Positions 1 to 64,000 of a DNA stretch of 64,000 nt are shown here, one piece after another (position 1 is the first letter of the stretch; the number at the start of each line of letters is the position of its first letter). Where the stretch lies: NCBI RefSeq assembly GCF_000429365.1, contig NZ_AUBS01000001.1, forward strand, positions 372,001 to 436,000, written 5' to 3'. The DNA is from Pseudodonghicola xiamenensis DSM 18339 (GTDB lineage: Bacteria > Pseudomonadota > Alphaproteobacteria > Rhodobacterales > Rhodobacteraceae). A program made the translations under genes and the position numbers. A model generated the notes under the pieces. It saw nothing but the letters and a program-made list of their open reading frames with translations, did not search any database and was not told where the DNA came from.

Positions 1-1
1 G

Positions 2-1342
2 GATGCGGCCTCCGGCGCGGTGCTCGACACCGGGAACTCCGATGTCGATCCGGTGTTCTCCGGCGCCGCCGACACGTTCGAGGCGGAATATGACACCGCG
101 ACCGTGCTGCACTTCCAGCTCGAGCCGCTGAATGCCACCGTCTTCCGCAATGCCGAAGGCATCTGGGAAGTGCACACCGGCAATCAGTGGCAATCGCTTT
201 GCCTGCCCTGGATCCAGCAGGCGCTGGAGGTGGGCGATGGCGAGGTCATCATGCGCACCTACATGCTGGGCGGCGGCTTCGGCCGGCGGCTGAACGGCGA
301 TTACGCTATCCCGGTGGCGCTGGCGTCGAAGGCGCTCGGCGGCAAGCCGGTGAAGATGGTGATGAAGCGCGAGGATGACGCGCGGTTCGACAGTCCGCGC
401 TCGCCTTCCGTCTCGAAGATGCGGATGGCCTTCGATGCCGACAAGAGGGTCATCGCCATGGACAGTGCCGTGGCCTCGGGTTGGCCGACCAAGGTGATGA
501 TCCCGGGCTTCATGCCCAAGGGCACCAATGGAGAACCCTATGATCCCTTCGCCTCCGACGGGGTGGATCACTGGTACGAGGTTGGCGCGCAACGGGCGCG
601 GGCGATTTCGAACGAACTGGCCGAAAGTGCCTTTCGCCCGGGCTGGCTGCGCTCGGTCTCGCCGGGGTGGATCAACTTCGCGGTGGAAAGTTTCATGGAC
701 GAGGCGGCGCGCCACATCGGCGCCGATCCGCTGCAGTTCCGGCTGGATCACTTCACCGCCGAAGGCCGCAACGCCGGCAGCGCGCCGGATTCCGTCGGAG
801 GCGCCAAGCGTCAGGCCGCGGCGCTGAGCCGGGTGGCCGAGATGTCGGGCTATGGCCGCAGCGATCTGCCCGCCGATACCGCCATCGGCATCGCCACCAC
901 CTATGGCCAGTCGCGCGGCATGCCCACCTGGGTCGGCGGCGCAGCACAGGTGCATGTCGATCGCAAGACCGGCCGGGTCGAAGTGCAAAAGCTCTGGCTG
1001 GCGGTCGATTGCGGCATCGCGGTCGATCCCGACGGGGCGCGGGCGCAGATCGAGGGCGGCGCGCTCTGGGGGCTGTCGATGGCGCTCTACGAGGGGACGG
1101 AATTCGAGGCGGGCCAGGTCCGCGATCGCAACCTCAACAGCTACACGCCGCTCCGGATGATCGACGCACCGGAAATCGAGGTCGAGGTGATGGAAAGCAC
1201 CGAGGCGCCGGTGGGGCTGGGTGAGCCCGGCACCACCGTGGTGGCCCCGGCCATTGCCAACGCGATCTTTGCCGCGACCGGCGCCCGGCTGCGCAGCCTG
1301 CCGATCACCCCGGACAAGGTTCTGGCCGCGCTTCAAGGCTGA
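2..1342 (+). CDS. Molybdopterin-binding aldehyde/isoquinoline oxidoreductase large subunit (IorB-like), 5'-truncated by window edge
   Basis: The frame is open from base 2, so the gene begins outside the window. The visible part is the C-terminal two thirds of a xanthine dehydrogenase-family molybdenum subunit of the isoquinoline 1-oxidoreductase beta type. Members hydroxylate N-heterocycles or oxidise aldehydes using molybdopterin cytosine dinucleotide, with a small 2Fe-2S partner. Visible signatures are the GGGFGRRL loop that contacts the cofactor and, near the end, GLGEPGTTVVAPAIANAI, which carries the conserved active-site Glu. The partner [2Fe-2S] subunit should lie upstream, outside the window. 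A strong terminator follows the stop. The substrate cannot be read from sequence. A MocA-like cofactor nucleotidyltransferase gene at about 24 kb is consistent with use of such enzymes. Confidence 0.88.
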   Translation, partial: DAASGAVLDTGNSDVDPVFSGAADTFEAEYDTATVLHFQLEPLNATVFRNAEGIWEVHTGNQWQSLCLPWIQQALEVGDGEVIMRTYMLGGGFGRRLNGDYAIPVALASKALGGKPVKMVMKREDDARFDSPRSPSVSKMRMAFDADKRVIAMDSAVASGWPTKVMIPGFMPKGTNGEPYDPFASDGVDHWYEVGAQRARAISNELAESAFRPGWLRSVSPGWINFAVESFMDEAARHIGADPLQFRLDHFTAEGRNAGSAPDSVGGAKRQAAALSRVAEMSGYGRSDLPADTAIGIATTYGQSRGMPTWVGGAAQVHVDRKTGRVEVQKLWLAVDCGIAVDPDGARAQIEGGALWGLSMALYEGTEFEAGQVRDRNLNSYTPLRMIDAPEIEVEVMESTEAPVGLGEPGTTVVAPAIANAIFAATGARLRSLPITPDKVLAALQG

Positions 1343-1366
1343 GGCGCCCTCTCTCTCGGGCCAGTG

Positions 1367-1394
1367 CGGCCGGCCCTTCGGGGCCGGCCGTTTT
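1367..1394 (+). terminator. Rho-independent terminator after the molybdenum hydroxylase gene
   Basis: A perfect 10-bp GC stem (1367-1376 with 1381-1390) closes on a TTCG tetraloop and is followed by TTTTC. It sits 24 bases after the stop codon, between two convergent genes. Confidence 0.9.
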
Positions 1395-1418
1395 CGTTTG
1401 CGGAAGGAACGCCAGGGT

Positions 1419-3599
1419 CTATTCGGCCGCGATGCTCTTGCGGGGGAGGGAGATGGCGCTCTCATGGCGGGATCGAATCGGCCAGTCCCAGTGGTCGCTT
1501 TGCGGCTCCTGCAATGCTGCGACATGGGCGGTGATCCGGCGGATCAGGGCGCCGTCGGCTTTGCGATCCAGACCAGGGTAAGGGGCGCCGTTATAGGAAC
1601 CGTCATAGGCCAGCACGTCCTCGATCCGGCCGGTTTGGGCGTAAATCTCCTGGATCTTGCGACATTCCTTGACCGGTGCCTCGGCCTTCAGTGCGAACAG
1701 CACGGCAAGGGCGGCGCCGTATTCCAGTGCGTCGCTGGACAGGCCGTGCCGGCGCGCCATGTCTATGGTGCCGAAGATGCGTTCGCGGCGCTGCAACTTG
1801 CGCAGCGGGTCACGGCCCACCCGCGCCGTGGTATCCTTGAACGAACTGCGGCAACGGGTCACGAAGGTCTTTGCAAATCCCGGCAGCAAGGGTGCCGCCG
1901 CCGGAAACTCTGCCAGCAGCGCCGGGCGAACCTCATCTTCCAGCAACCGGTCGACCAGGGCCGCGACGCGCGGATCGCTCATGCCCTGGCCGATGGTGTC
2001 ATGGCCCAGAAGCGAGGCGTACCAGGCGGTGATCGCATGGGTGCCGTTCCACAGCCGGTTCTTGATCATCTGCACCATATGGATGTCGTCGACGGTATGG
2101 ATCTGACGCAGGCGTGACAGGATCGGGGCGCCGGCTTCGGCATAAAGCGCCATGTCAGGCTCGCTGTGATAGAGCACCAGATTGAGCTGATCGAGCGCCC
2201 GGGCGGTTTCGGCTGCCTCATGCAGCCGTTGTGCCGAGCGGGTAAGGCGGGCGGGCATCTCGGGTGCGATCTCTACGGGAGCCGGGGCGGGGCGGGTCAG
2301 CTCATCGAATATCTTCAGCTTAATCTTGGCCTGACGCATCACCGCCGCCTTGCTCAGCCGCGAGACGATGCGGTTCACCACGGTCTCGGGAATCCGCGTC
2401 TTGGCCATGATCCGGTCGCTCAGGTCCGGCGCCTCGGCGCGCAGAGCGGCTTCCACCACGTCGCGAATGAAGTGCGCGCCATGCACCTTGTTGACGATCG
2501 GCAGGATCACCAGATCATCGCCGCCGGCGGCGTGCCGCGCCAGCAGCCCGCGCGCGATCAGCGGCGCCTGCTGGCGGATTGCCCCTTCGGGCAGGCTGAG
2601 GCCGACAATCGCAGCCTCGCTATACATCCGGCAGATCGCCGCCTCGTCATCGCTGTCGATCAGCCGAATGGTGTCGATGGTCTGATCGAAGGCCAGTCCG
2701 CCGTAGCGCACGGTGTATTTCCCGAAGGAGTTCACCAATTCGCGCAGCACCGGATCGCCGGTGACACCGATGATCTCCTGCGGGCGGGTATAGCCATCCC
2801 AATGGGCGAAGATCTGCGCCAGATAGCCTCCGCCCATCGCGCCGAAGCCATGGATGCCGACCTTGGCCTCGTTCAGCGTGTCGGGAAAGGGATCTGTCAG
2901 CTTCGGGATGGGCAGCGCCGGGGTGGTCTGGCGCAGATCGTGCAGAAAGCCTTCCATCCCGTCCTCATAGCCGCGAAAGGCGCGGGCGCGGATATCGGGG
3001 TGCGGTGGTTTGATATCCCGGACATAGATCGGCAGCCCGCCAGCCGCGTCGGCCGCGCGCAACCCGTTTTCGCTGTCTTCCATGATCAGGCAGCTGTCCG
3101 GCGCACAGCCCAGATCGCGCGCCGCGCGCAGGAAGATCTCCGGATCGGGCTTGCCGTTCACCACCTCATCGCCGCAGACGGTGATATCAAAGTATTTCAA
3201 CACATTGGCGTTGATCAGATATTCCTCGGCGATAGCGCGGCGGGACGATGTGGCGACCGCCAGCGACAGCCCGTTGCGGCGCAACCGTTCCAGCACCTCG
3301 TAAAGCCCGGGCTTGACCGGGACGCCATGACGACGGACATGCTCCAGTTCCAGCTCGTCCGCGCGTTCGCGGATGGCCTGATAGGGATAAGCGGCGCCGT
3401 TGTGGTCTTTCGCCAGTTCCTCGGCGCGCAGGGCGCTGAGCCCGAGTGATCCGATAAGGGTGGCGTCAGCGATTGGCTTGCCGGTCAGCTCGACCGAGGC
3501 CTGGCGGATGGTGTCGAACCGCAGGCGTTCGGTGTCGAACATCGTGCCGTCCATATCGAAGATGACTGCGTGTATCGGTTTTTGGCCGAACTGTATCAT
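1419..3599 (-). CDS. mtlD: Bifunctional mannitol-1-phosphate phosphatase / mannitol-1-phosphate 5-dehydrogenase (HAD-MtlD fusion)
   Basis: The 726-residue protein joins two enzymes. Residues 8-220 are a HAD phosphatase: DMDGT with Asp15 and Asp17, TSS at 117-119, GKPDPE around Lys150 and MEDSENG at 173-179. Residues 245-700 are a polyol-specific long-chain dehydrogenase, with a Rossmann loop GFGAMGGG at 251-258 and the family signature KxxxxNxxH (Lys513, Asn518, His521). The same architecture is known from Acinetobacter MtlD, which reduces fructose-6-phosphate to mannitol-1-phosphate and dephosphorylates it to mannitol as an osmoprotectant. The ATG start at 3599 has AGGA seven bases upstream. 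No mannitol uptake genes are adjacent, which favours a biosynthetic role (inference). Confidence 0.87.
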   Translation of the reverse strand: MIQFGQKPIHAVIFDMDGTMFDTERLRFDTIRQASVELTGKPIADATLIGSLGLSALRAEELAKDHNGAAYPYQAIRERADELELEHVRRHGVPVKPGLYEVLERLRRNGLSLAVATSSRRAIAEEYLINANVLKYFDITVCGDEVVNGKPDPEIFLRAARDLGCAPDSCLIMEDSENGLRAADAAGGLPIYVRDIKPPHPDIRARAFRGYEDGMEGFLHDLRQTTPALPIPKLTDPFPDTLNEAKVGIHGFGAMGGGYLAQIFAHWDGYTRPQEIIGVTGDPVLRELVNSFGKYTVRYGGLAFDQTIDTIRLIDSDDEAAICRMYSEAAIVGLSLPEGAIRQQAPLIARGLLARHAAGGDDLVILPIVNKVHGAHFIRDVVEAALRAEAPDLSDRIMAKTRIPETVVNRIVSRLSKAAVMRQAKIKLKIFDELTRPAPAPVEIAPEMPARLTRSAQRLHEAAETARALDQLNLVLYHSEPDMALYAEAGAPILSRLRQIHTVDDIHMVQMIKNRLWNGTHAITAWYASLLGHDTIGQGMSDPRVAALVDRLLEDEVRPALLAEFPAAAPLLPGFAKTFVTRCRSSFKDTTARVGRDPLRKLQRRERIFGTIDMARRHGLSSDALEYGAALAVLFALKAEAPVKECRKIQEIYAQTGRIEDVLAYDGSYNGAPYPGLDRKADGALIRRITAHVAALQEPQSDHWDWPIRSRHESAISLPRKSIAAE

Positions 3600-3972
3600 T
3601 CTGGATCCTGTGTTGCCTCATGTGGCTCCTCCCAGATCGTCTAGGGTGAGGATATGCCGCAGCCTTCTCCTCCAAGGCGACGGGGCCCTCGATGGATTGT
3701 CTTTCGGCCCGGCGCACGCGGGGGCGCATGCGGGGCCTGCCTGCGGGTGATGAATTGAGGACGGTCCAGGACCTGTCCTCAGGCAGAGCGATAGAGTGCA
3801 GGCAACGGGCGCGATAGGTGAACGGCCCGGGCTCCGCCCGTCGGCAAATGTGCCGAATGTGCCTGTTAACGGTAACGGGCAGGGGGAAACCTGTCAAACG
3901 ACGGGCAGGGAAATCCCGGCGGCGGGCATCTTTCGGGGCCGGAGTGCCACAAGTTTGGGCACTGCGGCGGGA
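3600..3972. other. Intergenic region between mtlD and the MATE gene
   Basis: This 373-bp stretch holds the upstream region of mtlD, which is read leftward. I see no convincing gene. One visible element is a tandem TAACGG/TAACGG at 3867-3878 flanked by CCTG and CAGG, a possible but unproven regulatory site. Reading frames here overlap mtlD out of frame and look like shadows. Confidence 0.5.
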
Positions 3973-5358
3973 TCAGGCGGCAGGAGGTTTTTCGATCACC
4001 ATGTCATGTTCGGCGCGCCAGTTGCCGAAGACGTAGAGCAGCGTCGCCATCATCAGCGTCGCCACCAGAGCCGCGGGAAAGCTGAACCACAGCGCATCGA
4101 CGCCCAGCCAGCCCTGCAAGCCATAGGCCACCCCCAGCCGCACCGGAAACATCGAGATGAAGAGGATGATCAGAGGCCAGAGCACCTGACCGTTGGCGCG
4201 GATGGTGGCGAAAAGCACCATGGTCACGCCGAAGGGGATGAAGCCCCAGGTGGCGAGCTTGGCGATATGGCGGCCGATCTCGACCGCCGCGGCCTCGTCG
4301 CCCAGAAACAGCCGCATCGCCGATCCGTCGGCCCACAGAAGCAGCGCCACCAGCCCGCCGGTCAGGATCAGGTTGAACACAATGCCCGATCCGGTGATCC
4401 GGCTGACCCGATCCCAACGTCCGGCGCCGATGTTCTGTGCCGTCATCGCGCTGACGGCCGCGCCGAGCGCCATCGCCGGCATCTGCACATAGGTCCAGAG
4501 CTGCTGGGTCGCGCCGAAGGCGGCGGTGGTGTCGATCCCCTGGCGGTTAACCAGATTCATCATCGCCAGCATCGAACTGGAGACGACGATCATCTGCACC
4601 CCCATCGGCAGCCCCTTGACCAGCATCAGCTTCAGGATCGCCGGATCGGGGCGCAGGTATTTCAGCTCCGCCCCGCGCAGCCGCAGCGGCAGGTCGCGGG
4701 CGTAGACATAGCCCAGCATGGCGACAAGCGCGGTGTAATTTGCGATCGCCGTCGCCAGGGCCGAGCCGCCGATGCCGAGGGTCGGGAAGGGGCCGAGCCC
4801 GAGGATCAGCACCGGGTTCAGCCCTATATCCAGAACCACCGCCAGCGCCATGAAGATCAATGGGGTGATCGCATCGCCGCTGCCGCGCAGCGTCATCATC
4901 AGCATCGTCATCGTCAGGATGGCGGGGAAGGCCAGAAAGGTGACACGCAGAAAGTCCCGGGCCAGGGGCGCGATCTCCGGCTCGGTTCCAAGCAGGTTCA
5001 GCACATGGGGCGCGACGAACCAGCCCGCCACCGCCAGCAGAAGCGCCAGAGGAACGAAAGCGCCGATGGCGCTGCCGGCGACCCGGCGCGCGGCGGCGAT
5101 GTCGCCGCGCCCGACCGACTGACCGACCAGGATGGTCGCGGCCATGCCAAAGCCGAAGACGAAGGCAGTCAGCAGAAACATCACCAGATTGCCGTTGGTG
5201 GTGGCTGCCAGCGCATCGCTGCCCAGCAGCCGGCCGACCCAGACCGCGTCAATCGACCCATTGGCCGATTGCAGGATCGAAGACAGCAGCGTTGGAAGGG
5301 CAAAGGCCAGCAGCGTCGGGCCGATCGCCGCAGTGACCAGATTGTTCCGGGTCTTCAA
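3973..5358 (-). CDS. MATE family efflux transporter
   Basis: A 461-residue integral membrane protein with about 12 hydrophobic segments in two related halves, matching the usual MATE length of about 450-460. It should export cationic drugs or metabolites in exchange for Na+ or H+. I chose a TTG start at 5358 because GGAGG lies seven bases before it and the first residues, MLKTRNNLVTAAIGPTLLAF, begin just before the first membrane helix. The frame stays open for another 110 codons upstream, but that part is Pro/Arg-rich and looks non-coding. No regulator is adjacent and the substrate is not predictable. Confidence 0.85.
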   Translation of the reverse strand: MKTRNNLVTAAIGPTLLAFALPTLLSSILQSANGSIDAVWVGRLLGSDALAATTNGNLVMFLLTAFVFGFGMAATILVGQSVGRGDIAAARRVAGSAIGAFVPLALLLAVAGWFVAPHVLNLLGTEPEIAPLARDFLRVTFLAFPAILTMTMLMMTLRGSGDAITPLIFMALAVVLDIGLNPVLILGLGPFPTLGIGGSALATAIANYTALVAMLGYVYARDLPLRLRGAELKYLRPDPAILKLMLVKGLPMGVQMIVVSSSMLAMMNLVNRQGIDTTAAFGATQQLWTYVQMPAMALGAAVSAMTAQNIGAGRWDRVSRITGSGIVFNLILTGGLVALLLWADGSAMRLFLGDEAAAVEIGRHIAKLATWGFIPFGVTMVLFATIRANGQVLWPLIILFISMFPVRLGVAYGLQGWLGVDALWFSFPAALVATLMMATLLYVFGNWRAEHDMVIEKPPAA

Positions 5359-6145
5359 GGGGCTGCCTCCGACAGGGATGCTGTTGGCGACAGGCGTATC
5401 AGTCGACGGCGGGCAGGTAAATCGCCGGTTCAGCGGGCAGGCCGGCTGTTGCCGTTCGGGGCCACGCGGGGATGCGGGTATCCGAAGACTGGCGGCGTGG
5501 GGGCCCGACCGGGACCGATAGGCCGGATGTGGCTTTCTCTCTGCCCTCCGCCCGGAACTGCCCTGTATCGCCACCTGTTCCGGGCCGGGCATGGGATAAC
5601 GGCCGACAAAACGGATGGAACGACGACAAGCCGGCGCCGGTTGGAATAGGTTGGGGGGACCGAAAGACAGAGCGCATATCGAAAACACCTCATAAATCAG
5701 CCTTCCGCGTTCCGCGAGAAGGGCAAATCTATGACCACGGTGTCCGGACTCGACATGCGGGGCCGCATCTAAGCATTTCGGCGGTTTGGGTCGGAAACCG
5801 CCAGTCTTCGAACCGGTTCAGTTAGGGAAAGACCGGCGGGCCTGTCAAGGCGGTTTGCGCATCTCATAAGCCGCAGGGTCTGAGGTGGCCCTGGCTGGGC
5901 CAGATCGCGACCGCGAGGCGTGGGGCCGGGTAGGTGGCGCTGCGGGCGCGGAAACCAATTCGGGCTGTCACGGGGATGTCAAAATCGTGTGATTTCATCG
6001 CAAAAATCGGGGGTCGCGACAGTACGCCGCAGTGCAGAACCGACCAATCGGCCTTAGGCGCGGGGGCGTACCAAAAGTTCCGGTTTGCCGGCCCTCTCTC
6101 GCACTCTTGTTTGCCGGCGGCTCGGACAAGAACAAGAGGCTCGCC
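5359..6145. other. Long intergenic region between divergent MATE and quinol oxidase genes
   Basis: About 790 bp separate two divergent transcription units. I found no persuasive gene: frames here are short, Arg/Pro-rich and lack ribosome binding sites. The region must carry the promoters for the MATE gene (leftward) and the oxidase operon (rightward). It also contains a perfect 8-bp inverted repeat, listed separately. Confidence 0.5.
5780..5802. repeat. 8-bp perfect inverted repeat upstream of the quinol oxidase operon
   Basis: GGCGGTTT at 5780-5787 pairs with AAACCGCC at 5795-5802 across seven bases. No T-run follows, so it is more likely an operator or structured RNA than a terminator. It lies about 340 bases before cyoA. 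Confidence 0.5.
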
Positions 6146-7219
6146 TTGCAACTTAAAAACCTCCTGCTGGCAGGGGTTGGCGCTTTTGCGCTTTCCGGAT
6201 GTCAGTACCATGTTCTGTCACCGCAGGGATGGGTGGGGGATCAGGAACGCAACCTCCTGATCATTTCCACACTTCTCATGCTGATCGTGATCATTCCCGT
6301 TCTGGTGATGTCGGTCTATTTCCCGCTGAAATATCGCGCGGATCGGGCTGATACCTCGGATTATGATCCCCATTTTGAACACTCCACCAAGCTGGAGCTG
6401 GTGATCTGGGGCGTTCCGATCCTGATCATCATCGCGCTGGGGTGGTTCACCTATGTCTATACCCACCGGCTCGACCCCTATCGCCCGCTGGATCATCTCG
6501 AGGCCGGCAAGCCGGTCGAGGTTCAGGCGGTGTCGCTCGATTGGAAATGGCTGTTCATCTATCCCGAATTCGGTGTTGCCTCGGTCAACGAACTGGCAAT
6601 TCCCGCAGGTCGTCCGGTGAACTTCAGCCTGACCTCCTCGACGGTGATGAACACCCTGTCGATCCCGGCGCTTGGTGGCATGGTCTATTCGATGGCCGGC
6701 ATGGAGACCAAGCTGCACCTGATCTCGGACAGCACCGGCACCTTCGCCGGCCGTTCGGCGCATTATTCGGGCCCGGGCTTCGCACAGATGACCTTCGATA
6801 CGCTGTCTATGAACGACAGTGACTTCAACGCCTGGATCGAAAAGGTTCGCGCCGAGGGCACTCCGCTGACCCGCGACACCTATCTGACCCTGGAGAAACC
6901 CAGCATCGCCACGCCGGTTCGCTACTACGGTACGGTCGAAAAGGATCTGTTCCAGCGCGTGGTCGAGCTTTGCGTCGAAGACGGCAAGGTCTGCATGGGT
7001 GAGATGATGATGCAGGACGAGATGGGCGGCGGCGGCATCGCCGGTATCCCGAATGCAGCGGCCTATGATTACGACCGCCCGCGCGCCATCGACGGTTTCG
7101 GCAATCCGATTGATCTGCCGTCCAACCTGCCGGAACTCGATACCCAGGCGTTCCTGTTCTCGCCCGACCAGATTTGCAGCGTCGCCGAACTCAAGGAGAC
7201 GACCACCAATGTCAACTAA
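6146..7219 (+). CDS. cyoA: Cytochrome bo3/ba3 quinol oxidase subunit II (lipoprotein)
   Basis: Subunit II of a quinol oxidase in the inner membrane. I chose the TTG start at 6146 because AAGAGG lies six bases upstream and the product then opens with a lipoprotein signal, [19 protein letters not shown], with lipobox LSGC. Two transmembrane helices follow, then a periplasmic cupredoxin-like domain that lacks the CuA-binding cysteine motif, as expected for quinol rather than cytochrome c oxidases. At 357 residues it is longer than E. coli CyoA (about 315). The extra residues lie mostly in the C-terminal tail, which includes a Met/Gly-rich stretch. The 3' end overlaps cyoB by 11 bases. Confidence 0.93.
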
Positions 7220-9203
7220 CATGACACAACCCAGCGAGACGCTGTCGCCGATCTTCGGCCGCCTCAGCCTCGACTGGATTCCCTACCACGAACCGATCCT
7301 GATCGGCACTTTCGCGGGCGTTGCGCTCGGCGGGCTGCTGGTGCTGGGTCTGATGACCTATTTCCGCCTTTGGGTTCCGCTGTGGAAGAACTGGATCACC
7401 ACGGTCGACCATAAGAAGATCGGCATCATGTATATGGTGCTGGGCTTCATCATGATGGTGCGCGGTTTTGCCGACGCGCTGATGATGCGGGCGCAGCAGG
7501 CGATGGCCGCCGGCGGCGCCGAAGGCTATCTGCCGCCGCACCACTTTGATCAGGTGTTCACCGCCCACGGCGTGATCATGATCTTCTTCGTGGCGATGGC
7601 TTTCGTCACTGGCATCATGAACTATGTCATGCCGCTGCAGATCGGGGCCCGTGACGTGGCTTTCCCGTTCCTGAACAACTTCTCGTTCTGGATGACGGTG
7701 GCCGGGGCGCTGCTGGTCAACATCTCGCTCTTCATCGGGGAATTCGCCCGGGTCGGCTGGCTGGCCTTTCCGCCCTTGTCGGGCTCGGCCTTCAGTCATG
7801 GGCCTGGGGTGGATTATTACCTCTGGGCGCTGCAGATCGCCGGTGTCGGCACGACCCTGTCGGGCATCAACCTGATCGCGACCATCCTGAAGATGCGCGC
7901 GCCGGGCATGAAGATGATGGACATGCCGATCTTCGCCTGGACCTCGCTGATCACCAACGTGCTGATCGTCATCTCCTTCCCGGTGCTGACGGCGACGCTG
8001 GCGTTGCTGACGCTCGACCGCTATCTCGGGTTCCACTTCTTCACCAACGACTTTGGTGGGAACGCGATGATGTACATCAACCTGATCTGGATCTGGGGTC
8101 ACCCCGAGGTCTATATCCTGATCATCCCCTGCTTCGGCGTCTTCTCGGAAATCGTGTCGACCTTCTCGGGTAAGCCGATCTTCGGCTACAAGACCATGGT
8201 CTGGGCTACCGCCTGCATCATGGTGCTGAGCTTCGTCGTCTGGTTGCACCACTTCTTCACCATGGGGTCGGGGGCGAACGTCAACACCTTCTTCGGCATT
8301 ACCACGATGATCATCGCGGTGCCGACGGGCGTGAAGATCTTCAACTGGCTGTTCACCATGTACAAGGGCCGCGTGCGGCTTGAAGTTCCCATGCTGTGGA
8401 CCATCGGCTTCCTGATCACCTTCACCATTGGTGGGATGACCGGGGTTCTGCTGGCGGTTCCGCCGGTCGACTTCCAACTGCACAACACGCTGTTCCTGAT
8501 CGCCCACTTCCATAACGTCATCATCGGCGGCGTGGTCTTCGCAGTCTATGCGGCAGTGACCTACTGGTGGCCCAAGGCCTTCGGCTTCAAGCTGAGCGAG
8601 AAATGGGGCCGTCGGTCGTTCTGGTTCTGGTTCGTCGGCTTCTATTTCGCCTTCATGCCGCTTTATGCGCTGGGGCTGATGGGGGCGACGCGTCGGGTCA
8701 ACATGTACCCCGATGCCGGCTGGCAGCCGTATTTCATCGTCGCCGCCTTCGGGGCCTTCCTGATCCTGCTGGGGATCGTCTGCACCTTCATCAACTTCTA
8801 CGTGTCGATCATGAACCGCAAGGCGCTGGCCTGTGGCAATGACCCTTGGGATGGCCGGACGCTGGAATGGGCGACCCAATCGCCGCCTGCGCCCTACAAC
8901 TTCCCGCAGGAGATCCATGTGCGCGGCCGTGAGGAGTTCTGGCGGATGAAGCAAGAGGGCTTCGCCTGGTCCAAGGACTATGCGCCGATCCATATGCCCA
9001 AGGGCACCGCGACGGGCGCCCTTCTGGCTGCTGGTGCGCTGGTCTTCGGCTTTGCCATGGTCTGGTACATCTGGTGGCTCGCCATCGCCAGCTTCCTGGG
9101 CATGCTGATCATCGGCATCGGCCATACCTTCAACTACAACCGCGACTACTACATCCCCGTGGATGAGGTTGCCGAGACCGAAGCGAAAGGAGCCCTGGCA
9201 TGA
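7209..9203 (+). CDS. cyoB: Cytochrome bo3/ba3 quinol oxidase subunit I
   Basis: The 664-residue catalytic subunit, nearly the same length as E. coli CyoB (663). It carries the haem-copper ligands: His in [11 protein letters not shown] (low-spin haem), the cross-linked pair in [12 protein letters not shown], the CuB histidines in WLHHFF and the haem ligands in HFHNVIIGG. The [10 protein letters not shown] stretch resembles the Arg/Asp quinol-binding region of CyoB. It reduces O2 to water with quinol electrons and pumps protons. The ATG at 7209 overlaps the end of cyoA and the stop overlaps cyoC in ATGA, so translation is probably coupled. Confidence 0.96.
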
Positions 9204-9832
9204 GCCCGCTCGACGCGACCCGGACCCCTGCTTCGGGGGCCGGCCACGCCGTGACCGATCACGATCACGGCGGCCATCACGCCAGCCCGACGCCGATCGG
9301 GTTCTGGATCTACCTGATGAGCGACTGCATCATCTTCGGTGCGTTGTTCGCGACCTATGCGGTGCTGGGCTACGGCTATGCCGGCGGCCCGGGACCCAAG
9401 GACCTGTTCGAACCGGGCTTTGTCGCGGTGGAAACCGCGCTGCTGCTGTTCTCGTCCATCACCTTCGGGCTGGCGATGCTGCAGGCCGACAAGGGCAAGC
9501 GCGACGGCACGCTGATGTGGCTGGCCGTCACCGGGGTCCTCGGCCTGGGCTTCATCGCAATGGAAGTCTACGAGTTCCGCCACCTGGTCCATATCGGTGC
9601 CGGTCCTGACCGTTCGGCCTTCCTGTCGGCCTTCTTCGCGCTGGTCGGCACCCACGGTCTGCACGTGACCGCCGGCACCATCTGGCTGGTGACGCTGATG
9701 GTGCAGATCGGCATGCATGGGCTGATTGGTGCCAACATGCGGCGTCTGGGGACGCTCAGCATGTTCTGGCACTTCCTCGACCTGATCTGGATCGGGGTCT
9801 TCTCCTTCGTCTATCTGGTGAGGTTGGTCTGA
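9200..9832 (+). CDS. cyoC: Quinol oxidase subunit III
   Basis: A 210-residue COX3-type membrane protein with five predicted helices, the typical number for CyoC. The N-terminal 25 residues are His-rich before the first helix at [17 protein letters not shown]. The helix containing the motif EVYEFRHLV is characteristic of subunit III. The ATG overlaps the cyoB stop (ATGA) and has AAAGGAG upstream. It stabilises the oxidase rather than performing catalysis. Confidence 0.94.
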
Positions 9833-10200
9833 TGAGCGAACATTCCCAACACGGTAGCCATGGCACCATGGGCCGGCTGATGGTCGGCTTCGCGCTGGCC
9901 GCGATCCTGACCATCATTCCCTTCGCCCTGGTGATGGGCGAGGTCGAGATGGAGCGGACCACGCTGATCGGCATCATCATGGGCCTGGGCGCGGTGCAGA
10001 TCATCGTGCATCTGGTCTACTTCCTGCATGTCAGCGGTGACTCGGAAGAGGGCTGGACGCTCGGCTCGACGCTGCTGGCATTGATCATCCTAGGTATCGT
10101 TCTGGCCGGCTCGCTCTGGGTCATGCACAATATGAACGAGAACATGATGCCCCAACATGATATGGACAAGATGATGAACCTTCAGTCCCAACAGGGCTGA
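9832..10200 (+). CDS. cyoD: Quinol oxidase subunit IV
   Basis: A 122-residue protein with three hydrophobic segments and the sequence VQIIVHLVYFLH, typical of CyoD/COX4-prokaryotic subunits needed for oxidase assembly. Its ATG shares a base with the cyoC stop (TGATG). The C-terminus is Met-rich (ENMMPQHDMDKMM), which may bind copper, but that is speculative. The operon's main terminator follows 20 bases later. Confidence 0.93.
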   Translation: MSEHSQHGSHGTMGRLMVGFALAAILTIIPFALVMGEVEMERTTLIGIIMGLGAVQIIVHLVYFLHVSGDSEEGWTLGSTLLALIILGIVLAGSLWVMHNMNENMMPQHDMDKMMNLQSQQG

Positions 10201-10220
10201 ACCGTTCTGATTTGATCCCA

Positions 10221-10251
10221 GCCGGGGCCGTTCGTTCGGCCCCGGCTTTTT
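10221..10251 (+). terminator. Terminator/attenuator between cyoD and the SURF1 gene
   Basis: A perfect 9-bp stem (10221-10229 with 10238-10246) and an 8-base loop are followed by five T residues. Because the SURF1 gene starts 17 bases later on the same strand, this probably sets a lower level of SURF1 relative to the oxidase subunits. Confidence 0.9.
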
Positions 10252-10267
10252 CGTGGAGAAAGACCAA

Positions 10268-11002
10268 ATGACCCGAGAGTCCCTTCCCGCCATTCGCTGG
10301 CCGCGTCTGATGATCGTTACCCTGATCGCTCTGATCGGGGTCGGAGGCTTTGCCCGGCTGGGCATCTGGCAAGTGCATCGGCTGCACTGGAAGCTCGATC
10401 TGATCGAGCGGGTCGAGGCCCGTGTCGATGCGGATCCGGTGCCGGCCCCGGGGCCGGAGGCCTGGCCGGCGATCACCGCAGCGAGCGACGAATATCGCCG
10501 GGTGAGCCTGCAGGGGCAGTTCCGTAACGATCAGACGGTGCTGATCTACACTCCCTCGGATTTCGGTCCGGCCGATTGGGTGCTGACGCCGCTGGAACGC
10601 GACGATGGCACCGTGGTGATGATCAACCGCGGCCTGGTGCCCGAGGACCTGGCGCTGGCCGGCAGCTTCGATGCCGCGCCGGAGGGTGAGGTGATGGTCA
10701 CCGGCCTGCTGCGGATATCCGAGGACAAGGGCTGGCTGTTCTCGCGCAAGAACGATCCGGAGAATGGCAAATGGTATCGCCGTGACATCGGGTCGATCAC
10801 CAGTGCCAAGGGGCTCGAGCGCGCAGCGCCCTATTTCGTCGATCAGCAGCTTGGCGACCCGAAGGCCTGGCCGAGGGGCGGGCAGACGGTGGTTTCCTTC
10901 CGCAACGCGCATCTGAGCTATGCCCTGACCTGGTTCGCGCTGTCTCTGCTGGTGCTGGGCGCCTGGGTTTTCGTCCTCTGGACCGAGTTGCGCCGCCGCT
11001 GA
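10268..11002 (+). CDS. SURF1 family haem-copper oxidase assembly protein (Surf1q-like)
   Basis: A 244-residue protein with one N-terminal and one C-terminal transmembrane helix enclosing a periplasmic domain, the standard SURF1 topology. The N-terminal helix ends in GIWQVHRLHWK, the SURF1 signature region, and the C-terminal helix carries HLSYALTWFALSL. I chose the ATG at 10268, with GGAG nine bases upstream, over an in-frame GTG at 10253. SURF1 proteins deliver haem a to the oxidase. In Paracoccus denitrificans a dedicated Surf1q serves the ba3 quinol oxidase, so its location here suggests the oxidase uses haem A (inference). Confidence 0.9.
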   Translation: MTRESLPAIRWPRLMIVTLIALIGVGGFARLGIWQVHRLHWKLDLIERVEARVDADPVPAPGPEAWPAITAASDEYRRVSLQGQFRNDQTVLIYTPSDFGPADWVLTPLERDDGTVVMINRGLVPEDLALAGSFDAAPEGEVMVTGLLRISEDKGWLFSRKNDPENGKWYRRDIGSITSAKGLERAAPYFVDQQLGDPKAWPRGGQTVVSFRNAHLSYALTWFALSLLVLGAWVFVLWTELRRR

Positions 11003-11033
11003 GGCGGCAGGGGGCGGATAACGGAAAGGCCGG

Positions 11034-11053
11034 AGGGGCAGTGATATGCCCCT
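11034..11053 (+). terminator. Weak stem-loop after the SURF1 gene
   Basis: AGGGGCA (11034-11040) pairs with TGCCCCT (11047-11053) around a six-base loop. Only a short T-containing tail follows, so termination is plausible but not certain. Confidence 0.4.
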
Positions 11054-11247
11054 TCATTCCTGTCGGCGCGGGCATGGGGCGCTGTGTGCTTTTTTGCCAG
11101 AGGTGGGCAGGGCGCGTTCTTGCCTGGGACGGCAGCGCCACGCGCCGGCAGGGGCCTGCCTGGGGTGCAAACGTCAAGCATCAGTTGCGTTTGCCGCGGA
11201 TTTGGCGAAAACCGAAATCAGAAAAAAAATCGCAGGAAGGACGAGAG

Positions 11248-12087
11248 ATGAGTGAAGACGCCTATGATCCGGGAACAGAAGGCGCCCGGATGAGTTTTGC
11301 CGATGCCATGTCCTACGGCGATTATCTCAATCTCGACGGACTTCTGGCACAGCAAAAGCCGCTGAGCGGTGCACATGACGAGATGTTGTTCATCATCCAG
11401 CACCAGACCAGTGAGCTGTGGATGAAGCTGGCCATTCATGAGCTGGCCGCCGCGCGCAGCGCGATGAATGCCGGGCAGATGAGCCATGTGTTCAAGATGC
11501 TGGCCCGGGTCAGCCGGATTTTCGAACAGCTCAATAATGCCTGGGACGTGCTGCGCACCATGACGCCCGCTGATTACACCCGATTCCGCGACGCGTTGGG
11601 GCCATCGTCGGGGTTCCAGTCCTATCAATACAGAATGATCGAATATATTCTGGGCAACCGGAATCCGAACATGCTGAAACCCCATGCGCACAGCCCCGAG
11701 GTGCAGCAGATGCTGCAGGCGGAGCTCGCACGGCCAAGCTTCTATGACGATGTGATCCGGTTGCTGTTCGTTACCATCGACGGGCCGGATGCCGATGTCC
11801 CGGCGCCGCAACTGGGCCAGCCGCACAAGCCGGTCGAGGCGGTGCAGGAGAAATGGACCCAAGTCTATCAGGATGTCGATCGCTGGTGGACGCTCTATGA
11901 ACTGGGCGAGAAGCTGGTCGATCTCGAGGATTATTTCCGTCGCTGGCGGTTCAATCACGTGACCACGGTCGAAAGGGTGATCGGTTTCAAGCGCGGCACC
12001 GGCGGCACGTCGGGGGTGCAATATCTGCGCCGCATGCTCGAAGTCGAGCTGTTCCCGGAACTCTGGCATTTGCGCGGCGGTTTGTAA
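11248..12087 (+). CDS. kynA: Tryptophan 2,3-dioxygenase
   Basis: The 279-residue haem enzyme opens the indole ring of L-tryptophan to N-formylkynurenine, the first step of the kynurenine pathway. Aligning by spacing with the Xanthomonas enzyme gives His52 (substrate-binding base), Tyr110, Arg114 (carboxylate contact) and His237 (haem ligand), all present with a constant offset of three. The motif GTGGTSG near the C-terminus matches the substrate-binding loop. The ATG at 11248 is preceded by an AGGAAGGACGAG ribosome binding site. The longer frame upstream is Arg-rich and rejected. No kynureninase or formamidase gene is adjacent. Confidence 0.95.
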   Translation: MSEDAYDPGTEGARMSFADAMSYGDYLNLDGLLAQQKPLSGAHDEMLFIIQHQTSELWMKLAIHELAAARSAMNAGQMSHVFKMLARVSRIFEQLNNAWDVLRTMTPADYTRFRDALGPSSGFQSYQYRMIEYILGNRNPNMLKPHAHSPEVQQMLQAELARPSFYDDVIRLLFVTIDGPDADVPAPQLGQPHKPVEAVQEKWTQVYQDVDRWWTLYELGEKLVDLEDYFRRWRFNHVTTVERVIGFKRGTGGTSGVQYLRRMLEVELFPELWHLRGGL

Positions 12088-12163
12088 CCCGCTGCCAACA
12101 GGTGAATGGCGGTGTGGGCGGAGATGGCCTTGACCTCCTCCGCCCCGAGGCCGTGATTGCTGT

Positions 12164-13033
12164 TCAGGGTTGTCCCTTCAGCGTGAGGATGAGGGTTGAG
12201 ATATCGTCCTCGGCATGACCCAGATCACAGGTGGCCTGCATCAGGGCGCGGGCGCTGTCGGTCATCGGCAGCTCGGCCTCAGCCCCGCCCACCGCCGCGA
12301 TGGTGTCGAGATCCTTCAGCATCATCGCCACCGTGCCCAGCGGGTTTTCGAAGCTTTCCGTCGCCATCCGCGGCGCCAGAAGCTGGAAGGGCTTGGAATC
12401 GGCGAAGCCCCCCGCCAGTGCCTCGGTCAGCCGGGTGGCATCCACCCCCATGACTCGCGCGAAATTCACCGCCTCGGCCACCACCGCCATGGTGCAGCCT
12501 GCAATGATCTGGTTGACCAGCTTGGTCATCTGCCCGGCGCCGAGATCGCCCATATGGGTCACCTTCTGCGCCAGGGGCGCCATCAGCGGCTCGGCACGGG
12601 CGAAATCCGCCGCGCTGCCGCCGGCCATGATGGTCAGCGTTCCCGCCGTCGCCGCCGGCGTGCCGCCGGAGACCGGGGCATCGACCCAGCCCATGCCATT
12701 GGCCGCGCGCAGACGCGCGCCGAATTCTCGCGTCAGCCCCGGATCCATTGAGGAAAAGTCGATGAACATCTCCGGCCCCGTCACCTCGGCCACGCCATTC
12801 TCGCCGAACAGCACGGCCTCGACGGCGGCGGCATTGGTCAGACAGGCCATGACCACATCGCTCTGGCGTGCCAGATCGGCGGGGCTTTCGGCGCGCCGGG
12901 CGCCAGCGGCCACCGCCGCATCGCATTTCGACGCGGTGCGGTTCCAGACGGTGACCTCATAGCCCGCCTTCAGCAGGTTCATCACCATCGGCTCGCCCAT
13001 CAGCCCGGTGCCGAGGTACCCCAGACGCGGCAT
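12164..13033 (-). CDS. NAD(P)-dependent beta-hydroxyacid dehydrogenase (3-hydroxyisobutyrate dehydrogenase family)
   Basis: A 289-residue protein with an N-terminal Rossmann domain (GTGLMGEPM at residues 7-15), the family substrate-binding motif DAPVSGGTPAA and the catalytic-Lys region GAGQMTKLVNQ. Relatives include 3-hydroxyisobutyrate dehydrogenase and tartronate semialdehyde reductase. I chose the ATG at 13033 (MPRLGYLG) because GGAGGA lies six bases upstream. An ATG two codons earlier overlaps the upstream stop in ATGA and is also possible. It is co-transcribed with the IlvD/Edd dehydratase, so it probably acts on a product of that pathway. The exact substrate is unknown. Confidence 0.88.
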   Translation of the reverse strand: MPRLGYLGTGLMGEPMVMNLLKAGYEVTVWNRTASKCDAAVAAGARRAESPADLARQSDVVMACLTNAAAVEAVLFGENGVAEVTGPEMFIDFSSMDPGLTREFGARLRAANGMGWVDAPVSGGTPAATAGTLTIMAGGSAADFARAEPLMAPLAQKVTHMGDLGAGQMTKLVNQIIAGCTMAVVAEAVNFARVMGVDATRLTEALAGGFADSKPFQLLAPRMATESFENPLGTVAMMLKDLDTIAAVGGAEAELPMTDSARALMQATCDLGHAEDDISTLILTLKGQP

Positions 13034-13035
13034 CG

Positions 13036-14763
13036 TCATTCCTCCACCTCGTCCACCGGCCAATCGACCGCGCCGGAATGGGTGATCGCCCCGTAATAGG
13101 CGCTTTTCACCTGGGCCGCGTATTTCTCATGGGCGCCGGCCAGGCGGCGGGGCGGACGGGCGGCCAGCGCCTTGCGGCGCGCCTCCAACACCTCTGCATC
13201 GACCAACAGGTCGATGACGCGCGCCTCGCGGGTGTCGATGCGGATCATATCGCCATTCTCGACCAGCCCCAGCGGGCCGCCGTTATAGGCCTCGGGCGAG
13301 AGATAGCCGATGCACATCCCCCGCGTCGCCCCGGAGAAGCGGCCATCGGTGACCAGCGCCACCTTTTCGCCCATGCCCTGACCATAGATCACCGCGGTCG
13401 GCCCCAACATCTCGCGCATGCCGGGGCCTCCGGCGGGGCCCTCGTTGCGGATGATGATCACGTCGCCCTCCTGGTAATCGCGCTTGCGGACGGCGGCCAT
13501 GCAGTCCTCCTCGCTCTCGAACACGCGGGCCGGGCCCTCGTGCACCCGGACCTTGAGGCCCGCGACCTTGATGAAGGCGCCCTCGGGGGCGAGGTTGCCC
13601 TTGAGCACGATCACCCCGCCCGAGCTGTCGCGCGGGTTGTCGACCGATCGGATCACCTCGCCATCGGGTGCCGGCGCATCGGCCACCGCCTCGGCCAGGG
13701 TCTGACCCGACAGCGTCAGCGTATCGCCATGCATGTGACCCGAGCGGATCAGTTCCTTGATGATCACCGGCACGCCGCCCAGACAGTGCACGTCCAGCGC
13801 GTAATATTGCCCGCCGGGGCGCAGGTTGCCGATCAGCGGCGTGCGTTCGAAGACGGCGCCTACATCGTCCATGGTAAAGAGGATGCCGGCCTCATGCGCG
13901 ATGGCCGAGATATGCATGCCGGCATTGGTCGACCCGCCGGTGGCGGCGACGATGGCGCAGGCGTTTTCCAGCGACTTGCGGGTGATCAGATCGCGCGGCA
14001 GCGGGCCGCCACGGTCGAGGATCTCCATCACCATCTGTCCCGCGTGGCGCCCCAGCGCCACCCGTTCGGAATAGACCGCCGGCATGGTGGCGCTGCCGAG
14101 GGGGGCGATGCCCAGCACCTCTGAGACCATGCCCATGGTATTGGCGGTGAACTGGCCGGGGCAGGCGCCGATGGTGGGCATGGCGACCCGCTCCATCGCG
14201 TCCAGATCCTCCTGGCTCATCTCTCCGGTCATCACCGCGCCGGCGCCTTCGTAGGTATCGAGGATCGAGACGGTCTTGCCCTTGTACATCCCCGGCAGGG
14301 TCGAGCCGCCGAAGACGAAAACCGAAGGCACGTTCAGCCGCACCATCGCCATGATCAGTGCCGGCAGGTTCTTGTCGCAGCCGCCGTAGCCCACCAGCCC
14401 GTCATAGGCATGGCCGCGCATCACCAGTTCGACCGAATCCGCGATCAGGTCGCGCGACATCAGCGAATTCTTCATCCCCTGATGGTTCATTGAAAACCCG
14501 TCCGAGACCGAGATGGTGGTGAATTCGCGCGGTGTGCCGCCGGCCTCCTGCACGCCACGATAGGCATAGCGCGCCTGATCGCCCAGATTGGCGTTGCAGG
14601 GCGAGGTCTCGCCGGCGGTGGAGACCACGCCGATCATCGGCCGCGCCATGGCGTCATCGTCGAGGCCCTGGCCGCGATAGAAGGCGCGGTGCGGCACCCG
14701 GTCGAGCCCGTCCACGGTGATGCGGGAACGTAGCTTGCGGTTGCTGGCCTTGGGGTCTGTCAT
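13036..14763 (-). CDS. IlvD/Edd family dehydratase (dihydroxy-acid or sugar-acid dehydratase)
   Basis: A 575-residue Fe-S dehydratase of the IlvD/Edd family. It has the conserved cluster and substrate motifs NANLGDQA (Cys in SPCN just before), [21 protein letters not shown] and, near the C-terminus, [11 protein letters not shown]. It converts a 2,3-dihydroxy acid to a 2-keto acid. The family includes IlvD of branched-chain amino acid synthesis and aldonate dehydratases such as L-arabinonate dehydratase. The neighbours (hydroxyacid dehydrogenase, MhpD-like hydratase, TRAP transporter) favour a catabolic sugar-acid role. The ATG at 14763 has AAGGAA upstream. A further 73 in-frame codons upstream look non-coding. 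Confidence 0.86.
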
Positions 14764-14947
14764 CTTGGTGTTCCTTCTGTCTTCTGGGGTCTTCGCGTTG
14801 GCGGGCGCGGGCGTTGGGGCGATCTTAGCCGCATGATCGGCGGTGTGGAGTGAAATCGGCGCGGCGCGGGGCTGGGCTCTGGTCATTGGCGGGGGCAGGC
14901 GCCAACATGCGCGGCGACACCTCAGGACCGGAATGGGAGAGTGAAAA
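14764..14947. promoter_or_regulatory. Divergent promoter region between the IlvD-type dehydratase and the MhpD-like hydratase
   Basis: A 184-bp spacer between two divergently read starts must hold both promoters. I did not identify a clear operator in it. Confidence 0.45.
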
Positions 14948-15727
14948 TTGATCCTCGATATCGAAACCGCCGCCACCGCCATGGCCGCAGCCCGGCGCGA
15001 TCTGGCGCCCTATGATCTGCCGCAGGGGCTGGGCAGTGCGCCCTTTGCCGATGGCTACGCCTTTCAGGACGCCTATGTCGCTGCCATCGGCGCGCCGGTG
15101 GCAGGGTACAAACTGGCGGTGAACGGCAAACCGCAGCAGGCGCATTTTGGCGTCAGTGAACCGGCCTGGGCGCGGGTTCTGGCGCCGGAGGTGCACCCGA
15201 GCGGCGTGGTCCTGCCCAAGGGCGCCTTCGGTGAACTTTGCATCGAGGCGGAGATCACCGCGATTCTGGGGCAGGGCGTGACCGAGCTGACGGGAGTGGT
15301 GACGCCGGAGCAGGCGAAGGGCGTGATCGAGAGCCTGCGCGCCTCGATCGAACTGATCGACCAGCGCGGCGTTTCCATCGCCGGGCTCGAGCTGGGCCAG
15401 GCCATCGCTGCCAATGTCTTCAACGCCGGCTGCGTGCTGGGCGAGGGCGGTATCGCCCCGGAGGCCCTGGAACTGGAACATCTTCATGTCACCCTGACTG
15501 TCGACGGGGAAGTGGCGGGCGAGGCCACCGGGGCGGCCCCGCAGGATCCCTTCGAGGCGGTGGCCTGGTTGCTGAGCACGCTGAACGCGCGCGGCACCGA
15601 GGTTGCGCCGGGGATGTTGGTCATGTGCGGAACTCATCTTCCGTTGAAGGTTCTGGACCCGGGCGTGACCCGCGTCGAGGTGGGCATGGGGCCGCTCGGC
15701 AGCGTCGCTTTCTCGCGCAGGGAGTGA
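14948..15727 (+). CDS. MhpD-like 2-keto-4-pentenoate hydratase / FAH-superfamily protein
   Basis: A 259-residue member of the fumarylacetoacetate hydrolase superfamily, closest in size and layout to 2-oxopent-4-enoate hydratases. Visible family features are AGYKLAVNG near residue 50, an acidic metal-binding stretch around [11 protein letters not shown], and the C-terminal [17 protein letters not shown]. These enzymes add water to, or cleave, 2-keto acids with a divalent metal. The start is TTG at 14948 with GGGAG eight bases upstream. It faces the dehydratase gene across a shared promoter region, so I infer the same pathway; the substrate is open. Confidence 0.82.
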
Positions 15728-15734
15728 GAGGAAC

Positions 15735-15759
15735 CGGGGCCGGCGCGAAACCGGCCCCG
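15735..15759. terminator. Stem-loop between convergent hydratase and dctM genes
   Basis: A perfect 9-bp GC stem (15735-15743 with 15751-15759) and a seven-base loop sit between two convergent genes. No strong T-run flanks either side, so it may act as a weak bidirectional terminator or as mRNA end protection. Confidence 0.55.
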
Positions 15760-15764
15760 ATCCG

Positions 15765-17057
15765 TCAGGCCACGTAAGAGGCCAGCCAGGTCGACAGCAC
15801 CGGAACCACCACGATCAGCGTCAGCCGGAAGATATCGGCGACCCAGAAGGGGGTGACCCCGCGGAAGATGGTGCCGGTGCTCACATCCGGCAGAACGCCA
15901 CGCAGCACGAAGACGTTCAGCCCCACCGGCGGGGTGATCAGGCTGATCTCGGTCACCACCACGACGACGATGCCGAACCAGATCGGATCATAGCCGAGCT
16001 GCATCACCAGCGGATAGAAGATCGGCACCGTCAGCAGGATCATCGACATGCTTTCGAACACGCAGCCCAGCAGCAGGTAGATCACCAGAATGGCGACGAT
16101 CACCAACCAGGGCGTGTCGGAGAATTTCATCGCAAAGCTCACCAGCCCCTGCGGGAAATCGGTGAAGTTGATGAAATTCGCGAACAGCAGCGCCCCGATC
16201 AGCACGGTGAACAGCATGGCTGTGGTTTCGACGCTTTCGACCAGGATCTCTTTCAGCACCTTCCAGCTCAGCGCGCCGCGCAGCAGCGCGAAGAGGAAGG
16301 AGCCGAGCGCGCCGATGCCAGCGGCCTCGGTCGGGCTGAAGACACCGCCATAGATACCGCCCATCACCACGATGAACAGAACCAGGACCCCCCAGACATT
16401 CCTGAGCGCGGTCAACCGTTGAGCCCAGGTCTGGCGTTCGGCGGCGGGGCCTTCTGAGGGACGCCGCCAGGTGACCCAGCGCACCGCCAGCAGATAGAAC
16501 ATCATGCCGATGGCACCGGGCAGGATGCCGGCAGCAAACAGCTTGCCGATGCTCTGCTGGGTCAGGATGCCGTACATCACCAGCATGACGGAGGGCGGGA
16601 TCAGAATGCCCAGCGTACCGCCGGCGGCGATCGAGCCGGTGGCCAGGGCATCGGAGTAGCCGAACCGCCGCATCGACGGCATGGCGACCTTCGACATGGT
16701 GGCGGCAGTGGCCAGAGACGATCCGCAGATGGCGGAAAATCCGCCGCAGGCCACCACGGTGGCCATGGCGAGCCCACCCTTCCGGTGCCCGAGAAAGGCG
16801 TTCGAGGCATTGTAAAGCTCGGCGGCGAGGCGGGCACGGGCGACGAAATTGCCCATCAGCACGAAGAGCGGCACCACCGAGAGTTCATAGTTGATGGCGG
16901 CGTCGAAGGCGGTCTGTCCGACGTTGAAGAGGGCGGCTGTCGGGCTCATCACCCAGGCCATGCCGGAGAATCCCACCAGCGCCATGACAAAGGCGATGGG
17001 GATGCGCAGGAAGGCGAGCAGCAGAAGAACGGCAAGGCCGATGAGGGCTTCGGTCAT
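15765..17057 (-). CDS. TRAP transporter large permease subunit (DctM family)
   Basis: A 430-residue protein with about 12 membrane segments and the glycine-rich DctM motif region GTLGILIPPSVMLVMYG. It forms the ion-coupled transport channel of a tripartite ATP-independent periplasmic transporter. It is the last gene of a leftward dctP-dctQ-dctM operon and starts one base after the end of dctQ. Length is normal for the family. Confidence 0.93.
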   Translation of the reverse strand: MTEALIGLAVLLLLAFLRIPIAFVMALVGFSGMAWVMSPTAALFNVGQTAFDAAINYELSVVPLFVLMGNFVARARLAAELYNASNAFLGHRKGGLAMATVVACGGFSAICGSSLATAATMSKVAMPSMRRFGYSDALATGSIAAGGTLGILIPPSVMLVMYGILTQQSIGKLFAAGILPGAIGMMFYLLAVRWVTWRRPSEGPAAERQTWAQRLTALRNVWGVLVLFIVVMGGIYGGVFSPTEAAGIGALGSFLFALLRGALSWKVLKEILVESVETTAMLFTVLIGALLFANFINFTDFPQGLVSFAMKFSDTPWLVIVAILVIYLLLGCVFESMSMILLTVPIFYPLVMQLGYDPIWFGIVVVVVTEISLITPPVGLNVFVLRGVLPDVSTGTIFRGVTPFWVADIFRLTLIVVVPVLSTWLASYVA

Positions 17058-17058
17058 G

Positions 17059-17580
17059 TCACTTGCCCCCCGGGATTTTGCGGCCGCCGAGGGTCAGGAT
17101 GACATTGGCCAGCGCGGCGAGGGTTGCGATTGTGCAGAGTACGGCCATCAGTGCACTGAACGGCCACATCGGCAGGAACAGCTCATCCGTGATCTCTTCA
17201 TATTCGAATTGGCTCATTGACTTGATGACCAATCTCCAGGCGATCAGCCCGAGCGCGGCTGTGCTGAACAGATGCACGAAAACGGCCTGCACCCTGGCCA
17301 TCGGCCGCGGGATGATATCGTCCAGCAGATCGACGGTGACGTGGTTTTCGTTCAGCACCGTCAGCGGCAGGGCGCAGAAGATGATGGCGGGCATCATCAG
17401 CGACACGACTTCATAGGTCGCGGGCAGGGGGGCGGAAAAGAGATACCGCCCCATCACATCGGCGAAGGTCAGAAGCATCATCGCGAACAGCAGGATGCAG
17501 GCGACATAGGTCAGAACCCCGGCCAGGGGAGAGAGACCGCGGATATGATCCGCGGCCCCTTGGGGATGTTGAATGTCCAA
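17059..17580 (-). CDS. TRAP transporter small permease subunit (DctQ family)
   Basis: A 173-residue protein with four hydrophobic segments, the usual DctQ layout, including NENHVTVDLL between helices two and three, a conserved feature of this family. It pairs with DctM and links it to the binding protein. The apparent start is TTG at 17580 with GGAG nine bases before it, 21 bases after the dctP stop. Confidence 0.9.
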   Translation of the reverse strand: MDIQHPQGAADHIRGLSPLAGVLTYVACILLFAMMLLTFADVMGRYLFSAPLPATYEVVSLMMPAIIFCALPLTVLNENHVTVDLLDDIIPRPMARVQAVFVHLFSTAALGLIAWRLVIKSMSQFEYEEITDELFLPMWPFSALMAVLCTIATLAALANVILTLGGRKIPGGK

Positions 17581-17601
17581 TATGGATACTCCCGGCAGGC
17601 C

Positions 17602-18636
17602 TTATTTGGCCTCGGCTTCAAGCTCTTTCACCTGCTCCTGGAAATAGGCGTAGATGGCCTTGCCATCGACACCTTCCTCCGCTGCGGTGGTGTAATACTC
17701 CGCAAGGAACTGGTCGCGCAGTTCGGTGATCGCCGCCAGCAGCTCGGGCGAGGCATCGGCGATGGTGTTGCCGTTGGCCTTCAGATCGGCGAGCCCCTTG
17801 GCATTGACCACATCCCAGCCATGGCCGGCCATCTTGGCGAAGGTTTCCCCTGAAAACTGGTCGATGATCGCCTTTTCGTCCGGCGGCAGGCGATCATAGG
17901 CTTTCTTGTTCATGATCAGGAAATGGCTGGAGGAATACCAGCCGCCCGGTACGTTGGTCGAGAATTTGGTGACATCGGTCAGGTTGAAGCTGGTCACGCT
18001 CTCGTAGGGGAACATGATGCCGTCGGCGATGCCGCTGGAGAGGATTTCATAGGATTTCGACGAGGGCTGGCTGATCGAGACGCCGCCCCAGGCCTCGGTG
18101 ATCGCCTTGGGAATGACGCCACCGGTGCGCATCTTCTGGCCTTCCATGTCGGCGGGGCTTTCGATCAGTTTCGTGGTGTGATGGACCTGGCCCGGACCAT
18201 GGGTCATCATGCCCACCAGATAGAGCCCCTTGTACATCCCCTTGTCGGCGAGAAACTTGTCATGGGTGCGCTGCAGCGCGACCGAGGTGATTTCGGCGCT
18301 GTCGCCCAGAAGCGGCAGTTCGGCGAAGAGATAGGGGGCGAACTGCTTGCGGGCATAGGCATGGACCGAGAAGGAGACATCGGCCTGACCGGTGCGCACG
18401 GCGTCGAGCGATCCCTGCGGCGAGGCAATCGCCTTGGGCAGCCGCTTGAAGGTGATCTTCCCGTTCGAAGCCTTTTCGACCGCTTCGATCCAGGGGATAT
18501 AGACGTTCACGTTCACCGGGTGGGTCCAGGGGATCCAGGACGAATAGGTCAGCTCGGTGGCGAGGGCCGCGCTGGCCGACAGCGCTGCGGCGGCGATGCC
18601 GGCCGAAACGGTCGCGATCAGGCGTTTCATCATCAT
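17602..18636 (-). CDS. TRAP transporter substrate-binding protein (DctP family)
   Basis: A 344-residue periplasmic solute receptor. The N-terminus (MMMKRLIATVSAGIAAAALS) is a Sec signal peptide with likely cleavage after ALA around residue 30. The body contains the DctP-type segment KMRTGGVIPKAITEAWGG, which includes the Arg that usually binds the carboxylate of the ligand. It therefore probably binds an organic or sugar acid. AGGAG lies seven bases before the first of three consecutive ATG codons at 18636. It leads the dctPQM operon. Confidence 0.92.
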   Translation of the reverse strand: MMMKRLIATVSAGIAAAALSASAALATELTYSSWIPWTHPVNVNVYIPWIEAVEKASNGKITFKRLPKAIASPQGSLDAVRTGQADVSFSVHAYARKQFAPYLFAELPLLGDSAEITSVALQRTHDKFLADKGMYKGLYLVGMMTHGPGQVHHTTKLIESPADMEGQKMRTGGVIPKAITEAWGGVSISQPSSKSYEILSSGIADGIMFPYESVTSFNLTDVTKFSTNVPGGWYSSSHFLIMNKKAYDRLPPDEKAIIDQFSGETFAKMAGHGWDVVNAKGLADLKANGNTIADASPELLAAITELRDQFLAEYYTTAAEEGVDGKAIYAYFQEQVKELEAEAK

Positions 18637-19317
18637 TGTCTTACTCCTGTTGGTGTCAGCCCCTCCGCGGGAGCGTATGATCGTATGATGCCAGGGTGAG
18701 CGGTAGTTTCTGTTACTGGTAAACAAAGGCAAACCCCCAATCGACGGTTGTGGCCACAATTGCAGTGTTCCGGCCCCGGCGTCACCGCGGGCAAGGGGGC
18801 GTTGCCCGGTGAGGCAGCAACTTCGGGCCTGCAATCGAGCAGAAGCGTATCGGAGATATTGCTTGGCTCACCGCGGCGGCCAAGCAGGATTCGTCGCCTC
18901 CGCGCCGTCTCAGAGCGGCGGTTGTGTCATGATCGCGCCGCAGCTTGTCGGATCGGACCCGGGACCGCGTGGTCGGAACGCTGCGAGGTGGGGGAGGAGA
19001 GGGGCGCTGCCCCTCTGCGCCTGCGGCACATTCACCCCGGGATATTTGAGCCAGATCAAAGGGGCCAGGAGGCCGCATGCCAACCGGGTTCTCCGCAAAT
19101 GACGTGGCGGCGAAGGGGCTGGTGCGCATCGCTTTCTTTCGAGGTCCTGGGAATGGAGCGGATGGGAGAGCGGCTTCCTATGGCGGCGGCCTTAGGCCGA
19201 ACCTGGGGAGCAGCTCCCCGCTGCGCGTCTTGCCGGTCCGTTTGCAGAGACCCGGAGTGGGGCGACGCATCGAGACAGTCGGCGAGACAGTCGGGGAGCC
19301 GGGGCGCGGCGGCGCGA
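18637..19317. other. Intergenic region upstream of the TRAP operon
   Basis: About 680 bp between dctP and the D-2-hydroxyacid dehydrogenase gene, both read leftward. I find no convincing gene. It contains the dctP promoter region and one copy of a hairpin-plus-CCCGGGATATTTG repeat (18998-19066, listed separately). Confidence 0.5.
18998..19066 (+). repeat. Dispersed intergenic repeat, copy 1 (hairpin + CCCGGGATATTTG element)
   Basis: A hairpin (AGAGGGGC 18998-19005 with GCCCCTCT 19009-19016) is followed by the stretch TTCACCCCGGGATATTTGAG at 19031-19050, then CCAGATCAAAG. The same arrangement occurs at 20527-20600 and, inverted, at 53139-53190. Confidence 0.75.
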
Positions 19318-20283
19318 TCAGACCATGTCGCGGCATTCCGGCACTGGGGTCAGCGCCGCGCCATCGGCGAAATAGGCCCGCAGATTATCGGCGGTCAGAT
19401 CGAACATCGCCCGGCGGGTTTCGACCGTGGCGCTGGCGGCATGCGGTGTCAGGGTGACGCGGTCGTTGTTGCAAAGCGCAGCGGGAATGTTCGGTTCATT
19501 TTCGAACACGTCGAGCGCGGCACGCCCGAGACGACCGGTTTCCAGCGCCCGGATCAGTGCGGTTTCGTCCAGCACCGATCCGCGGGCGACATTGACCAGG
19601 ATGCCGTTGGGCCCCAGGGCCTCGATCACCTGGGCGTCGATGATGCGGTCGGTCCCGGCGCCGCCGGGCAACAACAGGATCAGCGCATCGCAGCGCCGTG
19701 CCATCGCGACCAGATCGGGACAATATTCATAGGGTACGTCCGGTTGCGCGTGTCGCCCGTGATAGAGGATCGGGCCGCCGAAGATCTCAAGCTTCTTCGC
19801 CAGGGTTCGACCGATCCGACCAGGCCCGACGATGCCCAGGGTTGCGCCTTCGAGCGTGGAGGTCAGCGCGGCGCGCCCCTCGCGGGCCCAGCGGCCCGAA
19901 CGGGCGTAGTTTTCCTGCTGGATCAGGTCGCGGCTTGCCGCCAGCAGCAGGAGCAGCGCGTAATTGGCCACATCGGCGTTCAGCACATCGGGGGTATGGG
20001 TGACCAGGATGCCGCGCGCGCGGGCGGCGGCAACGTCGATGTTGTCGTAGCCGACACCCAGAGTGGAGATGATCCTGAGGTTGGGCAGACAATCCATCAG
20101 ATCGGCCCCGAGCGGGGTGAAACTGGCGTTGGCCAGGCCAGTGATACGGGGGCCTAATTGGGCCAGCCAGTCCGTTGAGGGCATCTGCCCGGGATCGCGA
20201 TGCAGGGTGAACTCTGCCGATAGCCGGTTGTCCAGATGCGGCGGCAACACGCCACGCCCGTAGATTTCGATGTCTTTGCTCAT
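19318..20283 (-). CDS. D-isomer-specific 2-hydroxyacid dehydrogenase (glyoxylate/hydroxypyruvate reductase-like)
   Basis: A 321-residue NAD(P)-dependent 2-hydroxyacid dehydrogenase. The NAD-binding loop is GIVGPGRIGRTLA. The catalytic triad residues are seen as Arg in NVARGSVLDE, Glu in ENEPNIP and His in LTPHAASATVETR. It reduces glyoxylate, hydroxypyruvate or a related 2-keto acid, or runs in reverse. ATG at 20283 has AAGGA upstream. The frame continues upstream in a Pro/Arg-rich stretch that I reject. It lies upstream of the TRAP operon but is separated by 680 bp, so it is probably its own unit. Confidence 0.88.
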   Translation of the reverse strand: MSKDIEIYGRGVLPPHLDNRLSAEFTLHRDPGQMPSTDWLAQLGPRITGLANASFTPLGADLMDCLPNLRIISTLGVGYDNIDVAAARARGILVTHTPDVLNADVANYALLLLLAASRDLIQQENYARSGRWAREGRAALTSTLEGATLGIVGPGRIGRTLAKKLEIFGGPILYHGRHAQPDVPYEYCPDLVAMARRCDALILLLPGGAGTDRIIDAQVIEALGPNGILVNVARGSVLDETALIRALETGRLGRAALDVFENEPNIPAALCNNDRVTLTPHAASATVETRRAMFDLTADNLRAYFADGAALTPVPECRDMV

Positions 20284-21495
20284 GGAGGGTCCTTGTTGTT
20301 GCGCGCGGGGGCGATACAGTCTTGGCCGGAGGCTGCCAGAGGTTGCGCTGGAGTACCAGTGGCTTGCAGATGGCTGCCGCCTGAGAGGCCGGTCCGAGAG
20401 ACTGAGCCGGCCTGAGCCGGGGCGTGATCGTTGCCGGTGCGATCTGGATGGGCGGGCCTGCGCCTGCCAGCGCGATGGGGGGCGCGCCGCTGATCCGCCT
20501 GCCGCCCCGGGGGCCGCTGCGCGGGCAGGGGGCCAGCCCCCTCCGCGCGCCCGCGGGCGCGCGTTCACCCCCGGGATATTTGCGACCAGGAAAAGAGCGG
20601 AACAGGCAATGAGCGATCCGACATCCGGTCATGGGCCCGAAAACCCGGCCCGTGGGAACTGGTTGAAGCGGTGCGTAATTCGGGCCGGCAAGCATCTGTC
20701 GCATCCCTTGGGCGGTGGTTTTCCTGTGTCGGCGGTCCTGCCGAGGCCTGCCAGGTAAGCCCTGGGCGGTTTCGCTGCGGGCTGGTTGAGTATCCTGGCG
20801 AGGGGGCTGGCGGAGAGCGAGACACGGGCCCCGTCGGCCTGGGCTGGGGGGATTGGGCTGGCCGAATCACCAGTCGAGACCCGACACTGTTTTCAGATCC
20901 GCGGAGATATGTCGAAATTTCATTCATTGGTTCGCGATTTTTCGGAGGTCTCGGCGGTGTCTGGAAAAACAGTGGCCGTTTCGACTGACGCCGATGGCGG
21001 AGCGTATCCGTTTTGATTGTCGGTTTCTGGGAAACAGTTTGTTAGGGGATCACTATTCAAGCTGCTTTTCGGGCGACAGGTTGCCAGAAGATTAATGGAA
21101 AACCCGCAATTTGATGGAAACAATGTAATCCGGTTGCCATGACGCAAGGGAAGCGTCCGACTGCTTTGTCAGGTTTTTCAGAGAAACCGACGTTAATTTT
21201 GTTCGAATTTTCGTTTTGTCAGTTTTCCCGGGTCCGGTAATTTTAGTCTGCCTGCTTGGGGGGCACTGTCTGAAGGGTCACGACGATGACCCTCCGATCG
21301 TATCGGAGAAGACATCAAAATTCGGGAGCCTGCCGGGAATTCCGGGCAGAACGCAGAGGTTGGGGGCCGCTGCGAGCGGATTGTCGATATCCGAAGACTG
21401 CTGTGACCGGAAAGGGTCCGGCAGTTCTCCAGTCCAGGCGCATTTGGGCCATTCCGGCCCGCGATTCAGGCGTGGGCCGAAAAGGAGATTGAGTC
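20284..21495. other. 1.2-kb non-coding region with AT-rich leader upstream of the RTX-Hint gene
   Basis: The left third is GC-rich and carries one copy of the dispersed repeat (20527-20600). From about 20890 to 21250 the sequence is clearly more AT-rich than the rest of the window, with T-runs such as at 21180-21230. Frames here are short and lack ribosome binding sites, so I see no gene. The region probably contains the promoter and a long 5' leader of the secreted protein gene. Confidence 0.55.
20527..20600 (+). repeat. Dispersed intergenic repeat, copy 2 (two hairpins + CCCGGGATATTTG element)
   Basis: AGGGGG (20527-20532) pairs with CCCCCT (20537-20542). A second palindrome of alternating GC lies at 20544-20563, followed by TTCACCCCCGGGATATTTGC at 20564-20583 and CCAGGAAAAGAG. 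It closely matches the other two copies, including order and spacing of parts. Confidence 0.75.
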
Positions 21496-23937
21496 ATGGC
21501 AGTCAGCCCCAAAAGCACGAGTGGTATCGTCGACGGCGATGCTGGCGACAATCGTATCGACCTGGCTTATACCGGCGACCCCGAAGGCGATGTGATCGAC
21601 GGCAGCGATGCGCCGGCCCCGGGGATGAATGACGACATCGTCAATGCCGGTCCGGGCAACGATTATGTCGAGGCGGGCGAGGGCGACGATACGGTCTATG
21701 CCGGCAGCGGCGATGATGAGGTCTATGGCCAGGGCGGCAACGATATCATCTATGGCGACAGCGACGGGCCAGGCACGGATTACAACGGTGGCCGCGAGGT
21801 GCTCCAGTGGGACGAGGCGCCCGACCCCGACGATGGCGGCCAGATCGACCCCTTCGATTCCCTCAAGGGCGGCTTTACCCAGAACACAGGCAGCGTCGAT
21901 GTGACCTTCGCGGTCACCGGGTCAGATGGCAACACCAATACCGCGCTGTCCGCCGAAGCCGAGAATGTCGAGGGGATCGTCACCGATGGCGCCGCAGCCT
22001 CGGCCACCAGCGGGCTGGATTCCCTGACCAATGGCGAAGGCAATAGCGTCGGCTACGAGCTGTCCTTTTCGGACGAGGTCGAAAACGTTTCCTTCCGGAT
22101 CAACGATGTCGATGGCGACGGGATCGTCAAATTGCAGGCCTTCGACGCGGCAGGCAACCCGGTCGAGGTGACGTTGAGCGCCGGATCGGGGGTGACGCTG
22201 CTGGATACCGATACGGTGACCGGCGCCGATACCGCAGATTCCAACGGTGGCTATGATGCCAATGACAGCTCGACCTATTCGGTTCTGGTGACCATCGAGG
22301 GCCCGGTATCGCGGTTGACCATTGATCACAGCCAGGATGGGATCAATAACTCGGGCATCACCGTCACTGACGTCTATTTTGATACCGGCGCCTCCGAGGT
22401 CGATCTGCAGCCGGGTGACGATTACCTCGACGGCGGTGATGGCGATGACACCATTTATGGCGAGGCCGGGGATGACACGCTGATCGGCGGCGCCGGCAAT
22501 GATACGATCTATGGCGGCGACGGCAGCGATACGGTCTATGGCGGCGACGGCGACGATTATATCGACACCTCTTCGACCAGCGGTATCCCGCTGCCTGATC
22601 GTGGCTTTCCGTCTTACATGGGGCTGCCCGAAGTGCCCGCCGACAGCGATCCCTATGACGATCGCGATACTGTCTATGGCGGCGCCGGCAATGACACCAT
22701 CCTGACCGGTGACGATAATGACGTCATCTATGGCGGTGACGGCAACGATTATATCGACGGCGGTCTTGACGACGATTACATTGAGGGCGGCGAGGGCGAC
22801 GATTTCATCATCGGCGGCGAAGGCTCGGACGAGATCTATGGCGGCGGCGGTGACGATATCATCTATGGCGGCCTGCCGCCCAGCTATCCCGACGGGATGA
22901 ACATCCCCGATGACGGCAGCGTCGGCGACCCCGATCCGGTGACCGACAACGGCAAGGATGTCATCTATGGCGGGGATGGCAACGACACCATCTTTGGCCA
23001 GGACGATGACGACATCCTCTATGGCGGTGAGGGGAACGATTATCTCGACGGTGGCATCGACGACGATTATCTCGACGGTGGCGAGGGCGACGATACGCTG
23101 GTTGGCGGCGAAGGCGCCGATATCATGCTGGGCGGATCTGGCCGTGATAATTTCATCGGCGTCACCGATGGCGATGTGATCGACGGAGGCACCACTGGCG
23201 ACGATTTCGACACGCTCTATATGGGCGGTCAGCGCTATCGCATCATTTCCGAGACCACCGATGCCGATGGGGATTCGACATCAGGCACGATGGAGTTGCT
23301 GGACGAACACGGCAATGTCACCGGCACCGTCCAGTTCAACGAGATCGAAAAGATCGTCCCCTGTTTCACGCCCGGCACCCGGATCGCAACGCCCGAGGGT
23401 GAGCGTCTGGTCGAGGATCTGCAGATCGGCGATCTGGTGATGACCCGCGATAACGGCATCCAGGAAATCCGCTGGATCGGCGAGCGGGAGCTGGCCGGTG
23501 CCGAAATGGCCGAGCATCTGCAGCCGGTGCTGATCGGCAAGGGCGCGCTGGGGAACGGCCTGCCTGAGCGTGACATGATGGTCAGCCCGCAGCACCGGGT
23601 GCTGATCGCCAGCGACCGTAATGCGCTGTATTTCGAAGAGCGCGAGGTGCTGGTGGCGGCCAAGCATCTGACCTGGATGAAGGGGGTCGAGCGGGTGGAG
23701 TGCGCCAGCGTCACTTATATCCACTTCATGTTCGACCAGCACGAGGTGGTGTTGTCTGATGGTGCCTGGACCGAAAGCTTCCAGCCCGGCGATCTGACGC
23801 TTGGGGGCATGGACAGCGCCCAGCGGATGGAAATTCTGGAGCTTTTCCCGGATCTCAAGACCCGCGAGGGGATGGCGGCCTATCCCGCGGCCCGACGGTC
23901 GCTGAAACGGCATGAGGCGGTGCTGCTGATGCATTGA
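21496..23937 (+). CDS. Secreted RTX calcium-binding protein with C-terminal Hint domain
   Basis: An acidic 813-residue protein. Residues ~40-100 and 300-560 contain many GGxGxDxIYG nonapeptides, the RTX repeats that form Ca2+-binding beta-rolls. A non-repeat segment at ~110-300 has a beta-rich adhesin-like character (SDEVENVSFRINDVDGDG). From Cys623 (VPCFTPGTRIATPEGERLV) the protein is a Hint domain of the type common in Rhodobacteraceae, with the HRVLIAS block downstream. There is no Sec signal peptide, so type I secretion is likely. Hint domains can cleave at their N-terminal Cys, which could release the RTX part; this is inference. The ATG has AAGGAG eight bases upstream. No T1SS genes are adjacent. 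Confidence 0.9.
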   Translation: MAVSPKSTSGIVDGDAGDNRIDLAYTGDPEGDVIDGSDAPAPGMNDDIVNAGPGNDYVEAGEGDDTVYAGSGDDEVYGQGGNDIIYGDSDGPGTDYNGGREVLQWDEAPDPDDGGQIDPFDSLKGGFTQNTGSVDVTFAVTGSDGNTNTALSAEAENVEGIVTDGAAASATSGLDSLTNGEGNSVGYELSFSDEVENVSFRINDVDGDGIVKLQAFDAAGNPVEVTLSAGSGVTLLDTDTVTGADTADSNGGYDANDSSTYSVLVTIEGPVSRLTIDHSQDGINNSGITVTDVYFDTGASEVDLQPGDDYLDGGDGDDTIYGEAGDDTLIGGAGNDTIYGGDGSDTVYGGDGDDYIDTSSTSGIPLPDRGFPSYMGLPEVPADSDPYDDRDTVYGGAGNDTILTGDDNDVIYGGDGNDYIDGGLDDDYIEGGEGDDFIIGGEGSDEIYGGGGDDIIYGGLPPSYPDGMNIPDDGSVGDPDPVTDNGKDVIYGGDGNDTIFGQDDDDILYGGEGNDYLDGGIDDDYLDGGEGDDTLVGGEGADIMLGGSGRDNFIGVTDGDVIDGGTTGDDFDTLYMGGQRYRIISETTDADGDSTSGTMELLDEHGNVTGTVQFNEIEKIVPCFTPGTRIATPEGERLVEDLQIGDLVMTRDNGIQEIRWIGERELAGAEMAEHLQPVLIGKGALGNGLPERDMMVSPQHRVLIASDRNALYFEEREVLVAAKHLTWMKGVERVECASVTYIHFMFDQHEVVLSDGAWTESFQPGDLTLGGMDSAQRMEILELFPDLKTREGMAAYPAARRSLKRHEAVLLMH

Positions 23938-24033
23938 TTGATGCTGTCATCCGATCTGGCCGGGGCGGTCGGCGGATAATAGATATCCTTGATATGTATT
24001 GCCGCTGAGGGACCTGGTCCTGGGCGGTTCCGG

Positions 24034-24057
24034 AAGGCGGGGCATCGTCCCGCCTTT
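24034..24057. terminator. Terminator between convergent RTX-Hint and mocA-like genes
   Basis: AAGGCGGG (24034-24041) pairs with CCCGCCTT (24049-24056) across a seven-base loop. A short T stretch follows on the plus strand. It lies between the two convergent stop codons. Confidence 0.7.
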
Positions 24058-24059
24058 CG

Positions 24060-24665
24060 TCATTCCGGATGGCGGCTGCGCCAAGCCGTCCAGGCCTCGG
24101 GCGTATCCAGATCGCAGATCGCGTGGTCGCCGGGCAGCGGTACCAGGGCCACCCTGTCCTTGTGGCGGCGCAACACCGGCTGGGCGCCGGTGTCGCCGGA
24201 AAGGCTGGACAGTTCAGGAAACAGCGCACGAGACAGGATCACCGGGTGACCTGGCTGGCCTGCGCTCGTGCCGCGCCATATCATGTTTTTTGATTTTGGA
24301 TCAAAGGCTTTCGCGACAGACCTCAAGTCATCCACTGTCAGGTCGGGTAGATCGGCCAACAGGATCATGACCGCCGGCGCCGAGGGCGGCAGTGCTGCCA
24401 GACCACGGCGCAGACTGGCAGACATGCCCTCTGCTGCGTCGGGGACCGCGACCGGCGTGATGGCGAGGCCGTCGATTACGCCATAGCGCGGATGCGGGGC
24501 GATCGGCAGTGCCACCAGTACCGGACCGAGTCGCGCTGCCAGCGCCCGTTCGGCCATCCGACGCAGCAACGGCTGGCCATCAACAGGGGCCAGAAGCTTG
24601 TCACGCCCGCGCATCCGGCGCGACTGGCCTGCGGCAAGCAGCAGGATGGGCAGAGGCTCGGCCAT
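24060..24665 (-). CDS. MobA/MocA-like molybdenum cofactor nucleotidyltransferase
   Basis: A 201-residue NTP-transferase-fold protein. The N-terminal motif LLAAGQSRRMRGRDKLL is the nucleotide-binding signature, LLADLPDL carries the metal-binding Asp, and GQPGHPV plus GDTGAQPVL are typical of the MocA (cytidylyl) branch. It probably converts molybdopterin to the cytosine dinucleotide form used by xanthine dehydrogenase-family enzymes such as the one at the left edge. Its ATG shares a base with the HxlR gene stop (TGATG), so the two are co-transcribed. The functional reason for that pairing is not clear. Confidence 0.83.
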   Translation of the reverse strand: MAEPLPILLLAAGQSRRMRGRDKLLAPVDGQPLLRRMAERALAARLGPVLVALPIAPHPRYGVIDGLAITPVAVPDAAEGMSASLRRGLAALPPSAPAVMILLADLPDLTVDDLRSVAKAFDPKSKNMIWRGTSAGQPGHPVILSRALFPELSSLSGDTGAQPVLRRHKDRVALVPLPGDHAICDLDTPEAWTAWRSRHPE

Positions 24666-25048
24666 CAGGCCGATTTATCTGTCTTAACATCAAACTGCAG
24701 TCGCGCCTTGGCCACAGCGGATTCGTTCTCGACCGCCCAGGCGGTGAGCGTATGCAGCGGCGGCAGCAGGGTGCGGCCCAGATCCGTCAGGCTGTAATCG
24801 ACGCGTGGCGGAATTTCCGGGGTGACGACTCGCTCGATCAAACCGTCGCGCTCCAGCTCTCTCAGTGTTGTGGTCAGGGATTTCTGGGTGACGCCACCGA
24901 TGCCGCGCTTGAGTTCGGAAAATCGTTTCGGGCCGGGTTCCAGATGGGTGACGATCAGCGTCGACCATTTGCTGGAAATCTTTTGCAAAAGCGTCCGCAC
25001 GGCGGTGCAGCTCGGATGGTCATGGGCGGGAAGAGTATGTGGTTTCAT
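24665..25048 (-). CDS. HxlR family transcriptional regulator
   Basis: A 127-residue winged-helix regulator. The HxlR core is visible in KRFSELKRGIGGVTQKSL and LRELERDGLIERVV. Cys14 occupies the position of the redox-sensing Cys in HypR-type members (HPSC), suggesting control by oxidants or quinones. It is divergent from an NADPH-dependent FMN reductase gene, the same layout as known HxlR-flavin reductase pairs, so autoregulation and control of that reductase are likely. An inverted repeat GGTATC-N5-GATACC lies in the shared spacer. Confidence 0.87.
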   Translation of the reverse strand: MKPHTLPAHDHPSCTAVRTLLQKISSKWSTLIVTHLEPGPKRFSELKRGIGGVTQKSLTTTLRELERDGLIERVVTPEIPPRVDYSLTDLGRTLLPPLHTLTAWAVENESAVAKARLQFDVKTDKSA

Positions 25049-25115
25049 CGGTGATACCGGGGTTTCCCAAAGGTTCCGTCTTGCGGCAGCGCAGCAAATG
25101 TCTATCGTCGCCGCC

Positions 25116-25132
25116 GGTATCTCTTCGATACC
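25116..25132. promoter_or_regulatory. Putative HxlR operator (GGTATC-N5-GATACC)
   Basis: A perfect 6-bp inverted repeat lies in the 183-bp spacer between the HxlR gene and the flavin reductase gene. A further half site GATACC occurs at 25053-25058, close to the HxlR start. Assignment to HxlR is inferred from position and symmetry. Confidence 0.5.
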
Positions 25133-25231
25133 AGAGTTTCACAAACACACCAAGTCCCTCAGCGCGGCCTCTCCTCCGCGCCAGGGATTGTTCCAGCTTC
25201 ATGCTGAACTTTAAGAAAAGGACGCAATACC

Positions 25232-25795
25232 ATGTCTTTGAAACTGAAAGTGATCATCGGTTCCACCCGCCCTGGACGAGTTGCTCCGATTGTCGGTGCC
25301 TGGGCGGCAAAGGCTGCCGAGGCCCATGGTGGCTTTGAGGTTGAGCTGGTCGATCTGGCATCGGTCGATCTGCCGCTTCTGGACGAACCGAACCACCCGG
25401 CGATGAAGCAGTATGAACATGCCCACACCAAGGCCTGGAGCGCGATTGTCGACGATGCGGACGCTTTCGTCTTCGTCACGCCGGAATACGACTATTTCCC
25501 GCCGGCGGCTCTGGTCAACGCGCTGCAATGCCTGTCGCAGGAATGGCGTTACAAACCGGCCGCCACGGTCAGCTATGCCTTCGTTTCGGGTGGTCTGCGC
25601 GCGGCGCAGGAGCTGCGCACGCTGATGGGCAACCTGCAGATGGTGGCGCTGCCGCAAGTGGTGCCGGTTCCCTTCTTCCCGCAGTTCGTCAAGGACGGCG
25701 AACTGGAGCCCAACGAGCCGATGACCGAGGGCATCAACATGACCCTGACCGAACTGGCCAAATGGGCCGAGGCCCTGAAGCCGATGCGCGGCTGA
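25232..25795 (+). CDS. NADPH-dependent FMN reductase
   Basis: A 187-residue flavodoxin-fold protein with the FMN-phosphate loop GSTRPGRVA near residue 10 and the second flavin contact TPEYDYFPPAALVNAL. Proteins of this family reduce FMN, quinones or azo compounds in the cytoplasm. The ATG at 25232 is preceded by AAGAAAAGGA. It is transcribed alone, divergent from the HxlR gene, and ends in a strong terminator. A quinone or electrophile detoxification role is inferred from that context. Confidence 0.88.
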   Translation: MSLKLKVIIGSTRPGRVAPIVGAWAAKAAEAHGGFEVELVDLASVDLPLLDEPNHPAMKQYEHAHTKAWSAIVDDADAFVFVTPEYDYFPPAALVNALQCLSQEWRYKPAATVSYAFVSGGLRAAQELRTLMGNLQMVALPQVVPVPFFPQFVKDGELEPNEPMTEGINMTLTELAKWAEALKPMRG

Positions 25796-25819
25796 GGCTA
25801 TCTGTATAGTCCGACGATG

Positions 25820-25849
25820 GACCGGCGCGATCATCGCGCCGGTCTTTTT
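25820..25849 (+). terminator. Rho-independent terminator after the FMN reductase gene
   Basis: A perfect 11-bp stem (25820-25830 with 25834-25844) closes on a three-base loop and is followed by five T residues. Confidence 0.92.
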
Positions 25850-25907
25850 CGTGCCCGGCCTTGTACTTGCCGGATCGCATGGCCATCCTGCCGCAAGGAG
25901 GGCGGTC

Positions 25908-27188
25908 ATGCTGACATCGCTGTTGCAACGCTGGCATCTGATCCGGGCGACGCTGTGGTTCCGGGTGGTGGGGATTTCCGTGCTCAGCATCGTCGCGGTG
26001 CTGGCGGCCAAGCTGCTGGGCCCGGTGCTGCCGCATGAGCTGGATCAATGGGTCGGGGCGCAATCGGCCGATCAGCTTCTGGACATTCTGTCCAGCTCGA
26101 TGCTTGCGGTCACCACCTTTTCGCTGTCGGTGATGGTAACGGTCTATCGCTCGATCTCGTCGCAATGGACGCCGCGGGCGCATCGCATCCAGTTGCGCGA
26201 CCGCGCCACCCAGACGGTGCTGGCGACCTTCGTGGGCGCCTTCGTCTATGCGCTGTGTTCCATCGTTTTGCGCTCGACCCGGTTCTTCGCCGATCGCGAT
26301 ATCGTCGTGCTGTTCGTCATGACGCTGGGGGTGATCGTTCTGGTGGTGGTGATGATCCTGCGCTGGCTGGTGCGGTTGCAGACCATGGGCAGCCTGTCCG
26401 ACATCGCCGGACGGATCACCGATCTGACGCTTGGCGCTTTCCAGGGCCGGATGGCGGCACCTTGTCTCGGCGCCCGGGCGCTGACATCGGATCTGATATT
26501 GCCTGAAACGGTTCTGGAGGTGCACGCGCCGCGATCGGGTTATGTTGAGCGGGTCTTTCCCGCCGCGCTGCAGTCGCATGCCAAGGCCTGCGGCGGCATT
26601 GTTTATCTTCTCAAGGGTGTGGGTGACTATGTCAGCCGCGGCGAGGTTTTCGCGCAGGTGACCGACGCCAGCCTGGAAAGCGTCGTTCTGGGGAACGTAC
26701 ATATCGGCTCGATGCGTGATATCGAACAGGATCCGGGCTTTGGCCTGCATGTTCTGGCCGAGATCGGATCGAAGGCGCTGTCGCAGGGGATCAACGACGG
26801 CGGCACCGCCATCGACATGATCGACCGGATCACCCGGGTACTGGAGAGCTGGCTGGCGCCGCAAGAAGCCCCGGCCGAGGCGGAACGCTATCCGAACGTC
26901 TATTTGCCGCCACTCGATCCGGCGCCGCTGGTCGCCGATCCCTTCGGGCTGATCGCGCGCGACGGGGCCGCCGTGCTCGAGGTGCAGATGGTGCTGCAAT
27001 CGCGGCTTTTCGGGCTGGAGCATCATCCCGACCCGGACCTGGCCGCGGCCGCCCGCCATACCCGGGAGGAAGCGTTGGTCCGCGCGACCGAGGCCTTGCC
27101 CTATGCGGTCGACCGCGACAGGCTGGCCGAGCATGCCGAGGGTATGGGGCGCCGGAGCTGGGGGGAGGAGGCGGCGACCGAGGTCTAA
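25908..27188 (+). CDS. DUF2254 domain membrane protein
   Basis: A 426-residue inner-membrane protein of unknown function. Four hydrophobic segments occupy the first ~180 residues. The soluble half contains the characteristic stretch QDPGFGLHVLAEIGSKALS followed by QGINDGGTAIDMI, which I recognise as DUF2254. I chose the ATG at 25908 because AAGGAGG sits six bases upstream; the frame begins 19 codons earlier without such support. Its stop codon overlaps the stop of the convergent transporter gene by four bases. Confidence 0.85.
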   Translation: MLTSLLQRWHLIRATLWFRVVGISVLSIVAVLAAKLLGPVLPHELDQWVGAQSADQLLDILSSSMLAVTTFSLSVMVTVYRSISSQWTPRAHRIQLRDRATQTVLATFVGAFVYALCSIVLRSTRFFADRDIVVLFVMTLGVIVLVVVMILRWLVRLQTMGSLSDIAGRITDLTLGAFQGRMAAPCLGARALTSDLILPETVLEVHAPRSGYVERVFPAALQSHAKACGGIVYLLKGVGDYVSRGEVFAQVTDASLESVVLGNVHIGSMRDIEQDPGFGLHVLAEIGSKALSQGINDGGTAIDMIDRITRVLESWLAPQEAPAEAERYPNVYLPPLDPAPLVADPFGLIARDGAAVLEVQMVLQSRLFGLEHHPDPDLAAAARHTREEALVRATEALPYAVDRDRLAEHAEGMGRRSWGEEAATEV

Positions 27189-28819
27189 TCGTTGCTGCGC
27201 AGCCGCGACCGCTGCACCAGCTCGACCACGATCAGCGGCACCACCGTCCCGATCACCGCCACCACGATCAGCAAGAGCCCGAGCTGGCTGTAATCGGCGG
27301 GCACCTGCGGGCTGCCGTCGGGAGCCTTCACCTGGCGCGTTACCGTGAAAACCTGGTTGAGGTATTTGGTGCCGAGACTGCTGGCCGACAGCGCCAGATT
27401 GGTGAAGGAGGCCATCACCGCGAAGAAAGTGGCCTTGAGGTTGTCGGGGGCGTTGCGGGCGATCCAGGCCAGCATCGGGATCATCGCCACCTGACCCAGC
27501 GGGCTTTCCATCGCGGTATCCAGAATGGCGATGAAGCGGGCGTCGACCAGGCCGCCGGTCAGCGGCGCGGTCCAGTTCTGGATGCCGTAGTAAAGCCCGA
27601 TATTGGGCAGCGACAGCAGCCCGGCGGCCAGGCTCAGGAGCACGACGATATAGACGATGGTGTGATTGGCCATCAACGGGCGCAGCACGAACATTCCCAC
27701 CAGCGTCAGGACCGAAGTGATCAGCGACAGCACCGCCAGGAACTGCGGGTCGAAGTCGAGTTCGTCGATGGTGAACCAGGTGGCGCCGGCGCCGGGCAGG
27801 GGCGTGGCGCGAAAGACAAAGATGATGATCGCCGTGCCCACCAGCGCCCGCGCCTTGGCCGGCTCCAGCACCGCCAGGAGCTGGCGCATCAGATACAGCA
27901 CGATCGCCAGAGAACCGGCAAAGATCATCTCCTGCGCATAGGGCAGATCCGACAGCCCCAGCGTGATCGAGATGGCGATGAAGAGGCCGCCGCCGATGAA
28001 ATAGGCCCAGTTCGGTTTCGTCTCGCCACCCTCGGGGGCGAAATGCGCCTCGGCCTCGGTACGGCTTTGGCCCCGCCGGATCAGGGCGGCGATCTGGCGG
28101 TTCTGTTGCCATTTCGCCAGCAGCACACCAGAGACCGAGATCACCGGAATCGCCAGGCCGATCAGATAGATACGGCCATAGACCGCGCCCTTGGCGCTGT
28201 CGGGCAGATCTTCGATTCCGGCGAAAAGGGTAATGTTCAGCGCTGCCACCGCCGACAGCGCCCCGATCAGCGCCACCCGCCCGAGCGTCTGCATGGTGGT
28301 ATGGAGCGCCCGGACCGTCGTCTCTTCGAGCGGGTGCCCGCTCTCATCGACTTTTGGCACCGCCTCGACCGAGAGCGCATCGGCCACTGCGTCCTGCAGC
28401 ACGTAGCCGGTGGGCGACAGCAGCGAGGCCAGCACGAACCAGGCGGTGACCGGCATTACCCCGGGCATCCAGTCCACCCGAGTGGCAAGGCCGTACATGA
28501 TCGCGAAGCTGGCGGCGATCAACCCGGCGCCGAAGAAGACCAGCAGCCATTTCCAGCGCCACAGCAGATCGACCAGATGGCCCATCGGCATCTTCAGCGC
28601 CCAGGGCAGCCCGACCCAGAAGCCGAGGCCAGCCAGGAACACCGCCGAGACATCGAGGTAATCCTTGACGAAGAACGTTCCCACCACCGAGGTGATGCCC
28701 GAGGCGCCATAGGCGAAATAGACCATCAGTGGTGGCAGGAAGGACCAGCGCATCTGCCGGGCCAGGTCGAGCACGACGGCATCGAACCAGCCCCTCAAAC
28801 CGGCCCAGAGGCGGATCAT
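27185..28819 (-). CDS. Major facilitator superfamily transporter, BT1 (folate-biopterin) type-like
   Basis: A 544-residue protein with about 12 membrane segments. The N-terminal segment (FFVKDYLDVSAVFLAGLGFW then LPWALKMPMGHLVDL) has the layout of BT1-family carriers, in which an LPW-K-P motif precedes the second loop. Known BT1 members carry folates or pterins, but the substrate here cannot be assigned. It overlaps the upstream CorC/HlyC gene by four bases (ATGA), so it is the last gene of the xerD - small protein - corC - carrier run. Confidence 0.75.
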   Translation of the reverse strand: MIRLWAGLRGWFDAVVLDLARQMRWSFLPPLMVYFAYGASGITSVVGTFFVKDYLDVSAVFLAGLGFWVGLPWALKMPMGHLVDLLWRWKWLLVFFGAGLIAASFAIMYGLATRVDWMPGVMPVTAWFVLASLLSPTGYVLQDAVADALSVEAVPKVDESGHPLEETTVRALHTTMQTLGRVALIGALSAVAALNITLFAGIEDLPDSAKGAVYGRIYLIGLAIPVISVSGVLLAKWQQNRQIAALIRRGQSRTEAEAHFAPEGGETKPNWAYFIGGGLFIAISITLGLSDLPYAQEMIFAGSLAIVLYLMRQLLAVLEPAKARALVGTAIIIFVFRATPLPGAGATWFTIDELDFDPQFLAVLSLITSVLTLVGMFVLRPLMANHTIVYIVVLLSLAAGLLSLPNIGLYYGIQNWTAPLTGGLVDARFIAILDTAMESPLGQVAMIPMLAWIARNAPDNLKATFFAVMASFTNLALSASSLGTKYLNQVFTVTRQVKAPDGSPQVPADYSQLGLLLIVVAVIGTVVPLIVVELVQRSRLRSND

Positions 28820-30123
28820 AGCGGGCGGATTTTCAGCTTGGTCACCCGGTTGCCGTCGCGGCTGGTCACCTCGAAACGGAAGTTGTGGAAGGAAAACACC
28901 TGTCCCACGGTGGGGATCATCTGCGCTTCGTGTATCACCAGGCCGGCGACGGTATTGGCCTCGTCATCGGGCAATTGCCAGTCGGTGGCACGGTTCAGGT
29001 CGCGGATCGTCATGGCGCCGTCGACCAGATAGTTGCCATCCTCGCCACGGCGCACCGGATGATCGCCGTCGACGTCGAATTCATCGGTGATCTCGCCGAC
29101 GATCTCCTCAAGGATATCCTCCAGCGTGATCAGCCCCTGGAGCGAGCCGTATTCATCCACCACCAGTGCGAAATGAGTGCGCCGGCGCAGGAACTGCCGC
29201 ATCTGATCGTCGAGCGTGGTGGTCTCGGGCACGAAATAGGGCGGTTTGGCCATATCGGTGACCTGAAAGCCGCGGAAGGTCTCGGCCAGGTCACGCGACT
29301 GATCCATTCGGGCATAGATCGCCCGCAGCAGATCCTTGGCGTGGATGACGCCGATGATATTTTCGGGCTCGTCCCGGAAAACCGGCAGCCGGGTATGCGG
29401 GCTGTTGACGCATTGGGCGAAGATATATTGCGGGTCGGCGGCGGCGTCGATCATCTCGATGCCCGAGCGGTGCAGCATGATTTCTTCGACGGTCCGGTCG
29501 CCGAGGTCGAGCGCGCCGAGAATCCGGTCGCGATCTTCCTTTTCGACCACGCCTTCGGAATGGCCAAGCTGCAGCGCGCCGGCAATCTCCTCGCGCACGG
29601 CGAGCATCTGGCTGTCGGCGTCGATCCGCAGGCCGAACAGCCGCAGCACGCCGCGCACGATCAGGCGGACGGCTGCGACGATGGGCGAGAACACCGTGAC
29701 GATCACCCGGATGATCGGGGCGACGGCGGCGGCGGCCTTTTCGGCATTGGTGATGGCATAGGTCTTGGGCAGCACCTCGGCGAAGATCAGCACCAGCAGC
29801 GTCATCACCAGGGTGGCCAGTGCCACGCCATTCTGGCCGAAGACCTTTGTAAAGAGCGAGGTGGCGAGCGAGGCGGCGAGGATGTTGACCAGGTTGTTGC
29901 CCAGTAGCACCGAGCCGATCAGCCGTTCGTTATCCTCGGTCACTGTCAGCGCCTGCTGGGCGCCGCGCGATCCCTTGTCAGCCTGGGTGCGCAGCTTGGC
30001 GCGGCTGGCCGCGGTCAGCGCGGTTTCCGAGCCCGAGAAGAAGCCGGAGAGGATCAGAAGAAACAGGATCGACCCGGTGGTGATCCAGAAGGCGGTGTCG
30101 AGAAGGGTAGAGGAGCTCTCCAT
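28816..30123 (-). CDS. CorC/HlyC family protein (CNNM-type membrane domain, CBS pair, C-terminal CorC domain)
   Basis: A 435-residue protein. Residues ~15-185 form a DUF21/CNNM membrane domain (FFSGSETALTAASRAKL). Two CBS domains follow at ~200-330, and a CorC_HlyC ligand domain closes the protein. Relatives are linked to Mg2+/Co2+ transport and regulation. The N-terminal half of the DUF21 domain and the DEYGSLQGLITLEDILEEIV segment of CBS2 are intact. Co-transcription with xerD is common in related genomes. Confidence 0.9.
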   Translation of the reverse strand: MESSSTLLDTAFWITTGSILFLLILSGFFSGSETALTAASRAKLRTQADKGSRGAQQALTVTEDNERLIGSVLLGNNLVNILAASLATSLFTKVFGQNGVALATLVMTLLVLIFAEVLPKTYAITNAEKAAAAVAPIIRVIVTVFSPIVAAVRLIVRGVLRLFGLRIDADSQMLAVREEIAGALQLGHSEGVVEKEDRDRILGALDLGDRTVEEIMLHRSGIEMIDAAADPQYIFAQCVNSPHTRLPVFRDEPENIIGVIHAKDLLRAIYARMDQSRDLAETFRGFQVTDMAKPPYFVPETTTLDDQMRQFLRRRTHFALVVDEYGSLQGLITLEDILEEIVGEITDEFDVDGDHPVRRGEDGNYLVDGAMTIRDLNRATDWQLPDDEANTVAGLVIHEAQMIPTVGQVFSFHNFRFEVTSRDGNRVTKLKIRPL

Positions 30124-30253
30124 CGGGGGGGGTATCTGCCGTAAATCAGGGATTTTATTCGGTTATGGGGCCTGGGTGCCCCGCGTTCAAGTGCGCCGTG
30201 TCATGCCCAGCGTTCCGCGGCTTTTTGCCGTGCCCGTCGCCGGGCTGCGGGCT

Positions 30254-30439
30254 TCAGTGCCGGAGGTGTCCGATCCGGGGACGGCTGATTTTCATCGTCA
30301 GCAGGACCAGCCCAACCAGGAGCAGGGCGATCATCGTCGTGAAACGGGCGGCAATTGCAGCCAGCAGGGCAGCGGGCGCCGCCGAGAGCCGGATTGTCTC
30401 GGCAATATCGTGGGGGAAAAGGCTCACTTCGGTTTGCAT
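30254..30439 (-). CDS. Small hydrophobic membrane protein (weakly DUF2721-like)
   Basis: A 61-residue protein starting inside the last 16 bases of xerD and reading in the same direction. It has an amphipathic start (SLFPHDIAETIRLSAAP), a first hydrophobic stretch and a second helix (TMIALLLVGLVLLTMKIS). The segment IAETIRLSAAPAALLAAIAA recalls the opening of DUF2721 proteins, but the product is about half their length. No clear Shine-Dalgarno sequence is visible, so expression by coupling to xerD is assumed. It might be a genuine small protein or a shortened family member. Confidence 0.5.
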   Translation of the reverse strand: MQTEVSLFPHDIAETIRLSAAPAALLAAIAARFTTMIALLLVGLVLLTMKISRPRIGHLRH

Positions 30440-31443
30440 GGTCGGGCTTGCGGTTCCCTGGCAAGGCTATCTGGGGCCGGCTCTACAGGCAGGGAGCGGC
30501 TTGCCCCATTCTGTGCGAGCGGATGGTGTTCCAGTACCAGCTCGGCCAGCCGTTCGTCGAGCACATGGGTATAGATTTCCGTGGTCGAGACATCGGCATG
30601 GCCCAGAAGCGTCTGGATCGAGCGCAGATCGGCGCCATTGGCCAGAAGATGGGTGGCGAAGGCATGGCGCAGCGTATGCGGGGTGACGGTGTCGGGATTA
30701 ACGCCGCCGGCGACCGCAAGTTCCTTGATCAGCAGATAGAACCGGTTGCGGGTCAGATAGCCGGACTTGCCGCGTGACGGGAACAGAAAACGCGATGGCT
30801 GAAGGCCTTTCAGGCGATGCTCCTCCTCGATCTCGTCGCGTCGGGCCAACCAATCCGCCAGGGCGCTGCGCGCGGGCGGCGACAGCGGCACCAGCCGTTC
30901 CTTGCCGCCCTTGCCCTTGACCAGCAGCATGCGCGGATCGCCCCGCGCCGCCGAGGCGGGCAGTGAGACCAGTTCGCTCACCCGCATGCCGGTGGCATAA
31001 AGCAGTTCCATCAGGCAGGTGTTGCGCAGCCGGTCGTCGGCTGTGCGGCCAACCTCGCGCGCGGCGGCCAGCAGCTTGTCGACATCGGGCACGCTCAGGG
31101 TCTTGGGCAGGCGCTTGTCGCGACCGGGGCCCCGGATCTGGATCGCCGGGCTGTCTTCGCGCCAACCCTCTTCGAAGGCGAAGCGGTAGAGTTGCTTGAT
31201 GGCGGAAAGGCGCCGGGCGCGCGTGGCGCGGGACAATCCCTGCGCGTCGCAATCGACCAGATAGCTTTCGATCTGATCGCGGTCGGCCCGGGCGAAATCG
31301 CTGCCGCGCCGCTCCAGCCAATGGGCGAAATCCTTCAGGTCGCGACCATAGGCCAACTGGGTGTTGGTCGCTGCCCCCAGTTCCGCCGCCTGCGCATCGA
31401 GGAAGGTGGCGATCCAGCCGATCTGATCCGCTGGGGCCGGCAT
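30424..31443 (-). CDS. xerD: Site-specific tyrosine recombinase XerD
   Basis: A 339-residue tyrosine recombinase with an N-terminal SAM-like core-binding domain (residues ~8-95) and a catalytic domain with Arg in TGMRVSEL, Lys in KGKGGKER, His-x-x-Arg in TPHTLRHAFATH, His in LLGHADVSTT and the nucleophile Tyr in EIYTHV. It resolves chromosome dimers at dif with XerC. A C-terminal tail of ~25 residues beyond the usual end is Pro/Arg-rich. Neighbour order (xerD, then aroK/aroB nearby) is typical for Rhodobacteraceae, so this is the housekeeping recombinase, not a phage integrase. Confidence 0.93.
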   Translation of the reverse strand: MPAPADQIGWIATFLDAQAAELGAATNTQLAYGRDLKDFAHWLERRGSDFARADRDQIESYLVDCDAQGLSRATRARRLSAIKQLYRFAFEEGWREDSPAIQIRGPGRDKRLPKTLSVPDVDKLLAAAREVGRTADDRLRNTCLMELLYATGMRVSELVSLPASAARGDPRMLLVKGKGGKERLVPLSPPARSALADWLARRDEIEEEHRLKGLQPSRFLFPSRGKSGYLTRNRFYLLIKELAVAGGVNPDTVTPHTLRHAFATHLLANGADLRSIQTLLGHADVSTTEIYTHVLDERLAELVLEHHPLAQNGASRSLPVEPAPDSLAREPQARPCKPK

Positions 31444-31444
31444 T

Positions 31445-32974
31445 TCAGACCGCCCCGATCAGGAGAAGCTGCAGCGCCGCGCGTCGCGCCGTGTCCTCAA
31501 GCCCCACGGCGCGGAAAGTGGCCAGCGCGGTGGTCAGCTCGGTCGGGTTGCCGCGGGCGCCGTGATCGAACAGTGCGATGGCCCGCAGGATGACCTCACC
31601 CAGCCGTTGGGCCTGCAGCGCATCGGCCAGATCCTGCGGCAGCCGGGTGTCGTCGGAAAAGCCGTGTGCGATCGCGCGCGCCAGCTCGTCCGGAGGATCG
31701 GCGCGGCCGGGATCGCCCTGGGCGAGCGCCGCCAAGAAGGTGCGTTCGGCGCTGTTGTCGGGCGGGCGGTGAGAAAACCCTTCGTAGGTGGGGGAGAGAA
31801 GCTCGATCTGCCAGGCCAGCGCCGCCGCCTTGCCGTCGAGCCGCAGCGCTGACAGCCGGTCGGTGAACATATGAGCGAAGGGCACTTCCAATCCGGCGAT
31901 ACGCATCTGCTCCCAGGCGCGGGGCAGGGTCTTGGCGACCGCTTCGGCGCTACCGGTCGACAATGCGGTGTCGAATCGCTGCACTGCCGCCACGCGATCC
32001 CAGACGCCGCCGGAGGCCGCGGGCCTGCGGTCGGTATAGAGGCCCAGCAACCTGTTGGGGTTGAGCGCGCCGATCCGGGTCAGCCGTTCGGCGGCTTCGA
32101 TCTGGGCTTTCCATCCGGCCAGATCGCGCAGATCGGCATTGGCGAAGGCGCGCGGCAGGTTACTGCTGGGCAGCCGTTCGCCGATCGCCTCGTAAAGGCG
32201 GAAGGTCAGCGGGTCAGGGGCGTCCGGGGCCGGCAGGGGCGGCGCACCGTCGAAGAATTCGGGATTGAGAAACCGGTCTAGCAGATCGACCTGCGCCTCT
32301 GGCAGAAGCGCCAGCGAGCGCACGGTTTCCAGTGTCAGGGCTGCGGTCTGCCAATCGCCTTCGCGCGCGGTGCAGAAGATCAGCGCGGCATAATCTGGGG
32401 CCAGATAGGGGGCTGCCAGCAGCGCCGCGCAGGGCCTGTCCTCTTCGCCCGACAGCAGTGCCGCGTCGAACCAGCGCCTGAAAAAGGCAGCGTCGCGGGT
32501 GGGGCCGGCCTGTTCGACCAGCGCCAGCGCCGCATCCACCGCGCCCAGGCTGATCAGCCGGTCGATCTGCGCCAGCATCAGCTGCCGCGCCTCTTTCGGG
32601 CCGGCGCCCTCGGGCGGCAGTTTTTCGGCCAGCAGCAGCGTATAGAACAGCGCCTGCATCGCCGGGCTGTCCTGCACCGGCGCTTCCGAGATCAGACGGA
32701 CAAGCTGGCGCGGATCGCTGCCCCGCCACAGATCGACCGGTAGGCCGGTGGTCGCCGGGGCGACCAGACCGGTTGCGACTGGCGCGTCTTCCAGCGGGCT
32801 GACCTCGATCTCGGGGCGCAGGGCTGCCTTGGCCACTGGCGGCTCCAGCAGGACGGAGCCCCTGACCGTGGGCGCCTGATAGGCGGCGCCGAGCCAGTCG
32901 ATCACCGACAGCGGGTCCTGCGCCAGGGCTGTCGCTGGCCAGAAGACAGCGAACAGCGCCGGGTTAATCCGCAT
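31445..32974 (-). CDS. Exported protein of unknown function, helical-repeat-like
   Basis: A 509-residue protein that I do not recognise at family level. It begins MRINPALFAVFWPATALAQD, a short Sec signal with likely cleavage after ALA. The body is Ala/Leu-rich with helical hairpins of the kind seen in tetratricopeptide-like folds, so a periplasmic scaffold role is possible but not shown. The start at 32974 lies inside the end of a 49-residue gene (11-base overlap), and it ends one base before xerD, so the three genes form a unit. The longer frame upstream is rejected because it reads through the small gene out of frame. Confidence 0.8.
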   Translation of the reverse strand: MRINPALFAVFWPATALAQDPLSVIDWLGAAYQAPTVRGSVLLEPPVAKAALRPEIEVSPLEDAPVATGLVAPATTGLPVDLWRGSDPRQLVRLISEAPVQDSPAMQALFYTLLLAEKLPPEGAGPKEARQLMLAQIDRLISLGAVDAALALVEQAGPTRDAAFFRRWFDAALLSGEEDRPCAALLAAPYLAPDYAALIFCTAREGDWQTAALTLETVRSLALLPEAQVDLLDRFLNPEFFDGAPPLPAPDAPDPLTFRLYEAIGERLPSSNLPRAFANADLRDLAGWKAQIEAAERLTRIGALNPNRLLGLYTDRRPAASGGVWDRVAAVQRFDTALSTGSAEAVAKTLPRAWEQMRIAGLEVPFAHMFTDRLSALRLDGKAAALAWQIELLSPTYEGFSHRPPDNSAERTFLAALAQGDPGRADPPDELARAIAHGFSDDTRLPQDLADALQAQRLGEVILRAIALFDHGARGNPTELTTALATFRAVGLEDTARRAALQLLLIGAV

Positions 32975-33113
32975 GCAGGGTGACCGGTTGTCGGATCTCG
33001 GCCAGCGGCGGCGAGAAATCCTCACCGAACCAGGGGCCAAGATAGGCATAGCCCACCAGCCCGATTGCTGCCAGAATAATAAGGTAAAACAGGTATTTGA
33101 TCAGTCGCCCCAT
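32964..33113 (-). CDS. 49-residue single-pass membrane protein of unknown function
   Basis: A short gene, ATG at 33113 and TAA at 32964-32966. The product MGRLIKYLFYLIILAAIGLV... has one transmembrane helix (residues ~5-25), then YAYLGPWFGEDFSPPLAEIR and a short tail. Its stop overlaps the start of the next exported-protein gene by 11 bases, and it is the first gene of the leftward xerD run, divergent from aroK. Codon use is GC-rich and coding-like, and the basic N-terminus before the helix predicts an N-in topology. Its function is unknown. Confidence 0.75.
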   Translation of the reverse strand: MGRLIKYLFYLIILAAIGLVGYAYLGPWFGEDFSPPLAEIRQPVTLHAD

Positions 33114-33195
33114 GGGTTTTCCCGTGTCCTCGCCTCTGCCCTTTTTCCCAACTTATATATGGCCTTTTGGCTAAGATCACGTCATTCACTGAAGA

Positions 33196-33804
33196 ATGAG
33201 CGAAATTGAGCATACCACCGCCGCCAAAGCGGATTCTGCGTCGGCGCCGGCAGGCCGCCGGGTCAGGAAAACCATCGTTATGGTCGGGATGATGGGCGCC
33301 GGCAAGACCGCCGTGGGCCGGGCGCTTGCGCTGCGTCTGGGGGTGCCCTTCCTCGACAGCGATCACGAGATCGAGGAAGCGGCCAATATGACCATCCCCG
33401 AGATCTTCGCCCGCGATGGAGAGGCCTTCTTTCGGCAGAAGGAAAGCCAGGTGATCGAACGCCTGCTGGACGAGGCGCGCGGCGTGTTGTCCACCGGTGG
33501 CGGCGCCTTCCTGTCCGAGGCCAATCGCAAGATGATCTCGGAAAAGGGGGTGTCGGTCTGGCTGAACGCCGATCTGGAGGTCCTGTGGAATCGGGTGCGT
33601 CACCGCGATCACCGTCCGCTTTTGCGTACCGCCGATCCGCATGCGACGCTGAAAGCGCTGTACGAGGCGCGGGTGCCGCTTTACGCCAAGGCCGATCTGG
33701 TGGTGCATTCGGACGCCCAGACCTCGATCGAGGGGATGGTGGACCGGGTGCTGGAGGGGCTGGAGACCCGCCCCGATGTGCTGGAGCCGGTAACAGGAGC
33801 CTGA
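33196..33804 (+). CDS. aroK: Shikimate kinase
   Basis: A 202-residue P-loop kinase with Walker A GMMGAGKTAVG at ~33-43, the shikimate-binding DSDHEIEEA region, the Arg-containing FFRQKESQVI and GGGAF, which is typical of shikimate kinases. It phosphorylates shikimate in the chorismate pathway. About 27 residues precede the kinase fold. It is followed three bases later by aroB, so the two are co-transcribed. Confidence 0.95.
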   Translation: MSEIEHTTAAKADSASAPAGRRVRKTIVMVGMMGAGKTAVGRALALRLGVPFLDSDHEIEEAANMTIPEIFARDGEAFFRQKESQVIERLLDEARGVLSTGGGAFLSEANRKMISEKGVSVWLNADLEVLWNRVRHRDHRPLLRTADPHATLKALYEARVPLYAKADLVVHSDAQTSIEGMVDRVLEGLETRPDVLEPVTGA

Positions 33805-33807
33805 AGA

Positions 33808-34920
33808 ATGAAGACTACCGTTCACGTCGACCTGGGCGAGCGGTCCTATGATGTCGAGATCGGCCCCGGTCTGATCGCCGAAGCCGGCGCGCGGATCGCG
33901 CCCTTGCTCAAGCGCAAGCATGTCTGCGTGCTGACCGACGAGACCGTGGCAGAGCTGCATCTGGCGGAACTACGTGAGGGGCTTGCCGCTGCGGGCATCA
34001 CGATGGAGGCCTTGGCGCTGCCGCCGGGCGAGGCCACCAAGGGCTGGCCGCAGTTCACCCGCGCGGTCGAATGGCTGCTGGAGCAGAAGGTCGAACGCCG
34101 CGACGTGGTGGTGGCCTTCGGCGGCGGTGTGATCGGCGATCTGGCGGGCTTCGCGGCCTCGGTCCTGCGCCGCGGTGTGCGCTTCGCGCAGATCCCGACC
34201 TCTCTGCTGGCGCAGGTCGACAGTTCGGTCGGCGGCAAGACCGGCATCAACACCGCCCAGGGCAAGAACCTGGTGGGTGCCTTTCATCAGCCGTCGCTGG
34301 TGCTGGCCGATACGGCCGTTCTGGGCACGCTGAAACCGCGCGATTTCCTTGCCGGCTATGGCGAGGTGGTGAAATACGGGCTGCTGGGCGATGCCGCCTT
34401 CTTCGACTGGCTGGAAACGCAGGGGCCGGCGCTGGCGGCCGGCGACATGGCGGCGCGTGTCCGCGCGGTGACGCGCTCGGTGCAGATGAAGGCCGATATC
34501 GTCGCTCGCGATGAGACCGAGCAGGGCGACCGCGCTTTGCTGAACCTCGGGCACACCTTCTGCCACGCGCTTGAGGCGGCCACCGGATATTCCGACCGGC
34601 TTCTGCATGGCGAAGGTGTGGCGATCGGCTGCGCCCTGGCGTTCGAACTGTCCTCGCGACTTGGGTTGTGCAGCCAGGAGGATCCCAGCCGGGTGCGTGC
34701 CCACCTCAAGGCAATGGGGATGAAGACGGATCTGAGCGACATCGACGGGCCCTTGCCGGATGCGGAGGGGCTGATGGCGCTGATGGCGCAGGACAAGAAG
34801 GTGGTGGACGGCCAGCTGCGCTTTATCCTCGCCCGCGGCATCGGCGAGGCTTTCGTGACCTCGGATGTCCCGCGCGAGGCGGTTGTGACCCTGCTGCAGG
34901 ACGCTTTGGCAAATCGCTGA
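33808..34920 (+). CDS. aroB: 3-dehydroquinate synthase
   Basis: A 370-residue enzyme that cyclises DAHP to 3-dehydroquinate using NAD+ and a divalent metal. Visible motifs are the nucleotide-binding GGGVIGDLAGFAASV, SVGGKTGIN, KYGLLGDAAFF, and the metal ligands Glu/His/His in GEVVKYG, LNLGHTFCHALE and LHGEGVAIG. Length is normal for bacterial AroB. GGAG lies eight bases before the ATG, inside the end of aroK. Confidence 0.95.
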   Translation: MKTTVHVDLGERSYDVEIGPGLIAEAGARIAPLLKRKHVCVLTDETVAELHLAELREGLAAAGITMEALALPPGEATKGWPQFTRAVEWLLEQKVERRDVVVAFGGGVIGDLAGFAASVLRRGVRFAQIPTSLLAQVDSSVGGKTGINTAQGKNLVGAFHQPSLVLADTAVLGTLKPRDFLAGYGEVVKYGLLGDAAFFDWLETQGPALAAGDMAARVRAVTRSVQMKADIVARDETEQGDRALLNLGHTFCHALEAATGYSDRLLHGEGVAIGCALAFELSSRLGLCSQEDPSRVRAHLKAMGMKTDLSDIDGPLPDAEGLMALMAQDKKVVDGQLRFILARGIGEAFVTSDVPREAVVTLLQDALANR

Positions 34921-34932
34921 TAGCGCCGCGCT

Positions 34933-34954
34933 TGCGGGGGTCAACGCCCCCGCA
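34933..34954. terminator. Stem-loop at the convergent ends of aroB and the site-2 protease gene
   Basis: TGCGGGGG (34933-34940) pairs with CCCCCGCA (34947-34954) across six bases. The right arm overlaps the last codons of the leftward protease gene. It could end aroB transcription but lacks a T-run. Confidence 0.5.
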
Positions 34955-36011
34955 GCACCATCAGCTCACCAACGTTCTCATTGGTGATATAGCCCAGCAT
35001 ATGCCCCTTGGCGTCGATGACAACGATGGCGGGCGCCCCTTGGTGAAGCGCGTCCAGGACCTTGTCGAGCCCGGCGTTCAGCGGCAGGGAAGGGATGTCC
35101 TTCACCATGATCTCGGCCACCGGCTGGGTGCGCGGATGCTCATGCGCCAGCGCGGCAAACAGCGCATTGCGCGTCAAGAACCCCTGAAAGCCGCCCTGTG
35201 TGTCGATCACCGGAAATTCGTGCTGCGTGGTCCGGATCAGCGCCGAGGCGGCGCCGTCCAGCGTATCCTCGGGCGTCAGGCTTTCATAGCTGGTGATCAT
35301 CGCGTCGCGGGCGCGTAGCTTCCGCGCGACGCTGCGCATCTCCACATCCTGGCTTTCGGCGCTCGCCGCCATGAAAATGAAGACAGCGATCAGCACCAGG
35401 ATCGGGTTGCCGGTGCTCAGCCCCCAGAAGCCGAACAGAAAGGCCACGATCTGCCCGGCGGTGGCAGCCGCCTGGGTCGCCTTGACCCGGTCCATGCCCA
35501 GCGACAGCAGGGCCCGGAACACCCGGCCGCCGTCCATCGGAAAGGCGGGGATCAGGTTGAACAGCGCCAGAAACAGGTTCAGCGCGGCCAACCGCCCGAG
35601 AAAGGAGGCGCCACTGCCCGAGAATTCCTCGGTCAGGTTGAGCGTATTGGTCGCCCCCAGCGCCATCAGAATTGCCCAGATCGCGATATTCACCGCGGGT
35701 CCTGCCAGCGCCACGGCGATTTCCTGAGCGGGTTTTTCCGGCATCTTTTCAAGCTGGGCCATGCCGCCGATCGGCAGCAGAGTGATCGAGGGGGTGCGGA
35801 TGCCATAGCGCCGTGCGGTCAGCGCATGGCCGAACTCATGCGCCACCACGCAGGCGAACAGCGCCACCACGAACAGCACGTTGTCCACCGCCGCCGGCCA
35901 GCCGCCCTGGGCATAGGCGGCATAGCCGATCCAGGCCAGCAGCAGGAAAAAGGTGACATGGATCCGCAGGTCCGATCCGAACAGCCTGCCGATGGAGAAT
36001 GACCAGCTCAT
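34941..36011 (-). CDS. Site-2 protease family (M50) metalloprotease with CBS domains
   Basis: A 356-residue membrane protease. The zinc site is HEFGH (His58, Glu59, His62) and the third ligand is Asp160 in PAFPMDGGR. The membrane core occupies residues ~1-215. A pair of CBS domains (~225-350) follows, suggesting control by a nucleotide ligand. This architecture is the Rip3/sporulation-type S2P group rather than RseP, which starts at the right edge of the window. It cleaves membrane-embedded substrates that I cannot identify. The gene is convergent with aroB. Confidence 0.9.
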   Translation of the reverse strand: MSWSFSIGRLFGSDLRIHVTFFLLLAWIGYAAYAQGGWPAAVDNVLFVVALFACVVAHEFGHALTARRYGIRTPSITLLPIGGMAQLEKMPEKPAQEIAVALAGPAVNIAIWAILMALGATNTLNLTEEFSGSGASFLGRLAALNLFLALFNLIPAFPMDGGRVFRALLSLGMDRVKATQAAATAGQIVAFLFGFWGLSTGNPILVLIAVFIFMAASAESQDVEMRSVARKLRARDAMITSYESLTPEDTLDGAASALIRTTQHEFPVIDTQGGFQGFLTRNALFAALAHEHPRTQPVAEIMVKDIPSLPLNAGLDKVLDALHQGAPAIVVIDAKGHMLGYITNENVGELMVLRGR

Positions 36012-36037
36012 GCCTGATGCCTCGCCCTTGAAAGAAA

Positions 36038-36063
36038 ACGGGGCGCCCTTGCAGGTGCCCCGT
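36038..36063 (-). terminator. Rho-independent terminator after ssb
   Basis: Read on the minus strand, ACGGGGC pairs with GCCCCGT (36057-36063 with 36038-36044) and is followed by TTTCTTT. It lies 20 bases beyond the ssb stop. Confidence 0.8.
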
Positions 36064-36083
36064 CAGATCGTCGACCGTTCCGA

Positions 36084-36605
36084 TCAGAACGGAATTTCGT
36101 CGTCGTCGATGCCGCCCGAGGGGCCACCGCGACCGCCACCAGAGGGGGCGCCATAGGGATCGCCCGAGGGGCCGCTGTCGTAACCGCCGCCATAGCCACC
36201 GCCCTGACCGCCGCCATAGCTGCCGCCGCCGCCCTGGCCTCCCTGGCCGCCATCGCGGCCGTCAAGGAAGGTCAGCTCGCCGGAGAAGGGACGCAGCACC
36301 ACCTCGGTCGAATAGCGATCCTGGCCGTTCTGGTCCTGCCATTTGCGGGTTTCCAGCTTGCCTTCGATATAGACCTTCGATCCCTTGCGCAGATATTGTT
36401 CTGCCAGGCGGGCGAGGTTTTCGTTGAAGATCGCCACCGAATGCCATTCGGTCTTTTCGCGCCGTTCACCGGTGTTGCGATCCTTCCAGGTGTCGGAGGT
36501 TGCAATCCGCAGATTGCAGACCTTGCCGCCGTTGGGAAAACTGCGCACCTCGGGGTCGCGGCCCAGATTGCCGATGAGAATGACTTTGTTCACTGAGCCG
36601 GCCAT
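36084..36605 (-). CDS. ssb: Single-stranded DNA-binding protein
   Basis: A 173-residue protein. Residues 1-110 form the OB fold, beginning with [19 protein letters not shown] and containing [18 protein letters not shown] Gly-rich flexible linker with tandem GGxYGGG units follows, and the acidic tip DDDEIPF is the protein-interaction tail used to recruit repair and replication partners. AGGGAG lies four bases before the ATG. Confidence 0.96.
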
Positions 36606-36864
36606 GGGACTCCCTCGTCTCTTGATGTTCCTTGGGCGCCCGAATCTCCGGTTCGGGACCGGGCGCGATGCAGGCCACCCTACAGAACCTCAGGGGTGGT
36701 TAAAACCGGGTTGTGATCCTGCCGCGCGGCCAGCTAGGCGGCCAGACAGGGCAGCGCCGGGCGAAGCCCCGCCACCATACTGGCGGGGCAGATCAGGTCA
36801 TCTTTCCTTCCGGCCGAATTTATGTATAGTCCGGCGCGAGTGAAACGGGCAGGGCAGGGCCGGG

Positions 36865-37455
36865 ATGCGCGGTGTCGCCATTGGTGTAATGATTATCCTC
36901 GGGGTTTGCGGCGGGCTGGTCGAAGACGCCCGCGCCGATATTTTCGCGACCCGTGGCCAGAAAAACCTATTTAAATCACAGCTCAAGGTGCTCGACAGCC
37001 GGGCCGCGCAGCAATACAGCGATTCGGCGCGCTTGCAGCCGAAATCTACCCATGACGGTATCGCCGGGCCGTTGCCCTATACCGGCAAGTACCGCGGCGA
37101 ATATCTGACCATGGCGCGGGAGGCAGCGCGTCGGCATAATATCCCGGAAGAGTTGTTCTTGCGTCTGGTCCAGCAGGAATCCGGTTGGAATCCCAATGCG
37201 GTGTCGCACAAGGGCGCGCTGGGGCTGGCCCAGCTCATGCCGGACACTGCGCGTCATCTGCGGGTCGATCCGTCGGTTCCTTATGAAAATCTGGACGGCG
37301 GGGCGCGCTATCTGGCGCGGCAATACCGCAAGTTCAAATCCTGGCGCCTGGCGCTTGCGGCCTATAACGCCGGCCCGGATGCGGTGAAAAAGCACGGCGG
37401 CGTGCCGCCTTATGAAGAAACCCGGAACTACGTCAAGAAAATCTGGGGAAGCTGA
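36865..37455 (+). CDS. Lytic transglycosylase domain protein
   Basis: A 196-residue exported enzyme. The N-terminus ([20 protein letters not shown]) is a signal peptide. The C-terminal ~115 residues form an SLT domain with the catalytic Glu in QQESGWNP, then [14 protein letters not shown] and [15 protein letters not shown]. It cuts the glycan of peptidoglycan, leaving 1,6-anhydroMurNAc. The ~50 residues between signal and domain are uncharacterised. The gene stands alone and is convergent with the XRE regulator. Confidence 0.9.
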
Positions 37456-37472
37456 AGCGCCCGGTCGGCGTC

Positions 37473-38021
37473 TCAGCGCGGGCTTTCCATCACCAGCAGC
37501 AACAGCGCGGGGCCGTCCAACGCCTCGTAACTATGGGCGGCGTCGGCGCAGTATCGGAAATAGTCGCCCGGCCTGATCTCCTGGGGCTGGTCATCGGGGC
37601 CGAGCCGGACGCGGCCGGAGCAGAGGAAGGCGTGTTCTACTGTACCGCGTGGATGCGGGGCCGAGCGGCGCGGTGCCCCGGGGCTGAGCGTGACGCGATA
37701 GATATCGCGGCGCCGGTCAGGCGGGGATTTGTCCAGCAGTACCGTGGTGAAATCGGCCTCTCCGGCGGCGATCTCGTCCCCCTCTCCGGCGCGGATCAGA
37801 TGGCTATGCGCCTGGGCGCTTTCGAACAGCGCGCTGAACGGGATGCCAAGCGCGGTGGCAATCGCCCAGAGGGTTTCGATATTCGGATTGCCGCGTCCGG
37901 CCTCAAGCTGGGACAGGGTGGATTTCGCCAGCCCCGCCTTGGCGGCCAGCGCCGAGAGGCTGAGCTGCGCAAGATCCCGTTCGCGGCGGATCGCTTCGGC
38001 GACGATTGAGCTGGGCGTCAT
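37473..38021 (-). CDS. XRE-cupin family transcriptional regulator
   Basis: A 182-residue regulator with an N-terminal XRE helix-turn-helix (LAAKAGLAKSTLSQLEAGRG, residues ~24-43) and a C-terminal cupin domain that should bind a small effector. It is divergent from azlCD, and two inverted repeats lie in the 94-bp spacer, so it almost certainly controls both. The effector is probably an amino acid exported by AzlCD (inference). Confidence 0.9.
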   Translation of the reverse strand: MTPSSIVAEAIRRERDLAQLSLSALAAKAGLAKSTLSQLEAGRGNPNIETLWAIATALGIPFSALFESAQAHSHLIRAGEGDEIAAGEADFTTVLLDKSPPDRRRDIYRVTLSPGAPRRSAPHPRGTVEHAFLCSGRVRLGPDDQPQEIRPGDYFRYCADAAHSYEALDGPALLLLVMESPR

Positions 38022-38041
38022 GTCGTTCTCTTTGTCGGTAT

Positions 38042-38063
38042 ATCGTTCGTCTTGACGAACGAT
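38042..38063. promoter_or_regulatory. Operator 1 in the XRE-azlC spacer (ATCGTTCGT-N4-ACGAACGAT)
   Basis: A perfect 9-bp inverted repeat, 20 bases before the regulator ATG. It shares the ATCG..CGAT symmetry with the second site 36 bases away, consistent with binding by the XRE-cupin regulator. Confidence 0.7.
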
Positions 38064-38080
38064 CTGGGCCCGTTCATCTT

Positions 38081-38097
38081 ATCGAACGTTGTTCGAT
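38081..38097. promoter_or_regulatory. Operator 2 in the XRE-azlC spacer (ATCGAAC-N3-GTTCGAT)
   Basis: A perfect 7-bp inverted repeat that ends 18 bases before the chosen azlC start. Half sites resemble those of operator 1. Confidence 0.65.
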
Positions 38098-38115
38098 GAT
38101 TCCAGAGGGACGCCC

Positions 38116-38829
38116 ATGCCCCCCGTCTATGATCCAGATGCCGCCCGGGCCGAATTCCGCGCTGGCCTGCGTGATATCACGCCCCTGTCGCTGGGGGTGG
38201 CGCTTTATGGTCTGGCCTTCGGTCTGCTGGCGGCGCAGGTCGGCATCAAGGCGCCGTTGACGGCACTGATGGGGCTGACGGTCTTTGCCGGATCGTCGCA
38301 GATCGTCGCGGTCGAACGTCTGGCCGCAGGGGCCGGGATGTCGGTGGCGATCCTGGCCGGGTTGGCGCTGAACCTGCGGCTCCTGTTGATGACAGCCTCT
38401 TTGCGGGACGAGCTTGCCGGCCGGCCGCTCTGGCAGATCATGCTGGGGGTGCATCTGACCTCGGACGAGAATTGGGGACTGATGCATGCGACCCGGTGCA
38501 GGGGCGGGCGGGCCGGGTATTGGTATCTGGTCGGTGGAGGCACCAGCCTGATTGCGGTCTGGGCGGGCGCCACGATGCTTGGCACGGGATTTGCCGGGCT
38601 GTTGCCCGATCTGGCCGCGATCGGTCTGGATTTCGCCTTTACCGCCGCCTTCATCCTGCTCTTGCGTAATCTCTGGCGAGGGCCGGGTGACCTGGCGCCC
38701 TGGGCGCTGTCGGCGGGGACGACGCTGAGCGTGGCTGTGTTGCTGCCGGTTGAGCCCTCCTGGGCGCTGATCGTCGGAGGGCTGGCGGGGGCCGCGCTGG
38801 CGGCGGGGCGGGGGGCGGCACATGGCTGA
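38116..38829 (+). CDS. azlC: AzlC family branched-chain amino acid exporter, large subunit
   Basis: A 237-residue membrane protein with the AzlC opening (DITPLSLGVALYGLAFGLLA) and VFAGSSQIVAVERLAAGAG. With AzlD it exports branched-chain amino acids or analogues. I chose ATG at 38116 (MPPVYD) with GAGGGA upstream; the frame extends to a TTG within operator 2, which is unlikely to be used. It overlaps azlD by eight bases. Confidence 0.9.
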   Translation: MPPVYDPDAARAEFRAGLRDITPLSLGVALYGLAFGLLAAQVGIKAPLTALMGLTVFAGSSQIVAVERLAAGAGMSVAILAGLALNLRLLLMTASLRDELAGRPLWQIMLGVHLTSDENWGLMHATRCRGGRAGYWYLVGGGTSLIAVWAGATMLGTGFAGLLPDLAAIGLDFAFTAAFILLLRNLWRGPGDLAPWALSAGTTLSVAVLLPVEPSWALIVGGLAGAALAAGRGAAHG

Positions 38830-39115
38830 TCCGCTGCTGGTGACCGCCGGGCTCGCGCTCGGAACTTTCGCGATTCGGTTGGGGGGCTATCTGCTGGGTG
38901 GCGCCTTGCCAGCGACGGGCCCCTGGGCGCGCGGGCTCAATGCCCTGCCGGGCTGTCTGATCGCGGCGCTGCTGGCGGTGCTGCTGGTGCAGGCGGGGCC
39001 CGCGGAATGGGGGGCGGCGGCGCTCTGCGCCGTGGTGGCGGTTCTCACCCGGTCGCTACCCTTGACCATGCTGGTGGGGATCGGCGCGGTCTGGCTGGCC
39101 CGCACCTTGATCTGA
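38822..39115 (+). CDS. azlD: AzlD family branched-chain amino acid exporter, small subunit
   Basis: A 97-residue protein with about four short hydrophobic segments and the family N-terminus including TFAIRLGGYLLGG. It is the obligate partner of AzlC; its ATG lies within the end of azlC, so translation is likely coupled. Confidence 0.88.
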   Translation: MADPLLVTAGLALGTFAIRLGGYLLGGALPATGPWARGLNALPGCLIAALLAVLLVQAGPAEWGAAALCAVVAVLTRSLPLTMLVGIGAVWLARTLI

Positions 39116-39221
39116 GCCGCTTTCACGACGTCGTGTGCGGGCGCGTTTTGCGGATTTGCGTCAGATCAATTCCTGACTATATCACTCTGCTAAAAGGCAC
39201 CCGAACAAGGGGACTCGGATC

Positions 39222-40376
39222 ATGACATTTGCGTATCGCGCTCGGCGCGCCGCCTGTGCGGCGCTTCTCGTATTGGCGCCCGTCGCGTCGCAGGCCGGCG
39301 CGGGGCAGGAGGCGGCTCCGGTATATAGCACGCTGGAAAGCCTGGGCGAGGCGTTGTTCTTCGACACCAACCTGTCGAAGAACCGCACCATGTCCTGCTC
39401 CACCTGCCATTCCCCGGATTTAGGTTTCATCGACCCGCGTGAGGTCGAGCCGGTCGGCCGGGCGGTTGCGCTTGGCGATGATGGCCATTCCCTGGGCACC
39501 CGCAATGTGCCCACCGCCGGCTATGCCGCACTGACGCCACCGTTTCACCTGACCGAGGACGGCAAATGGGAAGGCGGCCAGTTCCTTGACGGTCGTGCCT
39601 CGACGTTGGAGGATCAGGCCGGCGGCCCGCCGGTCAACCCGGTCGAGATGGGGATGCCCGATCAGGCCTCGGTCGTTGAACGTCTGCGCGAGAACCCCGA
39701 TTATGTCGCCGCGCTCAAGGCGCTGGTGGGGGCGGGTGTCTTTGACGATCCGGAGGCAGCCTATGCCGCCATGACCCAGGCCATCGCCGCCTATGAGCGC
39801 AGCCCGGAGTTCGCGCCATTCGATAGCAAATATGACCGCTACCTGCGCGGCGAATACCAGATGACCGCAGAGGAGGAACTGGGCCGGCTGCTGTTCTTTT
39901 CACAGCAATTCACCAATTGTAATCTTTGCCATCAGTTGAAGACCAGCCCGATCGACCCGGAAGAGACCTTCTCGAACTATCAGTATCACAACATCGGCGT
40001 GCCGGCGAACCCGGCGGTGAAAGGCGGGCCCGATCAGGGTGTGCTGGACAATCCGGCCGTCACCGATCCGGCTCAGGCCGGGAAGTTCAAGGTGCCGACA
40101 TTGCGCAACGTGGCGGTGACCGGGCCCTATATGCACAACGGCGTGTTCAAGGATCTGCGCACGGTGGTGTTGTTCTATAACAAGTACAACTCCAAAGCTG
40201 CCGCCCGGCAGATCAACCCGGAAACCGGCCAGCCCTTCGGCCCGCCCGAGGTGGAGGGCAATCTGTCGATGACCGAGCTGACGACAGGTCCGGCGCTCGA
40301 TGACAAGCGCATCGACGCGCTGGTGGCCTTTCTCAAGACGCTGACGGATGCGCGCTATGAGGACTTGCTGGAGTAG
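39222..40376 (+). CDS. Dihaem cytochrome c peroxidase / MauG-family protein
   Basis: A 384-residue periplasmic enzyme. A signal peptide is followed by two haem c attachment motifs, CSTCH at residues 59-63 and CNLCH at 233-237. The CcpA-type regions GEALFFDTNLSKNRTMSCS and VPTLRNVAVTGPYMHNG (with a possible axial Met) are present. Family members reduce H2O2 with cytochrome c electrons or, as MauG, oxidise protein residues. No methylamine genes are nearby, so a peroxidase role is more likely. The ATG has AAGGGGA upstream. Confidence 0.9.
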   Translation: MTFAYRARRAACAALLVLAPVASQAGAGQEAAPVYSTLESLGEALFFDTNLSKNRTMSCSTCHSPDLGFIDPREVEPVGRAVALGDDGHSLGTRNVPTAGYAALTPPFHLTEDGKWEGGQFLDGRASTLEDQAGGPPVNPVEMGMPDQASVVERLRENPDYVAALKALVGAGVFDDPEAAYAAMTQAIAAYERSPEFAPFDSKYDRYLRGEYQMTAEEELGRLLFFSQQFTNCNLCHQLKTSPIDPEETFSNYQYHNIGVPANPAVKGGPDQGVLDNPAVTDPAQAGKFKVPTLRNVAVTGPYMHNGVFKDLRTVVLFYNKYNSKAAARQINPETGQPFGPPEVEGNLSMTELTTGPALDDKRIDALVAFLKTLTDARYEDLLE

Positions 40377-40413
40377 CGGCAGGCCCGATCCGCAGCGACC
40401 GGACGGGCGCCCT

Positions 40414-41031
40414 TCAGAACCAGGGGGCGCGCGGCAGGTGCCAGCCGAACCGCACGCTGGCCAGGCGCAGGATCACTGCAAGCGCGCCGCCGATCACCGC
40501 GGCCAAGGTGGTTGACAGCCCGAGCGCAAGACAGCCGACATAGGCGGCGGCCCCTGACAGGGCCGCGAGGGCATAGACTTCTTCCCGCAGGACGCGCGGC
40601 ACCTCTGACACCATCATGTCGCGCAACATGCCGCCGCCGACCGCGGTGATGACGCCGAGCAGGATAGCGCCCGGCGGGGTCAATCCCAGCATCAGCGCCT
40701 TTTGGCAGCCCGCAATCGCGAAAACGCCAAGCCCCACCGCATCGAGGAACATCACCGGCCGTTGCATCCGATCCAGGAGGGCGCCGAAGAAGAAGGTGAA
40801 GAGGCCGGCGGCACAGGCCATCCCGAGCGGCAGCGCGGAGCGGAAGACCGCCGGAGGCGTGTCGCCCAGCAGCAGATCGCGGGTCATCCCGCCTGCCACG
40901 CCGGTGGCCGTGGCCAGCACGAGAACGCCGAAAAGATCCAGCCGCTTGCGGATCGCGACCATGGCGCCGCTCAGGCCGAACACGAAGGTGCCGAGCGCAT
41001 CGAGAGTGCCGAAGAGCGTCACTGCGGACAT
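40414..41031 (-). CDS. TRIC/UPF0126 family membrane protein
   Basis: A 205-residue protein with two repeated three-helix units plus a seventh segment. Each repeat carries the hallmark glycine motif, GVAGGMTRDLLLGDTPP and TAVGGGMLRDMMVSEVP. This is the trimeric intracellular cation channel/UPF0126 family (YicG-like). I chose ATG at 41031 (MSAVTLFGTL) with GGAGG upstream; the longer frame is Arg-rich and rejected. A role in K+ or other cation permeation is a family-level inference. Confidence 0.87.
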   Translation of the reverse strand: MSAVTLFGTLDALGTFVFGLSGAMVAIRKRLDLFGVLVLATATGVAGGMTRDLLLGDTPPAVFRSALPLGMACAAGLFTFFFGALLDRMQRPVMFLDAVGLGVFAIAGCQKALMLGLTPPGAILLGVITAVGGGMLRDMMVSEVPRVLREEVYALAALSGAAAYVGCLALGLSTTLAAVIGGALAVILRLASVRFGWHLPRAPWF

Positions 41032-41438
41032 TGATCCATGCCTCCTCCAGGTGCCGCACTCTAGCAATTGCGAGCCTGAGGCCAAGGCGAAAGGTGGGAT
41101 GGTGCTGAGGTGGACGAGGCGCGCGGATCGGTGGCGGCATGGGGCGCCTCGGCCCATATCCGACATTTGCAAGCGGCATGACGCTGCATCGCGGCGTTAT
41201 TGAACCGGGCATTCATTTATCGCGCAGAAATTGTATTGCGCCAAGCGGGGACACCGGCAGACCATTTGGTCGATGTCCGGCATGAACCCTATTGTCCCAA
41301 CCTGAGCTGGAAACATCGTTTGTTTCCGTCGCGTCCGAGGGGGCGATAGTGATTGTCTCTTAATTCGCATTGTCTATGACACAGTTTCGAACTTACAAGG
41401 CTTTGAACATATATCGTTTTTGTTGAAAGGGACCTGCG
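41032..41438. other. Intergenic region upstream of the Hsp70/J-like pair, left edge of the accessory island
   Basis: About 400 bp between the divergent TRIC and Hsp70 genes. From ~41190 rightward it is visibly less GC-rich. It presumably contains the promoter for the chaperone pair. I found no reliable heat-shock promoter. A 10-base tandem duplication (GACCTGCGTT) spans the Hsp70 start. Confidence 0.5.
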
Positions 41439-41450
41439 TTGACCTGCGTT
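41431..41450 (+). repeat. Tandem 10-base duplication across the Hsp70 start codon
   Basis: GACCTGCGTT occurs twice back to back, at 41431-41440 and 41441-41450. The proposed TTG start begins at 41439, at the junction. Confidence 0.7.
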
Positions 41451-43139
41451 GGTATCGACCTTGGAACTACGAATTCGCTGATCGCAGTTTATGAGGAAAA
41501 CGGGCCGCGACTGTTGCCAAATGCATTGGGTGAGTTTCTGACCCCTTCGGTTGTTGGTCTTGCCGATGATGGAAAGTCCCTTCTGGTCGGACGCGCGGCC
41601 AAAATGCGCCTTGTGCGTCATCCGAAACTCACTGCCGCGCGATTTAAACGCTTGATGGGAACGGACAGACGTATCCGGCTTGGTCGGCAAAGCTATACTG
41701 CGGTGGAGTTGTCCGCCATGGTGCTGAGAACCCTCAAGGCGGATGCCGAGGCCGCGTTGGGGGCGCCGGTTTCCGAGGCGGTGATTTCCGTGCCCGCCTA
41801 TTTCAACGGGGTGCAACGGCAGGCCACGAAAGACGCCGCCGAGATCGCCGGTTTGACAGTTCGTCGTCTGATCAATGAACCCACCGCGGCGGCGCTGGCG
41901 GCCGGGGTCCTGGACATGGGGGCCGAGAGCACATTTGCGGTTCTCGATCTGGGGGGCGGCACCTTTGACGTTTCGATCCTGGAAATGTTCGAGGGCGTCA
42001 TGGAGGTCCGCGCCAGTTCCGGGGATGCACAACTGGGAGGCGAAGACTTCACGAACAGGATCGCGACTGATCTGGCCCGAACCGCAGGGGAGGAGTGGGA
42101 TCGCCTGGAGCCCGGCGAGCGTGAGGCCTTTCTAAGCATCGCCGAAGAGCTGAAGCGGCGTGTGCGGCCTGACGTCCCCGCACGCGCGCAAATCTCGATC
42201 GGGCAGCGGCCCCTGACAGTCGAACTGACGACTGAGCGCCAGGATGAAATCGTCAAGGACCTAGTGGCCCGGTTGCGGCGGCCAATTGATGTCTGCCTTT
42301 ACGATTCCAGCATAACCGTGGACGATATTGATCGGGTCATTCTGGTCGGTGGCGCCACGCGTATGCCTGTTGTCCAGTCGCTTGCGGCCCGCGTCTTTCG
42401 CAAGCTCCCCGAGCGAACCGTGGACCCCGACCATGCCATTGCATTGGGCGCTGCGGTTCAGGCCGGGCTGGTTGCGCGCCACAGTGCGCTGGATGACGTG
42501 GTGATGACAGATGTCGCGCCGTTTTCATTGGGCATCGCATCTGGAACGAAAATCAATGGCAAGTACTTCGGTGATCGCTTCGCCCCGATTATCGAACGCA
42601 ACACGATCCTTCCCGCAAGCCGAAGCCAGGTATTTGCGACTGCTGGCGACAATCAGGTCGAGATCCAAGTTCAAGTCTATCAAGGCGAATCCGTTGTGGC
42701 GTCTGAAAACGTGTTGCTGGGAGACTTTTTCGTCCCGGTGCCGCGCGGCCCACGCGGCAAGGAAGCGATCGAGGTGCGTTTTACCTATGACGTCAGCGGA
42801 CTTTTGGAGGTTGATGTGCGCGTTCTCTCAAACGGAAAGCGCGTTGTCGATGTGATCGACAATCTTGCGTCGGCCATGACCGAAAAGGAAAAAATGCGCC
42901 GCCTCAAAGAGCTTGAGGGCCTGAAGATAAGCCCATTCGAGGCTGCTGAAAACGTCGCCTTGATCGAAACCCTGAAACATCTGCACGAGATGCTGCTGGC
43001 GGATGATCGCAGGTCTTTGCAAGATCTGTTGAATCAGTTTGAAGCGGTATTGGCCGAACAGGACCCCAAGGCCATAGCCGCCGAACGCGCGCGACTGCTC
43101 GAAATCGTGAAGCGGATCGAGGAAAACTATGTCCGCTGA
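41439..43139 (+). CDS. HscC-like Hsp70 family chaperone
   Basis: A 566-residue Hsp70, shorter than DnaK (~638) and close to HscC in length. The ATPase domain has GIDLGTTNS at ~5-13, [31 protein letters not shown] and [11 protein letters not shown], all intact. The substrate-binding beta domain begins at [11 protein letters not shown]. The lid is short and ends with a helical region ([20 protein letters not shown]). The TTG start has AAAGGGA seven bases upstream. It overlaps the next gene, a J-like partner, by 11 bases. Third codon positions look less GC-biased than in core genes nearby, suggesting transfer. Confidence 0.87.
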
Positions 43140-44238
43140 CGCCGTTGGATGGCCATGGGACGTTTTGGGGCTTGAGGGCGCGACACAGGACAGCCGCGTC
43201 ATCCGGCGGGCCTATGCCAAACGGCTCAAGTCACTGGACCAGGGCGATGTATCCGCGTTCCAGGCGCTGCGTGGCGCTTATGAATATGCGGTGTCCCAAT
43301 CGGACAAGGGGAAGGCGGAAGCGCGGCCCCTCGTGATCCAGGCGCTTGCCGGCGGTTCCGGGGAGGAGGCGAGGCTTCCAGTGCCACCGGGAGACGTCAC
43401 GCTGCCCGATCCGGGCCAGCAGACCGATGCGCCATCTGACGGCTCTGAGCCGGAGCGCTTTGCGCCCCGCGAACCGATATCCGCCTCTTCCGTGGGCGAG
43501 GCATCCGCCCTGACAGAAGAGGATCAAGACGAGGATGCGGCAATTATCGAACGCGCGCGCAATCTGATCGCGTTGAATATGTTTCGTACTGCCGGTTGGC
43601 AGCCGCTCCTGGAACAGCGGGCTATGATGTCACGCGAGGCGACCCAGCAATTGGAATGGCTGCTGATCACTCGGCTCAACAAGCCGGTCAAGATGCCTTA
43701 CACGCCAACACCGCCCGGGTCCTGGATCCGGCTTGTGGATGAGCATTTTGGCTGGCTCCAAGACGGCATCGGGTTTTCACGTCGGTTCGGCATGATGCAT
43801 CTGGCGATGCAGCGCGTTGTCGAAGCCAGGACCGCCGCTGCGCCCGCAGTGGAAAAGGTCAAGGTCGCGTCTGGCGTCAAGATCGCTGCCTGGATCGTTG
43901 CTTTGATCATGCTGATCCGCGGGCTTAGCTACATGGAGGTGACGCGCGACGTCGGGCCGGCACTGCTGACCGCATTGCTTCTTGTTTCGTTGACCTTCGG
44001 GTTGTGGATGCTCATCGGGGTGAGAGTCCTCGCGTTCATTGTCCGACGATCCCCTGCCATGCAGCGGTTTCTGGGACGGTCAATGCGGTGGTGGAATGGG
44101 ACAACCCTGAGAATCCCGCGCCGATCCCTTTTGTATCTGTCACTTGTGCTTGGTATGACCGCATGGCTGTTCTTCGTCTTTCCGAAAGGCAGCGATCACC
44201 CAAGTCTAAGGTTGGGCATTCCGAAAGCGGAGCAATGA
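43129..44238 (+). CDS. Membrane-anchored J-domain-like protein with degenerate HPD motif
   Basis: A 369-residue protein. Residues ~8-54 have a J-domain layout ([12 protein letters not shown], then RRAYAKRLK and [12 protein letters not shown]) like E. coli DjlB/DjlC, the partners of HscC. At the position of the catalytic HPD the sequence reads LDQ (36-38), so stimulation of the Hsp70 ATPase in the usual way is doubtful. A Pro/acidic linker (~70-140) leads to a central region and three hydrophobic helices (~247-265, 280-305, 338-358), so the protein is membrane-bound. It is translated with the Hsp70 (11-base overlap). The assignment rests on motif layout and neighbour pairing. Confidence 0.72.
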
Positions 44239-44239
44239 C

Positions 44240-44690
44240 AGGGGCGCGCTTTTCTGGCTGAGCGAGGCGCAGATGGTACGGCCCACCCCTGTTCCCGATG
44301 TCGCGTGGCGGAGTTCACGTCGATGACAGACGGGGGCCGGGCGGGATTGATCTTCGTCGACGACCGCAATGGGAGCGGGGACCCGGTGCCCCGCAAGCCC
44401 CGGGGACCGCACAAGACGTTCAGCAACTGCTGAAAATGCTGGAGCGAGAAGCGCCTCTTCGCGCGGATGACGGCGGCTCTGGCCGCCGAGCACGCGAACG
44501 GACGGCCACGCCGGTCGAAGCAAACAAGCGAATACGTTCAGGATGCGCCTACGTAAGTGACGGCAGGCACACAGAACGGCCGTCAGCATGGTGGCCCCAA
44601 AGGGGGCGGTGGCCTGTCCGATCGGTTGAACCGAAGGCGGCACGAACACTGACCTGCCTGCGGTCACGGATGTCTGGGGCGGCTTCAGAT
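44240..44690 (+). pseudogene. Degenerate IS5-family transposase remnant
   Basis: Fragments of an IS5-type (IS427-like) DDE transposase appear in changing frames: FWLSEAQMVR at ~44252, GGVHVDDRR at ~44304, GLIFVDDRNG at ~44344, GPHKTF at ~44407 and WSEKRLFARMTAALAAEHAN at ~44443, then traces of the KGG...SKLHAV region up to the hsdR stop. Several frameshifts and in-frame stops make it non-functional. I recognised it from the order of these motifs, not by a search. No clean terminal inverted repeats were found. Confidence 0.72.
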
Positions 44691-47600
44691 CAAGCCGCTT
44701 CGGCAGAGCTGTTGATTTCCCTGACGATATTGATGATCCGCACCGCTTGATCTTTTGAGAAGACGCCGGCAATTCCCATGTCATTGAGATCGCAGAACGG
44801 GCTTTCGTAAAATGTCGCAGGTTCTACGATCCCGCTGTCTGTCAGGTGATCCACGATCATGTCGATGAATTCGGTCTGATCGGCGTTTAGCTTATGGGTC
44901 GTGACGAACTCGCCAAAGGCGTCTTTCGCGGCAGAGCGATCCAGTCCGACGAGCCGCCGCAGGAAGTTCCCCAAGGGCTGCTCGGCGACCAACTGGGCGA
45001 GGGTCTGCTGATCGGCGATACCCTGTTCGAGCAGCATCCGCTGCAGCTCCTCCAAGTCGGTCCTGGTCACAGGTTCGGCCCTGCGGATCTTCTGCAAGGC
45101 GATATGGTTCAGATGCCTGTCCACGAACTGACGGACTTTCGCGGTGAAGCGGGCTTTATCTATCCCATCTCCCACCTGCGGCAAGGTCACCACGTCGCCG
45201 GCCCCGATGTCATCTTCGAAATCGGTGATGATGTCCTTGCGTTCTTCGGGTTTGATGAGGTCGGTGAGCAAACGTAGCTTGCGGCGCACCTCATCCAACA
45301 ATTCGACGGAAACATCAGTCCAGAACTCATCGGTCTGAACTTCCAGGATGAGCGCCATCTGCCTGGCCACGCTTGGCACGTTCCCGAGCGTCTCCAAGGC
45401 CGAGGCGGTCGCGCGAATGCGTGTCTGCAACCGACCAAACCCGGCATCGCCGCGAAGAAGCGCAATCTGCGTGTTCAGGAGCAGGAGGTCAAACTGCTTA
45501 GCGGAAAGCGTCTCGTCCTCATAGGCACTTGGCAATCCAGCAACCTCGTCGATCAATACCAGTCGGTCGTCCAGCGACAGCCTGGACCAGTTGGCTTTCT
45601 CCTGGAACCGCTCCACGGCGCGGCGCTTGTCCCGCACGATGAAGTTGTCAAGGCTCATGCCGTCCATCTCGGACTGAAGGCGGTCCTTCAGCGTGCCAAT
45701 CAGGGCCGAGTGATCCTCTGCCTGGTCCTGCAATTCGCCGATCAATTCAACACGAGTTGCGAACAGGCGCTGACCGATAGGCTGGGCAACTGCGGGCTCC
45801 CGGCGATCGGGGGTCTCACGGAAGAATTCGAGGTTCTGGCAGAAATCGAAGATCAGAAACTCGCTCTTGTTGTCGCCGGGGCCGAACAGGTCCGGACACA
45901 GCCGCGTGCCACGCCCGACCATCTGCCAGAACTTGGTCTTGGACCGGACGATCTTGAAAAAGACCAGGTTGGCCACCTCGGGCACGTCGATCCCGGTGTC
46001 CATCATGTCCACTGACACTGCGATATGGGGCACCTTGGCGGGGTCCGAAAAGTCATCAATCAACGATTGCGCATAGGGCACGCTATAGTCGATCAACTGT
46101 GCGAACTTGCCCTGATAATGTGGGTAGTTGGCATTGAACCTGTCCACGATGAACTGGGCATGCTTGCTGTTCTTGGCAAAGATGATGGTCTTGCCGAGCC
46201 GATCTCCGCCTTCGACGCGGATGCCGTTGCGCATCACATGTTCCAGAACCTTGTCCACGGTGTCGATGTTGAACAGCCATTTGTTCAGATCGGCGGCCTC
46301 GACGCGGTCCGGCACCTCGCCGTCGTCGTTCCACTCTAGCGCGTCCCATTCCTCTTTCTCCTCCTCGGAGAGATCGTCATAGGTGATGCCCTCGCGCTGG
46401 AACTTCAGCGGGACCGAGATGGACTTCGGCGGAACCAGGTAGCCGTCCCCAACAGCATCATCCAGGTCATAGGCATCGGTCGGCACGCCGCGCTCAAGGT
46501 TGAACAGGGAATAGGTGTCTCGGTCGATCTCGTCCTTGGGGGTGGCGGTCAGACCGATCAGCAGGCTGTCGAAATAGTCGAAGATGGCGCGATATTTGCG
46601 ATAGACCGACCGGTGCGCCTCGTCGATCACGATCAGGTCGAAATGGCCGGGGCCGAAGCGCTTCTCTCCGGCCTTCACCTCGTCGATCAGGCCCATCATG
46701 GTGGGGTAGGTGGACAGCAGCACCCGGGCGCCCGAATGGTCATTCTTGGCCGGGTCGTGGCGTTCCAGAAGGTTGGCCGAAGGTGTCGCCCCCAGGTGGG
46801 TCTTGAATGCGCCATGCGCCTGTTTGACCAACGCCCGACGATCGGCCAGAAAGAGCACGCGCTTGACCCAGTTGGCTTTCATCAACTGGTCGATCAGGGC
46901 GACCACGGTACGGGTCTTGCCGCTGCCGGTGGCCATGACCAGAAGCGCCTTGCGCTGGTGATCCTTCTCGAAGCTCTGGCCGACCCGCCGAATGGCCCGC
47001 TGCTGGTAGAACCGGCCGGCGATCTCCCTGTCGACCTCGACATCGCCCAGGGGTTTGCGGTTGCTTCGGCGCTGCTGCAGCAGCGCCAGCTCATCGTGCT
47101 TCAGGAACCCGGCCACCCGGCGCGGCGGATACATCGCATCATCCCAGATCCAGTGTTCGAACCCGTTGGTGGTGAAGATGACCGGGCGCTGGCCATAGAC
47201 CCGTTCCAGGCAATCGGCATAGAGCTTTGCCTGCTGCTGGCCGATACGGCTGTCCTTGCGGGTGCGCTTGGCCTCGACCAGGGCCAGCGGTTTGCCATCC
47301 TTGCCCCAGAGGACGTAATCGACAAAGCCTTCACCGCTCTGGTTGGGCATGCCTGTGACGGGGAATTCGCGGTCGCGGGGCTGATCCAGCGCCCAACCGG
47401 CCTCGGCCAGCAGCAGGTCGATGAAGTTGTCGCGGGTCGCGGCCTCGTCATAATCATGCGGGTCGGGAACGGCCTGGTTGGCGCGGCGCAGGGCCTCCAG
47501 CTCGGCGCGGGCGGCGGCAAGGGCTGCATCGGCGGCCTGCCGGCCTTCCTCGGATTGGCGCAGGCGCTCCTCTGCCTCTTCGGCGCGTTTACGCGCGGCG

Positions 47601-48097
47601 GTGACATCGGTCTCGATCCGCTGGATCTGGGCGACCGTGCTGGCGGTGATGGTGACCGAGGTTTCCAGCCGGTCCGCATCAAAGCTCAGCCCCGGATCGG
47701 GGCGGGCGGTCCTGGCATAGGTGCGGGCGATCCAATAGCAGACATGGAACAGCTCTCGCACCGTCGCCACGGCATCATGGGCCGTCAGGGGCTTGCCGTT
47801 GTCATGCGCCGCCCGGTTGCCCTGCGTCCGGATATAAGACGCCTTTTTGGTGATGGCGGGGCCGGTCAGGGCGGTCAGGCTGGGTTCGGCAATCATCGCC
47901 GCCAGCGTCGGCGAATAGACCCGCCGCAGCGCCGGTTCGCTGTCGTAAAGCCATTTCAGCGCGGTTTCCAGTGTCAGCCGGGCCCAGAAACAGGCACCGC
48001 GCGGATCAGAGCGCGCATGTTTCTCCGCCTTGACGGCGTGGCAGTGCAGCTCGGGGAAATCGGCGGCGAGAAAGGCGAACTGGGTCATGGCGAACAT
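44690..48097 (-). CDS. hsdR: Type I restriction endonuclease, R subunit (EcoEI-like)
   Basis: A 1135-residue motor/nuclease. Residues ~10-110 resemble DUF4145; a coiled coil follows at ~155-205 (KRAEEAEERLRQSEEG). The nuclease PD-(D/E)xK core is VDYVLWGKDGKPLALVEAKR. The helicase shows Walker A ATGSGKT, the DEAH box in VIDEAHRS, LTATP, and motif VI QMVGRGTRL. The C-terminal part matches the EcoEI-type R-subunit end that contacts the methylase. It restricts unmodified DNA after translocation. It is the last gene of the leftward hsdM-hsdS-hsdR set and abuts the transposase remnant. Confidence 0.94.
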   Translation of the reverse strand: MFAMTQFAFLAADFPELHCHAVKAEKHARSDPRGACFWARLTLETALKWLYDSEPALRRVYSPTLAAMIAEPSLTALTGPAITKKASYIRTQGNRAAHDNGKPLTAHDAVATVRELFHVCYWIARTYARTARPDPGLSFDADRLETSVTITASTVAQIQRIETDVTAARKRAEEAEERLRQSEEGRQAADAALAAARAELEALRRANQAVPDPHDYDEAATRDNFIDLLLAEAGWALDQPRDREFPVTGMPNQSGEGFVDYVLWGKDGKPLALVEAKRTRKDSRIGQQQAKLYADCLERVYGQRPVIFTTNGFEHWIWDDAMYPPRRVAGFLKHDELALLQQRRSNRKPLGDVEVDREIAGRFYQQRAIRRVGQSFEKDHQRKALLVMATGSGKTRTVVALIDQLMKANWVKRVLFLADRRALVKQAHGAFKTHLGATPSANLLERHDPAKNDHSGARVLLSTYPTMMGLIDEVKAGEKRFGPGHFDLIVIDEAHRSVYRKYRAIFDYFDSLLIGLTATPKDEIDRDTYSLFNLERGVPTDAYDLDDAVGDGYLVPPKSISVPLKFQREGITYDDLSEEEKEEWDALEWNDDGEVPDRVEAADLNKWLFNIDTVDKVLEHVMRNGIRVEGGDRLGKTIIFAKNSKHAQFIVDRFNANYPHYQGKFAQLIDYSVPYAQSLIDDFSDPAKVPHIAVSVDMMDTGIDVPEVANLVFFKIVRSKTKFWQMVGRGTRLCPDLFGPGDNKSEFLIFDFCQNLEFFRETPDRREPAVAQPIGQRLFATRVELIGELQDQAEDHSALIGTLKDRLQSEMDGMSLDNFIVRDKRRAVERFQEKANWSRLSLDDRLVLIDEVAGLPSAYEDETLSAKQFDLLLLNTQIALLRGDAGFGRLQTRIRATASALETLGNVPSVARQMALILEVQTDEFWTDVSVELLDEVRRKLRLLTDLIKPEERKDIITDFEDDIGAGDVVTLPQVGDGIDKARFTAKVRQFVDRHLNHIALQKIRRAEPVTRTDLEELQRMLLEQGIADQQTLAQLVAEQPLGNFLRRLVGLDRSAAKDAFGEFVTTHKLNADQTEFIDMIVDHLTDSGIVEPATFYESPFCDLNDMGIAGVFSKDQAVRIINIVREINSSAEAA

Positions 48098-48158
48098 CCT
48101 GTATCGACAGGAGCCTATGACGCAGCCCGCTCGGTCTCAACCATGAAGTGCAATGGGG

Positions 48159-49310
48159 TCAGAGGTCTCCGCGAAAGGCGCGATGTTGGAGCGAGGCGAA
48201 GAGGGTGTCTGCTTGGTCTAATGCAGCTTTAACATGGGCACTCACAACAGACGCGTCCGCTAAGCGCTGTTCGAACGTGTTCTGCTGCTCTAGTGGCGGT
48301 GTAATTATCGGCAGGGTCTTAATCTTTGCACCTGTGAGGTGTGCGATTGTCGCGGATGAAATAAAGTCCGATAACTGCCCAGTGTGTGCAGCAATGTAGA
48401 ACCAAAATGCAATAAAATTTGCTGTTGCTTTCGTTGGGTCCACGCGTGCCCTGTGCAGAGCCTTCTGGTAATAAATTTCAGTTTCATCATGTTCCCAGAC
48501 CGCGCACCGTCCAGGTTCACCCCCCTCACAGATCAAGAGGTCGCCCTTTTCTACTTTGAACCTAGACAGCTCATTTTCTGCAAATTCCATTTCAAATACT
48601 TCGGACAGATCAAAGCCGAACCACCGGACGTTCACATTGCGCAGGTAGGGCCTAGTTCTGATACCTCTGAATTTGCCTTTGTCCAGCATTTTACCCAAGC
48701 GCACGTCAGCGATTTCGCCAAAAGGCCTCGTCGGGAAACGGCTGTTTCGAAGATCCCCAAACATCTCATGAAAGATCGCCTGGCCGAGGGTGTTCATGGT
48801 GTCGAGGGCGCGGCTGCGGAGGCGGCAGAGCTTTGCTGCCTGATCCAAAATTCCCGCGATCCGCTTCTGCTCCTCCAATGGGGGGAGAGGGATGGATAAT
48901 CCTCGAAGGACATCCAACTTAATGCCTTTCACCGTAGCGCCGGTAGCTTGTTCGAGGAGGCGATCACTGTTTGCTAGAAGAGCGTTGTATAGATAACGCG
49001 TGTCAACGCCGGGCTGAGGAATGAGTGCCTTCAGGTCTTGGTTAATCGCCAAGTCTATTGTGTTGATGGCGGCTTTGCCTACGGCCATTCGCGTGGGAAC
49101 GATGATGTTGCCGGCTGGAATGATTTGCGTTGCAGATGCGGCGACTCCTTCAGCAGTTATGTGATCCACGGTCCTAGACAGTTCACTACTCTTGAAGTCT
49201 TTGACGGATGCCCAAGGTATGTCACCGCCCCAATAGGCTGAGACTTTCTTGTCCGGGGTGCCGCCTCCCTTGATCTCAACCAATTCGCCCAAGGCTACGA
49301 ATTCACTCAT
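48159..49310 (-). CDS. hsdS: Type I restriction-modification specificity subunit
   Basis: A 383-residue S subunit with two target recognition domains. TRD1 starts FVALGELVEIKGGGTP and ends at IPLPPLEEQKRIAGIL; a conserved helical spacer follows; TRD2 starts RPFGEIADVRLGKML and ends PLEQQNTFEQRLA. TRD DNA is visibly less GC-rich than hsdM and hsdR, the usual sign of exchangeable specificity domains. It starts in an ATGA overlap with hsdM. The recognition site cannot be predicted by eye. Confidence 0.93.
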   Translation of the reverse strand: MSEFVALGELVEIKGGGTPDKKVSAYWGGDIPWASVKDFKSSELSRTVDHITAEGVAASATQIIPAGNIIVPTRMAVGKAAINTIDLAINQDLKALIPQPGVDTRYLYNALLANSDRLLEQATGATVKGIKLDVLRGLSIPLPPLEEQKRIAGILDQAAKLCRLRSRALDTMNTLGQAIFHEMFGDLRNSRFPTRPFGEIADVRLGKMLDKGKFRGIRTRPYLRNVNVRWFGFDLSEVFEMEFAENELSRFKVEKGDLLICEGGEPGRCAVWEHDETEIYYQKALHRARVDPTKATANFIAFWFYIAAHTGQLSDFISSATIAHLTGAKIKTLPIITPPLEQQNTFEQRLADASVVSAHVKAALDQADTLFASLQHRAFRGDL

Positions 49311-50845
49311 CCCAACATCCCCTCAAGCCGGTCCAGCCCTTCGGTGATCTCGGCCTCGAGCGCCCGCAGCTCGGCGATGATCTCGGCGGGCGCCTTGTGG
49401 CTCACCTCCTCGTGCTCGATCTCCTTGTAGCGGTTCAGCGACAGGTCCCAGGATCCGGTGGCGACGATCTCCGCCCTGGGCACCATGAAGCTCTGCGCGG
49501 TGCGGGGATTGGCGGTCTCCGCCTCCCGCGCGGTCCAGCGGGCAAGGATGTCCGGCAGGTTGTTCTTCGCATGTTCCTCTGCCGTCAGCGCCTGTTCCGG
49601 TACCGGGCCGAGCCTGGCCTCCTCCAACAGGGGCGTGCGCTTGTCGTCCAGGCTGAACCCGTCCGCCGTCATGTCGTAGAACCAGACATTATCCGTGCCG
49701 CCCGAGTCGGTCTTGGTAAACACCACGATGGCGCAGGACACCCCGGCGTAAGGCCTGAACACGCCCGAGGGCAGCTTGATGACGGCATCGAGCTTGTGAT
49801 CCTCGACCAGCATCCGCCGGATGTCCTTATGCGCCCTGGACGAGCCGAACAGCACTCCATCGGGCACGACCACCGCCGCCCGCCCGCCGATCCGCAGCAG
49901 CCGCAGGAACAGCGCCATGAACAACAGTTCGGTCTTCTTGGTCTTGACGATCTTCTGCAGGTCCTTGGCGGTGGCATCGTAATCCAGCGATCCGGCAAAG
50001 GGCGGGTTGGCCAGGATCAGCGAATAGGCCCCGGCATCGCCGCCGTGCTCCTCGGCCAGGCTGTCGCGGTAGGAGACATCGGCGTTCTCGACCCCGTGCA
50101 GCGTCATGTTCATCGCTCCGATCCGCAGCATGGTCGCGTCGAAGTCGAAGCCGTGGAACATGTGGTTGTGGAAGTGATCGCGGCTTTCCCTGTTGCGCAG
50201 GATGGCCGGATGCTGCTGCCGCAGGTATTCGCCCGCCGCCACCAGGAAGCCGCAGGTGCCTGCCGCCGGGTCGCAGATGATGTCCTGCTGGGTGGGCGCC
50301 ATGATGTGAACCATCAGCTTGATGATATGGCGCGGGGTGCGGAACTGGCCGTTGGTGCCCGCGCTCGCGATCTTGCCCAGCATGTATTCATAGACGTCGC
50401 CCTTGGTGTCGCGGTCGTCCATGTCGATCTCGTCCAGCTTCTCGACCACCTTCGACAGCAGGTTCGGGTTCGAGAAACCCAGCCGCGCGTCCTTCATGTG
50501 GGTGCCGTAGGAGGACCCTTCCTCGCCCAGCTTGCGCAGGAAGGGAAAGACATGTTCGTCCACGATGCGCATCATCTCGCGCGCCTCGAAGTTCTTGAAA
50601 CGGGACCAGCGCAGGTTGTCGTAGGGCTCGCCCTTGTCGTCGGCGCCCACAGGAAAGATGCGCCGCGCCATCGGCTGGTCGAGCATCACGGCCTTTTCCT
50701 CTTCGCGGGTGTGGATCTCGTCTAGCTGCTTGATGAAGAGCAGAAAGGTCAGCTGTTCGATCACGGCCAGCGGGTTGGAAACCCCGCCGGACCAGAAGGC
50801 GTTCCATATCTGGTCTATCTGAGAGCGGATGGTGCCTGTGAGCAT
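49307..50845 (-). CDS. hsdM: Type I restriction-modification DNA methyltransferase subunit
   Basis: A 512-residue N6-adenine methyltransferase. The N-terminal HsdM domain runs to ~130. The SAM-binding motif is DPAAGTCGFLVAAGEYL and the catalytic motif IV is NPPF in ILANPPFAGSLDYDA. It methylates the host sites chosen by HsdS and is the first gene of the operon, with a 172-bp spacer upstream to the ABC transporter. Nothing seems missing, so the system is probably active. Confidence 0.95.
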   Translation of the reverse strand: MLTGTIRSQIDQIWNAFWSGGVSNPLAVIEQLTFLLFIKQLDEIHTREEEKAVMLDQPMARRIFPVGADDKGEPYDNLRWSRFKNFEAREMMRIVDEHVFPFLRKLGEEGSSYGTHMKDARLGFSNPNLLSKVVEKLDEIDMDDRDTKGDVYEYMLGKIASAGTNGQFRTPRHIIKLMVHIMAPTQQDIICDPAAGTCGFLVAAGEYLRQQHPAILRNRESRDHFHNHMFHGFDFDATMLRIGAMNMTLHGVENADVSYRDSLAEEHGGDAGAYSLILANPPFAGSLDYDATAKDLQKIVKTKKTELLFMALFLRLLRIGGRAAVVVPDGVLFGSSRAHKDIRRMLVEDHKLDAVIKLPSGVFRPYAGVSCAIVVFTKTDSGGTDNVWFYDMTADGFSLDDKRTPLLEEARLGPVPEQALTAEEHAKNNLPDILARWTAREAETANPRTAQSFMVPRAEIVATGSWDLSLNRYKEIEHEEVSHKAPAEIIAELRALEAEITEGLDRLEGMLG

Positions 50846-51017
50846 TGGGGTGCGCCTGTCCTTTGATTTCGGCCCTTAGTAGGAAGCCGCGCATCCCGGG
50901 GCAATCGAGAATGCTGCTGGCAGGGGCGGGGGCGGGGTCATGTCGTGACCGGCCGCGTTCCACCTATCGCTGCCATTGGGCCAGGGTGTCACGAAGGTCC
51001 GGGTCCCGCCGATTGCC

Positions 51018-53102
51018 TCAGTCCGCCGCGATCCTGATCACCGGTTGCATCTGGGCCAATGTCTCGTCGCTCAGATGGCATTTCACCTGATGCCCCTGGG
51101 CCAACTGCCGCAGCGGCGGCACTTCGCGGTCGCAGAGGTCGCCGGGAACCTGCGATTTCCAGCGGCAGCGGGTCTGGAACGGGCAGCCGGGCGGCGGGGT
51201 CATGGCGGACGGCACGTCGCCCTCCAGCACGATATGCACCTTCTCGACCGAGGTATCGGCGATCGGCACCGCTGACAGCAGTGCCTCGGTATAGGGGTGA
51301 TAGGGCGGGCTGAACACCTGATCGGTGCTGCCCAATTCCACCACATGGCCCAGATACATCACCAGTACCCGATCGCTCAGGTATCGCACGATGGAAAGAT
51401 CATGCGAGATGAACACAAGCGTGGTCTTCTGCTCGCGCTGGATCTGCATCAACAGATCGGTCACCGCCGCCTGCACCGAGACATCGAGCGCCGAGACAGG
51501 CTCATCCGCCACCACGATGCGGGCATCCCCGGCAAAGGCGCGGGCGATCCCCACGCGCTGCTTCTGGCCGCCTGACAATTGTCGCGGCATCCGGTCGGCG
51601 AATTCGCGCGGCAGTTTCACCAGATCGAGCAATTCTAGCATCCGCTCGCGGCGGTGCGCCGCGGTCTGGCCGACACCGAAGACCTCCAGCGCCCGGATGA
51701 TCTGCCGGCCCACGGTCATCGCGGGGTTCAGCGTGTCGAAGGGGTTCTGAAACACCATCTGCACCTCGCTCAGGGTGCACGCATCGCGCGCCTCGATCGG
51801 CAGCGCTTCGATGTTGCGCCCGCCGAGCCTGATCTGTCCTGCGGTCGCCGTCTCCAACCCCATCAGCACCTTGGCAAAGGTCGACTTGCCACAGCCGCTT
51901 TCGCCGACGATGGCTAGGGTTTCGCTCTCCCGGGCCTCGAAGCTCAGCTCTTCATTGGCCTTGATCGGCCGATGCGTCCGGCCCCGGAACAGCGTGTTGG
52001 CCGCCACCTCATAGTATTTCTTCAGCTTGTCCACCCTCAGCACGACTGGCCCGATCTCGGGCCGGGGCTGTTCCGCGCCAGTCGGCATCGGCGCGTCCCA
52101 GTCGATGTCCTGAAACCGCAGACAGCGGCTGGTATGGCCTTCGGCACCTGGAACATTCGCCAGCGCGATATCGCCGGCATCGCAGCGTCCGGCCTCGAAA
52201 TAATCGCAACGCGGGCCGAAGGTGCAGCCGGGCGGGCGTTGGTGGGGCAGGGGGAAGGTGCCGGGGATCGCCCTCAACGGTCGGTGGGTCTTGTCCGTCC
52301 CGGGCAGCGGGATCGACTGGAACAACGCCCGGGTATAGGGGTGGCGCATGGCGCCGAACAGATCGGGAAGGCTGCCTCGCTCGACCGCCTCGCCGGAATA
52401 CATCACGCAAAGCCGGTCGCAGGTCTCCCGCACCAGTCCGAGGTTGTGCGAGATGAACAGCATCGCGGTGCCGTATTTCTGCCCCAGCTCCTTCAGTAGA
52501 TCGACCACCGCCGCCTCCACCGTCACATCAAGCGCGGTGGTGGGCTCATCGAGGATCAGCAGCGATGGCTCCGACATCAGCGCCATGGCAATGACGATCC
52601 GCTGCTGCTGTCCGCCCGACAACTGATGCGGATAAGCGTTCAGGATCCGCGCTGGATCGGGCAGTCTGACATCGACCGCCATCTGCAATGCCCGTGCATA
52701 GGCCTCTTTCCGCGACAGGCCTTGATGGATCATCGGCACCTCCATCAACTGGCGACCGATCTTCATCGCCGGATTGAGGCTCGCCATCGGCTCCTGATAG
52801 ATCATTGCGATTTCGTTTCCGCGCAGCGCCTGCATTTCATGGTCTGACATCTGGCTCATGTCGCGGCCCTTGAACTTGACCGTGCCGCCGGTGATCCGAC
52901 CGGTACGGCCCAGATCACGCATCACCGCCAGTGCCACGGTGGATTTGCCGCAACCGCTCTCGCCGACCAGACCCATCGTTTCGCCCGGCTGTACCGAGAT
53001 CGAGAAATCCAGAACCGCAGGGATTTCGCGCCGCCGCGTGAAGAATGAGATCGACAGCCCGTCGATCTCCAGAATGGGGCCCTCATCTGCGGATTGCATC
53101 AT
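51018..53102 (-). CDS. Oligopeptide-type ABC transporter, fused double ATP-binding protein
   Basis: A 695-residue protein with two complete ABC domains in tandem, as in GsiA and YejF. Each has Walker A GESGCGKST, an LSGGQ signature (QLSGGQQQRI and QLSGGQKQRV) and Walker B with DEPTTALD or DEPVSALD. A Cys-containing oligopeptide-ABC C-terminal extension follows each domain (CTFGPRCDYF, CPFQTRCRW). It powers uptake of peptides or related solutes. ATG codons exist at 53108, 53102 and 53099; GGGAGA six bases before 53102 decides the start. Intergenic repeat copy 3 separates it from the permease gene. Confidence 0.92.
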   Translation of the reverse strand: MMQSADEGPILEIDGLSISFFTRRREIPAVLDFSISVQPGETMGLVGESGCGKSTVALAVMRDLGRTGRITGGTVKFKGRDMSQMSDHEMQALRGNEIAMIYQEPMASLNPAMKIGRQLMEVPMIHQGLSRKEAYARALQMAVDVRLPDPARILNAYPHQLSGGQQQRIVIAMALMSEPSLLILDEPTTALDVTVEAAVVDLLKELGQKYGTAMLFISHNLGLVRETCDRLCVMYSGEAVERGSLPDLFGAMRHPYTRALFQSIPLPGTDKTHRPLRAIPGTFPLPHQRPPGCTFGPRCDYFEAGRCDAGDIALANVPGAEGHTSRCLRFQDIDWDAPMPTGAEQPRPEIGPVVLRVDKLKKYYEVAANTLFRGRTHRPIKANEELSFEARESETLAIVGESGCGKSTFAKVLMGLETATAGQIRLGGRNIEALPIEARDACTLSEVQMVFQNPFDTLNPAMTVGRQIIRALEVFGVGQTAAHRRERMLELLDLVKLPREFADRMPRQLSGGQKQRVGIARAFAGDARIVVADEPVSALDVSVQAAVTDLLMQIQREQKTTLVFISHDLSIVRYLSDRVLVMYLGHVVELGSTDQVFSPPYHPYTEALLSAVPIADTSVEKVHIVLEGDVPSAMTPPPGCPFQTRCRWKSQVPGDLCDREVPPLRQLAQGHQVKCHLSDETLAQMQPVIRIAAD

Positions 53103-53138
53103 GGTCATTCTCCCGTGAGGGCCGGTGCGCCCTGTCTT

Positions 53139-53190
53139 TCGGCTCTTTTTCTGGCGTCAAATATCCCGGGGGTCCGGGGGCTGGCCCCCG
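53139..53190 (-). repeat. Dispersed intergenic repeat, copy 3 (inverted orientation)
   Basis: Read on the minus strand: a CCGGGGGCCAGCCCCCGG palindrome (53173-53190), then CCCCCGGGATATTTGACGCC (about 53153-53172) and an A-rich AGAAAAAGAGC stretch. Order and spacing match copy 2. It lies within the ABC transporter operon, between permease and ATPase genes. Confidence 0.72.
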
Positions 53191-53198
53191 GCGGCGGG

Positions 53199-54392
53199 TC
53201 AATCTTTCAAACTTTCCTCCCGCAGCCCGTCGGCCAGCAGGTTCAACCCCAGAACCAGGCTGAGCAACGCCAGCGCCGGCGCCAGTGCCGCATGCGGATA
53301 GATCGACAGCAGCTTGCGACCCTCGTTGATGGTGCTGCCCCAGTCGGGGCTTTCCGGCTCCAGCCCGAGCCCGAAGAAGCCGAGCGTTCCCAGAAGGATG
53401 GTGGTATAGCCGATGCGCAGGCAGAAATCGACGATCAGCGGGCCGCGGGCATTGGGCAGGATTTCCCACAGCATGATGTACCAGGGGCTTTCGCCGCGGG
53501 TCCGGGCGGCGGCGATGTAATCGCGGGTCTTGATATCCATCGCCAGCCCGCGAACGATGCGGAACACCATGGGCGAATTGACGAAGACCACGGCGACGAA
53601 GATGGTCAGGATCGACAGATCGTCCGGGACGAAATCGAACGGCCAGAAGGCGATGGCGCTGTCCGGTGCCCCGGAGTTGATCGCTGCGGCATAGACCAGA
53701 AACAGCGGCACCAGCACGACGATCAGCCAGAGCCACATCTTCCCGGGCTGGCTGGCGAACCGCGACCGGATCAGCACGGCGGAAAACACCAGGGGGAAGG
53801 CGAATAACGCCGCCGCCATGTATTGCGGCAGCCCGGTCAGTCTGATCTCGGGCGCGACCAGCAGATAGAACAGCAAGATCACCGGAAAGGCTAGGATCAG
53901 GTTGGCCAGAAAGCTCAGCAGCGTGTCGCGCCGGTCGCCGTAATATCCGGCGGGCAGGCCCAGGGTGATGCCCACCATGAAGGCAAAGAGCGTGGCCAGC
54001 GGCGCAATGATGATCACCGTGGTCGCGCCCCTCACCATCCGGCTGAACACATCGCGCGCCAGATTGTCGCCGCCCAGCAGATACCAGCCATATTGCCCGG
54101 CCTCGGCGGCGCGCAACGGCGTGCCGGGCGCCTTGTTCTTCATGCCGGAAAGCTGCGCCAGCGGATCGTGGGTCACGATCATGTCGAAGGGGGCGAACAG
54201 GCCGGTGAACAGCCAGAACATCACCAGCCCCAGGCCAATCATCCCGACCGGACTGTAGAACAGCTTGCCATACAGTCCGAGCCGGCGCCTGAAGGCGAAA
54301 GAGACCGAGAACAGCAGGACCAGGGCAAACCAGACCGGGGTGAAGCGATAGAGGATGTGGCCGATGATCTGGAAGGGGGTCAGAGGATCCAT
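53199..54392 (-). CDS. Oligopeptide-type ABC transporter permease (DppC/OppC-like)
   Basis: A 397-residue permease. The N-terminal helices and a periplasmic loop precede the transport domain; the EAA-like coupling motif is AAARTRGESPWYIMLWEILPN. A segment at ~190-265 with extra hydrophobic helices (FAFPLVFSAVLIRSR, LWLIVVLVPLFLVYAA) makes it longer than typical DppC (~300). It is read after the DppB-like gene with a 15-base gap. Confidence 0.9.
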   Translation of the reverse strand: MDPLTPFQIIGHILYRFTPVWFALVLLFSVSFAFRRRLGLYGKLFYSPVGMIGLGLVMFWLFTGLFAPFDMIVTHDPLAQLSGMKNKAPGTPLRAAEAGQYGWYLLGGDNLARDVFSRMVRGATTVIIIAPLATLFAFMVGITLGLPAGYYGDRRDTLLSFLANLILAFPVILLFYLLVAPEIRLTGLPQYMAAALFAFPLVFSAVLIRSRFASQPGKMWLWLIVVLVPLFLVYAAAINSGAPDSAIAFWPFDFVPDDLSILTIFVAVVFVNSPMVFRIVRGLAMDIKTRDYIAAARTRGESPWYIMLWEILPNARGPLIVDFCLRIGYTTILLGTLGFFGLGLEPESPDWGSTINEGRKLLSIYPHAALAPALALLSLVLGLNLLADGLREESLKD

Positions 54393-54407
54393 GTGTCCGA
54401 TTGCCTG

Positions 54408-55460
54408 TCACGAAATCCGGATGCGCGGGTTCAGGTAGACATATCCGATGTCCGAGAGGAGCTGCGTGGTCAGAACCACCAGGACCGACACCACCGAGAC
54501 CGCCAGCAGAAGGTCGATGTCGTTGTTGCCGGCCGCCTGTACCAATGTCCAGCCGAAGCCCTTGTAGTTGAACAGGGTCTCGACGATGACCACACCGTTC
54601 AGCAGCCAGGGGAATTGCAGCATGATCACCGTGAAGGGCGCGATCAGCGCGTTTCTGAGCGCGTGTTTGATCACGACATTGGAAAACGACACGCCTTTGA
54701 GGCGGGCAGTGCGGATATATTGCGCCGCCATCACCTCGGCCATGCTGGCCCGCGTCATCCGCGCGATATAGCCCATGCCATACAGCGCGATGGTCAGGAC
54801 AGGCAGGAAGAAATTTTCGAAATTGGCGTGATCCATGGCGCCGGTGGCGGTCCCCTTGAACCATTTCAGCCCGACGCTGGACGAAGCAAACACGGCGATG
54901 AGGATCACCCCCGAAACATATTCCGGGGTGGCCGTGGTGATGATCGACAGGCTGGACAGCCCCCGATCCAGCCAGGACCCTTCCCGCATCCCGGCCAGGA
55001 CGCCGACGATCAGGGCCAGCGGGACCATCAGTGCCAGAACCCAGAGCATCAGCTTGCCGGTCAGCCCCAGCCGTTTGGCGACGATGGTCGAAACCTCTTC
55101 GCGGAACACGGTGGAAAAGCCCCAGTCGCCTTGCAAGACCCCGCAGAACCGCGGCGCTCTGGCGGCGGCCTCCGGCGCGATGGTTCCGTCAAGACAGCGT
55201 CCGGTGACGCCCTGATCGGTCTCTTGCCGCCAGCCCGGAACCACCCCCAACCATTGCCCGTAGCGCAGCGGCATCGCCTCGTCATAGCCGTTTCGCTCCA
55301 GCCAGCTCGCCACCGCCTCGTCGGACATGCGGAAATTGCCCTGGGTCTTTGCCAGCTTTTCCAGGTTGGGCCGGAGATTGGTCAGGACGAATACGATGAC
55401 CGTCAGGCACAGGGCCGTCAGGATCATCATGCCCACCCGGCGAAGCAGAAAAAGTCCCAT
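54408..55460 (-). CDS. Oligopeptide-type ABC transporter permease (DppB/OppB-like)
   Basis: A 350-residue permease with six membrane segments, the expected N-terminus (LFLLRRVGMMILTALCLTVI) and the conserved coupling motif YIRTARLKGVSFSNVVIKHA. A periplasmic loop after the first helix is longer than in E. coli DppB. AAGGGGG lies just before the ATG. Confidence 0.92.
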   Translation of the reverse strand: MGLFLLRRVGMMILTALCLTVIVFVLTNLRPNLEKLAKTQGNFRMSDEAVASWLERNGYDEAMPLRYGQWLGVVPGWRQETDQGVTGRCLDGTIAPEAAARAPRFCGVLQGDWGFSTVFREEVSTIVAKRLGLTGKLMLWVLALMVPLALIVGVLAGMREGSWLDRGLSSLSIITTATPEYVSGVILIAVFASSSVGLKWFKGTATGAMDHANFENFFLPVLTIALYGMGYIARMTRASMAEVMAAQYIRTARLKGVSFSNVVIKHALRNALIAPFTVIMLQFPWLLNGVVIVETLFNYKGFGWTLVQAAGNNDIDLLLAVSVVSVLVVLTTQLLSDIGYVYLNPRIRIS

Positions 55461-55585
55461 GGGCCCCCTTGTCGGTCAGGCGTTGCCATCGTCCGGATGC
55501 GCAGGCACCGTGCGGCGGGAATGTTGCATCAAGGTTGCGGGCCGCCCCCCGGGGGCAGCGGCCCGCCTTGGTCACGGGGGGGCGA

Positions 55586-57256
55586 TCAGGCCGCCCAGGC
55601 CCATTTGTAATGGTGGTGTTCAAAGGTGATATGCATCTCGGTGCCGATCAGGCCGGGGCGCATGTGGCGGTAGAGCGAGCGCCAATAGGGTTGGATCGTC
55701 ACGCCTTCCTCCTGGATCAGCGCTTCGCCCTTGGCGACGATCTCGCGGCGCTTGTCGGCATCGGCGATGGCCAGCGCCTGTTCCAGCAGCGCGTCGAATT
55801 CCGGGTTCGACCAGCCGAATTCATTCCAGGCCTCGCCAGAGCGATAGGCCAGCGCCCAGATCTGCACCCCCAGCGGGCGGTGGTTCCAATTGGTCGAACT
55901 GAAGGGATATTTCGTCCAGTCGTTCCAGAAGGTCGCCCCGGGCAGAACCGTGCGTTTCACCTTGATGCCGGCATCGCGCAACTGGGCGGCGACCGCATCG
56001 GCGGTGTTCTTGCGCCAATCGTCGTCGATCGAGATCAGATCATGTTCGAAATCGAGCATCCCGGCCTCCTCCATCAACGCCCTGGCTCCGGCCGGGTCGG
56101 CCTTGAGCGGCGGCAGCTTGGCGTATTCGGGGTGGATCCGGCAGACATGATGATTTTCGGCGATCTCGCCACGGTCGCCATAGCCCAGTTCCAGCAGGAC
56201 GGCATTGTCCACCGCCATGCTGAGCGCCCGGCGCACCCGCTTGTCGGCATAGGGTTGCTTGCCGTCGATCTCGGCCAGTTGGTTGGGCCGGATCACCAGG
56301 GTGGCGGCGGTCACCACCTCGGATTGCACCAGGCCGATGTCGTTCATGATGTCGATGAATTCGCCGACGGATTCATAGAGCATATCGACCTCTTCGGCTT
56401 CAATTGCCGCCAGCCAGGCCGAAGGATCGGTACCGTAGTCGATATATTCGATGGTATCGAGATAGGGGCCGCCGTAGATGTCGGTGCCCCACCAGGGATG
56501 GTCGGCAGCGCGTTCCAGCCTGGCGGAGAGACCGACGTCGATCCGGGTCAGCTTGTAGGGGCCCGTGCCGATCAGCTCGTTCGGCTTTGCCGGGTCGTAG
56601 CTGGCGTGAACGATTGCTGCGGGATAATCGGCAAAACCCGGAATGATCGAGATATCGGGAAAGGAGGTATGCAGCACCACGGTCATCGGATCGACGATCT
56701 CGATGGCGCCATCGCGGGCCTTGCCGGTGTCGGGGTCGATCAGAGACGACACCCGGGCGGCCATCGAATTGCCCTCGACGTTCTTTTCGCACCAGCGTTC
56801 AATATTGCGGGCGACATCGGCGGCGGTGAAGTCCTCGCCTGTATGCCATTTGATCCCGGGGCGGATCCTGAGCCGATACTCAGTAGCATCCTCGTTGGCT
56901 TCCCAGCTTTCCAGCAACATGCCGCGAAAGGAGCCGTCGTTTTCGTATTCGACCAGATATTCGCAGGTACCGCGGGTGGTGCAGGCGATTTCGGACCAAT
57001 CGGCGCTGCGGGTGTCCTTCAGCGCCTTGACCTGCATCTGGACCCGCAGGGTGCCGCCCATCCGGGGCGTGCCTTCCAGCGTCTGCGCCTGCGCCGGGAG
57101 TTCCCCGATCAGACCGTAGGCGGCGGTGACGCCGACGCCCAGTGCGGTGACACGGGTGAGGAATTCGCGCCGGCTCAGCTTGCCGTCGGCATATTCACCG
57201 GCGTGCATCCGCGCTGCGGGATGAATGCACTCGCGGGGGGTGGTGATCGGTGTCAT
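55586..57256 (-). CDS. Oligopeptide-type ABC transporter substrate-binding protein (SBP family 5)
   Basis: A 556-residue periplasmic receptor. Residues ~28-60 are a Tat-type signal, with SRREFL followed by the hydrophobic stretch ALGVGVTAAYGL and an AQA cleavage site. The body has the family-5 features LLESWEANEDATEYRLRIRP and NELIGTGPYKL. I chose ATG at 57256 with GGGAGA upstream; 45 additional in-frame codons are rejected. It is the first gene of the leftward operon and faces no other gene at its start. The ligand (peptide, opine or other) is not predictable. Confidence 0.9.
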   Translation of the reverse strand: MTPITTPRECIHPAARMHAGEYADGKLSRREFLTRVTALGVGVTAAYGLIGELPAQAQTLEGTPRMGGTLRVQMQVKALKDTRSADWSEIACTTRGTCEYLVEYENDGSFRGMLLESWEANEDATEYRLRIRPGIKWHTGEDFTAADVARNIERWCEKNVEGNSMAARVSSLIDPDTGKARDGAIEIVDPMTVVLHTSFPDISIIPGFADYPAAIVHASYDPAKPNELIGTGPYKLTRIDVGLSARLERAADHPWWGTDIYGGPYLDTIEYIDYGTDPSAWLAAIEAEEVDMLYESVGEFIDIMNDIGLVQSEVVTAATLVIRPNQLAEIDGKQPYADKRVRRALSMAVDNAVLLELGYGDRGEIAENHHVCRIHPEYAKLPPLKADPAGARALMEEAGMLDFEHDLISIDDDWRKNTADAVAAQLRDAGIKVKRTVLPGATFWNDWTKYPFSSTNWNHRPLGVQIWALAYRSGEAWNEFGWSNPEFDALLEQALAIADADKRREIVAKGEALIQEEGVTIQPYWRSLYRHMRPGLIGTEMHITFEHHHYKWAWAA

Positions 57257-57514
57257 GGATATCTCCCTGTCATGCGGGTGGTTCGGTGGCGATCGGCGAA
57301 ACGGTTCGCGCGACTTCGGGCCGCCCTTGGCAGATTTATGCGGCATCCCCGGATGCCATGGTTCCCCATGGGGTGTAGTCGGCACCGGCAATCCCTTCGC
57401 GTCAATGGGTACGATCTATGTTAAAGGGTAGGAGTGCGACAGCCAGATGTCAAAAAAGCGACTTTCGAGGTCACCGCATTCTGCCGCCGGTCATGCAGTC
57501 GCGGGGCCGCCGGA

Positions 57515-58309
57515 TTACATCGCGCGGCGCAACGCAGTGGGCGGCTGGCCAGTGTGCTGCTGGACGAAACGGGTGAAATAGGCGGCGCTGCCAAAGCCAA
57601 GATGCCGGGCGACATCCTGGACCGGGGTGTCGGTGGAAATCAGCAGTCGCCGCGCCGCATAAAGCACACGTTCGGTCAGCAGCGCCGCAGCGGTGCGGCC
57701 CGTTTCGGTGCGGCAGACCCGGGTCAGATGGGTGGGGGTGACCCCGAGCCGCTGCGCCAGCTCTGCCATGGTGGCGCCACTGGCGTATTCGCGGACCAGC
57801 AGATCGCAATAGCCCTGCACCAGTTTCTGGGCTGCGGTGGGGGGCGGGCCGGCGGCGGCGTCCATGTGGCGGCGCAGCCAGATCGCGATCAGTTCGGCAT
57901 AGGCGTGCATGGCTGACTGGTAAAGCGGCTGTGCGCCGGTCTGTTCGCGGCCCATGGCCTCGAAGAGCGCGGTGAGATCGCCCTGGCTGGCGGCGTCGCG
58001 CATCCGCAGGTGCTGGACGCCGCCGGGCAAGGTCAGCCCGCTGGAAGGCGGGATCAGCAGCACCTGTCCGAAGCCGCTCCGCATCATCTCGATCGCCATC
58101 AGGCGACGGGCGGGGATGAACAGCGCGTTATGCGCGCCGATGCCGCGGCGCTGCCCCTCAAGCAGGGCGACCCCCTGGCCACGGGTGATCCAGATCAACA
58201 GATGTTCGGCCCGGTCATGAACCAGTTCAAGCTGCCAGGCGCCGCGCTGGGAAAGCTGCGCAAGCGTGACAAGCCGGATGTCGGTCAGTTCTGTCGGGTC
58301 ATAGGCCAT
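57515..58309 (-). CDS. AraC family transcriptional regulator
   Basis: A 264-residue regulator with an N-terminal cupin-like sensing domain (residues ~15-100) and a C-terminal pair of helix-turn-helices (ATMAELAQRLGVTPTHLTRV, and PVQDVARHLGFGSAAYFTRF). It lies immediately upstream of the ABC operon and reads in the same direction, separated by 258 bp, so it probably controls that operon. Confidence 0.9.
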   Translation of the reverse strand: MAYDPTELTDIRLVTLAQLSQRGAWQLELVHDRAEHLLIWITRGQGVALLEGQRRGIGAHNALFIPARRLMAIEMMRSGFGQVLLIPPSSGLTLPGGVQHLRMRDAASQGDLTALFEAMGREQTGAQPLYQSAMHAYAELIAIWLRRHMDAAAGPPPTAAQKLVQGYCDLLVREYASGATMAELAQRLGVTPTHLTRVCRTETGRTAAALLTERVLYAARRLLISTDTPVQDVARHLGFGSAAYFTRFVQQHTGQPPTALRRAM

Positions 58310-58399
58310 GTGGTCGGAGGGGACATCCCTGGGCGGAGATTTCCAGCCACTAGACCACCTTGAGCCGAATCGAACAAGTCGAGGCCGTAGGTTTGCGCT

Positions 58400-59293
58400 T
58401 CATTCCGCCGGAATGACCGGGTGCCAGCGCCGCATCCGTGACCGGAACCAGGTGCGTTGCCGCTTGGCGAACTGGCGGGTGGCAATGGTGGCGGCCTCAC
58501 GCGCCTGCTCCAGCGTCAGCCGGCCGTCAATATGGGCCATCAGTTCGGGCACTCCGATCGCCTTGCACGAGGGCAGGGCCGGATCATAACGGTCGCGCAT
58601 CGCCGCCACCTCGTCGAGCGCGCCCTGCGCAAGCATCAGATCGAAGCGCCGGCCGATCCTGTCGTTCAGCCAATCCTTGTCCACATCGAAGACCAGCGGC
58701 ACCGTCGCCGAGGCGGGCAGCAGCGGCGGCGGCGTATCGGCCTGCCAATCCGCCAGCGGCCTGCCGGTGGCGCGCTGCACTTCCCAGGCGCGTTGGACCC
58801 GGGCGCGGTTGCGCTGATCGAGCCCGGCGGCGGTGGCGGGATCGAGATCGGCAAGCAGCCGGTCGAGCGGGATCAGGTCGGCCTCGGCCCGGATCTCGAG
58901 CGGGGTGGCGGGGATCTGGGCCAACCCTTCGGTCAGGGCGAGGAAATAGAGCCCGGTGCCGCCGACGATGATCGGCCGGTCGGGCCCCTGCAGCAGCGGC
59001 GCCACCTCGCGCAGCCAATGTCCGGCGGAATAGGGGGCGTCATAGGGCAGATGGCCATAAAGCCGGTGCGGCGCCTCGGCCTCTTCGTCGGCGCTGGGGC
59101 GGGCGGTGATCACTCGCCAGCAATCATAGACCTGGCTGGCATCGGCGTTGATGATCACCCCGCCGGCGCGCCGCGCGATTTCCAGCGCCAGGGCCGACTT
59201 GCCGCTGGCCGTGGGGCCCGCGATCAGCACCGGGCGATCGTCGGGGATTTCAGGCAGCGCGGTCAGGCCCGATCGCGTTTGCAATGTCTTCAT
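58400..59293 (-). CDS. miaA: tRNA dimethylallyltransferase
   Basis: A 297-residue enzyme that adds a dimethylallyl group to A37 of tRNAs reading U-starting codons. Visible motifs are the P-loop [18 protein letters not shown], the Tyr/His-containing [22 protein letters not shown] and [15 protein letters not shown] at 59293 ([15 protein letters not shown]) was chosen; the frame continues upstream through pyrH and frr on the opposite strand and is a shadow. No strong ribosome binding site is seen. It is divergent from pyrH. Confidence 0.93.
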
Positions 59294-59416
59294 GGGGGTG
59301 GTCCGTTTTCCCGAATGCACAATTTCGCGTCGATCCCGGCGCTTGTTGCATTGAACCCGGCGGCGATTTCCGACATTTTGGCGCGAAAATAACCCCGTGC
59401 CAGAGCGGAGCGCAAC

Positions 59417-60163
59417 ATGACCTCTTCCGAAACAGCCGAAACCCAGACCTCGCCGGTGAAATACAAACGCGTGATGCTGAAGATATCGGGGGAGGCTTTG
59501 ATGGGGGATCAGGGCTTTGGCCTGCATCCGCCCACCGTCGAACGCATCGCCCGCGAGGTCAAGGCCGTGCACGACCTGGGGGTCGAGATCTGTATGGTGA
59601 TCGGTGGCGGCAATATCTTCCGCGGCCTGTCGGGCAGCGCCCAGGGGATGGAACGGACCACCGCCGACTATATGGGGATGCTGGCGACGGTGATGAACGC
59701 GCTGGCGATGCAGAGCGCGCTTGAGGGGCTGGGGGTGTTCACCCGGGTGATCAGCGCCATCCGCATGGATGAGGTCTGCGAGCCCTATATCCGCCGCCGC
59801 GCCGTGCGCCATCTCGAGAAAAAGCGGGTCTGCATCTTTGCCGCGGGCACAGGCAACCCCTATTTCACCACCGATACCGCCGGCGCCCTGCGCGCCAACG
59901 AGATGGCCTGCGAGGCGATCTTCAAGGGCACCAAGGTGGATGGGGTCTATGACAAGGATCCGCATAAGTTCGACGATGCCAAACGCTATGATACCGTCAG
60001 TTATGACGAGGCGCTGGCCAAACGGCTGGGGGTGATGGATGCCGCCGCCATCGCACTGGCGCGCGACAACAATCTGCCGATCATCGTCTTTTCGCTGGAC
60101 GAACCGGGCGGCTTCCGGGGCATCCTGGCGGGCGAGGGCACCTATACAAAGGTCTATGGCTAA
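59417..60163 (+). CDS. pyrH: UMP kinase
   Basis: A 248-residue amino-acid-kinase-fold enzyme, UMP to UDP. Motifs are [46 protein letters not shown] and [13 protein letters not shown], all typical of PyrH. It has a short N-terminal extension of about 15 residues. It leads the pyrH-frr-uppS-cdsA-dxr-rseP cluster. Confidence 0.96.
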
Positions 60164-60182
60164 GGCTATAGACCCTGCAAGC

Positions 60183-60200
60183 AACAATCCGAACAATCCG
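60183..60200 (+). repeat. Tandem 9-mer in the pyrH-frr spacer
   Basis: AACAATCCG occurs twice in a row at 60183-60191 and 60192-60200, followed by a near copy. No function is evident. Confidence 0.6.
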
Positions 60201-60223
60201 AATAACCCCAGGGGGTGGGCAGC

Positions 60224-60787
60224 ATGTCCGAAGATTTCGAACTCGATACCGATGCATTGAAACGCCGCATGGACGGCGCCATGGCGAACCTGCGCACCGA
60301 ATTCGCTTCGCTGCGGACCGGGCGTGCCTCGGGCTCGATGCTGGAGCCGGTCATGGTCGAGGCCTATGGCCAGATGACCCCGATCAACCAGGTCGGCACT
60401 GTCAACGTGCCCGAGCCGCGCATGGTGACGATCAACGTCTGGGACAAGTCGATGGTCAACAAGGTCGAAAAAGCGATCCGCGAAAGCGGTCTGGGTATCA
60501 ACCCGCAGCTCAACGGCACCATCATCATGCTGCCGATCCCCGAGCTGAACGAGGAGCGCCGCCGCGAACTGACCAAGGTGGCCGGTCAATATGCCGAACA
60601 CGCCCGCGTCGCGATCCGCAACGTCCGGCGCGATGGCATGGATCAGATCAAGAAGGCCAAGTCCGATGGCATGTCCGAGGACGATCAGAAGTTCTGGGAA
60701 ACCGAGGTGCAGGAGCTGACCAACAAGATGATCGCCCTGGTCGATGAAGCGCTTGAGGCCAAACAGGCCGAAATCATGCAGGTCTGA
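60224..60787 (+). CDS. frr: Ribosome recycling factor
   Basis: A 187-residue protein with the RRF core: [20 protein letters not shown] near the N-terminus and RREDL-like segments ([20 protein letters not shown]). Together with EF-G it splits ribosomes after termination. The ATG at 60224 is preceded by AGGGGGTGGG; an in-frame GTG three codons earlier is less likely. Confidence 0.96.
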
Positions 60788-60795
60788 CCCAGATC

Positions 60796-61545
60796 ATGCC
60801 CGATGCTTCGGATACCGGCCAGCAAACAGCCACGTCGGCCCCGCGCGGTCCGCGCCATGTTGCCATCATCATGGATGGCAACGGTCGCTGGGCGCAGGCA
60901 CGCGGCCGGCCACGGCTGTTCGGTCACCACGCCGGCGCCCGCCGGGTGCGTGAGGTGGTCGAGGCCTGCCCGGCGCTCGGGGTCAAATATCTGACCATCT
61001 TCGCCTTTTCGACCGAGAATTGGAAACGTACTCAGACCGAAGTCGCTGGGCTGATGAGCCTGTTCCGCCGTTATATCGCCAAGGAAATGCAGGCGCTCGC
61101 GGCCAAGAACGTGCGGGTGCGTTTCATCGGCGATCGGGTGCGGCTGGATGCCAAGCTGATCACACTGATGGATCAGCTCGAACTGCAGACTGCGGGCAAT
61201 GACGGCACCCATCTGACCATCGCGCTGAATTACGGCGGCCGCGACGAGGTGGCGCGCGCCACCAAGCGGTTGGCGCAGGATGTGGCCGACGGCAAGCTGA
61301 AGCCCGAGGATGTCGACGAGGAAACCCTGCCGAAATACCTCGATACCTGCGTGCTGCCCGATCCCGATCTTGTGATCCGCACCAGCGGCGAGGCGAGGAT
61401 TTCGAACTTTCTGCTCTGGCAGTCGGCCTATGCGGAATATGAATTCATCGACACGCTCTGGCCCGATTTCTCGGCCAATGAACTGGCGCGGCTGTGCCAC
61501 AGCTACGGCTGCCGCGATCGCCGGTTCGGCGGGGTGAAAACATGA
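60796..61545 (+). CDS. uppS: Undecaprenyl (polyprenyl) diphosphate synthase
   Basis: A 249-residue cis-prenyltransferase that makes the lipid carrier for peptidoglycan. It has the catalytic Asp in IIMDGNGRWAQARG (Asp27), GHHAGARRVREVVEAC, FSTENWKR and PDLVIRTSGEARISNFLLWQ. Its stop overlaps cdsA (ATGA). Confidence 0.96.
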   Translation: MPDASDTGQQTATSAPRGPRHVAIIMDGNGRWAQARGRPRLFGHHAGARRVREVVEACPALGVKYLTIFAFSTENWKRTQTEVAGLMSLFRRYIAKEMQALAAKNVRVRFIGDRVRLDAKLITLMDQLELQTAGNDGTHLTIALNYGGRDEVARATKRLAQDVADGKLKPEDVDEETLPKYLDTCVLPDPDLVIRTSGEARISNFLLWQSAYAEYEFIDTLWPDFSANELARLCHSYGCRDRRFGGVKT

Positions 61546-62342
61546 GCGGCGCGGCGGGCTCAGGGCGCTGGGGCGATCTGACCGCGCGCCTTCTGTCGGG
61601 GCTTGTGCTGGCGGCGCTGGGGCTTGGTGCGGTCTGGCTGGGCGGCTATGTGTTCATCACCTTCGTGTCGGTGGCGATAGGGCTGATCGTCTGGGAACTG
61701 ACCCGGATGATGCCGCCCGATGTGGCGCCGCGTTCGGTGGCCATGGGGCTGCTGGCCGGGGTTTCGGCCTTTCTGGCGATCTATCTCAAGGCCGGTTTCG
61801 CTCCGCCGATGCTGCTGCTGCCGGCGGCGGTGGGATTCTTCTGGCTGCCCGAACACCGCCGTATCTTCGTGCCGTACCTGATCTTCATCCTGCTTGCGGG
61901 GTTCGGGATGATGTCGGTGCGCAACGAATTCGGCTTTCCGTGGATGCTGTGGCTGGTGGCCGTGGTGGCGGGAACCGATATCGCCGGCTATTTCGCCGGC
62001 CGGATGCTGGGCGGGCCGAAGTTCTGGCCGAAGATCAGCCCGAAAAAGACCTGGTCCGGCACTGTGGCTGGCTGGCTGGTGGCGATGATCGTCGGCTGGG
62101 CCTTCACCTTTGTCACTGGGGCAGGCGCCTGGCTGATTGCGCTCTCGGCACTGGCCTCCTTTGCCTCGCAACTGGGGGATATCGCCGAAAGCGCGGTGAA
62201 GCGGCGGGCGGGGGTCAAGGATTCCAGCTCTCTGATCCCCGGGCACGGCGGGCTGTTCGACCGCTTCGACGGTATGTTGGGGGCGGCACTTCTGGTGTTG
62301 GCGGTGATGGAGCTGACGGGCTATCCCCCCGGAGCCCTGTGA
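61542..62342 (+). CDS. cdsA: Phosphatidate cytidylyltransferase
   Basis: A 266-residue membrane protein with about eight helices and the CdsA signature near the C-terminus, SRLIPGHGG-like (SSLIPGHGGLFDRFDGML). It makes CDP-diacylglycerol for phospholipid synthesis. ATG at 61542 overlaps the uppS stop by four bases; the frame extends 16 codons further but into uppS. Confidence 0.94.
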   Translation: MSGAAGSGRWGDLTARLLSGLVLAALGLGAVWLGGYVFITFVSVAIGLIVWELTRMMPPDVAPRSVAMGLLAGVSAFLAIYLKAGFAPPMLLLPAAVGFFWLPEHRRIFVPYLIFILLAGFGMMSVRNEFGFPWMLWLVAVVAGTDIAGYFAGRMLGGPKFWPKISPKKTWSGTVAGWLVAMIVGWAFTFVTGAGAWLIALSALASFASQLGDIAESAVKRRAGVKDSSSLIPGHGGLFDRFDGMLGAALLVLAVMELTGYPPGAL

Positions 62343-62373
62343 TCAACCGGCTCTCTATGAAAAGGCAAGATAC

Positions 62374-63546
62374 ATGCGGCGGGTGACGATCCTGGGGGCG
62401 ACCGGCTCCATCGGGCAGAACACCATTGACCTGATCCGGCGCGATCCCGGCGCTTTCGATGTGGTCGCCTTGACCGGCGGCGCCAATATCGCCCGGTTGG
62501 CCGAAGACGCCCGCGCTCTTGGCGCCGGACTGGCGGTTACCGCCTATGAGGATCGGCTGGAGGAACTGCGCGCCGCACTCTCCGGCACCGGGATCGAGAC
62601 TGCGGCGGGTGCCGAAGCGATCCGCGAGGCCGCGACGCGACCGGCCGACTGGGTGATGTCGGCGATTGTCGGCGCCGCCGGCCTGGCGCCGGGGCTTGCT
62701 GCCCTGGAACAGGGGGCGACGTTGGCCCTGGCCAACAAGGAATCCCTGGTTTGCGCCGGTGATCTGGTGCTGCGCACCGCCCGGGCGCACGGGGCCCGTA
62801 TCCTGCCGGTGGACAGTGAACATTCTGCCGTGTTCCAGGCCCTGGTGGGCGAGGATATGGCGGCGGTCGAACGGGTGGTGATCACCGCCTCGGGCGGCGC
62901 CTTCCGGGACTGGCCGCTGGAGCGGCTGCGTGGCGCCACCGTTGCCGAAGCCTCGAGCCATCCGAATTGGGACATGGGGCAACGGATTACCATCGACAGT
63001 GCTTCCATGTTCAATAAGGCCATGGAAATAATTGAAGCAAAAGAGCTTTTTGGAATTCAGCCCGATCAGATAGAGGTGCTGGTTCATCCTGAATCTATGA
63101 TCCACGCGATGGTGGGATTCGTCGATGGTGCCTTGATGGCCCATGTCGGCCCGCCGGACATGCGTCATGCCATCGGATATGCGCTGTACTGGCCGGAACG
63201 GCGCGGCCTGCCGGTGGAACGGCTGGATCTGGCAAAGATCGGTCAGTTCACCTTTCGCGCACCGGACGAGGGCCGTTATCCGGCGCTGCGCCTGGCGCGA
63301 GAGGTGATGACGGCGGGTGGACTTGCCGGCGCGGTCTTTAATGCGGCAAAGGAACGCAGTCTCGATCATTTCATCGCCGGCCGCATCGGATTTCTCGACA
63401 TGGCGGCGGTGGTCGAAACGGTTCTGGAGCGCTACGCTGGACTGCGACGCAATGACGATGCAGCGATGACCCTTGATAACGTGCTCCTGATTGACCATCT
63501 CGCCCGGGAGTGGGCCGATGAGACGGCGGTGAAGAAAGCAGGATAA
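62374..63546 (+). CDS. dxr: 1-deoxy-D-xylulose 5-phosphate reductoisomerase
   Basis: A 390-residue MEP-pathway enzyme. NADPH loop GATGSIGQNTIDLI; NKESLVCAGDLV; PVDSEHSAVFQAL with the metal-binding Asp/Glu; ITASGGAFRDWP; HPNWDMGQRITIDSASM; and HPESMIHAMVGFVDG. The MEP pathway supplies isoprenoid precursors used by uppS next door. Confidence 0.96.
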   Translation: MRRVTILGATGSIGQNTIDLIRRDPGAFDVVALTGGANIARLAEDARALGAGLAVTAYEDRLEELRAALSGTGIETAAGAEAIREAATRPADWVMSAIVGAAGLAPGLAALEQGATLALANKESLVCAGDLVLRTARAHGARILPVDSEHSAVFQALVGEDMAAVERVVITASGGAFRDWPLERLRGATVAEASSHPNWDMGQRITIDSASMFNKAMEIIEAKELFGIQPDQIEVLVHPESMIHAMVGFVDGALMAHVGPPDMRHAIGYALYWPERRGLPVERLDLAKIGQFTFRAPDEGRYPALRLAREVMTAGGLAGAVFNAAKERSLDHFIAGRIGFLDMAAVVETVLERYAGLRRNDDAAMTLDNVLLIDHLAREWADETAVKKAG

Positions 63547-63550
63547 GACA

Positions 63551-64000
63551 TTGAATATTGTTGAGATGATTCCGCAGTTTGGCGGGCTGGTTTACACTTT
63601 GATCGCTTTCGTCGTGGCCTTGTCGGTGATCGTCTTCGTGCATGAGTTCGGCCATTATATCGTCGGCCGCTGGAGCGGCATCCATGCCGAGGTCTTCTCT
63701 CTGGGGTTCGGCCCGACGCTGATCAGCCGGGTCGATAAACGCGGTACCCGCTGGCAGATCGCCGCGTTGCCCTTCGGCGGCTACGTCAAGTTTCTGGGCG
63801 ATGCCGATGCCACCTCGGGCAAGGACGCCGAGACGATGGCCGACATCTACCGCCGCAATCCGGAGGAACTGCGCCACACCATGCATGGCGCCCCGCTCTG
63901 GGCCCGGGTGCTGACGGTGGCGGCGGGGCCGGTCTTCAACTTCATCTTTTCGATTGCCGTCTTTACCGGCGTGTTCATGGCGCAGGGCGTTGCCCGCGAT
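63551..64000 (+). CDS. rseP: RIP metalloprotease RseP, 3'-truncated by window edge
   Basis: 150 codons are visible, starting from TTG at 63551 (MNIVEMIPQFGG). The zinc motif is HEFGH at residues 31-35 in a first membrane helix, followed by SLGFGPTLISRVDKRGTRW and GGYVKFLGDADA, typical of RseP, the intramembrane protease that processes anti-sigma factors. A PDZ domain should follow outside the window. A weak ribosome binding site overlaps the dxr stop. Confidence 0.94.
   Translation, partial: MNIVEMIPQFGGLVYTLIAFVVALSVIVFVHEFGHYIVGRWSGIHAEVFSLGFGPTLISRVDKRGTRWQIAALPFGGYVKFLGDADATSGKDAETMADIYRRNPEELRHTMHGAPLWARVLTVAAGPVFNFIFSIAVFTGVFMAQGVARD

Follow-up and report, generated by a model that had tools for sequence, protein, structure and literature searches.

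The closest described counterpart of the locus considered here is the bifunctional MtlD of Acinetobacter, in which a HAD-family phosphatase is fused to a mannitol-1-phosphate dehydrogenase. The purified A. baumannii enzyme prefers NADPH and requires salt for its activity, MtlD is induced by osmolarity and mannitol is made under salt stress, and once mtlD is deleted the cells neither accumulate mannitol nor grow at high salt (PMC6291793). A paper of 2018 described the enzyme as confined to Acinetobacter (PMC6291793), and the synthesis of mannitol as a compatible solute in bacteria has been described as rare (PMC7876524). A genome survey of phototrophic bacteria presents the marine Rhodobacteraceae as users of ectoine and betaine (PMC7824335). 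Here we consider a fusion of this kind in Pseudodonghicola xiamenensis DSM 18339, encoded in a stretch of 64,000 nucleotides that we refer to as the window.

Architecture of the fused enzyme

The mtlD open reading frame starts with ATG and runs uninterrupted for 726 amino acids (Table 1), and it is the only copy in the whole 4.73-Mb genome. The original prediction of a HAD phosphatase fused to a mannitol-1-phosphate dehydrogenase is borne out by the Pfam domains of this intact protein and by its match to NF046057, a full-length NCBIfam equivalog, which aligns residues 4-678 with profile positions 2-683 and passes the curated cut-off (928.6 bits against 800, E 2.2e-279). Among the Pfam domains, the match of the NAD(P)-binding domain lies barely above its threshold (3.9e-06; 27.4 bits against a cut-off of 27). 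The nearest solved structures are MtlD entries (PDB accession code 7ocn and related ones), which align with residues 4-656 (E 1.9e-181 for 7ocn); the Acinetobacter enzymes (A. baylyi, A. baumannii) have the same domain order and the same catalytic residues. The 7ocn alignment and the NF046057 score also uphold the assignment to the bifunctional Acinetobacter type of MtlD, and, judged by its sequence, the protein is a further member of this known kind of enzyme (NF046057).

Table 1. Features of the mtlD locus; positions are those of the window.
Feature	Position	Strand	Basis
mtlD, fusion of HAD phosphatase and mannitol-1-phosphate dehydrogenase	1419..3599	-	ORF call, NF046057, 7ocn alignment
HAD-family phosphatase domain, residues 12-187, presumed nucleophile D15 and acid/base D17	3039..3566	-	Pfam HAD_2, 1.9e-30
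NAD(P)-binding Rossmann domain, residues 251-417, HGFGA(M/I)G loop at 250-256, N370	2349..2849	-	Pfam Mannitol_dh
Mannitol dehydrogenase C-terminal domain, residues 509-640, K513-x4-N518-x2-H521	1680..2075	-	Pfam Mannitol_dh_C, 1.7e-15
Upstream region conserved with P. flavimaris, promoter-like (putative role)	3600..3898	-	Alignment

The conservation of individual residues is read from an alignment of 46 full-length sequences, in which the window protein is joined by 45 homologues; the set spans the alpha-, beta- and gammaproteobacteria and the Clostridia. The HAD motif residues D15, D17, T19, T117, S118, P151 and D175 are invariant in all 46 sequences, as is the dehydrogenase triad K513, N518 and H521; the residues H250-G251-F252-G253-A254, G256, N370 and D589 are likewise unvarying throughout. 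The catalytic residues on which the fusion was originally recognised (Asp15/Asp17 in one half, Lys513/Asn518/His521 in the other) are thus all present. In line with what is established for these enzyme families, we take D15 and D17 to be the HAD nucleophile and acid/base, and the three residues of the dehydrogenase half to be the K-x4-N-x2-H triad of the polyol-specific long-chain dehydrogenases. According to the alignments, the PDB variants 7ocs and 7oct have changes at positions equivalent to D15 and N370.

Comparison with related enzymes

While the Acinetobacter homologues share the architecture of the window protein, they are 44-49% identical to it and are not its closest relatives. The full-length fusions of Verticiella sediminum and Oxalicibacterium flavum (L009 and L010) are 61% identical over 708 residues, a span that includes most of the C-terminal tail; this tail aligns with betaproteobacterial and Pseudomonas homologues but poorly with those of Acinetobacter. 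The Verticiella and Oxalicibacterium proteins are betaproteobacterial and uncharacterised, and their genes differ from the present one in having no upstream GTTACCGTTAAC block.

The separate halves also have known relatives. Single-domain mannitol-1-phosphate 5-dehydrogenases (PRK02318 group; 3h2z), the usual catabolic partners of the mannitol phosphotransferase system (PTS), contain a related C-terminal catalytic domain but no phosphatase domain, and the mannitol PTS that would partner them is missing from this genome. Stand-alone HAD sugar phosphatases (HxpB and the beta-phosphoglucomutase group) have the HAD fold and the catalytic motifs but are unfused, and the window protein scores well below their curated cut-offs.

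Distribution

How widely does the fusion occur? In the genome collection, full-length relatives are found in Acinetobacter, Pseudomonas, several betaproteobacteria, Steroidobacter, Clostridia and one rhodobacteral genus, so the Acinetobacter-only statement of 2018 is out of date. The rhodobacteral genus is Pseudodonghicola (Rhodobacterales, Paracoccaceae in the NCBI placement), where both of the genomes sampled carry mtlD. The second copy encodes a protein identical to that of P. flavimaris IC7, and the two Pseudodonghicola proteins are 77% identical to each other. The sole genus-mate found, P. flavimaris, belongs to the order Rhodobacterales, in agreement with the probable Rhodobacteraceae-type host that had been read from the DNA. 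In the family survey the fusion is present in one of 247 sampled genera and missing from the other 246; the P. xiamenensis genome is the sole carrier in a class sample of 385 genomes, and a phylum sample of 398 genomes contains 2 carriers. The family and class surveys contradict mtlD as a general trait of the Rhodobacteraceae, and with it the original suggestion that mannitol is a compatible solute in this group. They leave the Rhodobacterales with one defined genus in which mannitol may now be sought, and the wide list of relatives makes the trait testable in many laboratory strains.

One further full-length fusion (L045:1142-3274) is located in a metagenome bin labelled Crenarchaeota. This label is doubtful because the sequence groups inside the Clostridia in the whole-protein tree, and it may reflect a mislabelled or misbinned contig or a binning error.

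Upstream region and flanks

When the window is compared by blastn with the P. flavimaris locus (18 kb), a single block aligns, made up of mtlD without its final 119 bp and of about 280 bp upstream of the gene. Within the upstream part both species have the pair TTGACA-N17-TACCGT, which has a poorly conserved spacer, overlaps the perfectly conserved CGTTACCGTTAACAGGC and would place a leader of roughly 250 nt ahead of the mtlD ATG. The identity between the two species is about 68% from the TTTGACAG block to the ATG (about 75% over the first 52 columns from this block onward) and about 41% over the preceding 61 columns. A consensus promoter scan does not report the pair, which was noticed through its conservation only. 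The 13-mer CGTTACCGTTAAC has a single occurrence genome-wide with up to one mismatch allowed, and its core is found in no other homologue locus compared, so that no regulon is suggested. The conserved block resembles a promoter and may include an operator, a reading that is weak on sequence alone.

Around mtlD lie genes for a MATE exporter and a molybdenum hydroxylase subunit, and the cyo oxidase cluster. In P. flavimaris about 180 kb of one contig separate mtlD from the cyo cluster, and the remaining flanking sequences of either species turn up at scattered places in the genome of the other, which leaves a simple insertion into a site that is otherwise preserved unsupported. The flanks, which differ between the species, offer no functional hint of mannitol or osmoadaptation. 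The MATE efflux transporter is encoded upstream of mtlD on the same strand (3973-5688, minus strand), and a search with positions 1-14000 of the window finds nothing in the genus-mate that matches its DNA substantially.

Origin of the gene

In the whole-protein tree the two Pseudodonghicola sequences pair with a support of 100 and join Verticiella and Oxalicibacterium in a group of weak resolution that is separate from Acinetobacter. The original prediction had proposed a phylogeny of each half against Acinetobacter MtlD. In such trees the pair adjoins Oxalicibacterium for the HAD half (SH-aLRT 86) and Verticiella for the dehydrogenase half (SH-aLRT 82), and both halves are nearer to the betaproteobacterial full-length fusions than to Acinetobacter. 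The link to Acinetobacter therefore stands for the architecture and the type of enzyme and falls for close descent; direct descent from Acinetobacter is unsupported by the whole-protein and half-protein trees alike. Because the two half-trees show a similar history, the fusion has most likely been inherited whole. The patchy distribution and the betaproteobacterial nearest relatives suggest in turn that the already fused gene was probably transferred into Pseudodonghicola from another group, the donor group being placed by quick trees with modest support.

Alternatively, mtlD could be an ancestral alphaproteobacterial gene that was lost nearly everywhere else rather than acquired. The two species of the genus do share the gene at the protein identity given above, and its composition (GC 0.644, GC3 0.80) is not strikingly foreign, but this descent has to accommodate the absence of mtlD from the other 246 family genera and from all other class genomes sampled, as well as the betaproteobacterial nearest relatives and a chromosomal setting that differs between the two species, and we regard it as quite unlikely. 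As evidence for transfer the base composition is uninformative: the GC3 is slightly under that of most neighbours but not outside the range spanned by the genes of the window.

Proposed function

We turn to the metabolic setting of the enzyme. Across the whole genome (estimated 100% complete) there are 0 matches to PTS_EIIC (PF02378), in a search for which the control genomes are positive and which covers uptake by the PTS rather than by ABC-type polyol transporters; the lack of mannitol phosphotransferase genes, first remarked on in the window, thus extends to the genome. A second mannitol dehydrogenase is also not found genome-wide by its C-terminal domain (PF08125), a search that covers proteins with this domain rather than the short-chain polyol dehydrogenases. 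With neither a PTS EIIC nor another PF08125 protein, the usual catabolic partners are missing. No mannitol uptake gene is recognised adjoining mtlD in either Pseudodonghicola species. Since the genome encodes an ectoine synthase and a transporter of the BCCT type, mannitol would come in addition to other solutes.

The best reading of the fused MtlD, and one that we consider likely, is mannitol biosynthesis by one protein in two steps, with an osmolyte role and a gene acquired in its fused form. By homology, the dehydrogenase half would convert fructose-6-phosphate to mannitol-1-phosphate with NADPH or NADH, and the HAD half would remove the phosphate to give mannitol. The phosphatase step would be effectively irreversible and would direct the flux towards mannitol, which would accumulate, presumably under osmotic induction, as an osmolyte beside ectoine and imported betaines. 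The genus would have gained mtlD already fused, by a transfer in the direction suggested by the trees, and would transcribe it from its own promoter. Mannitol as an osmolyte in P. xiamenensis is plausible; given the ectoine synthase and the BCCT transporter, it may be a minor solute or serve another purpose.

Could MtlD instead work mainly in mannitol use, oxidising mannitol-1-phosphate to fructose-6-phosphate after uptake like the single-domain MtlD of PTS-bearing bacteria? Its dehydrogenase half is related to the catabolic mannitol-1-phosphate 5-dehydrogenases (NF002653), but the genome has no PTS EIIC to produce mannitol-1-phosphate, the fused phosphatase would destroy the substrate and no mannitol uptake gene is recognised beside mtlD in either species; the lack of any other mannitol dehydrogenase likewise disfavours use rather than synthesis, and we consider such a role highly improbable. 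A different purpose for the product, as a carbon or redox reserve or a radical scavenger and not an osmolyte, would fit a genome that already has an ectoine synthase and a BCCT-type transporter, and strains assigned to Pseudodonghicola produce the storage polymer PHB (PMC7264318); it appears unlikely against the salt induction and salt activation of the characterised Acinetobacter enzymes (PMC6291793). Under the preferred reading, the synthesis of mannitol as an osmolyte, we tentatively entertain a wider possibility: one fused gene with its own promoter could pass from one bacterial group to another, distant one as a mannitol module of a single gene, and could add de novo mannitol to the ectoine/betaine system of this marine genus. 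Within the open-access literature, we know of no earlier demonstration of such a module in the Rhodobacterales.

Other features of the window

Apart from the mtlD locus, the window encodes a protein of 813 aa that combines RTX calcium-binding repeats with a Hint domain at its C-terminus (21496-23937, plus strand) and a Type I restriction-modification set that consists of an R subunit (1135 aa), a specificity subunit and an N6 methylase (44690-50845, minus strand). The gene of an Hsp70-family protein of 566 aa (41439-43139, plus strand) has a third-position GC of 0.66, the lowest among the genes measured.
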